A DNA stretch of 64,000 nt from the NCBI GenBank assembly GCA_030323305.1, contig CP106741.1, positions 2,232,501 through 2,296,500 of the forward strand. Direction: 5' to 3'. The stretch is from Paenibacillus sp. CC-CFT747 (lineage in GTDB: Bacteria; Bacillota; Bacilli; Paenibacillales; NBRC-103111). Both the position numbers and the translations under genes were made by a program. Below the pieces are notes generated by a model that saw nothing but the letters and a program-made list of their open reading frames with translations, was not told where the DNA came from and searched no databases. Of this stretch, positions 1-64,000 are shown one piece after another (positions within the stretch are counted from its first letter, which is position 1; every line of letters begins with the position of its first letter).

Positions 1-2450
<2,450 letters not shown>

Positions 2451-2525
2451 ATGACCCCACTAGGGGAGCATAAAGGATGAAACAACGTAAGCTTCGATTC
2501 CAGTTTTCAGGGTGCAAACTCTGAC

Positions 2526-2643
2526 GTTTGGTGATGATGGCGGAGGGGAACCACGCGTTCCCATCTCGAACACTACCGTTAAGCCCTCCAGCGCCAATGG
2601 TACTTAGATCGCAGGATCTTGGGAGAGTAGGACGTTGCCAAGC
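2526..2643 (+). rRNA. 5S ribosomal RNA
   Basis: About 118 bases beginning GTTTGGTGATGATGG and ending GACGTTGCCAAGC, matching the Bacillales 5S pattern with complementary termini (TTTGGTG/TGCCAAGC) and the conserved CCCATCTCGAACAC core. It lies about 75 bases after the 23S 3' end and directly before the tRNA array, the usual order in these genomes. End points are good to a few bases. Confidence 0.95.
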
Positions 2644-2650
2644 GGTATAT

Positions 2651-2726
2651 TCCCTGATAGCTCAGTTGGTAGAGCACTCGACTGTTAATCGAGTTGTCAC
2701 AGGTTCGAGTCCTGTTCGGGGAGCCA
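2651..2726 (+). tRNA. tRNA-Asn (GTT)
   Basis: 76 bases with acceptor pairing TCCCTGA/TCGGGGA, anticodon GTT in a CTCGA/TCGAG stem, T arm GGTTCGAGTCC and an encoded CCA. It is the first of a twelve-gene array downstream of 5S rRNA. Confidence 0.97.
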
Positions 2727-2727
2727 T

Positions 2728-2803
2728 GCTTCCATAGCTCAGTAGGTAGAGTGCATCCATGGTAAGGATGAGGTCACCGGTTCGATCCCGGTTGGAAGCT
2801 CCA
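2728..2803 (+). tRNA. tRNA-Thr (GGT)
   Basis: 76 bases; acceptor GCTTCCA/TGGAAGC, anticodon GGT in a CATCC/GGATG stem, T arm GGTTCGATCCC, encoded CCA. One base separates it from tRNA-Asn, so both come from one precursor. Confidence 0.97.
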
Positions 2804-2810
2804 TTTTCTC

Positions 2811-2885
2811 GGCCCGTTGGTCAAGGGGTTAAGACACCTCCCTTTCACGGAGGTAACAGGGGTTCGAATCCCCTACGGGTCACCA
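2811..2885 (+). tRNA. tRNA-Glu (TTC)
   Basis: 75 bases; acceptor GGCCCGT/ACGGGTC, anticodon TTC in a CCTCC/GGAGG stem, encoded CCA. Confidence 0.97.
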
Positions 2886-2899
2886 TTTCTTATTAAGTT

Positions 2900-2975
2900 G
2901 GAGGCTTAGCTCAGCTGGGAGAGCATCTGCCTTACAAGCAGAGGGTCGGCGGTTCGATCCCGTCAGCCTCCACCA
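2900..2975 (+). tRNA. tRNA-Val (TAC)
   Basis: 76 bases; acceptor GGAGGCT/AGCCTCC, anticodon TAC in a CTGCC/AGCAG context, encoded CCA. Confidence 0.97.
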
Positions 2976-2993
2976 TTGTCCTTCAAAGGACAT

Positions 2994-3069
<76 letters not shown>

Positions 3070-3076
3070 GGAACGC

Positions 3077-3151
3077 TGGGGATTAGCCAAGCGGTAAGGC
3101 AACGGACTTTGACTCCGTCATGCCAAGGTTCGAATCCTTGATCCCCAGCCA
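3077..3151 (+). tRNA. tRNA-Gln (TTG)
   Basis: 75 bases; acceptor TGGGGAT/ATCCCCA, anticodon TTG in an ACGGA/TCCGT stem, encoded CCA. Confidence 0.97.
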
Positions 3152-3155
3152 TTTT

Positions 3156-3231
3156 GAGCCATTAGCTCAGTTGGTAGAGCACCTGACTTTTAATCAGGGT
3201 GTCGAAGGTTCGAGTCCTTCATGGCTCACCA
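3156..3231 (+). tRNA. tRNA-Lys (TTT)
   Basis: 76 bases; acceptor GAGCCAT/ATGGCTC, anticodon TTT in a CTGA/TCAG stem, encoded CCA. Confidence 0.97.
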
Positions 3232-3243
3232 TTGGTTTGGTTC

Positions 3244-3326
3244 GCGCGTATGGCGGAATTGGCAGACGCACTAGACTTAGGATCTAGCGGGCAACCGTGG
3301 GGGTTCAAGTCCCTCTACGCGCACCA
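3244..3326 (+). tRNA. tRNA-Leu (TAG)
   Basis: 83 bases with the long variable arm expected for leucine; acceptor GCGCGTA/TACGCGC, anticodon TAG in a CTAGA/TCTAG stem, encoded CCA. Confidence 0.96.
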
Positions 3327-3331
3327 ACTAT

Positions 3332-3406
3332 GCGGACGTGGCTCAGCGGTAGAGCATCGCCTTGCCAAGGCGAGGGTCGCGGGTTCGATTCCCGTCGTCC
3401 GCTCCA
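3332..3406 (+). tRNA. tRNA-Gly (GCC)
   Basis: 75 bases; acceptor GCGGACG/CGTCCGC, anticodon GCC in a TCGCC/GGCGA stem, encoded CCA. Confidence 0.97.
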
Positions 3407-3421
3407 TTATACTTATCGTGT

Positions 3422-3498
3422 GTTCCCTTAGCTCAGCTGGATAGAGCGTTTGACTACGAATCAAAAGGTCGGGAGTTCGAATCTCTCAGGGAACGCCA
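3422..3498 (+). tRNA. tRNA-Arg (ACG)
   Basis: 77 bases; acceptor GTTCCCT/AGGGAAC, anticodon ACG in a TTTGA/TCAAA stem. The A34 is presumably deaminated to inosine by TadA, as is usual for this tRNA. Encoded CCA. Confidence 0.97.
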
Positions 3499-3525
3499 TT
3501 AAGTATGGAAATTTTCTAAAGGTTA

Positions 3526-3602
3526 CGGGACGTAGCTCAGCTTGGTAGAGCACCTGGTTTGGGACCAGGGGGTCGCATGTTCAAATCGTGTCGTCCCGAC
3601 CA
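3526..3602 (+). tRNA. tRNA-Pro (TGG)
   Basis: 77 bases; acceptor CGGGACG/CGTCCCG, anticodon TGG in a CCTGG/CCAGG stem, encoded CCA. Confidence 0.97.
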
Positions 3603-3629
3603 TTTTTAGAGAATAAGCATTATCCTCAT

Positions 3630-3703
3630 GCGGGTGTAGTTCAATGGTAGAACTCCAGCCTTCCAAGCTGGTAGCGTGGGTTCGATTCCCATCACCCGCT
3701 CCA
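3630..3703 (+). tRNA. tRNA-Gly (TCC)
   Basis: 74 bases; acceptor GCGGGTG/CACCCGC, anticodon TCC in a CAGCC/GCTGG context, encoded CCA. Last gene of the array. Confidence 0.97.
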
Positions 3704-3715
3704 TTCTTTAATCCA

Positions 3716-3735
3716 GGACCGATTGGTCTTTTTTT
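3716..3735 (+). terminator. Terminator of the rRNA-tRNA operon
   Basis: Short hairpin GACC-GATT-GGTC followed by seven T residues, 13 bases after the last tRNA. A second weak hairpin plus T-run (AGCT-AGTC-AGCT then T7) follows at 3749-3767. The two may act in tandem. Confidence 0.7.
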
Positions 3736-3769
3736 GTATAAGCGGACAGCTAGTCAGCTTTTTTTGTGG

Positions 3770-4047
3770 AAATGCTTTAGTGCATGAACGAAGTAAAGCG
3801 GTTAAGTGGCCCAATGTATTCTAATATCCTATAGGATTAGATAGGATTTTGTTGGATTTTGCCGAAATCGCTGTTCTTAGGGAAAGCGGGTATGATAAAC
3901 TAGACTAAATAACCATTCGGCAGCCGTTTAATTAATCATGGATCAGACTGGCTGGCTCATGGGAAACCTTCAGCCTCGGCTAGTCTCTATGTCGAAGAAT
4001 CAATGACAGAGTGGCTACAGAAAGAAATTAAGGATTGGGTGAGAGAA
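3770..4047 (+). other. Leader/intergenic region before ppc
   Basis: AT-rich stretch without a supported gene. It holds a small palindrome (ATCCTATAGGAT, about 3827-3838) and an imperfect hairpin around 3947-3987 (AGACT...AGTCT arms) just before ppc. A TATGAT at about 3891 could be a -10 element but no convincing -35 is seen. Confidence 0.35.
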
Positions 4048-6835
4048 ATGACTGAAGTAAATCTTATGGCGAAAGGCTCAACCAACAACTTACTGCGCCG
4101 GGATGTCCGCTTTCTGGGGAACATTCTCGGGGAAGTGCTCGTTCACCAAGGGGGAAGGAGCTTCTTGCCGTTGTCGAAAAAATCCGGGAGCTGAGCAAAT
4201 CGATCCGTGCGGAGTTCGTGCCTGATCTGTATAAAGAATTCAAGCAGACCATCGATTCCTGTCAGCCGGAAATTCGCCACCAGGTGATCCGGGCTTTTGC
4301 TATCTATTTTCAGCTGGTGAACATTGCGGAGCAGAACCATCGGATTCGCCGCAAGCGTGATTACGATCGTACGGCGGGGGAGACCATCCAGCCGGGCTCG
4401 ATTGAAAGCATTATAAAGGAACTAAAGCAGCAGGATATGCCCGTGGAGGAAGTTCGCAGCATCCTGGAAGGCATTTCCCTAGAATTAGTTATGACCGCCC
4501 ACCCGACGGAAGCGACGCGTAAAGCTGTTCTCGACATTCATCAGCGTATCGCCCATGAGGTGGAGCAGTACGACAATCCTATGCTTACTTACCGGGAGAG
4601 GGAACAGCTAAGGGATAAGCTGAAGAGTGAAGTGCTCACGCTCTGGCAAACCGACGAGCTTCGGGACCGGAAGCCGACGGTCGTCGATGAAGTGCGCAAT
4701 GGGCTGTACTATTTTGACGAGACGTTGTTTGATGTGCTTCCTGAGGTTTATGGAGAGCTGGAACGCTGCCTTGATAAGTACTACCCGGGTGAATCGTGGC
4801 ACGTACCTTCTTTCCTGCGTTTTGGATCTTGGATTGGCGGGGACCGGGACGGAAATCCATCGGTAACGGCCGCTGTAACGTGGCGCACGCTGGTCATGCA
4901 CCGGGAGATGGCGCTGGAGAAGTATAAAGTAACGCTGCGGGAGCTCATGCAGCATCTCAGCTTTAGCAAAAACATTGTCTCGGTAAGCGAGGAGCTGCTG
5001 GAATCCATTGCCCGCGACCGGGATTCGGTGGACCTGGAAACGGAGGAGCCTTGGAGGAACGAGAAGGAGCCTTACCGCATCAAGCTGACCTATATGCTGG
5101 AGAAGATGAACAACACCGCTCAACCCGGCTACCCGGATGGTCCGGGCAAATACAATTCCGTTGAAGAATTGATTGCCGATCTGAAGGTAATGGATGCCAG
5201 CCTGCGGCTGCATTATGCCGATTATGTCGCGGATTCCTATACGAAGAAGCTCATCCGGCAGGCGGAACTGTTCGGCTTTCATATGGCTGCCTTGGATGTG
5301 CGTCAGCACAGTAAGGAGCATGAGAAGGCGATGAGCGAGGTTATGCTTAAGATGGGCATAGCCGACGATTATTCGGCTCTCTCGGAGAAAGAAAAGATCG
5401 AGCTTCTAACTCGTACCTTGGATGACCCGCGGCCGATCACTTCACCTTACCTTGATTACAGTGAATCGACCACGGAGTGCCTGAATGTCTATAAAACGAT
5501 CAAGGCCGCTCAAGAGGAGTTCGGACGCGGCTGCATCACCAGTTACTTGATCAGTATGACCTGCGGGGCTAGTGACCTCCTGGAGGTTATGGTGTTCAGC
5601 AAGGAGTTTGGCCTTTACCGCCGCCAGGCGGACGGAACGGTTACTTGTACGCTGCAGCCGGCTCCCCTGTTCGAGACGATCGAGGATCTGCATGCTGCGC
5701 CGGAGATTATGGATACGCTGTTTAACATTCCGGCGTACCGGGACAGCCTCAACAGCTTGAACCAGCTGCAGGAGATTATGCTGGGCTACTCGGACAGCAA
5801 CAAGGACGGCGGCGTTCTGACGGCGAACTGGGAGCTTCGGGTCGCACTGAAGCACATTACGGAGGCGGCCAAAAAGCACCAGGTTAAGCTGAAATTCTTC
5901 CACGGACGCGGCGGTGCTCTTGGCCGCGGGGAATGCCGCTTAACCGCAGCATTCTGGCCCAGCCGCCAGAGACACTGGGCGGCGGCATCAAGATCACGGA
6001 GCAGGGAGAGGTTCTGTCCCAGCGTTACGCCATTAAAGGAATTGCTTACCGCAGCCTGGAGCAGGCTACGTGGGCGTTGATCACGGCGGCTGTCATGGCC
6101 CGTAACCCGCAAAGTGATCTTTCCGAGAACAAATGGGAAGGGTATATGAAGGACATTTCGGAGCAGGCGCAGACGAAGTACCAGGATCTTATTTTCCGGG
6201 ATCCGGATTTCCTCACCTTCTTCTACGAGTCCACTCCGCTTCCGGAAATCGGTGAGCTTAACATCGGCTCGCGTCCGGCCAAACGTAACAACAGCGGGCG
6301 TTTTGAGGACTTGAGGGCCATCCCTTGGGTGTTCTCCTGGACCCAGACCCGTTACCTCCTTCCCGCTTGGTACGCGGCAGGCTCGGGGCTCCAGAGCTTC
6401 TACCAGAATAAGCCGGAGAACATGAAGCAGCTGCAGCAAATGTACGCCAAATGGTCGTTCTTCCGCACCGCGATCGACAATCTCCAAATGGCGCTCGCGA
6501 AAGCCGATATGACCATTGCGAAGGAGTACGGCCAGCTCGTGAAGAATCCGAAGATCGCCGAACGGATCGCCAACTTGATCCAAGAGGAATACCAGCTGAC
6601 CTCCAACCTCATTCTGCAAATTACCGGTCAGCAGGAAATCCTAGACAACGTGCCGATTCTGCAGGAATCCATCCGGCTGCGTAACCCTTATGTCGATCCC
6701 CTCAGCTATATGCAGGTTCAGCTGCTGACGGAGCTGAGAGGGCGGAAGGATAATGAAGAAGACGACGGCGAGCTCCTGCGGGAAGTTCTACTTACCATCA
6801 ACGGAATTGCCGCGGGGCTTCGAAATACAGGCTGA
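4048..6835 (+). CDS. ppc: Phosphoenolpyruvate carboxylase (two frame breaks)
   Basis: Carboxylates phosphoenolpyruvate with bicarbonate to oxaloacetate, replenishing the TCA cycle in the cytoplasm. About 930 residues, the normal family length. Visible motifs are the N-terminal NNLLRRDVRFLGNILGEV, the catalytic-histidine segment MTAHPTEATRK, GYSDSNKDGG, the FHGRGG loop and the C-terminal AAGLRNTG (usually QNTG). The ATG at 4048 is preferred because GGTGAGAG precedes it; 4003 is an in-frame alternative with a poorer site. The frame breaks twice by loss of one base: near 4152 in a G run and near 5932 in a GGGG run inside the GRGG motif. Protein similarity continues across both, so I read one intact gene. 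Confidence 0.95.
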
Positions 6836-6906
6836 TGCCATCCGGTTGGGCCGGACAGCCAGAGATTGATGGATGGCCCACCAGGCATCGGGGATACAGT
6901 CAGAAA

Positions 6907-6932
6907 GTCGGGCCAACGGCCCGGCTTTTTTT
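6907..6932 (+). terminator. Terminator after ppc
   Basis: TCGGGCC-AAC-GGCCCGG hairpin followed by seven T residues. Confidence 0.9.
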
Positions 6933-6939
6933 AAAAGCT

Positions 6940-7434
6940 TCTTTTTCTAAAGCAGGTCGTGACCCGTCCAAGCGGGGGCTCCCGCAGGTCCGATGGCCGA
7001 TTTCAGTAAGAGAGAGCCATAGGGGCGGCAGGATCGTTGAGCTGCTGGGGAGACTGCTGGTGTCAAGCAGGCGCTCGTCTTGGTAAGACCGATCTTAATC
7101 AGCATAATAGATAAACCTATGTAATTTCGGGACATAAGTCTCGAAAACGTGTCAAAGAAGAGAAAGAGGGGGTATTAAGAAAAGAGCAGCTTCTTCGGAG
7201 AATGGATGTGTTTTGCGGGGGTAGAGTTAGGGGGCAGTTGCACTTTAAGGACAAATCTGCCATAATGCTCACATCTGCATGAATTTGTTCCCTTTTGCCG
7301 GTTAAGAAGATCTTGCCGGGCTGGGAAAGCAAGGGAACCAGAATTACTGGATTCCTGTAACACCAATCGCCGCAATAAGGATGGGAAGGCCAAAAGCCAG
7401 AAGAAGCTGCAGCTTTCATACGGGGGAAAGGAAC
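6940..7434 (+). other. Intergenic region before sigW-like gene
   Basis: About 500 bases without a supported gene. Short open frames on both strands lack ribosome-binding sites and recognisable protein sequence. The one clear element is the promoter at 7238-7266. Confidence 0.4.
7238..7266 (+). promoter_or_regulatory. Candidate SigA-type promoter for sigW-rsiW
   Basis: TTGCAC, 17-base spacer, CATAAT. It lies about 170 bases before the sigma factor start. I could not identify a SigW-type (TGAAAC/CGTA) autoregulatory promoter with confidence. Confidence 0.5.
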
Positions 7435-8025
7435 TTGAATTATGTGGAAACAAGGCTGGCTAAGCTTGCCCGGACGGGAGACCGGAGAGCTTTTGCTGAA
7501 CTTGTGGATCTGTATAAAGATAAAATGTATCATTTGGCGTACCGGATGCTGGGGCAGTCTCATGAGGCCGAAGACATCGTCCAGGAGACGTTTCTTAGGG
7601 TGTACACGAATCTGGACCGCTATGACGTGAACCAGAAATTCTCCACCTGGATCTACCGGATCGCCACCAACCTGTGCATCGACCGCCTGCGCAAAAGAAA
7701 ACCGAATTATTCGCTGGACGCGGAAATGCCGGAAGGGGAAGGGGCCGATTGGTACTCTCTCCTCGCCAGTGACCAGCCGTCGCCGGAAAGCGAGGTTATG
7801 CTGTCGGAGACACAGGAGCATATCCGCCGGGCCATCGATTCGCTGCCGGACAAGTACAAGTCGGTGGTTATTCTCCGTTACCTCCAGGACCTGTCCCTGC
7901 AGGAAATCGGGGATGTGCTGGACATGCCGGTCACCACGGTCAAGACACGGGTCCACCGCGGACGGGAATTTTTAAGGAAAAAGCTCGAGTCGGAATACGG
8001 CGGAAAAGTTTTTGAAACAAAATAA
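7435..8025 (+). CDS. sigW: ECF RNA polymerase sigma factor, SigW-like
   Basis: Group 4 sigma factor expected to direct RNA polymerase to cell-envelope stress promoters. Region 2 spans about residues 10-80 (LVDLYKDKMYHLAYRMLG, then EAEDIVQETFLRVY and FSTWIYRIATNLCIDRLRK). Region 4 spans about 125-185 (LPDKYKSVVILRYLQDLSLQEIGDVL, then TVKTRVHRGREFL). The closest pattern I recognise is Bacillus SigW, including the KPNYSLDAE segment. The TTG at 7435 after GGAAAGGAA is chosen; GTG at 7441 is possible. An anti-sigma gene follows 52 bases downstream, fitting a sigma/anti-sigma operon. Confidence 0.85.
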   Translation: MNYVETRLAKLARTGDRRAFAELVDLYKDKMYHLAYRMLGQSHEAEDIVQETFLRVYTNLDRYDVNQKFSTWIYRIATNLCIDRLRKRKPNYSLDAEMPEGEGADWYSLLASDQPSPESEVMLSETQEHIRRAIDSLPDKYKSVVILRYLQDLSLQEIGDVLDMPVTTVKTRVHRGREFLRKKLESEYGGKVFETK

Positions 8026-8077
8026 ATCGTGATTCGTATGATACTATACAAGATTGAAAGAAAGGAGAGGCTCTCCA

Positions 8078-8683
8078 ATGGATTGCAAGCAAACTGTCCG
8101 GGAAATGCATGAATTTCTGGACGGAACCCTGACGGGACCCGAAGCGGCGGCTCTGAAAGAACATATGCTGTCGTGTCCGGACTGCCGGCTCGTGTTCCAG
8201 CAGTTGGAAACCACCGATGCCCTGGTCAAGTCGATGCCGCGTCCTTCGGCACCCGATGATCTGACCGACCGAATCATGGGTGCTCTGCCCCAATCACGAA
8301 AGAAAGCATCCTGGCTTCAATGGGTTAAGCGTCATCCGGCGATTTCCGTTGCGTCGGTTTTTTTGCTGGTTATGGTGAGCAGCTTTCTCTCCCTGTGGAA
8401 TGAGGATACCCAAATGACGGTCAAGGGAGCTAACCTCGATCAGCTCGTGATCAAAGGCGATACCGTGTATCTGCCGGCCGGCCACAAGGTGAACGGCGAC
8501 CTGATGGTCAAACGGGGCAAAATCCAGGTGGACGGGGAATTGAACGGCAACCTCATCGTCATTGACGGAACCTATGCCCTCGCGTCCACGGCCAAAATTT
8601 CCGGAGAAACCCGTGTGATCGACCAGGCGCTGCAATGGTTGTGGTTTGAGATGAACGAAATGGTCGGCGGCCTGGCCAAATAG
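8078..8683 (+). CDS. rsiW: Membrane anti-sigma factor with zinc-finger domain, RsiW-like
   Basis: About 200 residues. The N-terminal cytoplasmic domain has the ZAS motif HMLSCPDC (His-x3-Cys-x2-Cys), which in this family binds zinc and the sigma factor. One membrane segment follows (ISVASVFLLVMVSSFLSLW, about residues 88-107). The extracellular part is rich in short VNGDLMV/VDGELNGNLIV repeats like those of bactofilin or polymer-forming proteins, unlike the short tail of Bacillus RsiW. It probably holds SigW inactive until regulated proteolysis. Start ATG 8078 after AAAGGAGAGG. The role is inferred from motif plus position behind sigW. Confidence 0.85.
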   Translation: MDCKQTVREMHEFLDGTLTGPEAAALKEHMLSCPDCRLVFQQLETTDALVKSMPRPSAPDDLTDRIMGALPQSRKKASWLQWVKRHPAISVASVFLLVMVSSFLSLWNEDTQMTVKGANLDQLVIKGDTVYLPAGHKVNGDLMVKRGKIQVDGELNGNLIVIDGTYALASTAKISGETRVIDQALQWLWFEMNEMVGGLAK

Positions 8684-8695
8684 CTACGTTAATCC

Positions 8696-8728
8696 AACCT
8701 CCCCTGGGCTTGCAGGGGAGGTTTTTTA
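8696..8728 (+). terminator. Terminator after rsiW
   Basis: ACCTCCCCTG/CAGGGGAGGT stem with six following T residues; it separates the sigma operon from cdaA. Confidence 0.9.
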
Positions 8729-8806
8729 TTGAAAATGTGGTATCATCTATAGAGAGAAAGAGAGAAGGAATGCCGAACCCAGGGGGTTCGTATTGGGGGA
8801 TCGAGA

Positions 8807-9633
8807 ATGGACTACTTGAGGGATTTGACATTCAAAAGCTCCATTAAAGAAATCATCGACATTGTGATTGTCAGCTATGTCATCTATAAGCTTATCCTCC
8901 TGCTCCGCGGCACCCGGGCGGTTCAGCTTTTAAAGGGGATTTTCGTCGTTGTCATTGCCTGGGCGATAAGTGTGTGGTTCGATCTGAATACGCTGAAATG
9001 GATGATGAACCAGACGTTTAATTTCGGCGTTCTGGCCGTTATCATCATCTTCCAGCCGGAGCTTAGGCGGGCGCTCGAGCAGCTCGGACGGGGCAAGCTG
9101 TTCAGCCGGAGCACGTCCGAGGAGGACGCGCTCATCAATGAGCGGATCGGCGAAATCCTGAAGGCCGTTAACTATTTATGCCGCCGAAAGATCGGCGCGT
9201 TAATCGTGTTCGAGCGGGAAACGGGGTTGAACGAGTACATAGAGTCCGGGATTCCCATTCGGGCGGAGATTTCCTCGGAGCTTCTCATTAACATTTTTAT
9301 CCCGAACACACCTCTTCATGACGGGGCGATCATTCTCAGGCAGAATCAGCTGATGGCGGCGGCGTGCTACCTCCCTCTTTCGGAGAATCCTTTTATCAGC
9401 AAGGAATTGGGGACCCGCCACCGCGCCGGCATAGGCGTAAGTGAAATGTCGGATGCGATCTCGGTTATCGTGTCGGAGGAAACGGGACAGGTCTCCTTGC
9501 CATCAACGGACTGGTGGTCCGGGACATCAAGGAAGAATCGCTCATCTCCAAGCTGTACGAAGAGCTGAAGACGAAGAAGACAACGAAGGAAAAGAGCTCT
9601 TTCTGGAAGCGGAAGGGTGGTTCGGATGGATAA
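8807..9633 (+). CDS. cdaA: Diadenylate cyclase CdaA (one frame break)
   Basis: Membrane-bound enzyme that condenses two ATP to c-di-AMP, which controls potassium and osmotic homeostasis. N-terminal hydrophobic segments (about residues 10-80) precede the DAC domain with the DGA motif (PLHDGAIIL) and the RHRAGIG motif. The frame breaks near 9498, where one G is missing in TTGGCC. Restoring it continues as LALNGLVVRDIKEESLISKL and ends at TAA 9631-9633, a normal ~275-residue product. It is the first gene of the cdaA-cdaR-glmM-glmS order conserved in Firmicutes and overlaps cdaR by 8 bases. Confidence 0.95.
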
Positions 9634-11029
9634 ATGGCTTCAGAACAACAATGTCGTGAAAGTGATTGCTCTACTGGCGGCGATTCTGCTCTGGATAGTG
9701 GTCCATATGGATGTGCAGTCGTCTTCCACGGGCTCGGGGTCTCTAGTCCGGGAGGATAAGGTCAACAATGTGGCGATCACGCCCAAATACGACTCGGATC
9801 AATATTACATCAAGTCAATAGAGCCCGCGGAGGCGACGGTCGTCCTCCGTTGGAAGGAAAGCTCGCTCCGGAGGGTTAACACCGGCAATCTGCAGGTGGA
9901 GCTCGACCTCAGCCGTTACACGGAAGGCCAGCATGTTATTCCTCTTCGTGCGACAGGCGTCTCGGATTGGGTAACCGCGGAAGTGATTCCGCAAACCGTG
10001 AAGGTGGTCATCGAGAAAAAGAAAAGAAGGTCGTTCCGGTTGTCATCAATGTAACCGGGACGCCGGCGGACGGCTACAAGGCGGGGCAGCCGGTGATCAA
10101 GCCGAACCGGGTGCAGGTCACGGTGCCGGAGAGCCGCTTGGAGGAAGTGGACGCCGCTAAAGCGGACATCAGCGTGGATAAGGCGACAGGCAACATATCT
10201 AAGCAGGTGAAGCTGACGGTCTATGACAAGGCAGGGAAGCCAATCGAAGGCATCGTGAATCCGCAGCTGGTCGAGGTGGAGGTGCCGGTGACGAGCCCTT
10301 TAAGCAGATGCCGCTGCAGGTCAAGGTCACCGGCCAGCCGGCGGCGGGCTTCAGCGTAGAATCCATAACCCAGGTACCGGACCAGGTGACCGTCTATGCC
10401 CCGGAGGATGTCCTGAACAAGCTGGAGTTCTATGAGGGGCTGCAGATTGACTTGACAGGGTTGAAGGAATCCAAGAAAATGACAATGGACATTCCGCTCA
10501 AGAACAAAGCCACTCAAGTAACTCCGAATAAAGTGGAGGTTTCGATTTCCGTCGTTCCTTCCACGGTCAAGGTGGTGGACAACGTGCCCATCACGCTTGT
10601 AGGAGACAATCCCGGGTTTACGGCTAAGCTGGTGACCCCGGATACCGGAAAGGTCTCGATTCAGCTCGAAGGGGCTCCTGCGATTCTTGACAAGCTGAAG
10701 CCACAGGATGTTCAGGCGGTGGCGGATGTCAGCAACCTTTCGCCTGGGCGGCATGAGCTGAACATTACGTGGAACCTGCCGATGTTCGTGAAGAAACCGG
10801 CGACGGACTATAAAGCGGTCGTAGAGGTAACGGGTGGGGGAATCCCGCACCGAGCCCGACGGCTAAGCCCAGTCCTTCGCCAGTGACTCCGACGCCGACC
10901 CCAAGCCCGTCGTCGGCACCCGCCCAAAGCAAGCCTACGGAGACTCCAACGCCGACGCCGGTGCCAAGCTCAACGGCAACCCCTACTCCAGGAGCATCGA
11001 CAAGCCCGGCCGCCTCGACGGTCCCGTAA
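9626..11029 (+). CDS. cdaR: CdaA regulatory protein, YbbR-domain (three frame breaks)
   Basis: Extracytoplasmic partner of CdaA. One N-terminal membrane anchor (VVKVIALLAAILLWIVVHMD) is followed by four YbbR repeats, recognisable by the recurring VPVxV/KVxGxPAxGY pattern. Three single-base losses break the frame, near 10024 (A run), 10296 and 10840 (G run). After the last correction the protein ends in a ~55-residue Pro/Thr/Ser-rich tail (10855-11026: PSPTAKPSPSPVTPTPTPSP and similar) before TAA 11027-11029, so it may reach into the cell wall. Start ATG 9626 lies inside the end of cdaA after GGAAGGG, which implies translational coupling. Confidence 0.9.
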
Positions 11030-11084
11030 GAAGGATACAAGACACTTTGAGAAGAGAAGCGATTAAGGAAGGGGTTTACGATAC

Positions 11085-12424
11085 ATGGGGAAATATTTTG
11101 GTACGGATGGGGTTCGGGGGTGGCCAATCAGGGCCTGACACCCGAGCTCGCATACAAAATCGGCCGCTGCGGCGGCTATGTGCTGGCAGGCAAGTCCAAG
11201 CACCCGCAAGTTGTGATCGGGCAGGACACACGCATTTCGGGTCCGATGCTGGAAGCGGCACTGGTGGCGGGTCTTCTGTCCATCGGAGCGAACGTCATCC
11301 GCGTTGGCGTCGTTTCGACGCCGGGGGTCGCCTATTTGACCCGTACGCTGGGAGCGGATGCCGGTGTTATGATCTCGGCTTCCCACAATCCGGTGGAGGA
11401 CAACGGAATCAAATTCTTCGGCGGAGACGGCTTCAAGCTGTCGGACGAGACGGAGCTCGAGATCGAACGGCTGATGGATGCCGAAACCGATGAGCTGCCG
11501 CGGCCGGTGGGCGGCGATCTGGGAACGGTGACGGAAAATGCGGAAGCGAAGTTTCAATACATGGAGTACATCAAGACAACGGTCAAATCTTCCTTCGAGG
11601 GGCTCAAGATCGTGCTGGACTGTGCCAACGGGGCGGCCTACGAATTGGCTCCGCGCGTCTTCGAAGAGCTGGGGGCAACGGTTATTGCTACTGGAGCGAA
11701 TCCGGACGGCCGCAACATCAACGCCGGCTGCGGCTCCACTCATCCCGAAGCGCTGGCGAAGGAAGTGCTGGCCCATAATGCCGACCTCGGACTTTCCTTC
11801 GATGGGGATGCGGACCGCCTCATTGCCATTGATGAGAATGGGGAGGAAATCGACGGGGATTACCTGCTGACGATCTGCGGAGACGCGCTGAACAAGGAAG
11901 GCCGCCTCAACCAAGGGACGATTGTCACGACAGTGATGAGCAACCTGGGCTTCTTTAAAGCCGTTAAGGATCTCGACATGAAGACCGCCCAAACGGCAGT
12001 GGGCGACCGATACGTGATGGAAGAGATGCGCAAAGGCGGGTACAACCTGGGCGGCGAGCAGTCGGGGCACGTGATCTTCCTCGATTACAACACGACCGGG
12101 GACGGGATTCTGACGGGTCTTCAGCTCGTCGACACCATCGTTCAATCGGGCCAGAAGCTGAGCCAGCTTAAGCAGAAGATGCGCAAGTTCCCTCAGGTGC
12201 TCGTGAATGTCCGCGTAGGCGACAAGAGCAAGCTGAAGGACAACGCGAACGTCGAGAAGGCCATTCGCGATGTGGAAGCTAAGCTCGGAGAGAACGGGCG
12301 GGTGCTGGTTCGTCCGTCGGGTACGGAATCCCTCATTCGCGTCATGGCGGAAGGACCGGATAAGGCCGAGGTGGAAGGCTACGTTCATACCATTGCCGAA
12401 GTCATCCGGAAAGAATTGGTATAA
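11085..12424 (+). CDS. glmM: Phosphoglucosamine mutase GlmM (one frame break)
   Basis: Interconverts glucosamine-6-phosphate and glucosamine-1-phosphate on the route to UDP-GlcNAc and peptidoglycan. It begins [12 protein letters not shown] and carries the phosphoserine loop [12 protein letters not shown] (about residue 100), the metal loop SFDGDADR (about 240) and the phosphate-binding [15 protein letters not shown] near the end. Total length is about 447 residues. One G is missing near 11117 in CGGGGGTG; restoring it gives [17 protein letters not shown]. In other Firmicutes CdaA and GlmM interact physically, consistent with this operon. Confidence 0.96.
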
Positions 12425-12441
12425 AGAGAGCTTCCAAAAGA

Positions 12442-12469
12442 TCCCCTGTGTTTAAACAGGGGTTTTTTT
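12442..12469 (+). terminator. Terminator after glmM
   Basis: CCCCTG/CAGGGG stem with an eight-base loop and seven T residues. Confidence 0.9.
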
Positions 12470-12575
12470 GTGTTATTATTGTATAGTTGGCCATCCTAAA
12501 AACAGTTGCCATTTGGGGATATTGCGAATATGATGGTCATAGGTTTTTCACTTTTGATAGAAAGGTGGATAGTGG

Positions 12576-12790
12576 GTTAGACCAATAGCGCCAGAACTTG
12601 GAGCGGGACCGTGAAATCTTATTCTGCGGCCGAAAGCCGAAAGAAGGAAGATCCGCAACAAGTTGACGAGGTGAAGGTGTTCGAAATATTCGGCGGGGAC
12701 CTTCCGGCAGCATGCATGCCGTTAAGTTGGAGGGCAAAACGTCGCGGGTGACCGGGCGTACAAGAATCCAACCGCATTCCATAGCGAAGC
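12576..12790 (+). ncRNA. glmS ribozyme (GlcN6P-activated self-cleaving riboswitch)
   Basis: The leader of glmS contains the hallmark cleavage site before GCGCC (predicted between 12587 and 12588: AATA|GCGCCAGAAC). It is followed by the conserved core segments GACGAGGTGAAGGTGTTCGA, ATTCGGCGGGGACC and TCCGGC, in the order seen in Bacillus glmS ribozymes. Glucosamine-6-phosphate is the known cofactor for cleavage, after which the downstream mRNA is degraded, giving feedback control of GlmS. The 3' boundary (P3/P4 helices) is approximate. Confidence 0.93.
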
Positions 12791-12890
12791 AAAATTCATC
12801 AAGGTTCAAAAAACATCGGTTTTGGACCTGTCTTTAGTATTGTCATTTTACCTAAAAAATTAGAGACGAAAATAGTGGAGGTCATGAACC

Positions 12891-14718
12891 ATGTGCGGAA
12901 TCGTAGGATATATCGGGAATCGAAATTCTCAGGAAGTTTTAATCGAAGGGCTGAAGAAGCTGGAGTACCGCGGGTACGATTCGGCGGGCGTAGCCGTTTT
13001 TACGGATAAAGGATTGGAAGTCAAGAAAGCGAAAGGCCGTCTAGCCGTTCTCGAGTCGCAGCTGGGAGAAGCACCGCTCGCCGGAACGATCGGAATCGGG
13101 CATACCCGCTGGGCCACCCACGGCAAGCCGTCGGATGTGAACTCGCATCCCCACACGGACAACTCGTTGAAATTCTCCGTCGTGCATAACGGAATCATCG
13201 AGAATTACGGCGAACTGAAGGATGAGCTGTCCGCCAAAGGGCATCAATTCGTCTCGGAGACGGATACGGAGGTTATCTCCCACCTGATCGCAAGCTTGTA
13301 TGATGGAGATATCGTGCAGGCCGTTCAGAAGGCAGTGAGTCGTATGAAAGGGGCTTTTGCCCTTGGCGTTCTGACGGAGTACGAGCCGGATAAGCTGGTG
13401 GCCGTTCGGCTGGCAAGTCCGCTCATTATCGGAGTGGGCCAAGGAGAGAACTTCATCGGCTCGGACATTCCGGCCATTCTGAACTACACACGTGACGTCT
13501 ACATCCTAAACGACGGCGAAATGGCCGTTCTGACACGGGATGGTGTCGAACTGTTGACGTTGGAGGGGATTTTTATTTCCCGGGAATTATTCCATGTCGA
13601 TTGGGATCTCGTTACGGCGGAAAAAGCCGGATTCGATCACTTCATGCTGAAGGAGATCTACGAGCAGCCAAAAGCTTACCGCGACACGATGGGAAGCCGG
13701 CTGAGCGATGACGGAAAGAGTGTTGTTCTGAACGAAATCAAGATGACGCCGGAAGAAGTAAAGGCCATCCACAACATTCACATCGTGGCCTGCGGTACGG
13801 CTTACCACGCCGGTCTGGTCGGCAAATCGGTGATTGAGCACCTGGCGCGTATTCCGGTGGAAACGGACGTGGCTTCGGAGTACCGTTACCGCTCCCCGAT
13901 CATTACGAAGAACACGCTCGTGGTCGTCGTGAGCCAGTCCGGGAAACGGCCGATACGCTGGCCGCCCTCCGGGAAGCGAAGCGCTGCGGCGCCCGTGTCG
14001 TGGCCATCACGAACGTGGTCGGCAGCTCGGTAGCCCGCGAAGCGGACGATGTGATCGTCACCTGGGCGGGGCCGGAGATTGCGGTCGCCTCGACGAAGGC
14101 GTACACCTCGCAGCTCATTGCGTTCTACCTGTTCGGCCTGTATCTGGCCCAAACGCTTGGAACGCAGGAGGAGGCCGTGCTGGCCGAGACGATCGCTGCT
14201 CTGCAGGCTCTTCCGGAGCAGGTGGAAGCGATCCTGGAGCAAGCGGAGACGTACAAGGTGGTAGCCGAAAAGATCGCCACGCACGAGAACCTGTTCTTCA
14301 TCGGCCGCGGCTTGGATTATGCGGTCGCCCAGGAAGGGTCGCTGAAGCTGAAGGAAATTTCTTACATTCACTCCGAAGCCTATGCGTCGGGTGAATTGAA
14401 GCACGGAACGCTGGCTCTCATCGAGGAAGGCATACCGGTCATCGCCTTGGCGACCCAGGATGCGCTTCTGGAGAAAACGGTCAGCAACATCCAAGAGGTG
14501 TCGGCCCGCGGCGCGTACGTCATCGGGATCGGCATGGAAGGAAGCCCGACGCTCGAGAAGAGCGTGAACGAGCAGGTCCTCATCCCGGGAACGCTCAGCC
14601 TGCTGACGCCGGCGCTGTCGGTGGTGCCGCTGCAGCTGTTGAGCTACTACGCCTCCTCGCCAGAGGCAATGACGTGGATAAGCCGCGTAACCTGGCCAAA
14701 AGCGTCACGGTGGAGTAA
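12891..14718 (+). CDS. glmS: Glutamine-fructose-6-phosphate aminotransferase (two frame breaks)
   Basis: Makes glucosamine-6-phosphate from fructose-6-phosphate and glutamine, the first step to UDP-GlcNAc. The N-terminal glutaminase domain starts with the catalytic Cys2 (MCGIVGYIGN). Two SIS sugar-binding domains follow (HIVACGTAYHAG; GRGLDYAVAQEGSLKLKEIS, then SEAYASGELKHGTLALI). Two bases are missing: a G near 13943 (SQSGETADTLAALREAKRCG after correction) and a C near 14661. The second correction gives the normal C-terminus RGNDVDKPRNLAKSVTVE ending at TAA 14716-14718. SD GGAGGT lies about nine bases before the ATG. Expression is controlled by the preceding ribozyme. Confidence 0.96.
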
Positions 14719-14802
14719 GGCGGGCAGCGAATAGTGTTAGTTAACTGACTGATTACAATAAATTGTTTTCTGAACAATAAAGGTTTGTTCTGTAAACATC
14801 AT

Positions 14803-14836
14803 GGGCCGTCCTACAAGCTGAGGACGGCCTAATTTT
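14803..14836 (+). terminator. Terminator after glmS
   Basis: Perfect GGCCGTCCT/AGGACGGCC stem with an eight-base loop and a short T-rich tail. Confidence 0.88.
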
Positions 14837-14839
14837 CGT

Positions 14840-15330
14840 TCTATATAGTGTTCCAAAGATGAATACGATAGGCGGGAAAGTCAAACCGTCTGCAGAGAGA
14901 CACTAAAGGATTAAGAAAGAAAGAGAAGTAGATCGGACAAAATAGTTCCGGTCTCTTTTTATTCACTCTGATGTATTCGTCAGAGTGAAAATTGAAGAAA
15001 AACCTCATCTGGCATGGTGGAAAAGAACAATTAATGTTCGGCGTAGAAATCAAACCAGACATAAGTTCCTTCTTTACTCGGAGATTGCTGATAGGTTCTT
15101 CGACAATCTTGTCTTGTTCGCAAATCGGCAATTGTAGATAGTTTGTTCAGTATTCCACACATCGTGAGGTATTGACGATTGAAAGTATTTTGTTTCAGTC
15201 TAGAATTATTAACGTGGGTTGATTAAACAATCCATGTTCATTTTTGATGGGCAACTGAAAAAATTCCTACAAGTTTGTTTCCCAAATAAAGTTGACCCTT
15301 ACCGGTTTAAAGTGAAGAGGAGGAACCAAA
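14840..15330. other. AT-rich intergenic region
   Basis: About 490 bases, clearly more AT-rich than the operon to the left. The longest open frame (minus strand, 14841-15131) has no ribosome-binding site and an improbable composition. An inverted repeat CACTCTGA/TCAGAGTG with an eight-base loop lies near 14964-14987. The only clear gene signal is the SD GAGGAGG just before the cupin gene. Confidence 0.4.
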
Positions 15331-15744
15331 ATGGCAAAACACGAAGAAGTAAAAAACGGCGTGATTTTCCCTGTGGGAGAGAAGAATGAAGCCTTTGCCC
15401 AATATTTTGTGGGACAAAGTTACCTAAAGACGTTGGTTGCCGATCCTAAAGTTAATGTTGGAGTTGGGAACGTGACCTTTGAACCGGGATGCCGGAATAA
15501 CTGGCATATTCACCGTGAGGGATTCCAGCTTTTGTTAGTAACGGGTGGGGAAGGCTGGTACCAAGAAGAAGGAAAACCCGCTCAATTCTTAACAGCTGGT
15601 GATGTTATTGTCACCCATGATGGTGTCAAACACTGGCATGGAGCTGCAAAAGACAGCTGGTTTGAACACATCGCCATTACGGCAGGTAAGCCGGAATGGT
15701 TGGAGCCCGTATCCGATGAGGAATATCAACAAGCAACAAAATAG
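15331..15744 (+). CDS. Small cupin-domain protein
   Basis: 137 residues forming a single cupin barrel. Motif 1 is seen as NWHIHREGFQLLLVTGGEGW and motif 2 as GDVIVTHDGVKHWHGA, with histidines placed to bind a metal. Proteins of this type often sit with carboxymuconolactone decarboxylase-like genes, but none is present here, so the substrate is unknown. SD GAGGAGG precedes the ATG. It is monocistronic with its own terminator, and its AT-rich surroundings hint at separate acquisition. Confidence 0.8.
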   Translation: MAKHEEVKNGVIFPVGEKNEAFAQYFVGQSYLKTLVADPKVNVGVGNVTFEPGCRNNWHIHREGFQLLLVTGGEGWYQEEGKPAQFLTAGDVIVTHDGVKHWHGAAKDSWFEHIAITAGKPEWLEPVSDEEYQQATK

Positions 15745-15755
15745 GTTTAAAAAGA

Positions 15756-15786
15756 AACGGCAGCAGAAGTATGGCTGCCGTTTGTA
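15756..15786 (+). terminator. Terminator after cupin gene
   Basis: AAACGGCAGC/GCTGCCGTTT stem with an eight-base loop. The arm ends in T3 only, so strength is uncertain. Confidence 0.7.
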
Positions 15787-15789
15787 ACT

Positions 15790-16227
15790 CTGGATAGGCT
15801 CTATATTATTTGTCATATGCTAACGTCATTGAATGGGAAAAGCCAAATCTTTTTTAGAAGAATTAATGGCTTCTTCCCTCGTTGGGGCGAAGCCCGACTA
15901 ATGAATTCGCAGGATTTCATCCTGTAGTTTTCTTTCTAACGGGACGGGTCCGAGCCTTTTTGTAGAGTCAGTGGGGAATTTGAAGGTTGATTTTACCTTT
16001 TAACGATTTCCCTTCCCGAAGGTTTTCTGTATAAATAAGGACATACAGTCCGCCTTGAGGGCAGAAGCGGTTTAAGTAGGGATGCCTAGGTTGGATTCTA
16101 TATAAACGGTTGAAGCAGGGACGGCTTCCGTAAGGACAGTCGGGCCCTGCTGTTTTGCATCCGCCGCTCTACCTGCCAATGGTGTAAAATGAGAAGCAGA
16201 TATCTTGTGGGTAACGGGGGAAACGGT
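15790..16227 (+). other. Intergenic region before the AraC-type regulator
   Basis: No supported gene. Two structures stand out: an interrupted hairpin at about 15836-15878 (GGGAAAAGCCA with TGGCTTCTTCCC) and a hairpin at about 16115-16152 (GCAGGG...GGCCCTGC followed by TGTTTTG). The second could be a terminator or attenuator upstream of the regulator gene. Confidence 0.4.
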
Positions 16228-18542
16228 ATGAGCTTTCGCAAAATTCGTCTTAGTAAACAGAGCATCATCGTCAATTGGCTCCTCTCTTATATCTCTGTTC
16301 TGTTTGTTCCGATTGTAATCAGTATCATCCTATACACGGCAACCTGGCATGTGGTCGTTTCTGAGGTGAATCGCGCCAACGAAGCGCTTCTTCAACAGAT
16401 AGAGCAGGCCATTGATAATAATCTCAGCGGCATTGAACGGTTGAGCGTAGAGATGGCGTTAAGCAAGCGTCTTGCCGGTTTTATTAATGCACCCAAACCT
16501 TTCTCGGACAGTGATTATTACGAAATTATTAGTTTAGCCGGCGATCTTCGAGTATATAAGATGGCCAACGACTTTATCGAAGAGATCTATGTTTACTATA
16601 AGAATAGCGACACGGTGGTTTCGACGCATGAGCCTATCAATAGCCGAAAGCTAATGGAGAATATCTCGGGGCAAGAAAGTGTGAATTATGACGAGTGGAA
16701 TGTTTTTTTGGCAAAAGATATATCCAGGAATACGCACCGGTAACGCTCTCAGAGAATGGACAACCGGTGAAAGCCGTCATGTATGCCAAATCGATTCTGC
16801 TGGATAACCCGGAACAGCCGGGAGCGGTTATCCTGTTTATCATCAAGGAAACGAAGCTGCTTGAAAATATTAGTCCCATGAACCAAACAACGGTTGCTGT
16901 TATAGATAAGAATAATCAACTCATAGCCTCCCATGGACCAAAGACCAACTATTCCGAATTTTTATCTTACGATAGATTGACGGGTAAGAATGGCTTGATG
17001 TATGGGGAACTGTCAGGAGAAGAGATGGCCGTCTCCTATACCACCTCGAAAAGCAGCGGCTGGAAATATGTTTCTATCATGCCCTCCGAGTTATTCGATG
17101 AGAAGATGAAATATGTTAAGAAGCTGATCTATGTAAGCTTAACGCTCAGCATTCTGATCGGTGGACTGGTGACGTTCCTATTCGTAAAACGAAACTATAA
17201 CCCGCTCCATTCGCTGATCCGAAACTTATCCACCCGGTCAGGCATCTCCTTTGAAGAAGGCTCGAACGAATACGGCTATTTGCAAGCTGCTCTGAACAAC
17301 ACCTTCGCGGAAAAAGAAAGAATCGGGCAGCGGCTTGAGCAGCATCGAAATGCGATTCGATCCCATTTCTTACAAGGTCTGCTGAAGGGGCGCTTGGATC
17401 AGAACGTGCCTGTGTACGAATCTCTCGCGGCGCATAACATAAACCTTACCTCACCTGACTTCGCGGTGCTGCTCTTCCAAGTGGATCATTACGGCAAATT
17501 CATGGAGACCGGTTTCGTAGAGCCTCAGAAGGTGAGACTCGTCCATTTCATTATTATGAACGTGGCCGAGGAAGTAGCGGGTAGCAGGCATTATGCGATG
17601 GCTGCTGAGATAGATGATATGCTGGCATGTATTATTAATTTACAAGAAGGGTACGAGACGGATGATCTAACGCGGATCGGTGAGCAAGTCAAGCAGTTCG
17701 TTCAGGATCACTTCCATATCCGCTTGACGATTGCTGTAAGCGGTATCCATCAGGAGCTGGAAGGGATAACAAGAGCCTATCAGGATGCTCTGGCCGGGCT
17801 GGAGTATCGCTTCGTGATGGGAAGCGGCGAAATTATCCGTTATGACGATTTGCCAAGGGAAGGCTCCGTTCGGGAGAGCACAAGCTATTATTATCCGTTA
17901 CCTGTTGAGCAGCAGCTCATTAATTTTGTGAAAACAGGTGATTATGAGAAGTCTAAAGCGTTGATCGACGAGGTCGTCGAAATCAATGAATCGGATGCCT
18001 CGTTATCTGTGCCGATGGCCAAGTGTCTCATGTTTGATCTCATTAGTACCATGCTCAAAACAATAGATGAGATTGGGGCAAGCGACAAGCGGGAATTCTT
18101 GAACAGAGTGAACGCGGTAGACCGGCTCACTGCCTGCGAAACGATTAAGGAAATGAAGATACAGATCGGGGACGTGTTAAGGCAGGTTTGTCAATCCATC
18201 CAGGAGGAGAGGAAGCAGGATAACAACCTGCTGAGCCAGAAGGTCATCGCCTATGTCCGGGAGCATTATAGCTCCGATAACCTCAATATTGCGATGATTG
18301 GAGAAGCCTTCCGGCTGACACCTTCTTATTTATCCAAGCAGTTCAAGGCACAAACGGGGGAAGCTCTGTTGGAATTCATCAACAAAACCCGGATTGAGAA
18401 AGCCAAAAAGCTTCTTTCTGAAGAAGCCGGTTCCATTATGGAAGTGGCCCGAAGAGTGGGATACTCCGATATTAACACGTTTAATCGGGTTTTTAAGAAA
18501 TACGAGGGCATTACGCCAGGCAAATACAAAGACATCTTGTAA
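16228..18542 (+). CDS. Membrane-anchored AraC-family regulator (one frame break)
   Basis: About 771 residues. A first membrane helix (residues about 15-40, SIIVNWLLSYISVLFVPIVI) is followed by a ~250-residue extracellular sensor region and a second helix (LIYVSLTLSILIGGLVTFLFV). A cytoplasmic linker leads to a C-terminal AraC double helix-turn-helix (LNIAMIGEAFRLTPSYLSKQ and IMEVARRVGYSDINTFNRVF). This architecture is typical of Paenibacillus regulators that sense oligosaccharides outside the cell and control adjacent uptake genes, which here follow at once. Start ATG 16228 after GGGGG. One T is missing near 16705; similarity continues across it. Confidence 0.9.
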
Positions 18543-18560
18543 CCATTTTCCAAGGAGAAG

Positions 18561-18590
18561 AGCCGCTTAGTGCGGCTTTTCAGGTTTTTG
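18561..18590 (+). terminator. Terminator after the AraC-type regulator gene
   Basis: AGCCGC-TTAGT-GCGGCT stem followed by TTTTCAGGTTTTT. Confidence 0.8.
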
Positions 18591-18659
18591 GAGCTAACCT
18601 TCTAGTTTTGTATAGAGAGTAGTACCGATTTTACAGACGAATTTGGCTTTTTGATGATG

Positions 18660-18687
18660 TTCAAATCTGCTGCGGACGGCTCATAAT
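18660..18687 (+). promoter_or_regulatory. Candidate promoter of the sugar-uptake operon
   Basis: TTCAAA, 16-base spacer, CATAAT, about 75 bases before the binding-protein gene. The AraC-type product is the likely activator but its binding site is not recognisable. Confidence 0.45.
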
Positions 18688-18760
18688 AACGCATGGGTGC
18701 ACAGAACCGCTGTCCCGTGCGCTGCCATAACTTACTTAGCCTACATTAGGGGGATTTACA

Positions 18761-20383
18761 ATGGGGAAACGTTCAAAGAATAAATCCATCGGGGTAGCTG
18801 TTTCCGTTGTCTTGGCATCAACAAGCTTGCTTGCCGCGTGCACCAGCACAAAGGATGGAGGGACCGCATCGCCGAAGCCGCCCGCGACACCCGCTGCGGA
18901 AGCCGGCAAATATCCCGTGAGCACTACAGAAACGCTGACTTCCTGGGAGCAGATCAATACCAACTTAACCACCTTCGTACCGAATCTGGCAGACTCGCCG
19001 TTCGGCAAGCAGCTGGAGAAGGAAACCGGCATTAAGGTGAAGTATTCTCACCCGGCGGATGGCCAATCGAAGGAGCAATTTAACCTGTTGATTGCATCGA
19101 ACAACCTGACGGATGTAATCGAATACGATTGGAATAACTCGTACCCCGGGGGACCTGAGAAAGCGGTCTCAGATAAAATCATTGTTCCTTTAAACGAACT
19201 TATTGATAAGCATGCGCCGAACTTAAAGAAGCTTTTGCAGCAGGATAAAGAGCTTGATAAAATGCTGAAAACGGATAGCGGCAAATATTATGTATTTCCG
19301 ATGATTCGTCCGGACAATGGCCTTGTGTTTCGCGGTCCGATGATCCGGAAGGATTGGCTCGATGAGCTGCAATTGCCCGTACCGGCTACGATCGATGAAT
19401 GGTACACCGTCCTAAAAGCATTCAAGGAGAAGAAAAATGCAAACGCTCCCTTCACGGCGCAATACAGCAACGAGCTGAACATTCAGGACGCCTTCATCGG
19501 AGCGTTCAAGACGGCGAACCGTTACTATATTGACGATCAGGGCAAAGTGAAGTACGGGCCGATCGATCCGCAATTTAAAGACGCTTTGACCTTGCTGCGC
19601 AAATGGTATCAGGAAGGCCTCATCGACAGAGATTTCGCACTCAATACCGACTCGAAATCACTCGATAACAAAATGCTGAGCAGCGCATCCGGGGCAACGG
19701 TAGGCTTGTTGAGCGGAGGCATGGGCCGCTGGATGGACTCCGGTAAGAAGCAGGATCCGAAGTTCCAGCTGGTTGCCGCTCCTTATCCGACGCTGAAGAA
19801 GGGCGAGCGGGCGTTTATCGGTCAGCGTGATTTCAAATTCAATCCGGCTGCAAGTAAAGCCGTCACGGCAGCAGCGAAGAATCCTGAACTTGCTGTGAAG
19901 TGGCTGGATTATGCCTACAGCGAGAAGGGGGCTCTGCTGTTCAACTTCGGTATCGAAGGAGAAAGCTACACCATGCAGAACGGTAAGCCGACCTTCACGG
20001 ACAAGATTACGAAGGATCCGAAGTACAATCTTCAGCAGATGGTTTCCCAATATACGAAACCGAACGGACCGTTCCTCGGCGATTCCAGAAAGAGCTTCAA
20101 TACGTACAAGGAACAGGATGAAGCGATTCAAATTTGGGAGCAAACGGATGCAGCGAAGCACGTGATGCCGATGTTTATCACACCAACCGTAGAAGAAAGC
20201 AAAGAGGTTGCGAAAATCAATACCGCTATTTCCAGCTATAAGGAAGAAATGTTCGTTAAATTTATTATGGGCAAAGAGCCGATTGATAAATTCGATGAGT
20301 ATGTGCAGCGGATTAAAACCATGGGCAGCGATAAGGTAGTTAAAATCTACCAGGACGCTTATGACCGATACAACAAGCGGTAA
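18761..20383 (+). CDS. Extracellular sugar-binding lipoprotein of an ABC importer
   Basis: 540 residues. A lipoprotein signal peptide ends at the lipobox LLAAC (Cys27), followed by a Pro/Ala-rich linker and a family 1 solute-binding fold of the LplA type (EKETGIKVKYSHPADGQSKE, DWLDELQLPVPATIDEWYTV). It should capture an oligosaccharide outside the membrane and pass it to the two permeases downstream. SD AGGGGG precedes the ATG. No ATPase gene is present; such systems usually share an MsmX-type ATPase encoded elsewhere. Substrate is unknown, though the two downstream enzymes suggest a uronic-acid or fucose-like plant or algal glycan. Confidence 0.9.
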   Translation: MGKRSKNKSIGVAVSVVLASTSLLAACTSTKDGGTASPKPPATPAAEAGKYPVSTTETLTSWEQINTNLTTFVPNLADSPFGKQLEKETGIKVKYSHPADGQSKEQFNLLIASNNLTDVIEYDWNNSYPGGPEKAVSDKIIVPLNELIDKHAPNLKKLLQQDKELDKMLKTDSGKYYVFPMIRPDNGLVFRGPMIRKDWLDELQLPVPATIDEWYTVLKAFKEKKNANAPFTAQYSNELNIQDAFIGAFKTANRYYIDDQGKVKYGPIDPQFKDALTLLRKWYQEGLIDRDFALNTDSKSLDNKMLSSASGATVGLLSGGMGRWMDSGKKQDPKFQLVAAPYPTLKKGERAFIGQRDFKFNPAASKAVTAAAKNPELAVKWLDYAYSEKGALLFNFGIEGESYTMQNGKPTFTDKITKDPKYNLQQMVSQYTKPNGPFLGDSRKSFNTYKEQDEAIQIWEQTDAAKHVMPMFITPTVEESKEVAKINTAISSYKEEMFVKFIMGKEPIDKFDEYVQRIKTMGSDKVVKIYQDAYDRYNKR

Positions 20384-20397
20384 CAAATGAATTAATA

Positions 20398-20438
20398 ACA
20401 GGAGAACGTGTCCGCCATAGGCAGACACGTTCTCCTGT
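20398..20438 (+). promoter_or_regulatory. Perfect 15-bp intercistronic hairpin
   Basis: ACAGGAGAACGTGTC and its exact reverse complement enclose an 11-base loop directly after the binding-protein stop codon. No T-run follows. This fits an mRNA-stabilising or partial-termination element that keeps the binding protein more abundant than the permeases, as known for other binding-protein operons. Confidence 0.75.
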
Positions 20439-20469
20439 AAAAGGACATCGCAGGAATGGAGGGGAGAAT

Positions 20470-21428
20470 ATGACGGTGATGAATCAGGAAGCACTAACAA
20501 GTCCCATCGGGAATAAGAAGCCAAGGGCATTAGGCCTGCTCCTGGATATTAGAAAAAATAAGCTGCTGTATGTCATGCTTCTTCCGGTGTTATTATACTA
20601 TATAGTTTTTCATTATGCCCCCATGTATGGTGCCATTATTGCTTTTAAGGATTATTCCCCCGCCTGGGGATTCTGGGAAGCGATTGGGTTGGCTTCGAAC
20701 ATTTTGAAACCTTTTTCACCGGTGCTTATTTTTGGAGAACCATCAAGAATACGATTCTTATCAGCTTTTATGAATTGATTTTCGGTTTCCCGGCCCCTGT
20801 TATCTTAGCGCTGCTGTTGAACGAAGTTAAACATTCTTTATTTAAACGAACCGTCCAGACGGTTACCTACATGCCTCATTTTATCTCACTTGTTGTCATT
20901 TGCGGGATTGTGAAAGATTTTACCTCCCGCGAAGGCATCATCAATGACTTGATGGCTTGGTTTGGAGCCGAAAGATCTACCTTCCTGCTAGAGCCCGAGT
21001 TCTTTCGGACCGTCTACGTATCCTCAGGCATCTGGCAGCACATTGGATGGGGCACCATCATTTACTTGGCTGCTCTAACCGGCATTGATCCCGAACAATA
21101 TGAAGCGGCTCGTATGGATGGAGCGGGACGCTGGAAGCAGATGCTTCACGTCACGATTCCGGGAATTATGCCGACGATCGTTATCCTTCTCATTCTCGAA
21201 ACAGGGCGGATGATGAATGTAGGCTTCGAAAAAATCATTCTGTTATACAACCCGGGCACCTATGAAACAGCGGACGTAGTCTCCTCCTATGTGTACCGGG
21301 TGGGTCTTCAGGATTTTAATTACAGCTTTAGCTCTGCCGTGGGCTTGTTTAACTCCGCCGTCAATTTCACACTGCTCGTGTTCTCTAATTGGCTCAGCAG
21401 AAAATTAAATGATACGAGCCTTTGGTAG
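20470..21428 (+). CDS. ABC sugar permease 1, LplB-like (one frame break)
   Basis: About 319 residues, inner-membrane subunit of the importer. It begins with a short cytoplasmic tail, then LLYVMLLPVLLYYIVFHYAP, and carries the EAA loop EQYEAARMDGAGRWKQMLHV that contacts the ATPase. One G is missing near 20675; restoring it joins FWG to SDWVGFEHFETFFTGAYFWR as in the family. SD GGAGGGGAG precedes ATG 20470. The next permease begins 10 bases after its stop. Confidence 0.92.
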
Positions 21429-21438
21429 GGGGATTGTT

Positions 21439-22317
21439 ATGAATCGACCGACTTTCTCGGAGAGATGTTTTGACGCAGCCAATACGTTGTTCTTGACCTT
21501 CTTAATGCTGATTACCATATATCCTTTAATTTATGTAGTCCTAGCCTCTCTAAGCAATGCCAATCAGCTTATGGCCTTCAACGGGTTCCTTTGGAAGCCG
21601 ATGGGCTTTTCGTTTGAGGCCTATTCCAGCGTCTTCGCCAATCCGATGATTCTGAAGGGATATGGAAATACCTTCTTTGTGGTATTGGTAGGCCTGTGTT
21701 TTAACCTTCTGCTCACCTCCCTGGGCGCCTATTCCTTATCCCGGAAAAGCCTGAAGTACCGCAAGCCAATCATGCTGTTTATTGTTTTCACCATGTTCTT
21801 CAGCGGGGGATTGATTCCCTTTTATTTAACGGTTAAAGGAGTAGGCCTTGCCAATACACTGTGGGCCCTGATTATTCCTCATGCCATCAATACCTTTAAT
21901 CTGATTCTTATGAAAACCGCCTTCGAAGCGATTCCCGATGCTTTGGAGGAATCGGCGAAAATGGATGGGGCCAACGATTTGGTGATTCTCTTCCGGATCA
22001 TTCTGCCATTATCGCTGCCGGTCATCGCGGTTATGCTCCTGTATTACGGTGTAAGCCACTGGAATTCCTGGTTCCATGCGCTGATCTTCCTACAGGATCG
22101 CTCGCTGTATCCGCTGCAGCTGATTTTGCGGGAAATTCTGCTTCAGGGAGAGGCAAGCACCATGGCCGTCGGAGCGTCCGATTCCGATATGGCGATGCTG
22201 ACGGTGACTTTAAAGTACGCTACGATCATTGTGGCCACGGTACCGATTCTGCTGGTGTATCCGTTCTTGCAGAAGTATTTTGTGAAAGGGGCACTGATCG
22301 GTGCCATCAAAGGATAA
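21439..22317 (+). CDS. ABC sugar permease 2, LplC/YtcP-like
   Basis: About 292 residues with six predicted membrane segments. The EAA loop is PDALEESAKMDGANDLVILF. It ends KYFVKGALIGAIKG, the C-terminus common in this permease group. ATG 21439 follows GTAGGGGGA. It completes the membrane part of the importer together with permease 1. Confidence 0.93.
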   Translation: MNRPTFSERCFDAANTLFLTFLMLITIYPLIYVVLASLSNANQLMAFNGFLWKPMGFSFEAYSSVFANPMILKGYGNTFFVVLVGLCFNLLLTSLGAYSLSRKSLKYRKPIMLFIVFTMFFSGGLIPFYLTVKGVGLANTLWALIIPHAINTFNLILMKTAFEAIPDALEESAKMDGANDLVILFRIILPLSLPVIAVMLLYYGVSHWNSWFHALIFLQDRSLYPLQLILREILLQGEASTMAVGASDSDMAMLTVTLKYATIIVATVPILLVYPFLQKYFVKGALIGAIKG

Positions 22318-22354
22318 GGGGGACAAAGGGGTGGAAGGCAGGAATACGGAGGGT

Positions 22355-24568
22355 ATGGCAATTGAGCTGGACTGGGAACAGTTCCTAGCACCAAACGACA
22401 TGGAGTGGGTCGTAAAACCGGTTTCCTGGGACGAGGGGGCCTTCCTCGGAAACGGATTGATAGGAGCCATGATTTATGGGGAGGAGCATGCGAAGAAGCG
22501 TCATGTCCTCCGCTTTATCACAGGACGCACGGATGTGACAGCGGTCCGGACGGATCGGCCGGGTTTCCTCCCCGTGTTCCTATTGGCGAAATAGATCTGG
22601 AGCTTAGCGGCATGATTTATCATCCTACGCAGCTCCGGCTAGACCTATGGAATGCGGAAATGAGAGCCCGCGTTACCACTACTTGCGGCGAAGCGAAGCT
22701 GCGCTCGTTCGTTCACAGTGAAGAACCGGTTATGGTAATCGAGCTCAAGACAAGCGAAGGGGAGAAGGAGGCCGGCATCGTCTGGTATGCGCATGCGGAA
22801 GTGGATCCGGTCTTACGAAATGCCGATGGAAGGAACCTGAATCAGTTTATTCCCGAGGCTAAAATAACAAGGACGGTTGATAACGGAATTCATGTTTGTT
22901 TTCAGGAATATAACGAGAAGGAAGGCTGCGTTACGGCATGGAAGGAAGTGCAGCTGCCCGATAGGCGCAGGTTATTCTATATTTCCATAACCAAGGGGTG
23001 CGATGAGAAGGCTAAGGAAGGGGCGGTCCAAGCCGTTCAGCGTGCCTCCGGCGCCGATTACGAGGAATGGGTAAACGCCCACCGGGCGTGGTGGCATCGT
23101 TATTATCAGCAAAGTTTCGTTTCCTTGCCAGACGGACAGCTTGAAAGCTTTTACTGGATCCAGGTGTATAAGTTGGCTTCCGCTACGAGAAGGGACAACC
23201 CGATCATGGATAATCAAGGTCCTTGGCTGGCCCCTACACCGTGGGCAGGCATCTGGTTTAACATGAATGTCCAGATGAGCTATTCCCCCGTGTATGCCTC
23301 CAACCGCCTGGATATCGGAGAATCCTTGGTTCGTGCGCTGCACAGCAATCAAGCGCAGCTGATCCGTAATGTCGATGTGAAATACCGTCATGATTCCGCC
23401 GGACTTGGCCGCAGCTGCAGCTTCGATCTTCATAGTGAAGTAGATGACGAGGTGGGGAATCTTACTTGGATTTGTCATAATCTTTGGCGGCAGTATCGTT
23501 ACTCTATGAATGAGGATATGCTGAGAAATCTATTATATCCGCTTCTGCGCAGAAGCATTAATTATTATCTGCATCTCCTTGAGGAGGAAGAGGATGGGCG
23601 CTTGCATCTGCCGGCCACCATATCTCCGGAATACGGCTCCTTCATGAAGACCAGGGTACGTGATTGCCATTATGATCTTTCGCTGCTCCGTTGGGGCTGT
23701 GAGACTCTGCTTACTAGCTGCAAAAGGCTAGGAGTTGACGAGCCGCTTCAGGATCAATGGCGCGATGTGCTTGAGCATTTAACTCCGCTTCCGGTTGACG
23801 AAACGGGCTTCATGATCGGAAAAGATACGCCTCTTGCTTACGGTCATCGGCATTTTAGCCACCTGCTTGCTGTCTTTCCCTTACATCTGGTTGGCTGCGA
23901 TATCGAAGAAGAACGACAGCTTATCGAGAAGTCGCTTCAGCATTGGATTCAGAAGGAAGGGGATCTTAGAGGCTTCAGTCTGACCGGCGCAGCCTCCATT
24001 GCCGCTGTCTTAGGACGGGGAGTGAAGCGCTTCGATATCTGAAAGCACTCCTGCACCTATTGAAGGCCAACACCATGTACAAGGAAGCCGGGCCCGTGAT
24101 GGAAACGCCGCTGTCCGGGGCTGAAGCCATCCATGATATGCTGCTGCAGAGCTGGGGCGGTACCCTTCGCATCTTCCCGGCGGTGCCGGAGGAATGGCAG
24201 GATGCGGCTTTTCACGATTTGCGAACTGAGGGCGCCTTCTTGGTTAGTGCGATGCGAAAGAACGGGGTAACCGAATGGATCCGGGTGAAGAGTCTGGAGG
24301 AGAACCATGCCTGATCCGAACCGGTTGGACCGGTAGAATTGGCTGGAAAATCACAGGCTCCGATCAAGAATATAGGGTTGAAGCAGCCGAGAGCGCGGAG
24401 TCGATACGCTTGAATCTGCGCAAGGGCGAGGAAGCGTTCCTATACCCGACGGAGGCCGTGCCGGAATTTCGAATGCATCCGGTTACACCCTCAGGAAGGC
24501 CTGTCCGACCGTTCGGCGGACTGAAGCCGTGGAGACTTTATGGGTTTCCATCGGACATCGATGGATAG
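22355..24568 (+). CDS. GH95-like glycoside hydrolase (three frame breaks)
   Basis: About 738 residues without a signal peptide, so likely cytoplasmic and acting on imported oligosaccharides. N-terminal beta domain (AFLGNGLIGAMIYG) then a six-hairpin catalytic domain with the family landmarks: NMNVQMSYSP (the asparagine pair), TISPEYG (candidate general acid Glu) and GHRHFSHLLAVFPLH. GH95 enzymes are mostly alpha-L-fucosidases or alpha-L-galactosidases; specificity cannot be read from sequence. Three single-base losses (near 22567, 24020 and 24297) break the frame; each correction restores family-like sequence, e.g. AVLGRGSEALRYLKALLHLL. Start ATG 22355 after GGAGGG. Confidence 0.85.
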
Positions 24569-24624
24569 GGGAGATTCAACCATACATTGGCGATTATAAT
24601 AGTTCACTTTCTAGGGGGCTTGAT

Positions 24625-25751
24625 TTGAAGTTTATAACGAGAATTTCCCGGGAGTTGGGAAGGGACCTGTTCTCTATAGAGGAGATAGAGTTGAAGGCCA
24701 AGCATTCTTTAAATGCACCAACCATGCATATTACGGATGCCAAGGCTCCCCATAGCCCGGGAAACATACACGACTATTATTCCAACGGTGACTACTGGTG
24801 GCCGAATCCGGATACCCCTATGGATTGCCGTATATTCGAAGGGATGGACGGAGTAATCCGGGAAACTTTCATGCCCACCGAAAGATTCTGCGTCAGATGA
24901 GAACCCACGTAGCCCACTTGGCTTCTGCGTATGTCCTTACAGGAAAGGAGGAGTATGCGAGTAAAGCGGTATTATTTCTCAAGGAATTCTTTTTGGATGA
25001 AGCTACCCGGATGAATCCCCATTTGCAATATGCCCAGGCGATCCCTGGGGTATGTGATGGAAGAGGAATCGGCATTATTGACACGCTGCACCTGATCGAC
25101 GTCCCTGCAGCCATTCGCGCCTTGGAGAAATCGGGCCATTTGTCCCCTGAAATTAGGCAAGGACTGCAGCAATGGTTCTCCGATTATTTGCAATGGATAA
25201 GCACCGATCCGAACGGACGGAAGGAGAGGAACGAACGAAACAACCACAGCGTGTGTTGGTTTGTGCAGGCGGCTTCTTTTGGTGTCTTTACTGAAAATCA
25301 GAGCATGATCGAGTTATGCCGAGAGAGTTATAAACATACTCTGCTTCCTGAACAGATGGCGGAGGACGGAAGTTTCCCGCATGAATTGTGTCGCACGAAG
25401 CCTTACAGCTACTCCAATTTTGTCTTGGATAACATGGTGACCCTATGTCACATTCTTTCTACCCCTGCCGATAATCTATGGGAATACACCCTGCCAGATG
25501 GGAGGAGCATTCGAAAAGGAATGGAATTCCTGTTTCCCTATCTTACGGATAAAGACAGCTGGCCCTATCAGCAGGATATAGAGCACTATGAAGATTGGCC
25601 GGTAGGAATGCCGTATCTGCTCTTTGCCGGGTTAGCTTTGGGCAAGGAGGAATATGTAAATCTTTGGCGCCGTCTCGAACAAAGCCCGACCAATGAAGAA
25701 GTGAGGCGAAATATGGCCATTCGTCAACCGCTGCTCTGGGTCATCGAATAA
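24625..25751 (+). CDS. Alginate-lyase-family protein (one frame break)
   Basis: About 375 residues of the alpha/alpha-barrel alginate lyase fold: an N-terminal DYWWPNPDTP, then GLPYIRRDGRSNP and NFHAHRKILRQM, and ERNNHSVCWFVQAASFGVFT, which carries the candidate catalytic Asn-His pair. No signal peptide, so probably a cytoplasmic oligouronide lyase. TTG 24625 after AGGGGG is the likely start, because the upstream frame overlaps the GH95 gene. One base is missing near 24822. Last gene of the sugar operon; function beyond the family is inferred. Confidence 0.8.
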
Positions 25752-25822
25752 GAAAATGACCTGGACCTTAGCAGTTCCGCAAGGCACCGCGGTTACGTTA
25801 ATCTTGTGGGTATTGGAAAATC

Positions 25823-26943
25823 TCACTTATCCAAAGGCAAATAAACGGCAAAGGTCGTCCCTTGATCCGGCTCACTCGCAACGCGGATGAACCCGCCGTG
25901 GGCTCGGACCAAATGATGAGCGATCGATAAGCCGAGGCCCGTTCCGCCGGTATGCCGCGAACGGGCTTTTTCCACGCGATAAAAACGATCAAACAGGTGG
26001 GCCAGCTCCTCGGCTGGAATGCCGATGCCCGTATCGATCACGGAGACACAGGAATAGACGGCATTCCGATCCAGGACCTTGTCTTCCATGACAACCGAAA
26101 TCTTCCCGCCTTCCGATGTGTAGCGTATGGCGTTGGTCAGCAAATTGATGAACACCTGGGTGATCCGTCTAGCGTCGGCCCTCACCATTACAGGTTTCGT
26201 GTTCGAATGAAAACTCATTGCCAATCCGTTCTCCTCCGCCTCCATTCGCACATCATCCACGAGTTGTTCAAGCTTTGCCGCCAGATCGAGGGGTTTGCAA
26301 TCCAGTGCCAACCGGCCCGCTTCCGCGAGCGACAAAACATGAAGGTCTTCCACAAGCATCCCCAAGCGGATCACCTCGTCATGAAGTCTGAGCAGCATTT
26401 CCGGAGGAACGTCTTGACCGGCTTGTTGAGCATTTTCTAACTTTAGCTGCATGATAGAAAGCGGAGTTCGCAGCTCATGAGCCACATCCGCTACCAGCCT
26501 TCTGCGGGCGTCCTCCGCTTCCCGGAGGCGAAGCGTCATGTCGTTGAATGCGCGGATAACTTTCCCGTATTCGTCTTTGGTTCGGCCGGGAACGTTTACG
26601 TCCAGATCCCCTGGGCGACGCGTTCGATCGCGGAAACGAGTTTTCTAAGCGGGCGCGTCAGCACTCCCGAAATCCATAAACTCACGAAGAGGCCGATGGC
26701 CACGAAAAAGACCGTATTGCCCAGCATCAAGCTCTGCATCTTACCGGAAACGTAAGTCTTCATCAGTTCGATTTGTTCTTCGGGCGGTGCGTTCAAATAA
26801 GAGGCGCCGATTTCTTCCTGACGAAATTGATCGAAGAGAGATTCCATGTAGGCCTGTTTGGTTACGGCATGAGTACCGCCAAGGAGAAGAACGACCAGTC
26901 CCATGAAGATAAAGATTTTATGGCGTACCGTCAACGTCGTCAT
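25823..26943 (-). CDS. Sensor histidine kinase (one frame break)
   Basis: About 373 residues. Two membrane helices (IFIFMGLVVLLLGG and MLGNTVFFVAIGLFVSLWISG) flank a short ~50-residue extracellular loop, followed by HAMP, a HisKA domain with the phospho-acceptor in DVAHELRTPL, and HATPase_c with NLLTNAIRYT (N box), DTGIGIP and GGTGLGLSIAHHLV. One G is missing near 26606 in CAGGGGAT. The gene overlaps its response regulator by ATGA, so the two are co-translated. The short sensor loop suggests an intramembrane or membrane-proximal signal; the stimulus is unknown. Confidence 0.92.
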
Positions 26944-27632
26944 GATGGTTCACCGAACCGGTAACCGAAACCGTATACCGTTTGAATATAACGAGGATGG
27001 GCCGGATCGTCTCCCAGCTTGCGGCGAAGATTCCGAATATGGGAATCCATCGTTCGTTCGTATCCCATATATTCGTCCTCGAGTGCGGATTTTAATAATT
27101 GCAGGCGGCTGAAAACGATTCCGGGCCGTGCCGCCAACGTGTATAAAATTTTGAATTCCGTCGGGGTCAGCTGAATCTCCCGGCCGTCTTGGAATACCTG
27201 GCATTTGGCCTCGGAAATGATCAGGTTGTCTCTTTCCAACACCATCAACTTCTCCTCCGGACCGCGTAAGCGGCGCAGTACCGCCCGGATGCGCGAGGAG
27301 AGCTCCCGCAAGCTGAACGGCTTCGTCAAATAATCGTCTGCCCCGATTTCCAGACCGACGATTTTATCCGACTCCTCCGATCGGGCGGTGACCATTATAA
27401 TTCCGCAATACAAGGTTTGCCTGATTTCCCGGCATACGTCGATGCCGCTCTTCTCGGGCAGCATCCAATCCAGCACGATGAGGTCCGGCCGTTCCGACCG
27501 GGCCATCCTGAGGGCTTCCGTGCCGGTACAGGCGGTCACAACCTGAAATCCTTCCCGCTGCAGATAGGTATGCATTTCCTCCAGCATGCCCGGTTCGTCC
27601 TCCACGAGCAACAATTTCGGTTCCATGGCCAT
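26940..27632 (-). CDS. OmpR-family response regulator
   Basis: 230 residues. Receiver domain with acidic pocket EDE and phospho-acceptor Asp55 (LIVLDWMLP), conserved Lys in TKPFSLREL, then a winged-helix DNA-binding domain (LTPTEFKILYTLAARPGIVF ... TVYGFGYRF). It is transcribed first, with the kinase gene overlapping its stop codon. It diverges from the small membrane protein gene at 27947, a possible target. Confidence 0.95.
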   Translation of the reverse strand: MAMEPKLLLVEDEPGMLEEMHTYLQREGFQVVTACTGTEALRMARSERPDLIVLDWMLPEKSGIDVCREIRQTLYCGIIMVTARSEESDKIVGLEIGADDYLTKPFSLRELSSRIRAVLRRLRGPEEKLMVLERDNLIISEAKCQVFQDGREIQLTPTEFKILYTLAARPGIVFSRLQLLKSALEDEYMGYERTMDSHIRNLRRKLGDDPAHPRYIQTVYGFGYRFGEPS

Positions 27633-27824
27633 CCCCTCTTTCCCGTTTTAGTTTGCTTTCCGAGTGAAAACCCGCCCCTTATCCTGAATTATACCGTGCT
27701 TGGGCAAATCCTTGAAGAAATCCACCAATAAAGAGGAAGATCTGCATAAGTTCTCGACATTTGTTGGTTAAACTGGCGGTGAACCGGAGGAGATCCCTGC
27801 ACAAAACAAGAACGGAGGGGAGGA

Positions 27825-27860
27825 ATGAATGGAATGATTCGGGCGGCCATGGACCGTTGA
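27825..27860 (+). CDS. Candidate 11-residue leader peptide ORF
   Basis: MNGMIRAAMDR, with an unusually strong SD (GGAGGGGAGG) directly upstream, ending 86 bases before the start of the downstream membrane protein gene. It could be a regulatory leader or chance. Given the base losses elsewhere in this window it might also be the start of a longer broken frame. No homologue is recognised. Confidence 0.3.
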   Translation: MNGMIRAAMDR

Positions 27861-27874
27861 GGAATCTACCCTGC

Positions 27875-27894
27875 AACGGCTCCATGGAGCCGTT
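27875..27894 (+). promoter_or_regulatory. Perfect 20-bp palindrome before the membrane protein gene
   Basis: AACGGCTCCATGGAGCCGTT, placed between the short leader ORF and the gene at 27947. It could be an operator or a hairpin in the 5' leader. No T-run follows, so it is not an obvious terminator. Confidence 0.5.
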
Positions 27895-27946
27895 CGAGTC
27901 ATACGGGATCGGGGATTTATAAAAACAACCAAAGGAGTAGGTAATA

Positions 27947-28351
27947 GTGAAAATAAAGCTGGTTTCCATCCTCATGTTTGGCATTCTTCTGCTTGTGCCC
28001 ACCATAGCCTCGGCCGAAGTGACCGACGGTAACGTCGGATACGGATTAACCCCCGGGCGACTCCGGACCATCATAGCCGCGGTAGTGGGGCTGATCAGCG
28101 TCATCATCGGCGGGTTGTCTTGGGCCCGCTCCGCCGGCCGTTTCGGTAGCGGTAACGGACGAACCGGGGCCATCGTGGCTGCGGTAGTGGGGCTGATTGG
28201 TATAGTGCTCGCTGGGCTGCATCTGGCAAACACCACCGGTGGTTTCGGTACCGGCAACGGGCGGGCGGGGGCCATCGTGGCCATCCTAGTGGGGCTGGCC
28301 GGCCTAGTTTTGGCCTGGCTAACTCTGGCACGCTCCCGCCGCGTCGGCTGA
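27947..28351 (+). CDS. Small repeat-containing membrane protein, DUF6223-like
   Basis: 134 residues. After a first hydrophobic segment resembling a signal peptide (LVSILMFGILLLVPTIASA), three similar membrane hairpin units follow, each a hydrophobic stretch such as IVAAVVGLIGIVLAGL ending in a Gly-rich GRFGSGNGRTG/GGFGTGNGRAG loop. I believe this matches the family called DUF6223, with no known function. GTG 27947 follows AAAGGAG. Its position divergent from a two-component system suggests regulation by it. Confidence 0.75.
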   Translation: MKIKLVSILMFGILLLVPTIASAEVTDGNVGYGLTPGRLRTIIAAVVGLISVIIGGLSWARSAGRFGSGNGRTGAIVAAVVGLIGIVLAGLHLANTTGGFGTGNGRAGAIVAILVGLAGLVLAWLTLARSRRVG

Positions 28352-28470
28352 TCCGGCCTGGTGTGCTTGTGTAAGGAGTTCTGTTTTGGGCGAGTCCCGA
28401 CTGGATCTAGCGCCGATCTTATAATTTAATGATAATATAGTCTTATCCAAACTTCGGCAGGAGGGAGCCT

Positions 28471-28797
28471 ATGAGCGAAATAGCAATAACGCCCCAGCCC
28501 CCGTATTACGCGGTTATTTTTACATCGGAAAGATCGGAGGGGGACCAAGGCTATGCGGAAATGGCAGAGGAAATGGTCAACCTGGCATCGGTTCAGCCTG
28601 GATTTCTAGGCGTAGAAAGCGCCAGAGAAGGCTTAGGCATTACGGTTTCCTACTGGGAATCCCTCGAAGCTATCCAAAGCTGGAAGCAGAATGAACGACA
28701 TCTGATGGCTCAAAAAAGAGGGAAGTCGGATTGGTACCTCAGCTACAAAACGAGAATCTGCAAGGTCGAACGGGATTATGGCTTTGAAAAGAATTAA
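28471..28797 (+). CDS. Antibiotic biosynthesis monooxygenase-fold protein
   Basis: 108 residues of the ABM dimeric ferredoxin-like fold: YYAVIFTSERSEGDQGYAEM, QPGFLGVESAR, and SYWESLEAIQSWKQNERHLMA. Such proteins range from quinol monooxygenases to haem-degrading enzymes; nothing here decides which. SD GGAGGGAG precedes ATG 28471. Monocistronic with its own terminator. Confidence 0.82.
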   Translation: MSEIAITPQPPYYAVIFTSERSEGDQGYAEMAEEMVNLASVQPGFLGVESAREGLGITVSYWESLEAIQSWKQNERHLMAQKRGKSDWYLSYKTRICKVERDYGFEKN

Positions 28798-28869
28798 ATC
28801 CATCGGGCCGGGCCGTTTCCCGGGCTCAAGGGACCAGCTTGATGGCATCCAGGCTGAAATGATTTTGAA

Positions 28870-28899
28870 GGCTCCGGGAGAGAGATCCCGGAGCCTTTT
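28870..28899 (+). terminator. Terminator after the ABM-fold gene
   Basis: GGCTCCGGGA/TCCCGGAGCC perfect ten-base stem with a six-base loop and T4. Confidence 0.92.
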
Positions 28900-28915
28900 G
28901 CATGCTTTTAATTAA

Positions 28916-28945
28916 TTGACAGGCCGATCGAAACACGGTTATCAT
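28916..28945 (+). promoter_or_regulatory. Promoter of the Rrf2 regulator operon
   Basis: TTGACA with TATCAT about 18 bases downstream, about 35 bases before the regulator start. Positions are good to a base or two. Confidence 0.6.
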
Positions 28946-28976
28946 GGATACATGAAGTCTATGATTGGAGGAGAAG

Positions 28977-29390
28977 ATGAAATATTCCAAAGCAACCAAC
29001 TATGCTCTTCATACCATGCTTTATTTAAGTGCCATAGGGCCGGATAAGCCGGTGGGCGTTCAGCAGCTGGCCGACAGGCAAGGGGTTTCCTCTACGTACC
29101 TTTCAAAAATACTCACTAAGCTGGTGAAAGCGGGGCTGATTGAATCCACTCCGGGAGCAAACGGGGGCTATCGGCTGAAGAGCCGAAATGAAGAGATATC
29201 CTTTCTGGATATCATTCATGCCATAGAGGGAGTGGCTTCGCTCTTCGAATGCTGCGGCGAAGAAGATTCCCGTTGTATTATCCATCAGGAGATGCGGGCC
29301 GCGGAAAAGGCCATGGAGGAGCATTTGAGAAACACCAAAATGACCGAGTTGGCGAGAAAGCTTGGAAAGGAACGTCTCACCATTAAATAG
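28977..29390 (+). CDS. Rrf2-family transcriptional regulator
   Basis: 137 residues: winged helix (KATNYALHTMLYLSAIG, QQLADRQGVSSTYLSKILTK) and wing GANGGYRLKS. A three-cysteine cluster follows (FECCGEEDSRC), the region where IscR/NsrR-type members bind an iron-sulfur cluster, so redox or nitrosative sensing is possible but not certain. ATG 28977 after GGAGGAG. It is co-directional with, and 21 bases before, a flavin reductase-like gene it likely controls. Confidence 0.9.
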   Translation: MKYSKATNYALHTMLYLSAIGPDKPVGVQQLADRQGVSSTYLSKILTKLVKAGLIESTPGANGGYRLKSRNEEISFLDIIHAIEGVASLFECCGEEDSRCIIHQEMRAAEKAMEEHLRNTKMTELARKLGKERLTIK

Positions 29391-29411
29391 AGGAAGAGAG
29401 GAGATGGGCGT

Positions 29412-30313
29412 ATGAGCTATGACTGTGCGATTGTCGGCGGAGGACCGGCAGGGTTGAATGCAGCGCTAGTGCTCGGCAGAGCGAGACGAACCGTTGCCCT
29501 GTTGGATGCCAACCAGCCGAGGAACGGAGTGACGCACGCTTCTCACGGATTCCTGACCAGGGACGGAGTGAAGCCCGCCGAGTTCCGCCGCGTGGCTTAC
29601 GAGGAGGTCCTCCGATATCCGACCGTCCGGCACGTTCAGACCGAGGTGATGGACATTCGGAGGACGGGGGCTGGATTCCTTCTTCTCACCTCTACGGGAG
29701 AGCGCGTGCAGGCCCGCAAGCTGATCGTGGCGGCCGGGTTGAAGGATGGGTTCCCCCTATAGAGGGATTTCACAACTTCTACGGAAAAAGCCTTTTTGTC
29801 TGCCCGTTTTGTGACGGCTGGGAACTGCGCGATCAAAAGCTTGCGGCCATTTCCGATCAGCCGGGCGTGTTTCATATGGCCAAAATGCTGCTCAATTGGA
29901 CGCGGGATGTGGTGGTGTGCACCAACGGCAGGGACATTCTGACGGCCGAACAGAAGGCCCAGCTTGCCTCCCGGAATATACCTGTTGTCCATGCTCCTGT
30001 TGTTGCCTTTTCCGGGCGGAACGGGCGGTTGGAACGGATTTATTTTGGGAACGGTACGCAGATCGAGCGAAGCGGGGGATTCATCGCTCCCATTCAGCGG
30101 CCAAATGCCCGGTTTGAGGAAGCGTTGGGCTATCAAACGGCTCCTAACGGAGGAATGGTTACCGACGAAATGGGCCGGACCACCGCGGCAGGAGTATACG
30201 CAGCAGGGGATTCCGCCTATGTGATGCCTTCCCAATTGATCCATGCCGCGGCCTCCGGCAGCAAAGCGGCAATGGCCGTGGTGGCGGATCTGACGGAGGA
30301 GGATTGGCGGTAA
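29412..30313 (+). CDS. Thioredoxin-reductase-like FAD/NAD(P) oxidoreductase (one frame break)
   Basis: About 300 residues: FAD-binding IVGGGPAGLNAALVLGRARR at the start, the redox motif FVCPFCDGWE in the middle and a C-terminal FAD contact AAGVYAAGDSA. The pattern matches the short TrxB-like reductases found beside Rrf2 or other redox regulators. One base is missing near 29757 in a C run; correction joins KDGFP to IEGFHNFYGKSLFVCPFCDG. The physiological partner (thioredoxin or another dithiol) is unknown. The next gene overlaps its stop codon. Confidence 0.88.
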
Positions 30314-30738
30314 TGGTTTTCTCCATACGGCCCCTTGTTGGTTTGATGATGATTCTATGGCTTGGCGGGTGTGCTTTTACCGGCGGCAAATCGGTTGATT
30401 CTAATTCCCAGGAGCCTTCCCGGACAGCCCAACCGGCTCCTTCCGCACCCGCGGCCGTTTCCAAGGAAAGCCTAGCTGCTTCTCCTGCCGCCTCGTGCGG
30501 GAAACTGCCGGAGGAACTGGAATTCGCGGGGAAGACGTACCTTTTGAAGGAAAGGAGCCCCGCGGCCGAGCCTGGCATGAAGCTGGGGTATATGAAATGT
30601 GAACAAGGCCGTTTGACGGCTGGAGACGCGACAGACCCGTTTACGGTTTATACGGTGGGCGATCCCCGTACGAACAGCGACATTCTTCTATACGGAGAAT
30701 CCAGGGCCCGGTATATGCTGGAGGAATCGTCCAAATGA
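30313..30738 (+). CDS. Putative lipoprotein of unknown function
   Basis: About 141 residues. Signal peptide with lipobox LGGC, a Ser/Pro/Ala-rich linker (about residues 25-60), then a compact domain FAGKTYLLKERSP ... GDATDPFTVYTVGDPR. Start ATG overlaps the stop of the preceding reductase (TAATG), so it is translationally coupled. No family is recognised; it may sit on the outer face of the membrane near a redox pathway. Confidence 0.7.
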   Translation: MVFSIRPLVGLMMILWLGGCAFTGGKSVDSNSQEPSRTAQPAPSAPAAVSKESLAASPAASCGKLPEELEFAGKTYLLKERSPAAEPGMKLGYMKCEQGRLTAGDATDPFTVYTVGDPRTNSDILLYGESRARYMLEESSK

Positions 30739-30820
30739 AGCCTGGGGGATTATTCCCTTAAAGGAATGGGGAAATATAAGGAAACCCGATAAAGAAAATC
30801 CCCATGAAGGAGTGTTGGCG

Positions 30821-31465
30821 TTGAAGGTTTTGGTAGTCGGAGCAAATGGACAGGTGGGCCGGCACCTGATCCCGTTGGTAAACGAGAGCGGGGAGCACAC
30901 CGCCATAGCCATGGTGCGAAACGAGGAGCAAGCCGCTTCTTATGCTGCCCAGGGCATCGAGACGGTGGTAGCCGATCTGGAGGGAACGGTAGAGGAACTG
31001 GCGAAAGAGGCCAAAGGAAGTGAGGCCATTGTCTTTACGGCAGGGTCGGGCGGCCAGACCGGATACGACAAGACGCTTCTGATCGATCTAGACGGAGCCG
31101 GCAAAATGATAGAAGCCGCGGAGAAGGTAGGCATCCAACGGTTTCTTATGGTAAGCGCCCTCCAGGCCCACAACCGGGTGAATTGGAGCGATTCCATCCG
31201 TCCTTATTATGCTGCAAAGCATTACGCCGATAAGCTCCTCGAAGCGAGCGGCTTGACCTATACCATTATCCGTCCGGGTGGTCTTCTGAATGAACCGGGG
31301 ACGGGGAAGGTCTCGGCGGCCCCCAACCTGACCAGGGGAAGCATCCCGCGTGAAGATGTGGCCCGCACGGTCCTGGCTGCCTTAACCGAGGAGCGTACCT
31401 ACAACAAGGCGTTCGATCTGATTTCCGGCGAAGATTCCATTGCGGAAGCCCTGCAAAAGCTGTAA
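30821..31465 (+). CDS. NAD(P)-binding atypical SDR, YhfK-like
   Basis: About 214 residues beginning KVLVVGANGQVGRHL, the Gly-rich dinucleotide motif. DLEGTVEELAKEAKGSEAIVFTAG and the segment SALQAHNRVNWSDSIRPYYA, YxxxK-like at YAAKHYADK, match the YhfK/YwnB group of NAD(P)H-binding proteins. TTG 30821 is chosen because AAGGAG lies eight bases upstream and the protein then starts with MKVLVVGANG as in relatives. Substrate unknown. Confidence 0.85.
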   Translation: MKVLVVGANGQVGRHLIPLVNESGEHTAIAMVRNEEQAASYAAQGIETVVADLEGTVEELAKEAKGSEAIVFTAGSGGQTGYDKTLLIDLDGAGKMIEAAEKVGIQRFLMVSALQAHNRVNWSDSIRPYYAAKHYADKLLEASGLTYTIIRPGGLLNEPGTGKVSAAPNLTRGSIPREDVARTVLAALTEERTYNKAFDLISGEDSIAEALQKL

Positions 31466-31485
31466 GAAGAAAAGAGCTGTTTCGG

Positions 31486-31528
31486 AGATCGCCCTGTCCT
31501 GGTAAAATGTGGACGAGCGATCTTTTTG
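31486..31528 (+). terminator. Terminator after the SDR gene
   Basis: AGATCGC/GCGATCT stem with an inner GTCC/GGAC pairing and T5. Confidence 0.75.
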
Positions 31529-31562
31529 TTAGGAGGGCTTTTTAAGCCAATCCCGGCTTCCT

Positions 31563-31641
31563 CTTAGCATACTCCCTGATTCAAGGGAATAAATTCCTTG
31601 GAGTGTAGATCGATTTGATCCCTTGCAGGAGGAGTGCTAAG
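31563..31641 (+). promoter_or_regulatory. Structured murF leader that can sequester the SD
   Basis: CTTAGCA (31563-31569) plus CTCC (31572-31575) pair with GGAG (31631-31634) plus TGCTAAG (31635-31641), a two-base bulge being the only interruption. The 3' arm covers the murF Shine-Dalgarno and ends four bases before its ATG. An inner hairpin forms from CAAGGGAAT and ATTCCTTG. This looks like a translational control element; I recognise no known riboswitch class. Confidence 0.5.
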
Positions 31642-31644
31642 TCC

Positions 31645-33022
31645 ATGATTCAAAAACGATTAAAAGCTATAGAACAAATGACCGGAGGAAAGGGACTGTC
31701 TACGTCGTACGATGATTTAACGATCCAAGGGGTATCCATTGATTCGAGAACCGTCAAGCCAGGCAATCTTTTTATCCCCTAACAAGACAGTTGGACGGCC
31801 ATCATTATGTGGAGAAGGCGATAGCCAAAGGAGCCGCAGCCTCTCTATGGCAGACCGATCACCCCAACCCGCCTCATCATCTTCCTCTTATCTATGTCGA
31901 CGATGGTTTACATGCCCTTCAAAACTTGGCGGCCGCCTATCGCGCGGAGCTGCCTGTCACAACGATTGGGGTAACGGGTAGCAATGGCAAAACCACGACC
32001 AAAGACATCCTCACTTCCGTGCTGCAAACCAAGTATCGCGTACATAAGACCTTTGGCAATTTAAACAGTCAGATAGGCGTTCCGTTAACTCTGCTGGAGA
32101 TAGATAAGAATGCGGAAGTTGCCGTAATCGAAATGGGCATGAGTGAACGCGGCCAAATAGACCGGCTTTCCCGAATGGTACAGCCGGATATCGCCTTGAT
32201 TACCATGATTGGGGTCTCCCATTTGTCGACCCTCGGTTCACGCGAAGAAATCGCAAACGCGAAGCTGGAAATAGTAAACGGGTTAAGGGATGGCGGGACG
32301 TTGATTTACAACGGAGACGAGCCCCTGCTAGCCGAACGAATCCAGGATGCCATAGGTTCGAAAGCCGTTTCCGCGATCCGTTTCGGCGAAGAGGAGCATA
32401 ATGAGTACCGGGCCGAATTCATCAAAAGCGATGCAGAGGGATCTGTTTTCAAAGTAAGGGAGGAGGAGTTTCACCTCCCGATCCTAGGTGCGCACAACAT
32501 TTCCAATGGGCTGTGTGCCATGGCCGCTGCCTACCGTCTGGGACTTGGTCCGGAACAGGTGGCCGAAGGCTTTACCCTTCTTCAAGTGACGAAGATGAGG
32601 ATGGAAAAAATCGATGCCCCCGGAGGCTTTACCATCCTTAACGATGCTTGGAATGCCAGTCCCGTTTCGATGGCCTCCGCCATCGAAACCTTTCAAGACC
32701 TCCGGGGCTATACCCGAAAGTTTGCGGTACTCGGAGATATGCTGGAGCTTGGACCCGAGGAGCAGGAATTTCATCGGGAAATAGGACGGTCCCTGGATCC
32801 TGGCCGAATGGATTATGTCTATACCGTTGGGGGCTTGCCGCCGACATTGCCCAAGAAGCGGCAAAGCGGTTTCCGAAAGGAAAGGTAAAGGCTTTTGCGA
32901 CCAAAGAGGAAGCAGCCGAAGAGTTATGGCAGAAACTTAAGCCCCAAGACCTCGTTCTCGTAAAAGGATCCAGGGGAATGCAACTGGAGAGCCTGGTTTC
33001 TAGGCTGCTGCAGAGCTCATAA
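31645..33022 (+). CDS. murF: UDP-MurNAc-tripeptide--D-Ala-D-Ala ligase (two frame breaks)
   Basis: Adds D-Ala-D-Ala to complete the peptidoglycan pentapeptide precursor; cytoplasmic and normally essential. About 459 residues with GVSIDSRTVKPGNLFIPL at the N-terminus, the ATP loop GVTGSNGKTTTKDIL (about residue 110), NLNSQIGVPLTLL and IEMGMSERGQI, and the C-terminal domain LNDAWNASPVSM. One base is lost near 31779 (C run) and one near 32831 (G run); the corrected C-terminus runs to KGSRGMQLESLVSRLLQSS. It is far from a dcw cluster and has its own leader. Confidence 0.93.
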
Positions 33023-33052
33023 ATGAGTGGTGCACCTCTTACCACGAAAAAA

Positions 33053-33107
33053 GCCCCCTATAATCCATAGGTTGCCTCGTTAGAGGTTCTAAGGGATTAT
33101 AGGGGGC
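33053..33107 (-). terminator. Terminator of the SLH-protein gene
   Basis: GCCCCCTATAATCC/GGATTATAGGGGGC 14-base perfect stem. On the minus strand T6 follows, serving the SLH gene; it may also stop murF transcripts on the plus strand. Confidence 0.88.
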
Positions 33108-33120
33108 GTTCTTATAAAAG

Positions 33121-34589
33121 TTAGGGTTGGTATAGTTCATACGGTATCTGACACCAAGTGCTACCGTTGCCGAAGGGAACTTCCTGTCCGGACTCACCTT
33201 TTACACCCGTAATGTAGATTTGAATAATAGACTGGCCGAGGAATGGTGGGATGTACCTATTGCTTATATCAAGTGCTACCTCGGTAGCACTGATAAGTGT
33301 GGCGGAGAGAGGATTATAGCCGGTTCCTATAGGTCCTATGATCCCATTAGTCAACTGATAATTCTCAACATTCTCGGCGCTTGCTTCATCCACCGGTAAA
33401 TTGAACGTGACCTTCACAATACCCCCGGTTCATAGACAGCACCGGTTACGATTGGAGGTAGAACAAAGGAAGGAGGAGTAATGACTAGGTTAACCGTATA
33501 AGACTCACTCATCACGGCACTGTCCGCCATGCCTTCTTTTACAGCAACGGCCTTTATGGTAGTAGGCTCGATAATCTCAATTATGGTGTTGGGACCGTAA
33601 ACCGTGCTGTTCACGGAAGGCGTGCTTCCGTCCTTCGTGTAATAAATGGTCGCTCCCTCCGTGGAGGAACTCAACGAAACCATGGTCCCGGAAGCCACTG
33701 TCCCTCCCGAAGGATTAGCAGAAGGCGCGGCAACGGTCGGAACCGGCGTTTCAGTTGGAGTCGGTGCTTCGCTCGGAACCGGTGCTTCGCTAGGAGCCGG
33801 TGTCGGACTCGGCGTCGAAGACGGAACCGGATCCGTATCCTCAACCGGTACAGCGGTTGGGGTAGGTGTCGTTGTTGGCGTCGGCGTCGGTGTCGGTGTT
33901 GGAGTAGGTGTCGCTGTTGGCGTAGGCGTAGGCGCAGGCTTAGCCGCCTCATACGCCTGCTGCCCTCCGTAAGCTCCCACGATCAGATCGGTCCGGGTGG
34001 TCAGCTTGCTCCCGTCGGTTCCTTCCGGCAGCACTTTGGTTTCGATCGCCAGTTTAACGGCATCGGAGTACCACGGGTTGCCCGACACATCCACTTTCTT
34101 GCCGAGGCCTTTGACCAGGGCGGTGGCGAATTGGCCCATCGTCAGGTTATCGCCGGGATCGAAGGTGGTGTCCGTCATCCCGTCGATGAGGCCGGCCTTC
34201 TTAGCCGCTTCAATATAAGGAAGCGCCCAGCCGTTCGCGGCATCATCGGCATGCACGTCGGAGAAGGTGGAGGATTTGACGGAGGAGTCCACCTTGACTC
34301 CATAGATTAACGATAGGACTTTGGCAAACTGGGCGCGGGTCATGTTCTGGTCGATTCCGAAGGTGTCGTCGCTTACCCCGTCGAAGACCCCTTTGGACAG
34401 CAGAGCATCGATTTTGGCCTTCAAAGCGGCATCCACGCCAGCCAAATCCTTGAAATCAGTGGAAATTTTGCTGGGTCCCGCGTTGCCCGCATTCGCGGAT
34501 GCAGGCTCCTGGGCGCTAGCCATGGCGGGAAGCGTCAACAGAGCCCCGATCGTCAGGACGGCGATCGGTTTGAGAAACCGTTTTCTCAT
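33121..34589 (-). CDS. S-layer-homology surface protein (one frame break)
   Basis: About 489 residues, exported (signal peptide [24 protein letters not shown]). Two to three SLH repeats follow ([40 protein letters not shown]), which bind pyruvylated cell-wall polymer, then a ~75-residue Pro/Thr repeat spacer. Next comes a chitobiase C-terminal-like domain ([14 protein letters not shown]) and a C-terminal domain like an Ig-fold SLAP module ([20 protein letters not shown]). One G is missing near 33421. Probably a wall-attached structural or adhesive protein without a visible catalytic domain. Confidence 0.88.
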
Positions 34590-34692
34590 TAAATATTCTC
34601 CTCCTGGATAAATGGGTAGGTAGGCCTTACCTCCTATTTATCGACAGGATTCGATAAAAGGTTAATAGCTACTTTCTCTCAGGGTAAGACCC

Positions 34693-36171
34693 TTACAACT
34701 GGACGATTTTAGTAGCCATTCGATTGCAGAATTCCCGGTCGTGCTCGACGAACATCATTGTCGGGTTGTACTCCAGGAGCAGCTGTTCGATCTGCATCCG
34801 GGAGAGGACATCGATAAAGTTGAGCGGTTCGTCCCAGACATGGAGGTGGGCTTCCTCGCACAAGCTTCGGGCAAGGAGCACTTTTTCTTCTGGCCTCCAC
34901 TGTAAGAAGAGATGTCCTTCTCAAATTGGATCCGGGCAAAATCCAGCTTGCGAAGGATCGCTTTGAAGAGACTTTCCTCAATCCCAAACGCGTTCGCGTA
35001 CTCCGTTAACGTGCCCTGCAAGTGCGAGGTGTCCTGGGAGACATAGGAGATCTTCAGCTGGCTGCCGATCCGGAAGGTCCCGGTATAGGAGGGAGGATCC
35101 TCACCCACGATGAGCTTAAGGAGGCTCGATTTGCCGGAGCCGTTTCGGCCGGAAAGGGCGATTCGCTCGCCTTTTTCTATGGTAAAACTGACATTCGTGC
35201 AAACCGGTTTGTCCCCGTAATAGATCGACACGCGGTCCAGCTCGGCTAGCTGGGTTTTGTGATAGGTAAGCTGGGACAGCTTAAGATTCTCGGAGCTCTC
35301 GATATTCTTCAACAGGGCCGATTTCTCCTCAATCGCCGCTTGCTGCCGGTTCTCCAGGCTCTTCGACCGCTTCATCATCTTGGCCGCTTTGTGGCCGACA
35401 TAGCCCTTATCCACCTTAGATCCCGAGTTGAGGGTGCCGTTCTTGGTCTTCTCCACCTCGTGCGACCACTTGTTGGTACGCTCCGCGGCCTGCGCGAGAC
35501 GCTTGATGTCCTTCTTCAGCTTCTCGTTCTCCGCGAGCTCATACTGGTCCTGGCGCTGCTTGCCCTCCCACCAGTCCGAGAAGGTTCCCTGCTGGATCTC
35601 GATGTTCGTCTTGTTAAGGGACAGAATATGGTCGACGCTGGTGTCCAGGAACGCCCGGTCGTGGGAGACCAGGATGAAGCCGCTCTTCGACTTCAGGTAT
35701 TGACTGACCAGCTCCCGCGCTTCCCTATCCAGATGGTTGGTCGGTTCGTCAATCAGCAGAAAATGATTCTCCTTCAGAAACAGCGCGGCCAGCATGACCT
35801 TCGTCTGTTCCCCGTTCGACAAGGAATCGAAGGGACGGTATAAGACGTCCTCCGACACCTGAAGAAGGGAAAGCTCTCTCCGCAGCTCCCAATCCACATA
35901 GTCCGGGTAAAACTCCTCGATGACATCCATGGTCAGGTATTCCGGATGTGCGACCGGGAAGGGAAATAGTCAAACTCCACCTGGGCGGAGATTGTTCCTT
36001 CGTATTCGTACTGGCCCATCAGCAGCTTCAGCAGCGTGGTCTTCCCCGGCCGTTCCTCCCCGTAAGGCCGAGCCTCCAGTCCGTGTCGAGGGTAAAGCTG
36101 ACGTCCTCAAAAACATTATCGTAGCTGCCTTCATAAGCGAAGGTTAAATGGCTCACTTGGATCATCGACAT
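34693..36171 (-). CDS. Lsa-like ABC-F ATPase (three frame breaks)
   Basis: About 493 residues, two ATPase domains and no membrane segment, i.e. an ABC-F translation factor. First domain: GRNGRGKTT, LSNGEQTKV, FLLIDEPTNHLD. Second: GRNGSGKSS, SSYSGGQKKK and VWDEPLNFID. The linker and overall pattern resemble the Lsa family that protects the ribosome from lincosamides, streptogramin A and pleuromutilins; resistance is inferred. Bases are missing near 36047, 35966 and 34886. ATG 36171 lies nine bases after AAGGAGG. An apparent attenuator lies just upstream, typical of drug-induced ABC-F genes. Confidence 0.87.
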
Positions 36172-36191
36172 AGAATCCATCCTCCTTTTCC

Positions 36192-36231
36192 AAAAACAAA
36201 AGCTGCCGGAAAGGGACTCCTTCCTGCAGCT
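36192..36231 (-). terminator. Attenuator in the ABC-F leader
   Basis: On the minus strand AGCTGC (36231-36226) and an inner GGAA/TTCC pair with GCAGCT (36206-36201), followed by TTTGTTTTTG, immediately before the SD. A second AGCTGC copy at 36350-36345 could pair with the same 3' arm and prevent the terminator. This resembles leaders of antibiotic-induced ABC-F genes. Confidence 0.7.
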
Positions 36232-36443
36232 CAAATTCGGATAAGGCCAATCCACCCCAGTGGGGAAGGAGTTGACTGTTCTTTTGAGTGGAAGGAAGGC
36301 GTAACGTGCTTCTTGTTAATCCCATAATAAAACAAGGCGGCTTTGCAGCTTCAGCCTGTCGGTCGGACCGGTTTTTATTATGTTCCCGATTAGCAAGAAT
36401 ACCTTACATGCGCCTCTTCCACTCCTGTCGTTGGGGTAAAGGC

Positions 36444-36473
36444 ATCGTATCACAGGCCATTCCCGCCGATCAA
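36444..36473 (-). promoter_or_regulatory. Candidate promoter of the ABC-F gene
   Basis: Minus strand TTGATC, 18-base spacer, TACGAT. It would give a leader of about 265 bases containing the attenuator. No other gene lies between it and the ABC-F start. Confidence 0.45.
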
Positions 36474-36568
36474 CCGTTTCCGGGGGAAAGTTTCGTTTTA
36501 GTCATTTTGTCCGGGTCCTTTTGCCTATATAATGAAGGGAAGAGAACAACATGGTTTTTTACTAAAAG

Positions 36569-37795
36569 GTGGATAACGGAATAATGCCCGATAATGATTT
36601 GCATCAACGGACCGAGCTTCTGACGTATGCTTTCGACCATCACCCGGATGGAATGGCGATCGTGGATGGAGATGGTTATTTTATAGAGGTAAACGCTTCC
36701 TTGGTTCATATGCTTGGCTACACTGAGGAGAAGCTGCGTCAAAAAACGTGGGAACACTTGGTGAGCAGGCCGGCCTGCAGCGGAGGCGGGAGTGTCAAGT
36801 CGGAAGCCGCTGTTCTGCATCAAAAGGGGCATCTGGTCCATGTCCGGATGACCTGCCTTCCTTATGAGGGGAAGGGGAAGGAAAGGTACAAGCTTCTCAC
36901 CCTGGAAGAGGTCACCTCTCCTGGGCAACCGGAAAGGGAAGGAACCTCCACCCAGGAAATGTTCACGTTCCTCTCGGAAAAATCCCAGAACATCATCTCG
37001 GCTTATTCGCCCGATCGCGTCTTTACGTACATTTCTCCCACGGTAACGGACTTGCTCGGCTATGCCCCGGAAGAAGTAGTGGGCCAGCCGGCCGCCGCCT
37101 TCAATCATCCGGATGACAATATCAAACTGCGGGAGCATCACCAGACGGTCGTGCTTGACCAGAACACGGTGCGGTTTACCGGCCGGGTTCGGCATAAGAA
37201 CGGAAGCTACCGCTGGTATGAAACTACCGTCGAATACATCCGCAGCGTCTCGGGGGACATCCTCCAGGTAATTGGGGTGGGGCGCGACATTACGGAACGC
37301 AAGGAAGCAGAGGAGACCATCGCTCACCTGGCTTATCATGACATGCTGACGGAACTGCCTAACCGGCGTCTGTTCAAGGGCCGGGTCAGCCTGCTGCTGA
37401 AGGAGTCCAAAGGGCTGCACGGCCTTTTGGTGGTGGATCTGAATGGATTTAAGGATATTAACGATACGTTCGGCCATGAGATGGGCGATCGGCTCTTGGT
37501 CGAAGTGGCCAGGAGGCTGGCCGCGGCTGCGGGATCCGACGGCCTCGTGGCTCGCTGGGGAGGGGATGAGTTCACGGTTCTTCAGCCCTATCTGAGAAAC
37601 CGGGAGGACCTGATGGCCTTACAGGAGCGGATCCGGAAGGTTCTCTCCGAGCCTCTTGTGGTGAACGGCCGTTCTCTTGCGGTTACCGCTAGTGTGGGCG
37701 CCGCCTTCTTCCCGGAGGACGGAGATTCTCTTGAGACGCTCTTGGGCCACGCGGATGCGGCCATGTACCGGGTCAAGCACCGGGGGAAACGATAA
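36569..37795 (+). CDS. Diguanylate cyclase with two PAS domains
   Basis: About 408 residues, cytoplasmic. PAS 1 covers about residues 15-110 (DHHPDGMAIVDGDGYFIEVN), PAS 2 about 130-245 (SPDRVFTYISPTVTDLLGY ... VIGVGRDITERKEAEE), and a GGDEF domain the rest (LAYHDMLTELPNRRLF, then ARWGGDEFTVL). The intact GGDEF signature predicts c-di-GMP synthesis; no RxxD inhibitory site is seen upstream of it. No EAL domain. GTG 36569 follows AAAAGG; ATG 36584 is an alternative. A TATAAT at 36528-36533 is a good -10. It is divergent from the ABC-F gene. Confidence 0.92.
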   Translation: MDNGIMPDNDLHQRTELLTYAFDHHPDGMAIVDGDGYFIEVNASLVHMLGYTEEKLRQKTWEHLVSRPACSGGGSVKSEAAVLHQKGHLVHVRMTCLPYEGKGKERYKLLTLEEVTSPGQPEREGTSTQEMFTFLSEKSQNIISAYSPDRVFTYISPTVTDLLGYAPEEVVGQPAAAFNHPDDNIKLREHHQTVVLDQNTVRFTGRVRHKNGSYRWYETTVEYIRSVSGDILQVIGVGRDITERKEAEETIAHLAYHDMLTELPNRRLFKGRVSLLLKESKGLHGLLVVDLNGFKDINDTFGHEMGDRLLVEVARRLAAAAGSDGLVARWGGDEFTVLQPYLRNREDLMALQERIRKVLSEPLVVNGRSLAVTASVGAAFFPEDGDSLETLLGHADAAMYRVKHRGKR

Positions 37796-37904
37796 GGTAA
37801 TGAAAGAGGCCGTCCCCCAATGATAAGGGGACAGCTATTTTACTAGCAAAGGATTACCACTTTTTGAAGGGTCGGACGAAATAACCGGTACGGTCCCCTT
37901 CCCT

Positions 37905-38324
37905 CTAAAAGCTCTTATATTCCACCGGCGAAGAGAGTTGAATGTGCGTGGAGGATTTTCCATAAGGAAGTGCCTGGTCGATAAAAGCCTCCATCGTGCG
38001 GACCGATTCCGTGACCAGCTTCACCAGGTAGCTGTATTGCCCCGCGAGCCGGTGACACTCCATCACCTCCGGGTGGCCTTGGCAGAACTCCGCAAACGCC
38101 TTGCACCGCTCCGTTTCAAACAAAATGAACGCCGTCACCCGTTTGTTCAGCGCCTCCGGGTTCAACGCCGCCCGATACGCCTCGATAATGCCGCGCTCCT
38201 CCAGCTTCTTGACCCGTTCCGCCGCCGCGGGGGCGGTTAACCCGATGCGCTGGCCCAGCTCTTTCATGGAAAGGCGGGCGTTGGCCTGAAGCTCCTTTAA
38301 AATTCTCTGATCGACCTGGTCCAC
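37905..38324 (-). CDS. Lrp/AsnC-family transcriptional regulator
   Basis: 139 residues: N-terminal helix-turn-helix (LSMKELGQRIGLTAPAAAERVKKLEE) and a C-terminal RAM ligand domain (VTAFILFETERCKAF ... AGQYSYLVKLVTESVRTMEA). Such proteins form octamers and respond to amino acids. GTG start at 38324 with AAGGAGA upstream. It diverges from a cysteine hydrolase gene 146 bases away, a plausible target. Confidence 0.9.
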   Translation of the reverse strand: MDQVDQRILKELQANARLSMKELGQRIGLTAPAAAERVKKLEERGIIEAYRAALNPEALNKRVTAFILFETERCKAFAEFCQGHPEVMECHRLAGQYSYLVKLVTESVRTMEAFIDQALPYGKSSTHIQLSSPVEYKSF

Positions 38325-38470
38325 GAAGGGGTCTCCTTTCTTAATAAACTATTCCCTCATATATTCCTTGCATTCTTAAGTCCATTCATTAAAACACATT
38401 GGCCATAGGGTGTAAATGAACTCCTCCTTTCGCTACAATGAGGGAATCGAAAGAACGGAGGCTGACGACC

Positions 38471-39028
38471 ATGAACCTGCTATCGACTACACCGCTATTA
38501 ATCATTGATGTTCAGAAGGCGTTCGACGATCCGAAATGGGGAGAGCGCAACAATCCGGAGGCCGAGGCCAACCTCAAGCTCCTGCTTGCCGCCTGGAGAG
38601 CCTCGGGAAGACCGGTTTGGTTCGTCCAGCACGTCTCCCGGTCCGAATCTTCGCTGTTCCATCCCGATCAACCGACGTGTGCTTTCAAAGAAGGCCTGGA
38701 GCCGGTCGAGGGGGAGCCCGTCTTCCGCAAAACGGTGAACAGCTCGTTCATTGGAACCGATCTGGAGCCCGCTCTCCGGCGGTTGGGCTGTGAGCAGCTG
38801 GTGATCGCCGGGCTGACCACGAACCATTGCGTGGAGACGACCACCCGTATGGCGGGCAACCTCGGGTTTCATCCGATCCTGGTGGAGGATGCCTGCGCGA
38901 CCTTCGGCCGCCGCGGTCATGACGGGACCTATTATCCTCCTGAGCGGATTCACGAGATGACCCTGGTGAACCTGCACGAGGAGTTCGCCCGCATCGCTAC
39001 AACACGGGAAGTGCTGGCATTGGTGTGA
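38471..39028 (+). CDS. Isochorismatase-like cysteine hydrolase
   Basis: 185 residues with the family triad: Asp in PLLIIDVQKAF (about residue 13), Lys in PVFRKTVNSSF, and nucleophile Cys in GLTTNHCVETTTRMA (about residue 120). Members hydrolyse amides or vinyl ethers such as nicotinamide, carbamoylsarcosine or isochorismate; the substrate here is unknown. ATG 38471 after ACGGAGG. Divergent from the Lrp-type regulator. Confidence 0.88.
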   Translation: MNLLSTTPLLIIDVQKAFDDPKWGERNNPEAEANLKLLLAAWRASGRPVWFVQHVSRSESSLFHPDQPTCAFKEGLEPVEGEPVFRKTVNSSFIGTDLEPALRRLGCEQLVIAGLTTNHCVETTTRMAGNLGFHPILVEDACATFGRRGHDGTYYPPERIHEMTLVNLHEEFARIATTREVLALV

Positions 39029-39108
39029 ATTTTCCGATAGCCCGATCCCGGAAGCAGCTAAGCGGCGTTCGGCGTTCCCTTTTCCCGCTAATCTTTCCTA
39101 TGGTATAC

Positions 39109-39125
39109 TGTTTATTATATAAACA
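39109..39125 (+). promoter_or_regulatory. Putative TetR operator (autoregulatory)
   Basis: TGTTTAT-TAT-ATAAACA perfect inverted repeat, directly after a TATACT -10-like element and about 70 bases before the TetR gene. A closely similar site lies before the divergently placed MFS gene at 41650-41667. Confidence 0.7.
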
Positions 39126-39193
39126 CTTTTCGGGCGGCTGGGCTGCGATACCTGTATCCATTGCCGGCTTCGAATAACAGAGGGGAAAAGCGG

Positions 39194-40006
39194 ATGACCA
39201 AACCGGATTTCACTCCGGAAGAAGAGGAAGCGGCGAAGCGGCTCCCTGCCGGCGCGGCGCTTGGCTGGGGTTTGGTGAAGCCGCCGCAGCGCGGACCTAA
39301 GAGGGAGATGAGCCTAGAGCAAATCGTCCAGAAGGCGGTCGAAATCGCGGACAAGGATGGCTTAAATGCCGTCTCGATGAACCGGTTGGCGTCGGAGTTC
39401 GGCTTCTCGGCGATGGCGCTCTACCGCTATATTCCGAGCAAGGATGATCTGCTGCTCCTTATGCAGGACGCGGTTTGCGATATTCCGCTGCCGGAAGAGA
39501 GACCTGCCCACGAATGGCGCGAAAGTATGCGGGAATACGTGATGGCGACGATCGGCGTTTTTGTCGACCATCCCTGGTATGGAGACATCCCGATTTCCAG
39601 CCTGCCGATCCTGCCCAATACTTTGCGAATGGTGGATTGGGGGCTTCGGCCTTTGCGGGACATGCCCCTGGACGATTTCGAAAAAATGTCCATCGTTCTA
39701 CTCCTGAGCGGCTATGTCCGTTCCAGCGGAATGCTGAAGAGGGATATCCTCCGGGCGGTTCAGGCCGGTTCCAGTGAAGAAACGTTCAGCGGGCTCCATT
39801 ATTCGGCGGCGCTTCAAGCTCTGGTCAAGCCGGACTCCTATCCGAATCTGTATCCGATCGTCCTATCCGGCGTCTATACCGGAGAGAAGGAAAGCGAGAA
39901 TACCGTCGGCGATGACATTGATTTCGGCTTGGAGCGGATTCTGGACGGGATTGAGCAGTATTTGGACCGAAAAAAGGCCGGCCGATCGGACTCCAGCCGA
40001 GGGTAG
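39194..40006 (+). CDS. TetR-family transcriptional repressor
   Basis: About 270 residues, TetR with a C-terminal domain of the TetR_C (tetracyclin-repressor-like) type. HTH at about residues 40-85 (LEQIVQKAVEIADKDGLNAV, NRLASEFGFSAMALYRYIPS). ATG 39194 after AGAGGGG. It is convergent with an MFS efflux gene whose upstream region carries the same operator sequence, so it most likely represses both itself and the pump and is released by the pump's substrate. Confidence 0.9.
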   Translation: MTKPDFTPEEEEAAKRLPAGAALGWGLVKPPQRGPKREMSLEQIVQKAVEIADKDGLNAVSMNRLASEFGFSAMALYRYIPSKDDLLLLMQDAVCDIPLPEERPAHEWRESMREYVMATIGVFVDHPWYGDIPISSLPILPNTLRMVDWGLRPLRDMPLDDFEKMSIVLLLSGYVRSSGMLKRDILRAVQAGSSEETFSGLHYSAALQALVKPDSYPNLYPIVLSGVYTGEKESENTVGDDIDFGLERILDGIEQYLDRKKAGRSDSSRG

Positions 40007-40015
40007 GGGAAATAA

Positions 40016-40064
40016 GAAAAGACGACAGGGAAAGGCCGTGGCCTTTTCTCTGTCGTCTTTTTAT
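40016..40064. terminator. Bidirectional terminator between TetR and MFS genes
   Basis: Long stem AAAGACGACAG..AAAGGCC/GGCCTTT..CTGTCGTCTTT flanked by A and T runs, so it can act on both converging genes. Confidence 0.92.
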
Positions 40065-40079
40065 TTTAGCGGCCGCAGG

Positions 40080-40095
40080 CTAGTGCCTTATCCGG
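40080..40095. repeat. Solitary end of the 97-bp palindromic repeat
   Basis: CTAGTGCCTTATCCGG is identical to the terminal inverted repeat of the elements at 43109, 49539 and 54961. In the minus-strand direction it supplies the TAA stop codon of the MFS gene (GGATAAGGCACTAG). Confidence 0.7.
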
Positions 40096-41632
40096 CAGGG
40101 CTTATAACTTTCGTTTTCTCGCGGAGCATCACGGCCGTGGCGACCGAAGCCAGGAGCAGAATGACGCCGGCGGTGAGGCAGGTGACGTGCATGGCGGTCA
40201 TGAACGCTTCCCGGGAGGCTGTCATGACTTGACCCGCCGCTTCGGTTGGCAGCTGCTGGGAGGCGGCGGAGGCGCCCGCAATGGTTTGCCTGGCCGCGGA
40301 GGCGGCCTCCGGCGAGAGGCCGGGTGGCAGAAGGGGCGATACGGCATGGCGGTAGATCGCCGAGAGGACGCAGCCGAGAAGCGCGATGCCGAAGGCACCG
40401 CCGAGCTCGCTGGACGTTTCGAGGAGGCCCCCGACCGCTCCGGCCCGATCGGCCGGCGCCACCCCCACGACATAATCGGTGACGAGGGTCATGACGGACA
40501 CGATTCCGGCGGCAACCAGTCCGGCACCAACGAGCATGACCGTGAGCGGGGAGAAGCCTTCCAGCCGGACCTGGGTCAGGAGGACGAACCCGAATGCCGA
40601 CAGCACGAACCCGGCGGCCATGATGCGGGGCCTTCCGTGCGTAATCGAGAGCTTCGCGGCGACCGGCGCCGCCGCCCCGACGGCAACCGAGGGCAGAATG
40701 CTCCACAGGGCGGCCGCAAGCGGAGAGTACCCCAGTACCGATTGGAGAAACTGGGTGTTGACCAGGGCGCTTGCCATAAGCGTGAAGGTGGCGATCAGGT
40801 TAATGAGGATCGAGCCTCCGGTCCGCCGCTCCATCAGCGCACGGATATCGATTAAAGGGTTGGGGATCGTCCATTGACGCTTGACAAAGACAAAACCGAA
40901 GAACAAACCGGCGGCAAGCATCCCGGCAGGGAAGAGGGCCCAGCCCTCCTCGGCCAGTGTTTTGACACCGTAAGTTACGGGCAGGATGGCAAGAAGCGCA
41001 AGGAGCGAACTGAAAGCATCGATCCGGGTGCGGTCCGCGCTGCGGGATTCCGGGAGCAGGAAGGGGGCTGTCAGAAGCAGCAGCGCCATGGCGGGGAGGT
41101 TAAGGAGGAAAACCGAGCCCCAGGAATAGGCTTGAATGAGCAGGCCGCCGATAATCGGCCCGACCGTGACCCCGCCGGCCATGACGGCGCTCCAGACCGA
41201 CATCGCCTTGGTCCGCTGACCGGGGTCTTGGAACATGGTGCGGACGAGAGCCAGCGTCGACGGCATGAGGGTGGCTCCCGCTATGCCGAGAACGCCGCGG
41301 GCCACAATCAGGGATTCGGCCGTCTGGGAGAACGCGGCGAACAACGAGCACAGGGCAAATCCTACGGAGCCCAGCATCAACAGGCGCCGGCGCCCGATCC
41401 GGTCGCCAACGGCTCCCATGGTCAGCAGAAGTCCGGCAAGTACAAAGCCGTAAATGTCGAAAATCCATAATTGTTGGACGGCTGTCGGGCGCAAATCCGC
41501 GGCGATGTCGGGTGCGGCAAAGAACAGAACGGATACGTCCATCGAGACGATCATCAGGGGGAGACAGAGCACACCTAGTGCGATCCATTCTTTGCGTCCG
41601 GCCGGCTTGACGGCAGAGGGGGTGGTGGTCAT
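40088..41632 (-). CDS. MFS drug efflux transporter, DHA2 (EmrB/QacA) type
   Basis: 514 residues with fourteen predicted membrane helices. Motif A is GDRIGRRRLLMLGS and the DHA2-type first helix is LPLMIVSMDVSVLFFAAPDI. Relatives such as QacA and SmvA export cationic antiseptics and other drugs by proton antiport; the substrate here is inferred only from family. ATG 41632 follows AAGGAGAGG. The promoter region carries the TetR operator. The gene ends inside a repeat end at 40080-40095 that provides its stop. Confidence 0.92.
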   Translation of the reverse strand: MTTTPSAVKPAGRKEWIALGVLCLPLMIVSMDVSVLFFAAPDIAADLRPTAVQQLWIFDIYGFVLAGLLLTMGAVGDRIGRRRLLMLGSVGFALCSLFAAFSQTAESLIVARGVLGIAGATLMPSTLALVRTMFQDPGQRTKAMSVWSAVMAGGVTVGPIIGGLLIQAYSWGSVFLLNLPAMALLLLTAPFLLPESRSADRTRIDAFSSLLALLAILPVTYGVKTLAEEGWALFPAGMLAAGLFFGFVFVKRQWTIPNPLIDIRALMERRTGGSILINLIATFTLMASALVNTQFLQSVLGYSPLAAALWSILPSVAVGAAAPVAAKLSITHGRPRIMAAGFVLSAFGFVLLTQVRLEGFSPLTVMLVGAGLVAAGIVSVMTLVTDYVVGVAPADRAGAVGGLLETSSELGGAFGIALLGCVLSAIYRHAVSPLLPPGLSPEAASAARQTIAGASAASQQLPTEAAGQVMTASREAFMTAMHVTCLTAGVILLLASVATAVMLREKTKVISPAG

Positions 41633-41649
41633 GAATATCCTCTCCTTAC

Positions 41650-41684
41650 TGTGTATTATATAAACTGTAATTAATATACACAGT
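41650..41684 (-). promoter_or_regulatory. Putative TetR operator of the MFS gene
   Basis: TGTGTATTATATAAACTG (41650-41667) matches the site before the TetR gene at 14 of 16 core positions. A larger inverted repeat, ACTGTGTAT...ATACACAGT, spans the same region. Confidence 0.65.
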
Positions 41685-41779
41685 ATATGCAGTAAACAGT
41701 TATCGGTCAATACCCAAATTTCGTGGCATGAGAGGACACGGAACTCTACCGATTTTGGCAGGCAGGTGGGTTGAAAAAG

Positions 41780-41893
41780 ATGAACAGAACCAAGAGGGAA
41801 AAGGCCGCGCAGGAGGTCCTTATTGCCACGGAACGCCATGTTTTGCGCGGGGGCGCCGATAATGGTGTGTACGCCAAGAGGCGGGGGAGCTAA
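41780..41893 (+). CDS. Candidate 37-residue small protein
   Basis: MNRTKREKAAQEVLIATERH continues to VLRGGADNGVYAKRRGS and stops 37 bases before the next gene. It is basic and hydrophilic. The upstream GGTGGG is a weak, distant SD. No relative is recognised; it could be chance in a GC-rich stretch. Confidence 0.25.
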   Translation: MNRTKREKAAQEVLIATERHVLRGGADNGVYAKRRGS

Positions 41894-41930
41894 AATGGAG
41901 GCATAGAGTACAGATAAGAGGTGGGGGAGC

Positions 41931-42973
41931 ATGCGTGAAGTTGAAGTGGCTGTCGTTGGCGCGGGGCAGGCCGGACTGGCGGCAGGGTATTACCTACAGA
42001 AGAGGAAAGCATCCTTCGTTATCCTCGGACAGGAAGAGCGGGTGGGGGACAGCTGGCGGAACCGGTACGATTCTCTGCTGTTGTTCACCCCGAGGTGGTA
42101 CAGCGGCCTGCCCGGCGGGCCGCTTAGAGGGGAACGGAACGGCTATGCCTCTAAGGATGAGGTAGCGGATTACCTGGAAGGATACGCGAACTGCTGGAGG
42201 CTTCCGGTGGAGCTCGGGACGCAGGTTCAGACGATGGAGACGGCTGACCGGACTTTTCAACTTTCTACGAGCCGAGGCCTCTATAAGGCAAAGAAGGTCA
42301 TAGTGGCGACTGGCCCGTTCCAGAAGCCGTTCCTTCCGGAAATGGCGGGCGGCGTGTCCCGCGAGGTCTTCCAGCTGCATACGTCCGAATACCGGAATGC
42401 GGAGCAGCTGAAGAACGGGCCGGTTCTTGTAGTCGGTGCGGGCAATTCGGGCGCGCAGATCGCCGTGGAGCTGAGCCAGGGAAGGGAGCGGGAGGTCTAC
42501 TTGTCGGCCGGACACAAGCTGTCGATCTCCTCGCAGAAAATACTCGGGTTAAGTGTCTTCTGGTGGTTCCGGAGGCTGGGCCTTCTGCAAGCGTGGATAG
42601 GCCGGATGGTACGCGGCCGGGGTGAGCTGGTCTTCGATACGGGCCTCTCCGGCGCGCTGGCCGAGGGGACATCGTGCTGAAAGCACGCAGCACTCGGGCG
42701 GAAGGGCGAGCCTTCTGGTTCGAGGACGAAGTCGCTCCCGTGCAGATCTCCAATGTGATATGGGCCACGGGGTTTCAGAGCGATTACCGCTGGATTCAAG
42801 TTCATCAGGCGCTGAACCCATCGGGCATGCCCATCCACCGACAGGGAGAAAGCCCGGTCCAAGGGCTGTTCTACCTCGGCTTGCCCTGGATGCGCTGCCG
42901 GGCCTCCGCGCTGATCGGAGGAGTGGGGGTGGACGCAAGCTATTTCGTAGACCGCCTGTTTCGGCAGGGATAA
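41931..42973 (+). CDS. FAD-dependent flavin-monooxygenase-like protein (one frame break)
   Basis: About 347 residues: FAD motif VAVVGAGQAGLAAGYYLQKR, the WRNRYDSLLLFTPRWYSGLP segment typical of CzcO/YUCCA-like monooxygenases, NADPH motif VLVVGAGNSGAQIAVEL, and ATGFQSDYRWI near the end. Members oxidise N- or S-containing substrates or quench metals and electrophiles; the substrate is unknown. One G is missing near 42668 in GAGGGGAC. ATG 41931 lies after AAGAGGTGGGGG. Confidence 0.88.
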
Positions 42974-43108
42974 GAAGGGCCAGAAGGTTCACCGTGCGGC
43001 GGGTATCTGGTATAAAGAGCAGCGAAAAGCTTTCTCCAAGGCCAGCCGGAGGAAGAGGTTTTTTCCTACAGCAGGGCGGTCAGGGGCCCTTCCAACGGGT
43101 AATGGCTA

Positions 43109-43205
43109 CTAGTGCCTTATCCGTTAGTGTTGTTCGGCTTGCCTAATGATTTTTGCACGCCTACAGAGAGTTTCTCTCCAACAAAGTTACCGGATAAGGC
43201 ACTAG
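43109..43205. repeat. 97-bp palindromic repeat, copy A
   Basis: Bounded by perfect 15-bp inverted repeats CTAGTGCCTTATCCG and CGGATAAGGCACTAG. The internal sequence (reverse complement: TAACTTTGTTGGAGAGAAA... AATCATTAGGCAAGC) matches copies B and C in reverse orientation. It lies in the gap between the flavin monooxygenase-like and SseB-like genes. It has no coding capacity and looks like a MITE. Confidence 0.85.
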
Positions 43206-43238
43206 CAGGAGAGTGACAAGAAGAACGGGGGAACGGCC

Positions 43239-44611
43239 ATGGACGAAAGAAGACAAGAGGAACTCGTAAGGATGGTTAAGAGGGAGGCGGGGATCACCCC
43301 GGAGGAATGCAGCGGGTGGGACCTTCAGGAGCTTATTTTCCTGATTCACTCGGCCAAGTCCCTCCAAACCCAAGAGGCCCTGACCCAGGAGGAAAGGAAG
43401 CGCCGGATCCGTATCCTGATGGATGCCGTGAAGGATAAGCTCCTGCAGGCCGAGGAGCTGTACATTGCCTATGATGTCCATACGCGCTATCCGTACCTTG
43501 ACGCTAACGGACGGGTATGGATCTTTTCCAAGGAAGCCTATGCGCGGGAAGCCCAGGACTACTATTTGCAGCAGCTGATTCAGCTCGACATGAAGAGGAT
43601 GGACAAGGGGCAGCTTACGGGCGTGCTGGCAACCCTTCATCTGCTGGGCATGGAAAAGGTGCTCGTCGATAACGGGAAGTTTCATGTGGAGATCAGCCGG
43701 GACGAGCTGCTGCCTCCGCCGGATTGGAGCGGCACGCCCCGGATCAACATTCCGGTTACGAATCCGAAGCTGCAGCATGCAATGATTTTGTTTTTTCAGA
43801 ACCTGTATTCGAAAAGTAACTTCGAAGGAAAAAAGCAGCAGCTTCGGGTGTGGGAGGGCCTCATGATTGAGGAGGTTCTCCGGGCTTCTTATCTGGTTCC
43901 CATGCGGTTGATCGAGAAAGAACCCGATATTCCGGATGAGCAGGGCATCAAAACGATTCAGGCCGGAACGACCCTACAGTTTGCGACCATTCGGGGCGAG
44001 GACCAGGTCGAATGGCTCCCCGCGTTTACCGACTGGACGGAATTCGAGAAAGCCTATGACAAGACGGTTTGGGGTGGCAACGTCGTTTCCTATAAAGACC
44101 TGGTGGCTTTGTCGGAGGGCATGGGTGGGATTGTGATCAACGTAAGAGGGATAGCGTTCCGCATCCATGACAAGAACAAGAAGGCCATCGGAGCCTATCG
44201 GACGGAAAAAGCAGACTCCATGTCCGGAGGCGGACCGAAGCAGGAGGGGCAGTCAGGCACCAACAGGACGGGGGCGAATCCGGGCATGGAGCGGCTAGCC
44301 CGGGGAACCAGCCTGGGGCCTCCCGGGAGGATCCCGAGAAGCTGATCGAGGCGGTCAAAGCCTATATGAAGAAACAGAAGCGGATCCACAAAGCCTATTT
44401 AAAGCTTGGTACCCAAGACGGACGACAAAGCGTCCTAATCGTCGTAGACTATGAGGGAAGCCGGGAGGATCTGTTCCAGGGGATTGCGGAAGCGGCCTCT
44501 CCTTATTTGCAGGCAAGAGCCTTGGAGGTGAAAGGGCTGGCGGACGGGGCGTTTAACCCGGAAGAGGGGCTGCGGCTGTTCTATAAGCGCAAGCGGTTCG
44601 GCTTGTTTTAA
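43239..44611 (+). CDS. SseB-like two-domain protein (one frame break)
   Basis: About 457 residues. The central part (about residues 70-165, TRYPYLDANGRVWIFSKEAY) and (about 180-300, VPMRLIEKEPDIPDEQGI ... LQFATIRGEDQVEWLPAFTDW) resemble the SseB N-terminal domain. After a Gly/Gln-rich linker the C-terminal part (KKQKRIHKAYLKLGTQDGRQ ... LFYKRKRFGLF) matches the SseB C-terminal domain. SseB was named for enhanced serine sensitivity in E. coli; its role here is unknown. One base is missing in the linker, roughly 44250-44300. SD GGGGGAA precedes the ATG. Confidence 0.8.
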
Positions 44612-44633
44612 ACAGAACGGGGAGGGATTTCGG

Positions 44634-45061
44634 ATGAACCCGAGAATTACCGTGCTTACCCTGGGCGTGGAGGATTTGGAGAAGGCGGTCGCCTTCTACC
44701 GGGACGGGCTCAGCCTGCCGACGGAGGGAATCGTCGGGCAGGAGTTCGAGCATGGGGCGGTTGCTTTTTTGACCTGGAGGGAGGACTGCGGCTCGCTCTC
44801 TGGAAGCGGCGGGATCTTGCCCATGACACCGGACTTCCGGTGTCTCCGAAGAGTCCGACGGAGTTCTCTATCGGCCACAACGTAGGCAGCCGGGAAGCGG
44901 TCGACCGGGTGATGGCGGAGGTGGAGAAAGCCGGGGCCGTGGTGACGGTTCCGGCGCACGAGACGTTCTGGGGAGGATATTCGGGGTATTTTCAGGATCC
45001 CGACGGGCACCTGTGGGAAGTGGTCTGGAATCCTCAGTGGACGGTAGACGAGGAGGAGTAA
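44634..45061 (+). CDS. VOC/glyoxalase-like protein (one frame break)
   Basis: About 142 residues of the vicinal-oxygen-chelate fold: ITVLTLGVEDLEKAVAFYRD in the first beta-alpha unit and GYSGYFQDPDGHLWEVVWNP in the second. One T is missing near 44769; correction gives GAVAFFDLEGGLRLALWKRR. Members include lactoylglutathione lyase-like and antibiotic-binding proteins; the role here is not defined. SD GGGGAGGG precedes ATG 44634. 22 bases after the SseB-like gene. Confidence 0.85.
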
Positions 45062-45151
45062 GCGTGCGGGCCCATTTCTGTTCCCCGTCCAAAGGAACAG
45101 GAGCTTACGGTCAGCACGTCCGATGAACGCATAACGACAAGGAGTGGAGTT

Positions 45152-45813
45152 ATGAAATTATTGCTCACATCCGCAGGCATCCAAAACAAAAGCATACACG
45201 ACGCGCTGGTTGACATGCTGGGCAAACCGATTGCCGAGTCCAGCGCCCTCTGCATTCCCACGGCGGTGTACGCTATACCCGGTGGGGCGGGCCATGCATG
45301 GCGGTTCATCAGCGGACAAGGCACCACCCCGATGTGTGAGCTGGGCTGGAAGTCACTGGGGGTGCTGGAGCTCACCGCGCTGCCCAGCATTGACGAAGAG
45401 CTTTGGGTTCCTAGGGTCAAGGAGACGGACGTTCTACTAGTGGATGGCGGGGACCCCTTGTATCTGTATTACTGGATGCGGCATTCCGGACTGGCCGACC
45501 TCCTGCCTTCGCTGAATGCAGTCTATGTGGGACTGAGCGCCGGAAGTATGGTGATGGCACCTAACATCGGGGAATTCTTCGTTGGCTGGACTCCACCCAC
45601 TGGTGGCGATGAAACACTGGGACTGGTTGATTTTGCTATATTTCCGCATCTGGATCACGAGATGCTGCCGTATAACACGATGGCTGCTGCAGAGAGATGG
45701 GCCGCCGGGATGCAGGGGCCGGCGTATGCGATGGATGACCAGACCGCCATTAAAGTGATCGATGGGGCTGTCGAAGTTGTTTCCGAAGGGAATTGGAAAC
45801 TTTTTCGCCCTGA
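45152..45813 (+). CDS. Peptidase E-like (S51) aspartyl dipeptidase (probable frame break near end)
   Basis: About 220 residues: KLLLTSAGIQNKSIHDALVD, the serine-nucleophile elbow YVGLSAGSMVMAPNIG, and LVDFAIFPHLDHEMLP, the pattern of peptidase E-like proteins that cleave Asp-X dipeptides. As read, the frame runs on to 45928 into the next gene with foreign-looking sequence. Adding one T in the T5 run at 45801-45805 would end it at TGA 45811-45813 after EGNWKLFSP, the usual family C-terminus, and free the SD of the next gene. I therefore give 45813 as the likely end. Confidence 0.8.
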
Positions 45814-45854
45814 TCTTACTCCGTTGTTAACCTATTCGAGGAGGGGAAACCGAA

Positions 45855-46310
45855 ATGAAGACGATCAAGTGCATGATGGACCACCTGTACTGGGCAAACG
45901 CACGCATTTTGGACGCGCTCGTCGATAGTAAGACGAAGAACAAGGACCTTCTGAAGCTGGTTCGGCACGTCGCGATCGCAGAACGAGTCTGGCTGTCCCG
46001 CTTGCAGGGCAAGGGAACCGCGCAATATTCGTTGTGGGAGGAAGCGGAAGACCTGACGGCGATCCGGACGATGTTCGAGGAAAACGCCGAGCAATATCGA
46101 GTCTATATGGAAGGGCTCGAGGAATCCGAGTTGGACGAGATGGTCGACTATGCGAGCCAGAGCGGAGTTCCGTTCCGAACGTCCGTCCGGGACATCCTGC
46201 TTCAGGTCCTCTTGCATGGGCAATATCACCGGGGACAGATCAACCGGGCCCTTCGGATCGAATCGGCAGAGCCTGCTCAAGTCGATTACATCACATTCGC
46301 GAGGCTTTAA
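45855..46310 (+). CDS. DinB-family protein
   Basis: 151 residues of the four-helix DinB/YfiT fold with the three metal-binding histidine positions seen in HLYWANARIL, LVRHVAIAERVWLSRLQG and LLHGQYHRGQINRAL. Members are often thiol-dependent transferases (bacillithiol in Firmicutes), which is possible here. SD GAGGAGGGG precedes ATG 45855. The 18-base gap to the convergent MFS gene has no terminator. Confidence 0.9.
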   Translation: MKTIKCMMDHLYWANARILDALVDSKTKNKDLLKLVRHVAIAERVWLSRLQGKGTAQYSLWEEAEDLTAIRTMFEENAEQYRVYMEGLEESELDEMVDYASQSGVPFRTSVRDILLQVLLHGQYHRGQINRALRIESAEPAQVDYITFARL

Positions 46311-46328
46311 GAAGGCCAAACTTTAAAA

Positions 46329-47510
46329 TTATATGGCTGATCCTGAAAATGTCCTTTTCCGGGCGAGAGTGAAGCTCCAGAGGGCCGCACCGAGACCGGC
46401 GGTGACGAACAGGCAGGCGAGCCAAGGATTGAACCGGACGGTAGAGGCGGTGTTAATCATCCAGCCTCCCGTTCCCGCGCCCGTAGCCAGGCCCAGGTGT
46501 ATGATCGATGTATTCAAGCTGAGGACGAGTCCGTTTGAATCCGGAGCTTGCTGGATGAAATAGGCTTGAACGGCCGGACCTGTCATGAACATGAGAAGCA
46601 TTAGGAGGACAATCAGCGCTAGGCCAGCGCCCCTAGACCCGGAGAATAGGGGCAGGAGGGCGAGGGCGGCGGCGTTAAGCGCCACGCCTAAGACAATGAT
46701 CCGCATCGGTCCCCAACGGTCGACACCGTACCCCCCGAGCCGGGAGCCCGCGGCCCCGAACAGGCCGAGCACGAGCATGAACAAGCTGATGCCGGAAGGG
46801 TTCATGCGGTAAATGTCTTGAAGATAAGAGGTTAAATAGGTGAGAAGGATGGAGCCTCCGGATTCCCGGAACAAGGAGAAGAGAAGTCCGGTTCCGATGA
46901 CGAGGCTTCCGAGTACCTTCAGCTGCTGCCGGAAGGGGACGGGGGTCTCTCCCGCGCTGGACGGAAACAGACGGAGCATGGCGGCGGCTACCCCCAGGGC
47001 GGCCAGTGCCAGGACGAGGAAGATGGACCTCCAGCCGGCCCAGCCGGTCAGGGTGATTCCGATCGGTACGCCGAGAATCATGGAGCAGCTGAAGCCGAAG
47101 ATGATGGTGCCGATGGCGCGGCCCAGCCGTTCGGGCGGTACGAGACGGGCCGCCGTTCCGAAGGACGTCACCAGATAAACACCGGCGCTGACCCCCAGGA
47201 TAACCCGGCAGGCCAGCAGGAAGGAATAGCCGGGAGCGAACGAAGAGGCAAGGCAGCCCGCGATGAAGAGCAGCAGGGACCCCGTCAGCACCAGGCGGCG
47301 GTCCAGCCGGGAGGTAAGAGCCGTTACGATAGGCGTGCCGATGGCAAAAGCAAGGGAGAAGGCGGTGACCAGCTGACCGGCGGAGGCGACGGAAACCGTC
47401 AAGTCTTCCGCGATTTGCGGAAGGATGCCGGATACCACCAGCTCGGAGGTTGCCGTGAAGAAGACACCTAAGGTGAGCAAATAAACGGATAAAGCCGCGT
47501 GGCGATTCAT
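46329..47510 (-). CDS. MFS transporter, DHA1 (AraJ/YdhP) type
   Basis: About 393 residues and twelve membrane segments: LLTLGVFFTATSELVVSGIL in helix 1, the motif-A region ALTSRLDRRLVLTG, and SMILGVPIGITLTGWAGWRS. Related to arabinose/sugar and drug exporters; the substrate is unknown. ATG 47510 after GGAAAGGAAG is preferred to longer frames. Divergent from the HxlR-type regulator, with a palindrome in the shared intergenic region. Confidence 0.9.
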   Translation of the reverse strand: MNRHAALSVYLLTLGVFFTATSELVVSGILPQIAEDLTVSVASAGQLVTAFSLAFAIGTPIVTALTSRLDRRLVLTGSLLLFIAGCLASSFAPGYSFLLACRVILGVSAGVYLVTSFGTAARLVPPERLGRAIGTIIFGFSCSMILGVPIGITLTGWAGWRSIFLVLALAALGVAAAMLRLFPSSAGETPVPFRQQLKVLGSLVIGTGLLFSLFRESGGSILLTYLTSYLQDIYRMNPSGISLFMLVLGLFGAAGSRLGGYGVDRWGPMRIIVLGVALNAAALALLPLFSGSRGAGLALIVLLMLLMFMTGPAVQAYFIQQAPDSNGLVLSLNTSIIHLGLATGAGTGGWMINTASTVRFNPWLACLFVTAGLGAALWSFTLARKRTFSGSAI

Positions 47511-47622
47511 AAACAATCTTCCTTTCCCGGTCTTAACTCGACCTTTTGTTTGGATTATAATCAAGTTACGAACCTTTCGTAAGAAGGCAAATGATTTGGC
47601 GATTATCCAACTAAATGGATTT

Positions 47623-47639
47623 ACTTACTAATAGTAAGT
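47623..47639. promoter_or_regulatory. Putative HxlR operator
   Basis: ACTTACT-AAT-AGTAAGT perfect inverted repeat between the divergent MFS and HxlR genes, 22 bases before the HxlR start. HxlR-family regulators of Bacillus (YodB, HypR) bind similar TACT/AGTA repeats. Confidence 0.65.
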
Positions 47640-47660
47640 TAAAAGACGGAGGGATGGGCC

Positions 47661-48080
47661 ATGCAAGAATCGGCAAGGAAGGAACCGGCTAAGAATACAT
47701 CGTTGAAGGAGCCGGCCGGGAAAGATACGATCTTGAAGGAACCGGGGCAGGAGCCGGAATTCACCCACATCTGCTCGGTGCTGCAAATTTTGGGGGCTAA
47801 ATGGTCGTTTCTGGTGATCGCCGAGCTGTCCAAAGGGCCCAGGAGATTCAACCGGCTTCACCGCGATCTGGCGATCGTGAGAACCCAATCGCTTACCGAC
47901 GTTCTGCGGCACTTGGAGGAGCACGGGGTCATCCGGCGGGAAGTATTCCCTACGGTACCGGTGACAGTGGAGTACTCCCTGACGGAGAAGGGAAGGGATT
48001 TTCAGGCGGCGCTGAAGGAGCTCGACAAGTGGGCTTTGAAGTGGGGAAGCGGAGGGGAAGGATCGCAAGGCAACCGATAA
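47661..48080 (+). CDS. HxlR-family transcriptional regulator
   Basis: 139 residues: a winged helix (CSVLQILGAKWSFLVIAELS, RFNRLHRDLAIVRTQSLTDV, VPVTVEYSLTEKGRDF) with a Cys just before it (THICSVLQIL) at the position that senses electrophiles or oxidants in YodB/HypR relatives. The first ~35 residues form an unusual degenerate repeat (KEPAKNTSL, KEPAGKDTIL, KEPG) rich in Lys/Glu/Pro. Likely controls itself and the divergent MFS exporter. Confidence 0.9.
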   Translation: MQESARKEPAKNTSLKEPAGKDTILKEPGQEPEFTHICSVLQILGAKWSFLVIAELSKGPRRFNRLHRDLAIVRTQSLTDVLRHLEEHGVIRREVFPTVPVTVEYSLTEKGRDFQAALKELDKWALKWGSGGEGSQGNR

Positions 48081-48286
48081 AAGTCGGAGTACCGAATTGG
48101 GCTGCCATTAGGATGGCAAATTCACGTCGAGGGCCATGGGAAATGTCCCGGAACACCATCCGCTGGCCCCTAAAGTAACGCTTCTACGGCGAAAAGTCCC
48201 TAAGCCGCCGCGAGGCTGACGGGAGAGGGCAGGTTATCGGGCAGCGATGGGGTACCATAAGGAAGACAACGAAGGGGGCATACGCC

Positions 48287-48978
48287 ATGGAAGCCAAACA
48301 AGCAGCAGGCACCGAAGCCGCGCGTTATGTGGAGAGCGGGATGAAGCTCGGCCTCGGCACCGGGTCGACCGTCTATTGGACGATCCGGGAGCTGGGCCGC
48401 CGGGTGCGGGAAGAAGGGCTCCGGGTGGAGGCGGTTCCGACCTCGCTAGAGACGGAGAAGCTGGCACGGCAGGAGGGGATTCCCCTGATCGCTCCGCGGG
48501 AGGTGGCGGGAAGGCTTGATCTCGCCATAGACGGAGCGGATGAGGTGGACCCGGCGCTCCATTTGATCAAGGGCGGAGGCGGCGCCTTGCTGCGGGAGAA
48601 GCTCATAGCGGCTAACGCGGAACGCTTTATTGTGACGGCGGATTCTTCCAAATGCGTGGAGAAGCTGGGCCGGTTTCCCCTTCCGGTGGAGGTCGTGCCG
48701 TTTGCATGGGAATGGACGCAGCGGCGGCTGGAGCTTCTCGGGGAACTTCCCGGCTTCGCTTAACGAAAGACAGCGGGGAAGAGCCTTACCGGACGGATAA
48801 CGGCAACTATGTGCTGGATTGTGCGTTTGGGGAGATATCCGATCCGGCTGCTATGAACCGGTCTCTGCTGGAAATTCCGGGTGTGGTGGAGAACGGCTTG
48901 TTTATCGGTCTCGCGGAGAGGGCGGTCATCGGATACACAGACGGTTCCACGAAAATGTTAAGGGCCGAAAAGCTTTAA
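48287..48978 (+). CDS. rpiA: Ribose-5-phosphate isomerase A (one frame break)
   Basis: About 230 residues; interconverts ribulose-5-phosphate and ribose-5-phosphate in the pentose-phosphate pathway. Motifs: LGLGTGSTVYWTIRELG, LAIDGADEVDP, LIKGGGGALLREKLIA, and YVLDCAFGEISDPAAMN in the second half. One base is missing near 48741 in CTCGGGGAAC; correction gives TSRLRLTKDSGEEPYRTDNGN. Monocistronic, SD GAAGGGGG. Confidence 0.93.
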
Positions 48979-49011
48979 ACCCTTAATCGTTAACAGGCGA
49001 AAACAAGGGGC

Positions 49012-49052
49012 TTGACAAAGAGCCTCAAACGTATTATCTTTAATTTAAGATA
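49012..49052 (+). promoter_or_regulatory. Promoter and MhqR-like operator of the MarR gene
   Basis: TTGACA (49012-49017), 17-base spacer, TATCTT -10. The -10 is the left arm of the palindrome TATCTT-TAATTT-AAGATA (49035-49052), so a bound repressor would block RNA polymerase. The same arms recur before the dioxygenase gene. Confidence 0.8.
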
Positions 49053-49089
49053 TTCGTCAATCGACGGAAGGAACCGGGAGGTGAGGGAC

Positions 49090-49542
49090 ATGGCGAACTA
49101 TCCGCTGGATGAAGAGCAGGCCGCTTCGCTTAAGCTTTTTGTCATCTTGTCCAAGGCTTACAAGACGCTCATGGATCACGCCGTGAAGGATATCCGTCAG
49201 TATGGCGTTTCCTCTTCGGAATTTGCCATTCTGGAGGTATTGTACACGAAAGGCCGGATTCCTCTTCAGCAGATCGGCGAGAAGGTTCTGATCACAAGCG
49301 GGAGCATCACGTATAACATCGACAAGCTCGAGAAGAAAGGGCTGATGAAGCGGGTGCCCTGCCCGGAAGACCGCCGGGTGACCTACGCGGAGATCAGCGA
49401 GACCGGGAGGCAGTGGTTCGATGAGATCTTTCCGGGGCATGCCCAGGCTATCCATGAGAGGATGCAGGGGCTGACCTTGGAAGAGAAGACTGAGTCGGCC
49501 GAGCTTCTGAAGAAGCTGGGCAAGGCGGCAGGCAAGGGCTAG
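49090..49542 (+). CDS. mhqR: MarR-family repressor, MhqR-like
   Basis: 150 residues, winged-helix MarR fold (VSSSEFAILEVLYTKGRIPL, QQIGEKVLITSGSITYNIDK, wing RVPCPEDRRVTYAEIS). Similar in pattern and context to Bacillus MhqR, which represses hydroquinone/quinone detoxification genes; here a ring-cleaving dioxygenase and an esterase follow with the same operator. ATG 49090 after GGGAGGTGAGGG. The TAG stop is formed by the end of repeat copy B, so the natural C-terminus may have differed by a few residues. Confidence 0.85.
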   Translation: MANYPLDEEQAASLKLFVILSKAYKTLMDHAVKDIRQYGVSSSEFAILEVLYTKGRIPLQQIGEKVLITSGSITYNIDKLEKKGLMKRVPCPEDRRVTYAEISETGRQWFDEIFPGHAQAIHERMQGLTLEEKTESAELLKKLGKAAGKG

Positions 49543-49635
49543 TGCCTTATCCGGTAGCTTGGTTGGTGAGAAAGCTTCCTTATGGGCACTATAATCAATA
49601 GGGAAGCAGAGCATCATTTGCGGCTAAGGCATGGG
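49539..49635. repeat. 97-bp palindromic repeat, copy B
   Basis: Starts with the intact CTAGTGCCTTATCCG end and finishes with a degenerate copy of the other (CGGCTAAGGCATGGG). The interior TTGGTGAGAAA and AATCAATAGGGAAGC correspond to copies A and C. Its first bases provide the stop codon of the MarR gene. It separates regulator and target operon. Confidence 0.75.
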
Positions 49636-49760
49636 TTCCGATAACGTCGACTTCATAAAAGACGAAAGCCCCGCTCCTGCGGGAGCCAAGCACAGAGGGA
49701 ACACGGATGGATGAAAGGGATTCTGCCGAAGCAAGGCAGGACGCCCAATCGTCTGCCTTA

Positions 49761-49778
49761 AATCTTAAATTAAAGATT
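49761..49778 (+). promoter_or_regulatory. MhqR-like operator of the dioxygenase operon
   Basis: AATCTT-AAATTA-AAGATT, arms matching the site at 49035-49052. It lies 22 bases before the dioxygenase start. Confidence 0.75.
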
Positions 49779-49800
49779 CTTTAATCAAAAGGAGATGGAA

Positions 49801-50754
49801 ATGATGACACTTCAAACCGCAGGTATCCACCACATCACGGCTTTTGCCAGTGATCCGCAAGCCAACGTCGAGTTCTATGCAGGCATACTGGGGCTTCGCC
49901 TCGTTAAAAAAACGATCAATTTCGATGCGCCGGAGGTTTATCATCTCTATTTCGGGAACGAATCCGGCGGCCCCGGTACGATCATCACCTTCTTCCCATG
50001 GCCGGGGTCCCGGAAGGGCCGCATCGGAGGCGGGCAGGTGGGAACCACCACCTATGTCGTTCCTCCCGGTTCCTTCTCCTTCTGGAAAGAGCGGCTCGAA
50101 GGCTTCGGCCTGACGGTGGAAGAGACCACCCGTTTCGGCGAGACCTTCCTGCAGTTCCGGGATAACGAAGGGCTTCAGCTTGAGCTCGTGGAGCGGGAGG
50201 AAGGGCCGTTAAGCGGCTGGAGCTTCGGCGGCATCCCGGCGGAGCATGCCATCAAAGGCTTCGGGGGCGCGGTGCTGTACAGCGTGAACCCGGCCGTGAC
50301 GGCGGACGTGCTGCAGAATGTTCTGGGCCTCGTTCCGGCCGGGGAGGAGAACGGCTTCGCCCGTTTCGAGGCGCCGGGGGAACTCGGCAACCGCATCGAT
50401 CTTCCTTTGGAGGCGATGGATTGGGGAGCCGGAGGAGCCGGAACCGTCCACCATATTGCGTGGCGGGCCAAAGATTATGAAGAGCATGCCGAGTGGCAGG
50501 CCTTCGCGGAAAGCCGCGGATTAAGGCCTACGACGATCATCGACCGGCAGTATTTCCACGCGGTGTATTTCCGGGAAGGCGGCGGCATCCTGTTCGAGAT
50601 CGCGACGGATCCTCCCGGGTTCGCCGTCGATGAACCGGCGGAAGAGCTGGGCTCGCGCCTGATGCTTCCGGAGTGGTATGAGCCGCAGCGTGACCAGATC
50701 GAAGCCAATCTGCTGCCGATCGAAGTAAGAGTACCGGAGGAGGGAAGGAAATGA
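49801..50754 (+). CDS. Ring-cleaving (VOC) dioxygenase, MhqO/MhqA-like
   Basis: About 317 residues made of two VOC modules: GIHHITAFASDPQANVEFYA with the first metal His, and TVHHIAWRAKDYEEHAEWQA and YFHAVYFREGGGILFEIATD with the second His and the Glu. This is the pattern of type I extradiol dioxygenases of the MhqA/MhqO/MhqE group that degrade quinones and hydroquinones. ATG 49801 is chosen because AAAGGAG lies seven bases upstream; the ATG at 49795 is too close. Overlaps the next gene by ATGA. Confidence 0.92.
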   Translation: MMTLQTAGIHHITAFASDPQANVEFYAGILGLRLVKKTINFDAPEVYHLYFGNESGGPGTIITFFPWPGSRKGRIGGGQVGTTTYVVPPGSFSFWKERLEGFGLTVEETTRFGETFLQFRDNEGLQLELVEREEGPLSGWSFGGIPAEHAIKGFGGAVLYSVNPAVTADVLQNVLGLVPAGEENGFARFEAPGELGNRIDLPLEAMDWGAGGAGTVHHIAWRAKDYEEHAEWQAFAESRGLRPTTIIDRQYFHAVYFREGGGILFEIATDPPGFAVDEPAEELGSRLMLPEWYEPQRDQIEANLLPIEVRVPEEGRK

Positions 50755-51359
50755 AGCATCTTTATCAGCAAGGAACGGATCCACAAGCCCCTACGCTAGT
50801 TCTGCTGCACGGGACGGGAGGGACGGAGCGGGACCTGCTCCCGCTTGCGGAGCTTCTCTCTCCCGGCTCCTCCTTCCTCAGCCTGCGAGGGAACGTGCTG
50901 GAGAACGGAATGCCGCGGTTCTTCCGGCGGCTGGCCGAAGGAGTCTTCGATGAAGAGGATCTCGTTTTCCGCACCCAGGAAACGAACGACTTCCTTGGGG
51001 AAGCGGCCGGGCGTTACGGCCTGGATCGCAGCCGGTTTGTAGCCGTCGGCTATTCCAACGGGGCGAATCTCGCCGGCAGCCTGCTGTTCCATCACCCGCA
51101 GGCACTGATGGGAGCCGTGCTGCACCACCCCATGGTGCCGCGGCGGGGCGTTACGCTTCCCGATCTGACGGGGACACCCGTCTTCATCGGGGCCGGCGTG
51201 AACGACCCGATCTGCCCGGCGGAAGAGACCGCCGAGCTGGAGGGGCTTCTCTCCGGCGCCGGGGCCGAGGTGTCCGTCCACTGGGAGCGGGCGGGGCATC
51301 AGCTGACGGCCACGGAAGCGACAGCCGCAGCGGCGTGGTTCCGCGAGCGGTTTCAGTAA
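50751..51359 (+). CDS. Alpha/beta hydrolase (carboxylesterase), MhqD-like
   Basis: 202 residues. Oxyanion motif LLHGTGGTERDLLPLAE, nucleophile Ser102 in VGYSNGAN, acid in GAGVNDPICP and His in WERAGHQLT complete the triad. It matches the phospholipase/carboxylesterase family members paired with ring-cleaving dioxygenases in mhq operons, where they are thought to act on ring-opened products. Start overlaps the dioxygenase stop (ATGA), indicating coupled translation. Confidence 0.92.
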   Translation: MKHLYQQGTDPQAPTLVLLHGTGGTERDLLPLAELLSPGSSFLSLRGNVLENGMPRFFRRLAEGVFDEEDLVFRTQETNDFLGEAAGRYGLDRSRFVAVGYSNGANLAGSLLFHHPQALMGAVLHHPMVPRRGVTLPDLTGTPVFIGAGVNDPICPAEETAELEGLLSGAGAEVSVHWERAGHQLTATEATAAAAWFRERFQ

Positions 51360-51410
51360 CCGGACGCTCCCGCGATCTCGCCGGCAGGCGGACCCTGAAC
51401 ACATAACAAC

Positions 51411-51461
51411 GCAAAAAGCGGCAGCCTGGACAGAAAAGTGTCCAGAGCCTGCCGTTTTTTT
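51411..51461 (+). terminator. Terminator of the mhq-like operon
   Basis: Long stem CGGCAG-C-CTGGACA with TGTCCAG-AGC-CTGCCG, then seven T residues. Confidence 0.92.
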
Positions 51462-51554
51462 GCTGTCTTTTGGCGATGGACACGGTAACCCATCCTCAAT
51501 CAGCAGGCAAATTTAGGGTTGACGATGCGCGAATGAACATGGTAACCTTCTAAC

Positions 51555-51575
51555 TGATAATAATTATCATTATCA
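51555..51575 (+). promoter_or_regulatory. Fur box before the iron importer
   Basis: TGATAATAATTATCATTATCA, nearly identical to the classical 19-bp Fur consensus of overlapping TGATAAT/ATTATCA units. It lies 25 bases before the binding-protein start, so the importer should be derepressed when iron is scarce. Confidence 0.9.
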
Positions 51576-51599
51576 ATAAGAGGCAAGGGGAGATGGATT

Positions 51600-52684
51600 G
51601 TGTACATAAGAAAGAAGCTGGCTCCTATTCTAAGCTTGGCGCTTACAGCCGGGCTGCTGGCGGCCTGTGGAGCCGGACCGACGGAGGAGAAGAAAACGGG
51701 AGCAGCCGCGGAGCCGTCGGCCACGGCCAAAACGGGAGCGGTTAACGTCTATTCGGCCAGAACTTATGAGGTGGATGACAAGCTGTACGCCGACTTCCAG
51801 ACCAAGACGGGCATCAAGGTTAACGTGATTAAAGGAAAGGCCGAAGAGCTGATCGAACGGATGAAGCGGGAGGGCCAGAATACGCAGGCCGATCTCTTCG
51901 TCACGGTGGACGGCGGGGTGCTTAACAATGCGAAAAAAGCGGACGTGCTCCAGCCGATGGACTCCGAGGTCTTGAAGGCGAATGTACCGGCCGGCCTGCG
52001 AGACAAGGATAACCACTGGGTAGGGCTGTCGACGCGTGCCCGCGTTCTGGTGTATGCGAAGGACCGGGTCAAGCCGGAGCAGCTGTCGACGTATGAAGAC
52101 CTCGCTTCCGACAAATGGAAAGGGAAACTTCTTGTGCGTTCCTCGACCAGCACCTACAACCAGTCCCTGCTCGCTTCCCTGATTGAACTGGACGGAGAGG
52201 CGAAGGCGGAGGAATGGGCGAAGGGAGTGGCGGCCAACCTGGGACGTGCGCCCGAAGGCGGGGACCGTGACCAGGCCAAAGCCGTCGCAGCGGGAAGCGG
52301 CGATATCGCCATCATGAATACTTATTATTACGGCCAGCTGCTGAACTCCAAGGATCAGGAAGAGGTCAAGGTGGCCCAATCGCTGGGCGTGTTCTTCCCT
52401 AACCAGGCAACGACCGGAACCCATGTGAACATTAGCGGGGCGGGGCTTTCCAAATACAGCAAGAACAAAGAGAATGCCATTAAGCTGGTTGAATATTTAA
52501 CGGGTGAAGAAGCCCAGGCGGTTACCTCCGCCGAGAACTTCGAATTCCCGGTCAATCCGAAAGCGAAGAAGCCGGAGCTGCTGCAGTCGTGGGGCGATTT
52601 CAAGACGCAGCAGATCGATTATGCCAAGCTGGGGAGTACAACGGAAAGGCGATCGAGATCTTTAATAAAGTGGGTTGGAAGTAG
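51600..52684 (+). CDS. Ferric-iron ABC importer binding lipoprotein (one frame break near end)
   Basis: About 361 residues. Lipobox LLAAC with Cys23 and a short linker, then a periplasmic-binding-protein fold of the FutA/FbpA iron group: VNVYSARTYEVDDKLYADFQ, DLFVTVDGG and the tyrosine cluster NTYYYGQ (about residue 240) that coordinates Fe(III) in relatives. One G is missing near 52636; correction gives LGEYNGKAIEIFNKVGWK ending at TAG 52682-52684. GTG start after AAGGGGAG. Preceded by a Fur box. Confidence 0.92.
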
Positions 52685-54330
52685 ATGATGCCGGGTCTCA
52701 AGCGTAAGCTTACTATTCATGGAAACGGCTGGCTCGCGGTCAGCCTGGCGGGGGCGGCGGTCGTAGCGCTGCCCCTTCTGTACATCATGACGGCTTGGGT
52801 GCAGCCTCCGAACGACAATTGGCTGCAGATTCGCCGGTACCTGCTGAAGGACTACTTGACCGATACCGTTATCCTCGTGTTCTTCAGCTGCTTGTTCGCG
52901 GCCATGCTGGGTGTGGCGCTCGCTTGGTTTGTGGCTGCCTTTGATTTTCCGCTGAAGCGGTTCTTCCGCTGGGGCCTGATGCTGCCGCTGGCCGTTCCGC
53001 CCTATATTGCGGCTTTCACCTATGGGAACATGTTCAGCTACACGGGAACGGTTCAGAAGGCCCTGCGCGCCATCGGCATCACCCCGAACCCCGTGCTGAT
53101 GGATATGCTGTCCATGCGGGGAGCGGTGTTCATCTTCACCTTCTTTTTATACCCGTACGTGTATATGATCGCCCGGGCCTTTCTGGAGAAACAGAGCGCT
53201 TCTTATATCGAAAATGCCCGGCTCCTCGGCAAAAGCCCACTAGCGGTCTTCTTCCAGATCGTGCTTCCTTTGTCCCGTCCGGCCATGACGGGAGGCGTCA
53301 TGCTTGTCCTGTTCGAGGTGCTGGGGGATTATGGAGTCACGAGCCATTTTGGCATCCGCACCTTCTCCACTGCGATCTTCCAGACGTGGTTCGGGATGTA
53401 CGACGCCGATTCCGCCATGCGGCTCGCCTCCTGGCTGATGCTCGGAGTGGCTGCCCTGTTCGGGGCGGAGCGCCTCTTCCGGCGCCACCGGTCCTTTCGC
53501 GTCGTTAACAGCCGAACCCGCCCGCTGATGCCTGTGCGTTTACACGGATGGCGCGCAGGTCTGGTCGTGTCGCTGTGCGGCCTGGTGGCGGCCGTATCCT
53601 TCGTCATCCCCGTCACCCAGCTGATCGTATGGGCCGGCTGGACGTACGAGACGGTTCTGAATGCGGGCTTCGTGCGCCTTGCCTGGAACACGGTTACGCT
53701 TGCGCTGGCCGCTTCGGTGATCGTCATGCTGCTGGCTGTCATCGCCGCGGAGGCGCTGCGCCCGCACAAGGGAGGCTTCGGCTTCGCCGTCTCCCGGGTG
53801 CTGATTGCCGGCTACTCCATCCCGGGGGCGATTGTCGCGATCGGGGTGCTCGGGCTGTTCCTGCTCCTGGACCGAGCGGCCGCCGGGCTCTATGCCGCCT
53901 GGGGGCTCGCCGTTCCCCGCCGGTGCCGAGCCTGACTGTCACGATGCTGGTCTTCGCCTACGTCGTGCGCTTCCTCGCGGCCGGCTACAATGCCGCCGAG
54001 GCCGGGATGGAGCGGATCGGCCCCCGGTATGCGGAGGCGTCCCGGGTGCTCGGCCTGGCCCGGACCCGGACCTTTCTCCGGGTGGAGCTGCCGCTCCTCC
54101 GGGGAGCGCTCCTGGCGGGCTTCCTGCTGACCTTCGTCGAGGTCGTGAAGGAGCTTCCTCTCGCGCTGCTTCTGCGCCCTTTTAACTTTGAAACGCTGGC
54201 GACCCATGCTTATCAGTATGCGGGGGATGAGCGGATACACGAAGCCTCGCTGCCGTCCCTGTTCATTATCGGAATCAGCCTGGCTTCGGTGCTTGTGATC
54301 CAGAAGGCGGGGAAGGAGAGAAGAGAATGA
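52685..54330 (+). CDS. Ferric-iron ABC importer permease, fused two-domain (one frame break)
   Basis: About 548 residues containing two permease units of about six helices each, as in FbpB/FutB. Each carries an EAA-type loop (SYIENARLLGKSPLAVFFQI; PRYAEASRVLGLARTRTFLR). One base is missing near 53915 in a C run; correction gives AVPPPVPSLTVTMLVFAYVV. Its ATG directly follows the binding-protein stop and its stop overlaps the ATPase start, so the three genes are one coupled operon. Confidence 0.92.
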
Positions 54331-54964
54331 GCTTTGTAACCATTGAGGGATTGTCGTTCGCCTACGGGGAAGCCGGAACCGCGTCTTGGACGGCTTCAGC
54401 CTGTCCCTGGAGCAAGGGGAGGTAGCGGCGGTGCTCGGCCCGAGCGGGCAGGGCAAAAGTACCCTTCTGCGCCTGATCGCCGGGCTGGAGATTCCGGCGG
54501 AGGGCTCCATTGCGGTCGGCGGGGTGACGCTGGTGGACGAGAGGACCTTCCTGCCTCCCGAGAAGCGGGGAGTCGGCATGGTATTCCAAGATTACTCGCT
54601 GTTTCCGCACCTGACGGCGGCCCGGAACATCACCTTCGGGCTTCACCGGATGAGCCCGAAGGAAAGGGCGGTCCGGCTCCGGGAGATGCTCGAGCTCGTC
54701 CGGCTGACCGGCTGCGAGGCGCGTTATCCTCACGAGCTGAGCGGCGGCCAGCAGCAGCGTGTGGCGCTTGCCCGGGCACTCGCGCCCGGACCGCGCCTGC
54801 TGCTTCTGGACGAGCCTTTCAGCTCTCTTGATGCCGAGCTTCGGGCGAGCATCCGCTCCGAGCTGAAGGCCATTCTCGCCCAAGCCGGCATGACGTGCCT
54901 GGTCGTCACCCATGACCGGGCCGACGCAGAATCGATCTGCTCCCGCGTGGTGACGGTGGGCTAG
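54327..54964 (+). CDS. Ferric-iron ABC importer ATPase (one frame break; 3' end in repeat)
   Basis: About 212 residues: Walker A GPSGQGKST, Q-loop VFQDYSLFPHL, signature LSGGQQQRVALARAL, Walker B LLLLDEPFSSLD, and switch VVTHDR. One base is missing near 54378; correction gives NRVLDGFSLSLEQGEVAAVLG. It ends SRVVTVG with TAG supplied by repeat copy C, and lacks the C-terminal regulatory domain present in many FbpC proteins. Either a naturally short form or truncated by repeat insertion. Confidence 0.9.
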
Positions 54965-55056
54965 TGCTTTATCGGTAACTTTGTTGGCGAGAAAACCTCT
55001 GGATGCGCACGAAAATCAATAGGAAAGCAGAACAGCCCTTACGGATAAGGCACTGA
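54961..55056. repeat. 96-bp palindromic repeat, copy C
   Basis: CTAGTGCTTTATCGG ... ACGGATAAGGCACTGA with interior GTAACTTTGTTGGCGAGAAA and AATCAATAGGAAAGCAGAACA, the same as copies A and B. Its first bases give the ATPase gene its stop codon. Between that gene and a convergent phosphotransferase gene. Confidence 0.82.
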
Positions 55057-55072
55057 AGCGGCGGACGGCGGC

Positions 55073-56040
55073 TCAGGCGGCGCCGTGCTCGAGGCAGCTG
55101 AGCAGGGCCCGGAGGGCTTCCTCCCGCTGGAGCAGAAGCAGGCTGCGGTCCCAGTCCCCGCCCTCGAGGTCCCGGTCGATGAGCAGCAGGAACCAGGCGG
55201 AGTACAGGCAGGCGAACCGGTCGTAAGCCGCGAAGAGGGCTTCCTCGGCCCCTGCGCCTCCGGCCGGGTTCCGCTCCTGCTCGTAGAGCCGGAGCAGGTC
55301 GTAGCGCCTTAGCCCGAGGTCCGTCCGGCGGAACGACGGATGGGTCATGTCCAGCAGGCAGTACAGGTCCCAAAGGGACTGTTCAGCTGGACATGCTCCC
55401 AGTCGAGGATGACGGCTTCGCCGTCCAGCAGCGCGACGTTGCCGATGTGCAGGTCGCCGTGGCTCACGACTTGCTCGTCAGGGAGGGAGGCGGCCTGCCC
55501 GGCCAGGCGGTAAAGCTTGGCGATCCGCTCCGCGGAGACGCCCTGCTCCGCCAGCAGCCGGGTGAGGCGGCTTCGTTCGCGCGCCAGGACGGAGAGGACC
55601 TCGGGCAGCAGGGGCTTCTGGCCGGCGTACCCGGCCGGGACGATCGCGGCCGGCAGCCGCTGCCAGGAGGAGACGTGGCGCACCGCGTGGGCGAGTACGT
55701 CGAATTCACCGGCGTGCGACAGGCTTCCGGCGTCCTCCAGGATGATCCAGTACGTGGCCGGATCTTCATGGGCCGCTTCGGCCAGCAGCCGGGGGTAGCG
55801 GAAGCGGAGCCGGGGCAGGAGCTCCCGCTGCGCCCAGCGCTCCCGCCCGAGCAGCTCCTCGTTGGTAAGCGGCTTGAAGATGCAGGAGGCCTCTTGGCCG
55901 TGCAGGCGGAAGCGCTCGATCGTCTTGCCGTTCGGGCTGCGGTAAATCGGCTCGCGTGCGGTGACCAGACCGTCCAGCAGCAGGTGGTCCGCTCCAACCG
56001 CCCGGTGGAACAAGGCAGTGTCCATTTCGTTCATCCCCAT
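55073..56040 (-). CDS. APH/choline-kinase-family phosphotransferase (one frame break)
   Basis: About 322 residues. Kinase-like fold with EASCIFKPLTNEELLGRERW in the N lobe, the catalytic VSHGDLHIGNVALLDGEAVI (His-Gly-Asp-x3-Gly-Asn) and the metal Asp in LDWEHVQ. Substrate could be a small alcohol, sugar or aminoglycoside; nothing indicates antibiotic resistance specifically. One base is missing near 55375; correction gives LNSPLWDLYCLLDMTHPSFR. Minus strand, after the iron operon. Confidence 0.85.
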
Positions 56041-56165
56041 TGATCGAAATTTTTGCCTTTCTTTACCTGCATTTTACCACGGGATGGGGCCCTCGTGGGG
56101 CTGAATTTGCTCTATAGGCCGGCCCCTTTTTCCCCCTTGTTGGTTAGCGCCCTCCTCATACAAAA

Positions 56166-56193
56166 GAAACCCTGACCAACAAGGTCAGGGTTT
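56166..56193 (-). terminator. Terminator for the minus-strand gene at 56223
   Basis: AAACCCTGACC/GGTCAGGGTTT perfect stem with a five-base loop; on the minus strand CTTTTG follows. Confidence 0.82.
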
Positions 56194-56222
56194 CGGGAAT
56201 GGTCTCTTCGATCTTCGCCAGG

Positions 56223-56717
56223 CTAGCCCCGCCGGAAGCCTTCTTCCGCCATATACTCCTCCACTTCCTCATAGGTTTCGCAGGCCGATTCCAGGTTGGC
56301 GCCGGCATAGATGTACCACAGCTCATCCTCGTAGAAGACGCGCAGTTGTTCGCCCTCCGAACCAGTCCAGTATTCTTCCTTGTTCCCGGCTTCATTCTGC
56401 CGCTGGTCTCCGGCCTCGGACTCCCCGGGTTCACCCGTCAGGGAGCGGATGCTTTCGGCGATCAGCTGGCGGAGAGGCTCCGCCTCATAGTCACGGATGT
56501 TGACGAAGCCTTTGTCATTGACGTCATAACCCTGCAGACGGCCGGCATACACGAAGCCGTTTCCGTTCGGATGCAGGTGATAGGCGACCGTTTTTTTGTC
56601 GTAGGCGCTTCCGGGGTAATGGTAATTGATCCTCCCCAGGGAGACCTCATGGCGCTCCAGTTCGGGAAATTTATCGAGAATGGCCAGCTTTTCTTCAAAA
56701 GTAAGCATGCGGGACAC
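56223..56717 (-). CDS. Conserved hypothetical protein, acidic
   Basis: 164 residues (161 if ATG 56708 is used). No family name is recognised. The N-terminal two thirds (ERHEVSLGRINYHYPGSAYD, AYHLHPNGNGFVYAGRLQGY, KGFVNIRDYEAEPLRQLI) look like a folded, conserved domain. A ~25-residue Glu/Gln/Asn-rich insert (SEAGDQRQNEAGNKEEYW) then precedes a short C-terminal segment LRVFYEDELWYIYAGANLES. No signal peptide or membrane helix. The SD is weak. Followed by its own terminator. Confidence 0.75.
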   Translation of the reverse strand: MSRMLTFEEKLAILDKFPELERHEVSLGRINYHYPGSAYDKKTVAYHLHPNGNGFVYAGRLQGYDVNDKGFVNIRDYEAEPLRQLIAESIRSLTGEPGESEAGDQRQNEAGNKEEYWTGSEGEQLRVFYEDELWYIYAGANLESACETYEEVEEYMAEEGFRRG

Positions 56718-56857
56718 CGTCTTTCATGGGATTGGAAAAGCTCTTTTCATTCATGTTGCCGTGATTATATCATACGGGGGATAGGGGGACCAACCGGCAC
56801 CTTCCTTCCGCTTGACAACCATTCAGCTTTCATGCTATTTTGTAATTAGTAATTAAC

Positions 56858-56874
56858 TTACTTAAATATAGTAA
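56858..56874 (+). promoter_or_regulatory. Candidate operator before the DODA-type dioxygenase
   Basis: TTACT-TAAATAT-AGTAA inverted repeat, about 20 bases before a TATACT (-10-like, 56896-56901). The arms resemble sites of HxlR/MarR quinone sensors but the spacing differs from the HxlR site at 47623. Confidence 0.4.
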
Positions 56875-56932
56875 CGATAAAATTAGTCAATTGCCTATAC
56901 TAAGTTTATAAACGGACAGGAGTGTGAAAACA

Positions 56933-57703
56933 ATGGCCGTCTCTTATTTCATCGGGCATGGCTCGCCCATGCTGGCGCTGGAACAGAACGGGTATACGGA
57001 AGACATGAGAAAGCTGGGGGAATCCCTTGGCAAGCCGGACGCCGTTGTGGTATTCACGGCCCATTGGACAAGGCCCGGCCTGATGCTGACCGCAACGGAC
57101 GGCGTGCAGGAAACCATTCACGATTTCGGCGGCTTCCCGGATGAATTGTTCCAGGTTCAGTATCCGGCCAAAGGCTCAGTCCGCATCGCGGAAGAGCTTC
57201 GGGAGCGGCTCACGTCGGAGGGAATCGGCGCTCAAGTTACGGATGCGAGAGGACTCGATCACGGCGTATGGGTGATCCTGCGCCACCTGTTTCCCGAAGC
57301 GGACGTTCCGGTTATCGCTGTCTCGGTCGATCCCTCGCTGCCGCCGCAGGAGCAGTACCGCATCGGACAGGCGCTAAGCGGGTGGACGGACCGTAACGTG
57401 GTGATCATCGGCAGCGGGTCGACCGTCCATAATTTCCGTGAGATGTCCTTCGGCCGTCCGGACGCTGCCGATCCGTGGGCGAAGGAGTTTGACGACTGGC
57501 TGGTCGAGCGGATGCGCCAAGGGGAAACGGAAGCCCTCTTCGCCTACCGCGACAGTGCTCCCCACGGCAGAAGGGCGACCCCCGATTACGAGCATTTCCT
57601 GCCGCTGTTCATTGCGCTGGGAGCGGGAAGCGGGGAAGCGGAGCTGCTTCACCAGAGCTACCAATACGGCTCCTTGAGCCACCTTATCATCCGTTTCGGC
57701 TAA
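56933..57703 (+). CDS. DODA-type class III extradiol dioxygenase
   Basis: 256 residues of the LigB/4,5-DOPA dioxygenase (YgiD) family. Metal and catalytic positions appear in YFIGHGSPMLAL, VVFTAHWTRPG, HDFGGFPDELFQVQYPAKG, RGLDHGVWVILRHLFPEAD and GSGSTVHNFREM. Likely opens catechol- or hydroquinone-type rings in the cytoplasm. ATG 56933 is used, ten bases after AGGAG; GTG 56924 is too close. With the mhq-like operon at 49 kb, it is the second aromatic-ring dioxygenase in the window. Confidence 0.92.
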   Translation: MAVSYFIGHGSPMLALEQNGYTEDMRKLGESLGKPDAVVVFTAHWTRPGLMLTATDGVQETIHDFGGFPDELFQVQYPAKGSVRIAEELRERLTSEGIGAQVTDARGLDHGVWVILRHLFPEADVPVIAVSVDPSLPPQEQYRIGQALSGWTDRNVVIIGSGSTVHNFREMSFGRPDAADPWAKEFDDWLVERMRQGETEALFAYRDSAPHGRRATPDYEHFLPLFIALGAGSGEAELLHQSYQYGSLSHLIIRFG

Positions 57704-57779
57704 GCCGGCCGCCCGGCGCATGAAGAGGCTGTTCCTTTGGAGGTTTATCCTTCCGGAGGGGAGGCCTTTTTGAGTTTCT

Positions 57780-58865
57780 TCAACGGTTCCCGATATTCAT
57801 CAGTCCGGAGTTCCGCATAGTCGCTTTCACACGCAGTTCAATGTCCAACTGAGGATAATACTCCGAACGCCAGTTCTTCAGCTCCTCATACGGAAGACGG
57901 CCGCGGAAAAACTGGCCGAACCCGAAAATATCCGCCTGATCCCGTTTAAGCTTCGTGATCATGGTCTGGAACTGGCCGGCAACCAGCTTCTCCAGCTCCT
58001 GATTGATTTGGTCGGGGGAGATGGATCCTTTGGTTTCCTGAATGATATAGGACAGAGTCATGTCGATCGTAAGACGGGGCTGCCCCTTCACCAGGCGAGG
58101 CTTGTTGGTGACTTTGGCGCGGACGATGGAGACGCTCGCCTGCTCCATGACCTCAATCACCGCCCCTTGGAAGTTATTCCGGTAAATATTCAGAAGGACC
58201 GTCTCGTCGGGCGTGATGCGGCTGACCATGCGGTCCTGCTTGATCACCCCGGAGCCAACGAACTGAATCATCCCTTCCTTGGCCGGCCGGACAATGGGGA
58301 TGATGCCGTCCTGGGTATAGGCGTGGAGTCCCCTGTAAGCCTCCCATACGCGGAATATCGGAATCGCCGGTGTCCACCCGGCCTGCTTTCCGAAGAAATT
58401 CAGAAAAGTGGTCCCTTCCCGCTCCACATTGACCTGGGTCGAGCGAAGCAGCCCGGTAATATCGCGGTCCGTTACCGCGAGAAAAGCCTTGGTGGCGATT
58501 TCGCGGGATCGGACCGCATATTCGACCTCGTTGCGTATGCTTTTCTCCGCCACCTCCTCATGCAGAACGATCAGCTTCATGTGAAGCAGATCGACCTGAT
58601 TCTCCATGTTTCGTTTGATCCGGTCCAAAGCTTTGGTCAGGGTTTCCGCTTCCTCGTTCACAATCCGTACTTCCGTTTTGTTCGGCCCGGGGATCGGAAC
58701 CTGCAGAGTGACCTTGTATCGATTGCCTTCTCCATGGGAAATCCCCATGACGGTAGGCAGGACGCGATGGTTGATGTCCTTGATTCCCCAGCATCCCGGA
58801 AGAGTCCCAAGGAGGACAACGGCAGCCAGAAGAGATACGGCCAGACGGGGGATTCCGCGGTTCAT
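57780..58865 (-). CDS. gerAC: Ger(x)C-family spore germination lipoprotein
   Basis: 361 residues. Signal peptide with lipobox LPGCWG (about Cys25), then the GerAC fold: DINHRVLPTVMGISHGEGNR, VEYAVRSREIATKAFLAVTD and a C-terminal QDIFGFGQFFRG-like segment (QADIFGFGQFFRGRLPYEEL). It is the lipoprotein subunit of a nutrient germinant receptor in the inner spore membrane. Last gene of the operon; its ATG overlaps the permease stop (ATGA). The gene symbol denotes family, not germinant specificity. Confidence 0.93.
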   Translation of the reverse strand: MNRGIPRLAVSLLAAVVLLGTLPGCWGIKDINHRVLPTVMGISHGEGNRYKVTLQVPIPGPNKTEVRIVNEEAETLTKALDRIKRNMENQVDLLHMKLIVLHEEVAEKSIRNEVEYAVRSREIATKAFLAVTDRDITGLLRSTQVNVEREGTTFLNFFGKQAGWTPAIPIFRVWEAYRGLHAYTQDGIIPIVRPAKEGMIQFVGSGVIKQDRMVSRITPDETVLLNIYRNNFQGAVIEVMEQASVSIVRAKVTNKPRLVKGQPRLTIDMTLSYIIQETKGSISPDQINQELEKLVAGQFQTMITKLKRDQADIFGFGQFFRGRLPYEELKNWRSEYYPQLDIELRVKATMRNSGLMNIGNR

Positions 58866-59923
58866 GCCGGCACCTTCTTTCGGCGGGAGACCCAGTAGAC
58901 GGATAGAGGCAGAACGAACAGGCAGTAGAACCTTATCGGATTAAGAAGCCAAGCGGACTGCTCGATATAGAACCAGCCTTTCAGAGAGACGGCCATGCAG
59001 AAGGCGAAAGCCGCCACGGCCCAGCTCATGGGCCCCAGCTTCAGCCGGGGAGCACCCGGGTTCCGATCTTGGCAATCGCGTGAATGTTGATGGCAAACAG
59101 CAGGAAGGCGAACATCATAGAAGCGACGACATAGAAGACGGTCAGCCGGTCAAAGGCGAGCCAGGGAATCTCCACGGTATCCATGGAGACGATGACGGGG
59201 AAGGGAAGCTGGGTGCTGTTTTCCTGCCCGTAAATAAATAGCGGCATGTAGACAAAGTACAGGTTGAACAGCATGACAACCCCCAGGCGCCGTAGAACCA
59301 TTTGGTTTTGATTGGGGCGGCTGCGGGAAAGAGGCCAATCAAGGTAAACCCCATAAAGGTGCCAAAGCCCGTATAGGTATCCGGCCTGCGGATAAACGAG
59401 AAGCTGGGATCCCAGGCGGGGGCCGCGTTGTGAAGCTGAAAGTTCGGAATGCAGCCCAGCAGGGACAGAAGGACGACCGGTATGCAAATGAAAGCCACCA
59501 AGGTGCCGGCCCGGAGGATCACTCCCATTCCCTTAAGACTCGCATAGAGCGGAATGGAGATAAACGGAAAGACAAGCGCCCAGATGGGGGTGTCGGGAAG
59601 GAAGACAATGGTGATGAGCTCGGCAAAGGAGCGGGTCAGGTTGGAAAAGGCGATCAGCAAATACAGGCCGAACGGAACGAGAACCAGCCAAGTCCATCCG
59701 GCCCCCGGTTCGAGAGAATATCGATCATGTCCTGATTCGGAAACACGCGGAGTCCCTTAAGCAGAATCCACATGAAAAAGAGCTCCACCAGGCTCCCGAA
59801 CAGCACCACCTCCCAATGGGCCTGTTGGGTGCTCCGCAGGATAAACTCGGGATACACAAAGACCGAAAGGCTGAAATGAATGCACATAAAGGCAAGAACG
59901 GCCGACAGGGAACGGTTAGCCAT
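58862..59923 (-). CDS. gerAB: GerAB-family germinant permease (three frame breaks)
   Basis: About 354 residues, APC-type transporter fold with ten predicted membrane helices; in germinant receptors this subunit binds the nutrient. Segments seen are LSVFVYPEFILRSTQQAHWE, PFGLYLLIAFSNLTRSFAEL, GTFMGFTLIGLFPAAAPIKT and VEIPWLAFDRLTVFYVVASM. Single bases are missing near 59700 (G run), 59287 (G run) and 59054 (C run). The corrected C-terminus is RLKLGPMSWAVAAFAFCMAV and so on to VSRRKKVPA. It overlaps both neighbours. Confidence 0.9.
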
Positions 59924-61237
59924 CGGAAGCCTCCTCCTTCTTCCATAAGCTCACAAAGGGAATGCCGTAAAACGATACCTGGCTCATATAGAAGCCAAGC
60001 ACAAACAGCCCGGTAAAGATGCCGAAAATTCCATAGATGCCGGCAAAGAGCAGAAGGAAGTACTTCAGCAGCCTGAGGGTGAAGGACGTCTGAACGGAGA
60101 TCACGACAAAGTTGGCTATGGTGGAGGCCGCGACTACAATAATCAGGAGGTTGCTGACCAGGCGGGCTTCTACCAGCGCTTGGCCGACAATGATCCCTCC
60201 GACCATCGTAATGGCCGGTCCGATGCTTTTCGGGAGCCTTAAGCTGGCTTCCAGGATAAGCTCTACAATAAGCAGGACGAACAGCATTTCCACCATGGCC
60301 GGATAAGGAACGCCTAATCGGCTTTCGGCGACGGAAAGAGCAAGCTGAACACGCAGCAAATCCGGGTTAACGGAGATAAGGGCGACGTAAAGCCCAGGCA
60401 GGGCAATGGCTAAGAAGAAGGCCAAGATCCGGAGGATGCGCATAAAAATCAGAACCAGATAAGGAAATTCCCGGTCCGTGGCCAGAAAGAAGCTGTCCGT
60501 CCACAGCTTGGGCAGAACAAGGGCGAAGGGAAGTCCGCTTAGCAGAAGGACCACCCGGCCTTGTTTAAGATAGTAGACCGCCTGGGCCGGAAGCTCCGTG
60601 GTTAAGGCGGTGGGAATGAGACTCCACGATCTTCCCCCATCAGAATGAAGAATTCCTGAAGGCATCCGAATTCCTGATCACGGATCTGGGTGAGCTGATC
60701 CCTGACCTTGCGGAGAAGAGAGCGATGGACCCTGCCTTCGAGGTAGAATAGAGAGATTTCATGAACCTGAACCGAGCCGACCGAGAACGATTCGTGCTGG
60801 AGAAAACGGGAGTTCATGCGGCTGCGCAAAATCCCGATGTTAACGTCCAGGGATTCGTTGAAGGCATCGAGAGGTCCCAGGACAACGGACTCGTTGGCCG
60901 ATTCCTCCACTCCCCGGTAGATCTTCCGGGATACAGGCGGGACAGCCATCCCCTCGCATCCGTCTTCCGGTACGATGAGAAGCTTGCCTTTTGCAAGGGC
61001 CAGGAAAGCCTCGGGAAGGGTGGAGATTCGTTCTCCGCCTAAGCGAAGGGACAGCCCGGCCATCCCTTCCGGACAAGCGGAAGCCATCTCCTGAAGCTGG
61101 AAAAGTGTTTGCGGCATATCGACAAGCGAACGGAAGCCTCCCACATAGACCGAAACGGAGCCCAGCTTCATGGGAAACAGGGTAAAGTCACTTTGCTGCT
61201 CTTTCACTTGTTGAAGTTCCTGCAGCCATTCTTTCAT
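59916..61237 (-). CDS. gerAA: GerAA/GerKA-family germination protein (one frame break)
   Basis: About 440 residues. A hydrophilic N-terminal half (DVNIGILRSRMNSRFLQHES and similar) is followed by a membrane half with five or so helices (FMRILRILAFFLAIALPGLY, LLIVELILEASLRLPKSIGP, AITMVGGIIVGQALVEARLV). In B. subtilis this subunit forms an oligomeric ion channel. One base is missing near 60637 in the G5 run. SD GGGAGGTGA lies seven bases before ATG 61237. First gene of gerAA-AB-AC; a weak SigG-like -35 (TGAATA) is visible upstream. The N-terminal half is shorter than in Bacillus GerAA. Confidence 0.92.
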
Positions 61238-61307
61238 AGAAGGGTCACCTCCCGGGTAGTGTTCACTTTTTCCAAGACAGGTTATTCATAGAAATCCCCA
61301 TCCCTAT

Positions 61308-61335
61308 ATTCAAAGCCAGAAGGGATATGGTATAC
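61308..61335 (+). promoter_or_regulatory. Candidate promoter of the epimerase gene
   Basis: TTCAAA, 16-17 base spacer, TATACT, about 55 bases before ATG 61391. Divergent from the germination operon. Confidence 0.4.
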
Positions 61336-61390
61336 TAAAATCATCTTTTGGAACACGTGTGCATAATCAATCCGTATGGGAGGCTTACCG

Positions 61391-62260
61391 ATGAAATTAT
61401 CCGTTTTCACCGTCGTAACCCCAGATTTAAGCCCAGAAGAACTGGCCGCCGCCGCTAAGGATGCGGGCCTCGATGGAATCGAATGGAGGTACAAGGAAAT
61501 CCCGGCTGAGGCGGCGGAGGAAGCCCCGTCTTTTTGGCGCCGGAATCTGTGCTCGATTGATCCATCTTCCTCGGAGGAGGAACTGGAACGCTTTGTCCGT
61601 TTAGCTCAAGCCAACGGTCTTGAAAATGTAAGCGTTACCCCCTATCTGACACCGGGGGACCTGGATGCTACAGAACGGGTGATGCAGGCGGCCAAGAAGC
61701 TCGGAGCGGGCATAGTCCGGGTAGGGGTCCCGGGCTACAACGGCAAAGAGAACTACAACGACCTGTTCGACAAGGAGGTCCGCTACCTGGAAGGGGTGCA
61801 GGAGCTCTCCCGCCGGTACGGCGTCAAGGGAGTGGTGGAAACCCATCACGTCACAATCTGTCCGAGCGCGGGCTTAACCCACCGGCTCGTCAGCCGGTTC
61901 GATCCCGAGCACATCGGGGTGCTTTTTGATCCGGGCAACATGGTCCACGAAGGCTTTGAGAACTTCCGGATGGGGCTTGAGCTGCTCGGCCCTTACCTTG
62001 CCCACGTGCATTTCAAGAATGCCGCCTGGGTGAAGGGAGAGGAGCGGGAGGACGGATCGATCGCCTGGAAGAGCCAGTGGGCGCCCATGACAGGAGGAAT
62101 TGTCAACTGGAAGCAGGTGCTCCGCGATTTGAAGGACCTGGGCTACGACGGATACATCGGCCTTGAGGATTTCAGCGGCCAGTTTGAGAGCCGCGAGCTC
62201 CTTAGCCAGTTTGGGCGAACGGTAAGGGTTATGCTGGAAGAGGTGGAGGCGGGCCGCTAA
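61391..62260 (+). CDS. Sugar phosphate isomerase/epimerase-like TIM barrel
   Basis: 289 residues of the xylose-isomerase-like (AP endonuclease 2) barrel: DAGLDGIEWRYKEIPAE, VRVGVPGYNGKENYNDLF, GVVETHHVTICPSAGLTHRL, GVLFDPGNMVHEGFENFRMG, AHVHFKNAAWVKGEE and GYIGLEDFSG. These supply the usual Glu/Asp/His/Glu metal ligands. Probably an isomerase or epimerase of a sugar or cyclitol; substrate unknown. ATG 61391 follows GGGAGG. Monocistronic with its own terminator. Confidence 0.9.
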   Translation: MKLSVFTVVTPDLSPEELAAAAKDAGLDGIEWRYKEIPAEAAEEAPSFWRRNLCSIDPSSSEEELERFVRLAQANGLENVSVTPYLTPGDLDATERVMQAAKKLGAGIVRVGVPGYNGKENYNDLFDKEVRYLEGVQELSRRYGVKGVVETHHVTICPSAGLTHRLVSRFDPEHIGVLFDPGNMVHEGFENFRMGLELLGPYLAHVHFKNAAWVKGEEREDGSIAWKSQWAPMTGGIVNWKQVLRDLKDLGYDGYIGLEDFSGQFESRELLSQFGRTVRVMLEEVEAGR

Positions 62261-62313
62261 TCCGTATCCGAATGCGGCCGCAGCCGATCGACCGTAAGAA
62301 TAAGATGAACAGG

Positions 62314-62350
62314 AAAAGACCAGCCGGATGGATTAGCGGCTGGTCTTTTT
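62314..62350 (+). terminator. Terminator after the epimerase gene
   Basis: AAAGACCAGCCG/CGGCTGGTCTTT stem with T5. Confidence 0.92.
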
Positions 62351-62472
62351 GCGTTGACGGGTCGGGTGCTCACCGGATTATTAAGAAAATCTTATGGTTT
62401 GGGACCGATTTTATTAAGTTTCCCCTAGTAGAATAAGAGAATCGTAAAAACGAACGCACGGGGGAAGACAGG

Positions 62473-63372
62473 ATGAAGAAGCTTTTGGTGCTTGGGGTTG
62501 TGCTTGCTTTTCTTGGCTATTACAAATGGTCGTCCCTGGCGGAGATGAACGCGAAAGCTCCCGAGGTGGAGGCTCGTTCGGCCGTGCTCATGGACGCGGC
62601 GACGGGCCGTATCTATTATGAAGCGAACGCCAATGCCTCCATGCCCCCGGCCAGCATGTCCAAGATGATGACTGAGCTGGTGGTGCTCGATGAGCTCGCC
62701 GGCGGCCAGCATAAATGGGAGGAGAAGGTCCGGCTGAGCCGGTATGCTGCGGAAGTTACGGGATCGAAGATCGGCTTGAAGGCCGGGGATGCGCTTTCGG
62801 TCCGCGACCTCTTCGATGCGATGGTGGTTCATTCGGCGAACGATGCCGCCATCGCCCTGGCTGAGCATTTTGCCGGGACGGAAGCAAAATTCGCCGATCG
62901 GATGAACGCCAAGGCGAAGGCGATCGGGCTTTCCTCCGGGACGCGGTTTGTCAACGCCACGGGCTTGATGAGGCGTGACCTCCCGGACCAGGCCAAGGTG
63001 CTGACGGGGGAGACGCAGATGACCGCCAAGGATACGGCCAAGCTGGCGGCTTACCTCATCCGTACCTATCCCGAAATTTTGAAGGTCACGAGAATCAACG
63101 AGCTGGAGCTCTCGCAGATGAACATCCGCCTGCATACGACCAATCTTATGCTCGAAGGCGAGAAGTACGCGTTCTCCGGCAATGACGGCCTGAAAACGGG
63201 CTACACAGAGGAAGCCGGCTACTGCTTTACGGCAACAAGCGAGAAAAACGGCCGCCGGCTGATCAGCGTGGTGATGGGGACCGCTTCGCCCGATGCCCGT
63301 TTCACAGAGTCCGAGAAGCTGCTTCATTACGGCTTCAGCCGGAAGGACGGCAAGCAGGGGCCTGCTGAATAG
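62473..63372 (+). CDS. D-alanyl-D-alanine carboxypeptidase (S11 family)
   Basis: 299 residues, low-molecular-weight penicillin-binding protein that trims the terminal D-Ala of peptidoglycan pentapeptides. Active-site motifs are complete: SMSK (Ser61/Lys64), SAN (Ser121-Asn123) and KTG (Lys241). It has an N-terminal hydrophobic segment (LLVLGVVLAFLGYYKW) without an obvious cleavage site. It lacks the C-terminal PBP5-like domain and amphipathic anchor, so the N-terminal helix probably holds it to the membrane. Closest in size to the DacF/DacB sporulation-type enzymes, but no sporulation promoter is clear. Confidence 0.93.
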   Translation: MKKLLVLGVVLAFLGYYKWSSLAEMNAKAPEVEARSAVLMDAATGRIYYEANANASMPPASMSKMMTELVVLDELAGGQHKWEEKVRLSRYAAEVTGSKIGLKAGDALSVRDLFDAMVVHSANDAAIALAEHFAGTEAKFADRMNAKAKAIGLSSGTRFVNATGLMRRDLPDQAKVLTGETQMTAKDTAKLAAYLIRTYPEILKVTRINELELSQMNIRLHTTNLMLEGEKYAFSGNDGLKTGYTEEAGYCFTATSEKNGRRLISVVMGTASPDARFTESEKLLHYGFSRKDGKQGPAE

Positions 63373-63438
63373 GCGGGGAGTCCTAAGCGGGAACAACACC
63401 CGCGGATGAGGCACCGGACACTGTACAGCAGCAGCATT

Positions 63439-63484
63439 AAAGACCAGTCCCGCCGCCTGCAGCGGCAGCGGAACTGGTCTTTTT
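63439..63484. terminator. Bidirectional terminator between converging genes
   Basis: AAAGACCAGT..CCGC with GCGG..ACTGGTCTTT, flanked by A-rich and T-rich ends, serving the carboxypeptidase and the DUF2512-type gene. Confidence 0.88.
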
Positions 63485-63514
63485 CGGGTCGGGACGATTT
63501 GGGACGCGGTGCGT

Positions 63515-63874
63515 TCAATCCAGGGGCTCCGTGTCCGAAGCGTTCCACGTATGCTCCCTCATCATGCGGACATGCAGGAAGAATTCGAACACCCCCAGAG
63601 CGACGGCTATGACGAAGATCTCCAGGAAGGACAAGGACCATCCGGCATAGGCGCCGACCGCCCAGAAGAATACGAAAGCGAGAACGGCATCGGCCGCAGC
63701 GGCCGCCGCATTAGAGGTCCGGCGGAGCAGGTACTGGTCTCCCACCGTATATGCGAGTGCCGACAGTATAACAGACATGAACAAGGAAGCCAGAAACGAA
63801 GCATCGGAGAAGATCATCAGCAGGGCAATGACAATGATTCCGTTTCCTGCCAGCTTAAGCATCAGATTGTTCAG
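63515..63874 (-). CDS. DUF2512 (YndM)-like small membrane protein
   Basis: 115-119 residues with four predicted helices: NGIIVIALLMIFSDASFLAS, LFMSVILSALAYTVGDQYLL, ADAVLAFVFFWAVGAYAGWS and LEIFVIAVALGVFEFFLHVR. The first ATG is at 63862, but the strong SD AAGGAGG lies 20 bases upstream of it and seven bases before an in-frame CTG at 63874 (LNNLMLKLAGNG). The true start is therefore either an unusual CTG or a miscalled TTG/ATG. Function unknown. Confidence 0.78.
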   Translation of the reverse strand: MNNLMLKLAGNGIIVIALLMIFSDASFLASLFMSVILSALAYTVGDQYLLRRTSNAAAAAADAVLAFVFFWAVGAYAGWSLSFLEIFVIAVALGVFEFFLHVRMMREHTWNASDTEPLD

Positions 63875-63951
63875 GGTGCTTCCTCCTTTCCATAAAGGAA
63901 ACGGCCGCAGCTCATTAAGGCTGCCGCGGTTACCGGGATGTCTAAAAAGAA

Positions 63952-63981
63952 GAAAGCAGCTTAACGAGCCGGCTGCTTTCC
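63952..63981 (-). terminator. Terminator of a minus-strand gene beyond the window
   Basis: GAAAGCAGC/GCTGCTTTC stem, followed on the minus strand by TTCTTTTTAG. It points to a minus-strand gene to the right of 64000. Confidence 0.65.
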
Positions 63982-64000
63982 TCTGGGTTCCATCATGTAT

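Follow-up and report, generated by a model that had tools for sequence, protein, structure and literature searches.

A 91-bp MITE-like element inserted in pre-existing stop codons

RUP of Streptococcus pneumoniae, a 107-bp MITE attributed to IS630-Spn1, is the closest described analogue of the element analysed here (PMC2229807). In the account given by that source, RUP resembles our element in being present in about 100 copies of about 100 bp, in its inverted ends, in its TA targets and in its mostly intergenic location. The two differ in length and sequence, and RUP has a candidate parent transposon whereas the present element has none. RUP is also described there inside IS elements, in contrast to the present element, which is found for the most part between genes and at their ends. 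The Correia/NEMIS elements of Neisseria, as portrayed in the same source, are likewise small MITEs with a terminal TA and a target duplication; their length and inverted repeats are different, and their 107-bp form frequently forms fusions with reading frames (PMC2229807), while here a single copy out of 113 is found within a called gene.

For MITEs that overlap gene ends, QMITE1 and QMITE2 of Coxiella burnetii provide a precedent, since their copies overlap the last bases and the stop codons of functional genes, and an indel between strains shifts the stop of enhC (PMC5896051). The overlaps described in that report range between 1 and 50 bp, and they can lengthen the protein, whereas at the gene ends reported here every junction consists of TA plus G and protein length is unchanged. 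Within the open-licence literature we found MITEs overlapping gene ends, and we did not find the rebuilding of a stop codon by TA plus G. Finally, with respect to insertion, IS630 of Shigella sonnei and ISY100 of Synechocystis go into TA with a 2-bp duplication (PMC2170065), and a preference of IS630 for CTAG is stated in the title of reference 29 of that paper (Tenzen and Ohtsubo, 1991).

The window analysed here is a stretch of 64,000 nucleotides, positions 2232501-2296500 of a 6.22-Mb genome assembled in one contig (G000). A second strain of the same species (G063) was used to compare occupied and empty alleles.

The repeat and its target site

The repeat is a 91-bp non-coding element with the consensus GTGCCTTATCCGGTAACTTTGTTGGCGAGAAAACCTCnGTATGCGCACGAAAATCAATAGGAAAGCAGAACTTCATTTGCGGATAAGGCAC, the inverted ends GTGCCTTATCCG and CGGATAAGGCAC, and TA on either side. 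A covariance model search detected 113 copies in G000, and the window holds three complete copies and one solitary end (Table 1). At one of them (49540-49634) the flanking TA is kept on the left, and the right-hand TA has decayed (CATGGG). The element is short, non-coding, dispersed in many copies and bounded by terminal inverted repeats, and both a target duplication and evidence of movement are provided by ten clean empty alleles in G063, each with a single TA. It is therefore a MITE-like non-autonomous mobile element. Many of the sites occupied in G000 also carry a copy in G063, and the differences between the two strains show that copies have moved, or have been lost precisely, since their divergence. 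A structured RNA element was considered as well and was rejected, for lack of any match to the curated RNA families of Rfam at the element sites and because consensus folding revealed scarcely any pairing apart from that of the ends, with a single compensatory pair among 32 copies.

Among 120 intact ends, 105 have G immediately inward of the TA, irrespective of the base on its outer side; the duplicated sequence is therefore TA, and the G is the first base of the element at both ends. The ten clean empty alleles have exactly one TA between the flanks, which corresponds to a 2-bp duplication of TA. In 58 of the 113 copies the outer bases form CTAG, an excess of about 16-fold over the share of CTAG among TA sites outside genes, with this background estimated from sampled stretches of the genome that include the neighbourhoods of copies. 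Members of the IS5 group use YTAR targets and duplicate 4 bp covering the CTAG/YTAR. We rejected such a 4-bp CTAG duplication for the present element, because its empty alleles differ by the element plus 2 bp only and because of the pattern of inner and outer bases; no DDE_Tnp_1 transposase was found in G000.

The target behaviour likens the element to IS630 and ISY100 as presented in PMC2170065, with which it shares TA targets, a 2-bp duplication and a preference for TA within CTAG. Unlike them it is 91 bp long and encodes nothing. Of the features that define the IS630/Tc1-mariner group, the TA duplication and the preference for TA in CTAG were thus both present, but searches of G000 and G063 detected no transposase with a DDE_3 domain (PF13358, IS630-type), and for this reason the element is not assigned to the IS630 group here. 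An autonomous parent with these ends was found in neither strain nor in the collections searched; the mobilising enzyme may have been lost, may be too diverged for the model or may reside in other strains. In 104 genomes of the family the covariance model detected copies in this species alone, and no convincing match came from public genomes, plasmids, phages and viral contigs (one weak plasmid match, E 0.8, was ignored). At the sensitivities of these searches, the element is found only in this species among the genomes covered.

Element ends at stop codons

For each copy, about 2.5 kb of flanking sequence on each side was taken, genes were called with a codon-usage script, and, for the gene that reads towards an element end, the distance between its stop codon and the T of the TA next to that end was measured. 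A distance of 0, meaning that this T is the first base of the stop codon, was found for 26 of the 113 copies (23%), although single gene boundaries may be off, as the script is a simple one and the G000 assembly may carry indel errors. No other distance occurred more than three times in the table of 113 copies. At all 26, the stop codon is made of the flanking TA and the element's own G. Comparisons between the strains are independent of these gene calls.

Table 1. Features of the window, and alleles of five stop-codon sites that are empty in G063
Feature	Window position	Strand	Match in G000	Stop codon or allele	Basis or remark
Solitary element end TAGTGCCTTATCCGG	40081..40095	+			Exact 14-mer; complete copy at same place in G063
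TAA stop of MFS gene inside remnant end (GGATAAGG)	40088..40090	-		TAA	Sequence, ORF list, orthologues
MFS transporter gene	40088..41932	-			Pfam MFS_1; orthologues 73-80% identity
Complete element copy, intergenic	43110..43204	-	2275610-2275704		Model match, context table; nearest upstream stop 139 bp off
MarR-family regulator gene	49090..49542	+		TAG (target TA + element G)	Reconstructed old stop TAG
Complete element copy	49540..49634	+	2282040-2282134		Model match; same copy in G063
ABC-transporter ATPase gene	54386..54964	+		TAG (target TA + element G)	Open frame from about 54386
Complete element copy	54962..55055	+	2287462-2287555		Model match; same copy in G063
CobT				Empty GGG-TAG	
73-aa ORF				Empty GTC-TAG	
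Decarboxylase-like fragment				Empty AGC-TAG	
PyrG				Empty AAC-TAA; occupied AAC-TAG	
122-aa ORF				Empty AAC-TAA; occupied AAC-TAG	

A first-pass annotation of the window had reported that the TAG codons of the MarR gene (49540-49542) and of the iron-ATPase gene (54962-54964) fall within the first bases of the repeat. Both are present in the sequence, and tabulation of distance and phase across the genome showed the coincidence to be general. The same annotation had the MFS gene stopping within the solitary end, which is correct as to position but differs in geometry: the MFS stop is a TAA inside an end read outwards (GGATAAGGCACTAG), whereas the other two consist of the flanking TA and the G of the element. 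For the ATPase gene the reconstructed old stop is TAA. The frame of this gene also appears to be shifted by one base near its start, at window positions 54300-54400 (MSFVTIEGLSFAYGEAG... followed by another frame), for which an assembly indel is a possible source, the stated completeness of G000 being 90.65%.

A chance coincidence of ends and stops was ruled out. The 14-base end of the element, allowing one mismatch at most, occurs 160 times in the genome versus 3 times for a reversed control, and the peak at distance 0 holds 26 copies; by the count of ends, the solitary end at 40081 is not a chance match.

The reading that we favour, at a probability of roughly 85%, is that of a MITE with TA duplication and CTAG preference, whose stop-rebuilding insertions survive, whose insertions in genes are lost and whose copies later suffer internal deletions. 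The MITE would insert by duplication of TA with a strong preference for CTAG, in the manner of the IS630/Tc1/mariner group, and we infer mobilisation by a transposase of the IS630 type. Since both ends start with G when read inwards, an insertion in any in-frame TAN reads TAG in either orientation, and a TAG or TAA stop that is split at its TA is always rebuilt as an in-frame TAG. Such insertions would leave the protein unchanged and persist, whereas those within genes would presumably be lost by selection. About a quarter of the surviving copies would then stand in stop codons because CTAG outside genes often is a stop codon.

The CTAG sites near copies (n=283) comprise 131 in genes, 31 at stop codons and 121 in intergenic DNA; of the 113 copies, just one is within a called gene, as compared with those 131 of 283 sites. 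With target preference and loss of in-gene insertions, 17.2-17.6 copies of 113 are expected at stop codons, against 26 observed (P about 0.02); without target preference the expectation is 7.5-9.4. Inclusion of three random regions of low coding density lowers the expectation to 11.6, a drop that probably stems from poor gene calling in those regions. The stop-codon pattern follows mostly from ordinary target choice plus selection. Accordingly, the earlier proposal that the element targets gene ends holds in so far as the coincidence with stops far exceeds that at any other distance, but most of it is accounted for by CTAG preference and loss within genes, and a small excess is left.

The excess of 26 over 17 does not follow from the target-choice model, nor does an orientation bias of 20 to 6. 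The gene enters through the TAGTGCCTTATCCGGTAAC end at 20 of the 26 stop-codon copies (P 0.009, in a test made post hoc), and this bias is seen at stop codons only, the counts for copies further downstream of genes being 39 versus 49. Both observations would fit an active targeting of gene 3' ends or stop codons beyond CTAG, for example through the DNA structure of terminators or a coupling to translation termination, and the excess would be larger still if the three poorly called regions were kept. However, 14 of the 58 copies with CTAG targets (24%) are at stops, which is near the background of about 20%, the orientation test was devised after the fact, and selection against copies that land in promoters or in intergenic DNA with another function, which may be the cause of the small residual excess, would produce the same mild deviation. 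We therefore regard active targeting as unlikely. From the same bias beyond CTAG and the same facing of one end towards the gene, one could also suppose that the outermost bases were selected as a stop-preserving end and that stop codons are an actively used safe harbour, a proposal that we consider doubtful.

The solitary end in the MFS gene

In G063 a complete element occupies the stop codon of the MFS gene, and the protein ends in ...REKTKIISPAA-TAG. Compared with this allele, G000 lacks 86 bp, a stretch that starts at the last MFS codon and reaches into the far end of the element, with CCG at both sides of the break. The end that remains in G000 provides an in-frame TAA (GCC GGA TAA GG), so that the protein ends in ...SPAG, and its length is that of orthologues in three other genera, which share the same stop column. 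The solitary end is thus the remnant of a microhomology deletion and has taken over the stop of the MFS gene. In the mechanism favoured above, complete copies would decay in this way through internal deletions, one of which would have left the MFS end with the TAA (GGATAAGG) that became the stop.

The first-pass annotation had suggested that this end was left by excision. It is indeed a remnant, and the survival of just one 15-bp end is what speaks for an excision footprint. But the complete element is present at this site in G063, only one junction between flank and end was lost while one end was kept, the break carries CCG, and other copies in both strains show internal deletions of various extents, all of which make an excision footprint very improbable.

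A second remnant similar to that of the MFS gene was observed at locus L279 of G000, which retains just GATAAGGCACTA at the site of a full copy in G063 (L237, 3254309), with an apparent GAT microhomology. Very short derivatives of about 33-60 bp, with little beyond the two inverted ends, were also noticed at G000 561358-561399 and at L073, L097, L111 and L159.

Stop codons with and without the element

Five of the ten clean empty alleles are stop-codon sites, and in all five the gene ends at the same codon without the element. Three of these stops are TAG and two are TAA, the latter changed to TAG in the occupied allele (Table 1); an old TAA thus becomes TAG through the G that the element donates. 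Precise excision might in principle account for the empty sites; yet two of them restore TAA and not TAG, as expected if they were never occupied. Reconstruction of the old codon from the TA and the first base beyond the far end gave TAG at 16-17 of the 26 stop-codon copies and TAA at the rest, with TAT or TAC at none, although taken alone this is a modest test, since about 87% of other ends also have a fitting base. In other genera, where the element is absent, the MarR and MFS orthologues terminate at the same column or at most a few residues away from it, and the closest-ending ATPase homologues differ by one or two residues. The family-profile matches of CTP synthase, CobT and fructose-bisphosphate aldolase extend to the end or nearly so. 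As the empty alleles already have the stop, and given the ends of the orthologues and the reconstructed codons, insertion of the element does not truncate genes.

The opposite explanation, put forward in the first-pass annotation, that the element tolerates insertion in coding sequence by ending translation at once and so leaves shortened genes, would be allowed by TA plus G giving an in-frame TAG for any TAN codon in both orientations, but retains next to no probability in the face of the five empty alleles, the 0 of 26 reconstructed TAT or TAC codons, the proteins that match their profiles up to the end or close to it and the element-free orthologues, whose C-termini at or near the same column are the very observation that the annotation had named as evidence against it.

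Under the favoured reading of a CTAG-preferring MITE whose stop-rebuilding insertions survive, the element illustrates how a small transposon can spread in a gene-dense genome without breaking genes, since CTAG is scarce within genes and, outside them, often forms a stop codon, and the split stop is rebuilt by the element. The allele pairs of the two strains make this rebuilding directly visible, including the change from TAA to TAG by insertion. A mobile element thereby contributes one base of some stop codons and, as in the MFS gene, a decayed copy can itself become the stop.

Two further observations concern the arrangement of the copies. Nested or tandem copies, with an element or an end within the flanking TA of another copy, were seen at L111 (G000 1792105-1792289), where G000 has two tandem units and G063 one, and at L144 (3176499-3176604). 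Moreover, 87 of the 113 copies lie within a quarter genome of the origin position, taken as ~1.916 Mb in G000 from the position matching the dnaA start of G063 (P about 7e-9), and CTAG sites outside genes were only ~1.6 times denser in the origin-proximal half in the sampled regions.

Follow-up and report, generated by a model that had tools for sequence, protein, structure and literature searches.

The palindromic repeats that recur within a 64,000-nucleotide stretch of the Paenibacillus sp. CC-CFT747 genome (the window) very probably form a family of non-autonomous, TA-targeting MITEs that are moved in trans by a transposase of the IS630/Tc1-mariner type. The window occupies positions 2,232,501-2,296,500 of a 6.22 Mb genome (G000), which we compared with that of a second, conspecific strain (G046); both are single contigs, 90.65% and 99% complete, respectively. 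An initial annotation of the window had described three copies, the first inverted relative to the other two, and both their positions and their orientations held up: copy A (43109-43205, minus strand, full length), copy B (49539-49635, plus strand, full length) and copy C (54961-55056, plus strand, 96 bp). All three have orthologues in G046, at 355285-355381 (96.7% identity), 361909 (97.8%) and 367333 (92.4%), respectively. A fourth site had been overlooked: a deleted remnant at 40080-40095 (plus strand) that retains the left TA, the 12-bp repeat and one further base, and at which G046 carries a full copy (L080).

The element proper is 91 bp long (GTGCC...GGCAC), ends in GTGCCTTATCCG...CGGATAAGGCAC and is flanked by a duplicated TA. 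These 12-bp terminal inverted repeats lie inside the element, as expected of a MITE. The 15-bp end that the initial annotation had taken as the repeat is actually composed of a C, the TA and the 12-bp repeat, where the TA is the duplicated target and the outer C/G belongs to the flank. In the window, this 15-bp end has 8 matches at up to 3 mismatches, compared with 1.33 expected in shuffles; it is exact at both ends of copy A and at the left end of copy B, whereas each end of copy C carries 2 mismatches and the right end of copy B (CGGCTAAGGCATGGG) more than 3. Copy A proper spans 43112-43202, with TA duplications at 43110-43111 and 43203-43204. In copy B (49542-49632) the left TA is at 49540-49541 and the right-hand duplication has decayed to GG, and in copy C (54964-55053) the left TA is at 54962-54963 and the right duplication reads TG. 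Among 91 copies read in G000, 57 carry a 3' variant of the TTCATTTG type and 26 one of the AACACTCA type, with 8 unassigned; several shorter copies are internally deleted palindromes. Tandem copies sharing one common junction were seen at L014 (G000 1315966-1316156) and L043 (1792104-1792290), the latter with a single copy in its place in G046, and at L003:2995-3091 a copy is inserted next to an older end-like remnant, and one end of this copy matches the target's own GCTCC (chance or conversion possible).

A BLAST search of G000 with copy B returned 41 matches, and a covariance model made from 42 copies raised the count to at least 128 (E≤0.01), a lower bound because 150 of the 1,897 candidates were scored; 107 of these matches are 85 bp or longer and 21 are shorter. 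The same model found at least 120 copies in G046 (150 of 1,841 candidates scored). The end motif occurs 213 times in G000 at up to 2 mismatches, compared with 14 for a reversed control, and 111 times in each strain at up to 1 mismatch. It was not enriched elsewhere, with at most 3 matches (up to 1 mismatch) in each of the other 390 of 392 order genomes, which sample a larger group evenly; 104 family genomes were also covered. The covariance model gave no match at E≤1e-4 in 38 other relatives, a set that does not include G046. Plasmid and phage collections yielded no match and viral contigs none, in collections that may omit records near the window, and named genomes had no match to two exact patterns (a set that may have the same omission). 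The family has so far been seen in one bacterial species only. The MITE reading of the initial annotation, which had looked to further copies in the genome and to strains lacking a copy, is borne out: the copies are many, have terminal inverted repeats and no protein-coding capacity, stay below 200 bp (91 bp plus the duplication), include internally deleted derivatives and show a target duplication when empty and occupied alleles are compared. The alternative offered there, an unusually large REP-like element, gained no support, and the TA duplication speaks against it; REP palindromes are paired with a RAYT (Y1) transposase in REP/REPIN systems.

The comparison of alleles between strains identified the target duplication as TA. 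We checked 91 G000 copies for alignment of both flanks within one fetched stretch of G046, and 61 aligned. Nine single copies were cleanly absent from G046 (432119, 508781, 541244, 848329, 1254157, 1399501, 2758468, a 65-bp form, 5465688 and 6052039), which gives no rate of absence because the choice of G046 stretches had mostly favored places with a predicted absence. The remaining aligned rows are mostly occupied in both strains, apart from a few in which an internal deletion, the number of tandem copies or a rearrangement of the flanks sets the strains apart; the count of empty sites excludes two tandem rows (1792104/1792197). In the reverse comparison, 50 of 76 G046 copies had G000 context, and we found an extra tandem copy at 4542175, a remnant at 348836 and a copy at 5364865 shortened in G000; this comparison is blind to empty G000 sites, as the G000 loci had been fetched around G000 copies. 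Each empty G046 allele lacks the element plus one TA, leaving a 4-bp NTAN where G000 has NTA...TAN, and the centre of the empty site is TA in eight of nine cases and CA in one (2758468). The flanks also reveal a preference for CTAG: C-TA-G is the commonest flank, present in 15 of 26 copies with an intact TAG...CTA. An IS630-associated composite transposon reportedly prefers the TA in 5'-CTAG-3', according to the title of a 1991 paper by Tenzen and Ohtsubo.

This flank would also suit a mobile unit TGCC...GGCA that is moved by an IS5-type transposase and makes a 4-bp CTAG duplication, and a precedent exists in the 100-nt MITEPsy1 of Pseudomonas syringae, described in the cited passages as duplicating CTAG or YTAA (PMC3189936). 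We consider this reading barely credible, and it was rejected on the empty sites, which contradict it at three targets: TTAG at 5465688 (occupied TTA-G...C-TAG), CTAA at 1399501 (occupied CTA-G...C-TAA) and CTAC at 432119 (occupied CTA-G...C-TAC). Had 4 bp been duplicated, the outer base would also be present twice at these targets. Only TA is repeated; therefore the duplication is TA, the inner G and C belong to the element, and the element is GTGCC...GGCAC. In addition, the profiles DDE_Tnp_1 and DUF4096 were unmatched in G000 and G046.

Whether the nine sites record insertions in G000 or precise losses of old copies from G046, by slippage between flanking repeats or by transposase excision, affects the direction of change only; the element is a TA-type MITE in either case. 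We regard loss as a serious possibility, if somewhat short of an even one. For the eight polymorphic copies of full length, the closest sibling has an identity of 0.81-0.93 in G000 (among the 92 of 107 full-length copies that were read) and of 0.82-0.93 in G046 (among 82 of 92), and sibling pairs reach 0.95 once in G000, in a tandem, and never in G046; this comparison drew on 102 of the 128 copies in G000 and 85 of the 120 in G046, and excluded the 65-bp copy 2758468. The G000 values resemble those of 36 shared copies (median 0.857) despite flanks that are 94.8-99.4% identical between strains (89.6% to the left of 432119), as loss of old copies would predict. The duplicated TA is altered at 848329 and 1254157, and internal deletions differ between the strains (L028/L091, L054/L089), both of which also favor loss. 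On the other hand, all nine losses would need to be exact and footprint-free, and the polymorphic copies have somewhat better-preserved terminal repeats than 41 shared copies (3.6% vs 7.1% changed, permutation p=0.07), which would fit recent mobility. New insertions would be expected to have closer sources, and precise losses some scars; the polymorphic copies, which lack a close sibling, do not distinguish gain from precise loss.

The initial annotation had placed the repeats at gene 3' ends. This is exact for copies B and C, where the left TA and the first base of the element form the TAG stop of a MarR-like ORF (49012-49542; stop at 49540-49542) and of an ABC-transporter ATPase ORF (stop at 54962-54964), respectively; it fails for copy A, which is not on a stop codon and lies 33 bp upstream of an ORF with an SseB-like domain (43239-44345; Pfam PF07179). 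At the 40080 remnant, the minus-strand MFS transporter ORF (40088-41932) has its terminal TAA within the remnant (GCC GGA TAA), and G046 reads GCC GCC TAG at the duplicated TA. As listed, this ORF overlaps by two bases a flavoprotein-like ORF on the plus strand (41931-42680), the pair spanning 40088-42680 of the window. Among the 91 copies, 17, including B and C, sit exactly on the stop of the flanking gene, the duplicated TA plus the first element base giving TAG, and 1 lies inside a called gene (calls for these counts came from our own simple codon-usage caller). The element starts with G whichever strand is read, so when it enters the TA of a stop codon, TAA or TAG, the result is a TAG stop and an unaltered protein; at 5465688, the gene's strand has TAA in the empty allele and TAG in the occupied one. 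At the same loci, CTAG sites outside the repeats fall inside genes in 100 of 229 cases, and the non-coding ones are stop codons in 16 of 129 (12.4%; CTAG-like sites, 67 of 561, 11.9%). Compared with this target preference, the stop-codon placement (17/90) is a marginal excess (p about 0.04-0.05); compared with all TA sites it is pronounced (p=1e-5). Target preference plus avoidance of genes mostly explains the placement at 3' ends.

Once in place, copies accumulate substitutions and internal deletions near-neutrally. Orthologous copies in the two strains are 82-99% identical (median 94.5%, 36 pairs). In 41 orthologous pairs, change amounted to 55/1062 in the terminal repeats and 173/2617 in the interior (Fisher p=0.11), with 308/8113 in the 100-bp flanks. 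Both sets of pairs were hand-picked (omitted rows with context include 1407462, 1753137, 2633200 and 1787399), and for the later counts they were restricted to flank-confirmed pairs, as synteny by spacing had given some wrong ones. Between 71 G000 copies, divergence from the consensus was 8.3% in the repeats and 16.7% in the interior. The columns counted as repeat in these divergence figures contain, at either side, one that is not palindromic (16/82). The repeats are thus conserved between copies yet receive little protection in place, a pattern that fits a role in movement alone.

These data bear on the idea that the repeats are kept at gene ends as functional RNA or DNA elements, such as a terminator, an mRNA-stabilising hairpin or a regulatory site, which we judge very unlikely. 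Some single copies do fold well, with z scores of -6.4/-7.2 for copy A and -4.0/-5.6 for the L004 copy (copy B, -1.7/-0.8; copy C, -2.2/0.2), and the stop-codon position of 17 copies could be taken in the same sense. However, the consensus fold of the alignment retains 9 terminal pairs only, change in place (5-7%) is not below the 3.8% of the 100-bp flanks, nine copies are missing from the other strain, and stop-codon placement is near the target-site expectation of about 12%. Evidence for covariation in the terminal repeats was unconvincing, with 10 complementary double changes where shuffles averaged 4.5 and reached 11. Rfam covariance models gave no match at E≤0.5 in window positions 39000-56000, and a conserved RNA was rejected on this result, the terminal-only consensus fold and the unreduced change in place. 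Between 42800 and 55400, a sigma-70 scan gave 8 sites (shuffle mean 3.8), with a promoter-like match inside copy B (49566-49595), and a terminator scan gave 16 (shuffle mean 13.3), with a terminator-like match inside copy C (55035-55051).

The mobiliser is missing or unrecognised by four transposase profiles. PF13358 (DDE_3, IS630/Tc1), PF13340 (DUF4096) and PF01609 (DDE_Tnp_1) had no match at E≤0.01 in G000 or G046, and NF033545, run on G000, gave one sub-threshold match, in the first ORF of an IS3-like element. This element, labelled from its ORFs, was rejected as the parent since its ends differ from those of the MITE. Its two copies (L038:1394-2664 and L090:16423-17696; 27-bp ends beginning TGATATTATCC) are 99% identical and lie in different places in the two strains; it is probably a recently active insertion sequence. 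The PF13358 profile works in the family, since it matches in 48 of 104 family genomes. Among many more such matches, we examined 30 PF13358 loci from relatives, and none is bounded by the MITE ends: four (L160, L169, L176 and L186) have one isolated end-like 12-mer each (up to 2 mismatches), no locus has such 12-mers on both sides of the gene, and a scripted scan found no TA-flanked inverted repeat in roughly half of the loci. The transposase-bearing parent with the same ends for which the initial annotation had hoped was not found in G000, G046 or these loci.

We assign the mobiliser to the IS630 type because of the TA duplication and the CTAG preference, and not from a parent element. Acting in trans, such a transposase would bind the 12-bp terminal repeats (GTGCCTTATCCG), excise the 91-bp element and insert it into a TA, preferably within CTAG, with duplication of the TA; we infer the transposase family, the mobilisation in trans and the cut-and-paste mode. 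Where the targeted TA belongs to a TAA or TAG stop, the stop would be regenerated as TAG, which, together with selection against insertion inside genes, would leave copies at gene 3' ends, and near-neutral decay would follow. Against this reading stand the absence of a PF13358 gene from either strain, the one CA among nine empty sites, and polymorphic copies without a near-identical sibling, unlike a recent burst. The family may instead still be mobile with no recognisable IS630, IS4/IS5 or DUF4096 transposase, through an unrecognised TA-specific enzyme, or by hopping and precise removal of copies that persist as long-lived private lineages with intact repeats and no close siblings; we think this unlikely.

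The MITE family has parallels in print. ISY100, of the IS630 family (the Tc1/mariner superfamily of bacteria), is described in the cited passages as inserting almost exclusively at TA, with duplication, as the MITE does (PMC2170065); IS630/ISY100 encodes a transposase, whereas the MITE does not, and its ends were not found around the 30 PF13358 loci examined in relatives. A close likeness is seen in RUP of Streptococcus pneumoniae, reported to be about 107 bp long with terminal repeats and TA at its ends (PMC3049150, PMC2229807) and to exceed 100 copies (110 in ATCC 700669), comparable to the number here (PMC3049150). By the printed sizes RUP is set apart by its length and 9-bp repeats, and it has a proposed mover, IS630-Spn1, whose repeats its own resemble (PMC3049150, PMC2229807), whereas no parent was found here. 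Correia/NEMIS elements of Neisseria (about 107 and 155 bp) share the TA ends, target duplication and empty-site evidence, and differ, as the cited text describes them, in 24-bp repeats, an IHF site and putative promoters (PMC2229807). MITEPsy1, similar in size and in insertion at CTAG or YTAA, is reported to make a 4-nt duplication and to have ISPsy2-like ends (IS5 family) (PMC3189936). BOX elements of S. pneumoniae likewise supply a 3'-end stop codon, in 36 of 58 overlapped genes according to the cited passage (PMC3049150), and are modular and of other sequence. In the open-licence literature, we found no paper that prints the MITE ends and none on a Paenibacillus MITE.

Taken together, these results describe a new family of an established kind, comparable to RUP and Correia. 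It adds a MITE family of RUP-like copy number with presence/absence polymorphism between two strains, and its placement at gene 3' ends is explained without invoking function, by a G-initial element that re-forms TAG at TA on either strand. With the transposase missing and the strains polymorphic, the question of who moves an orphan MITE becomes testable.
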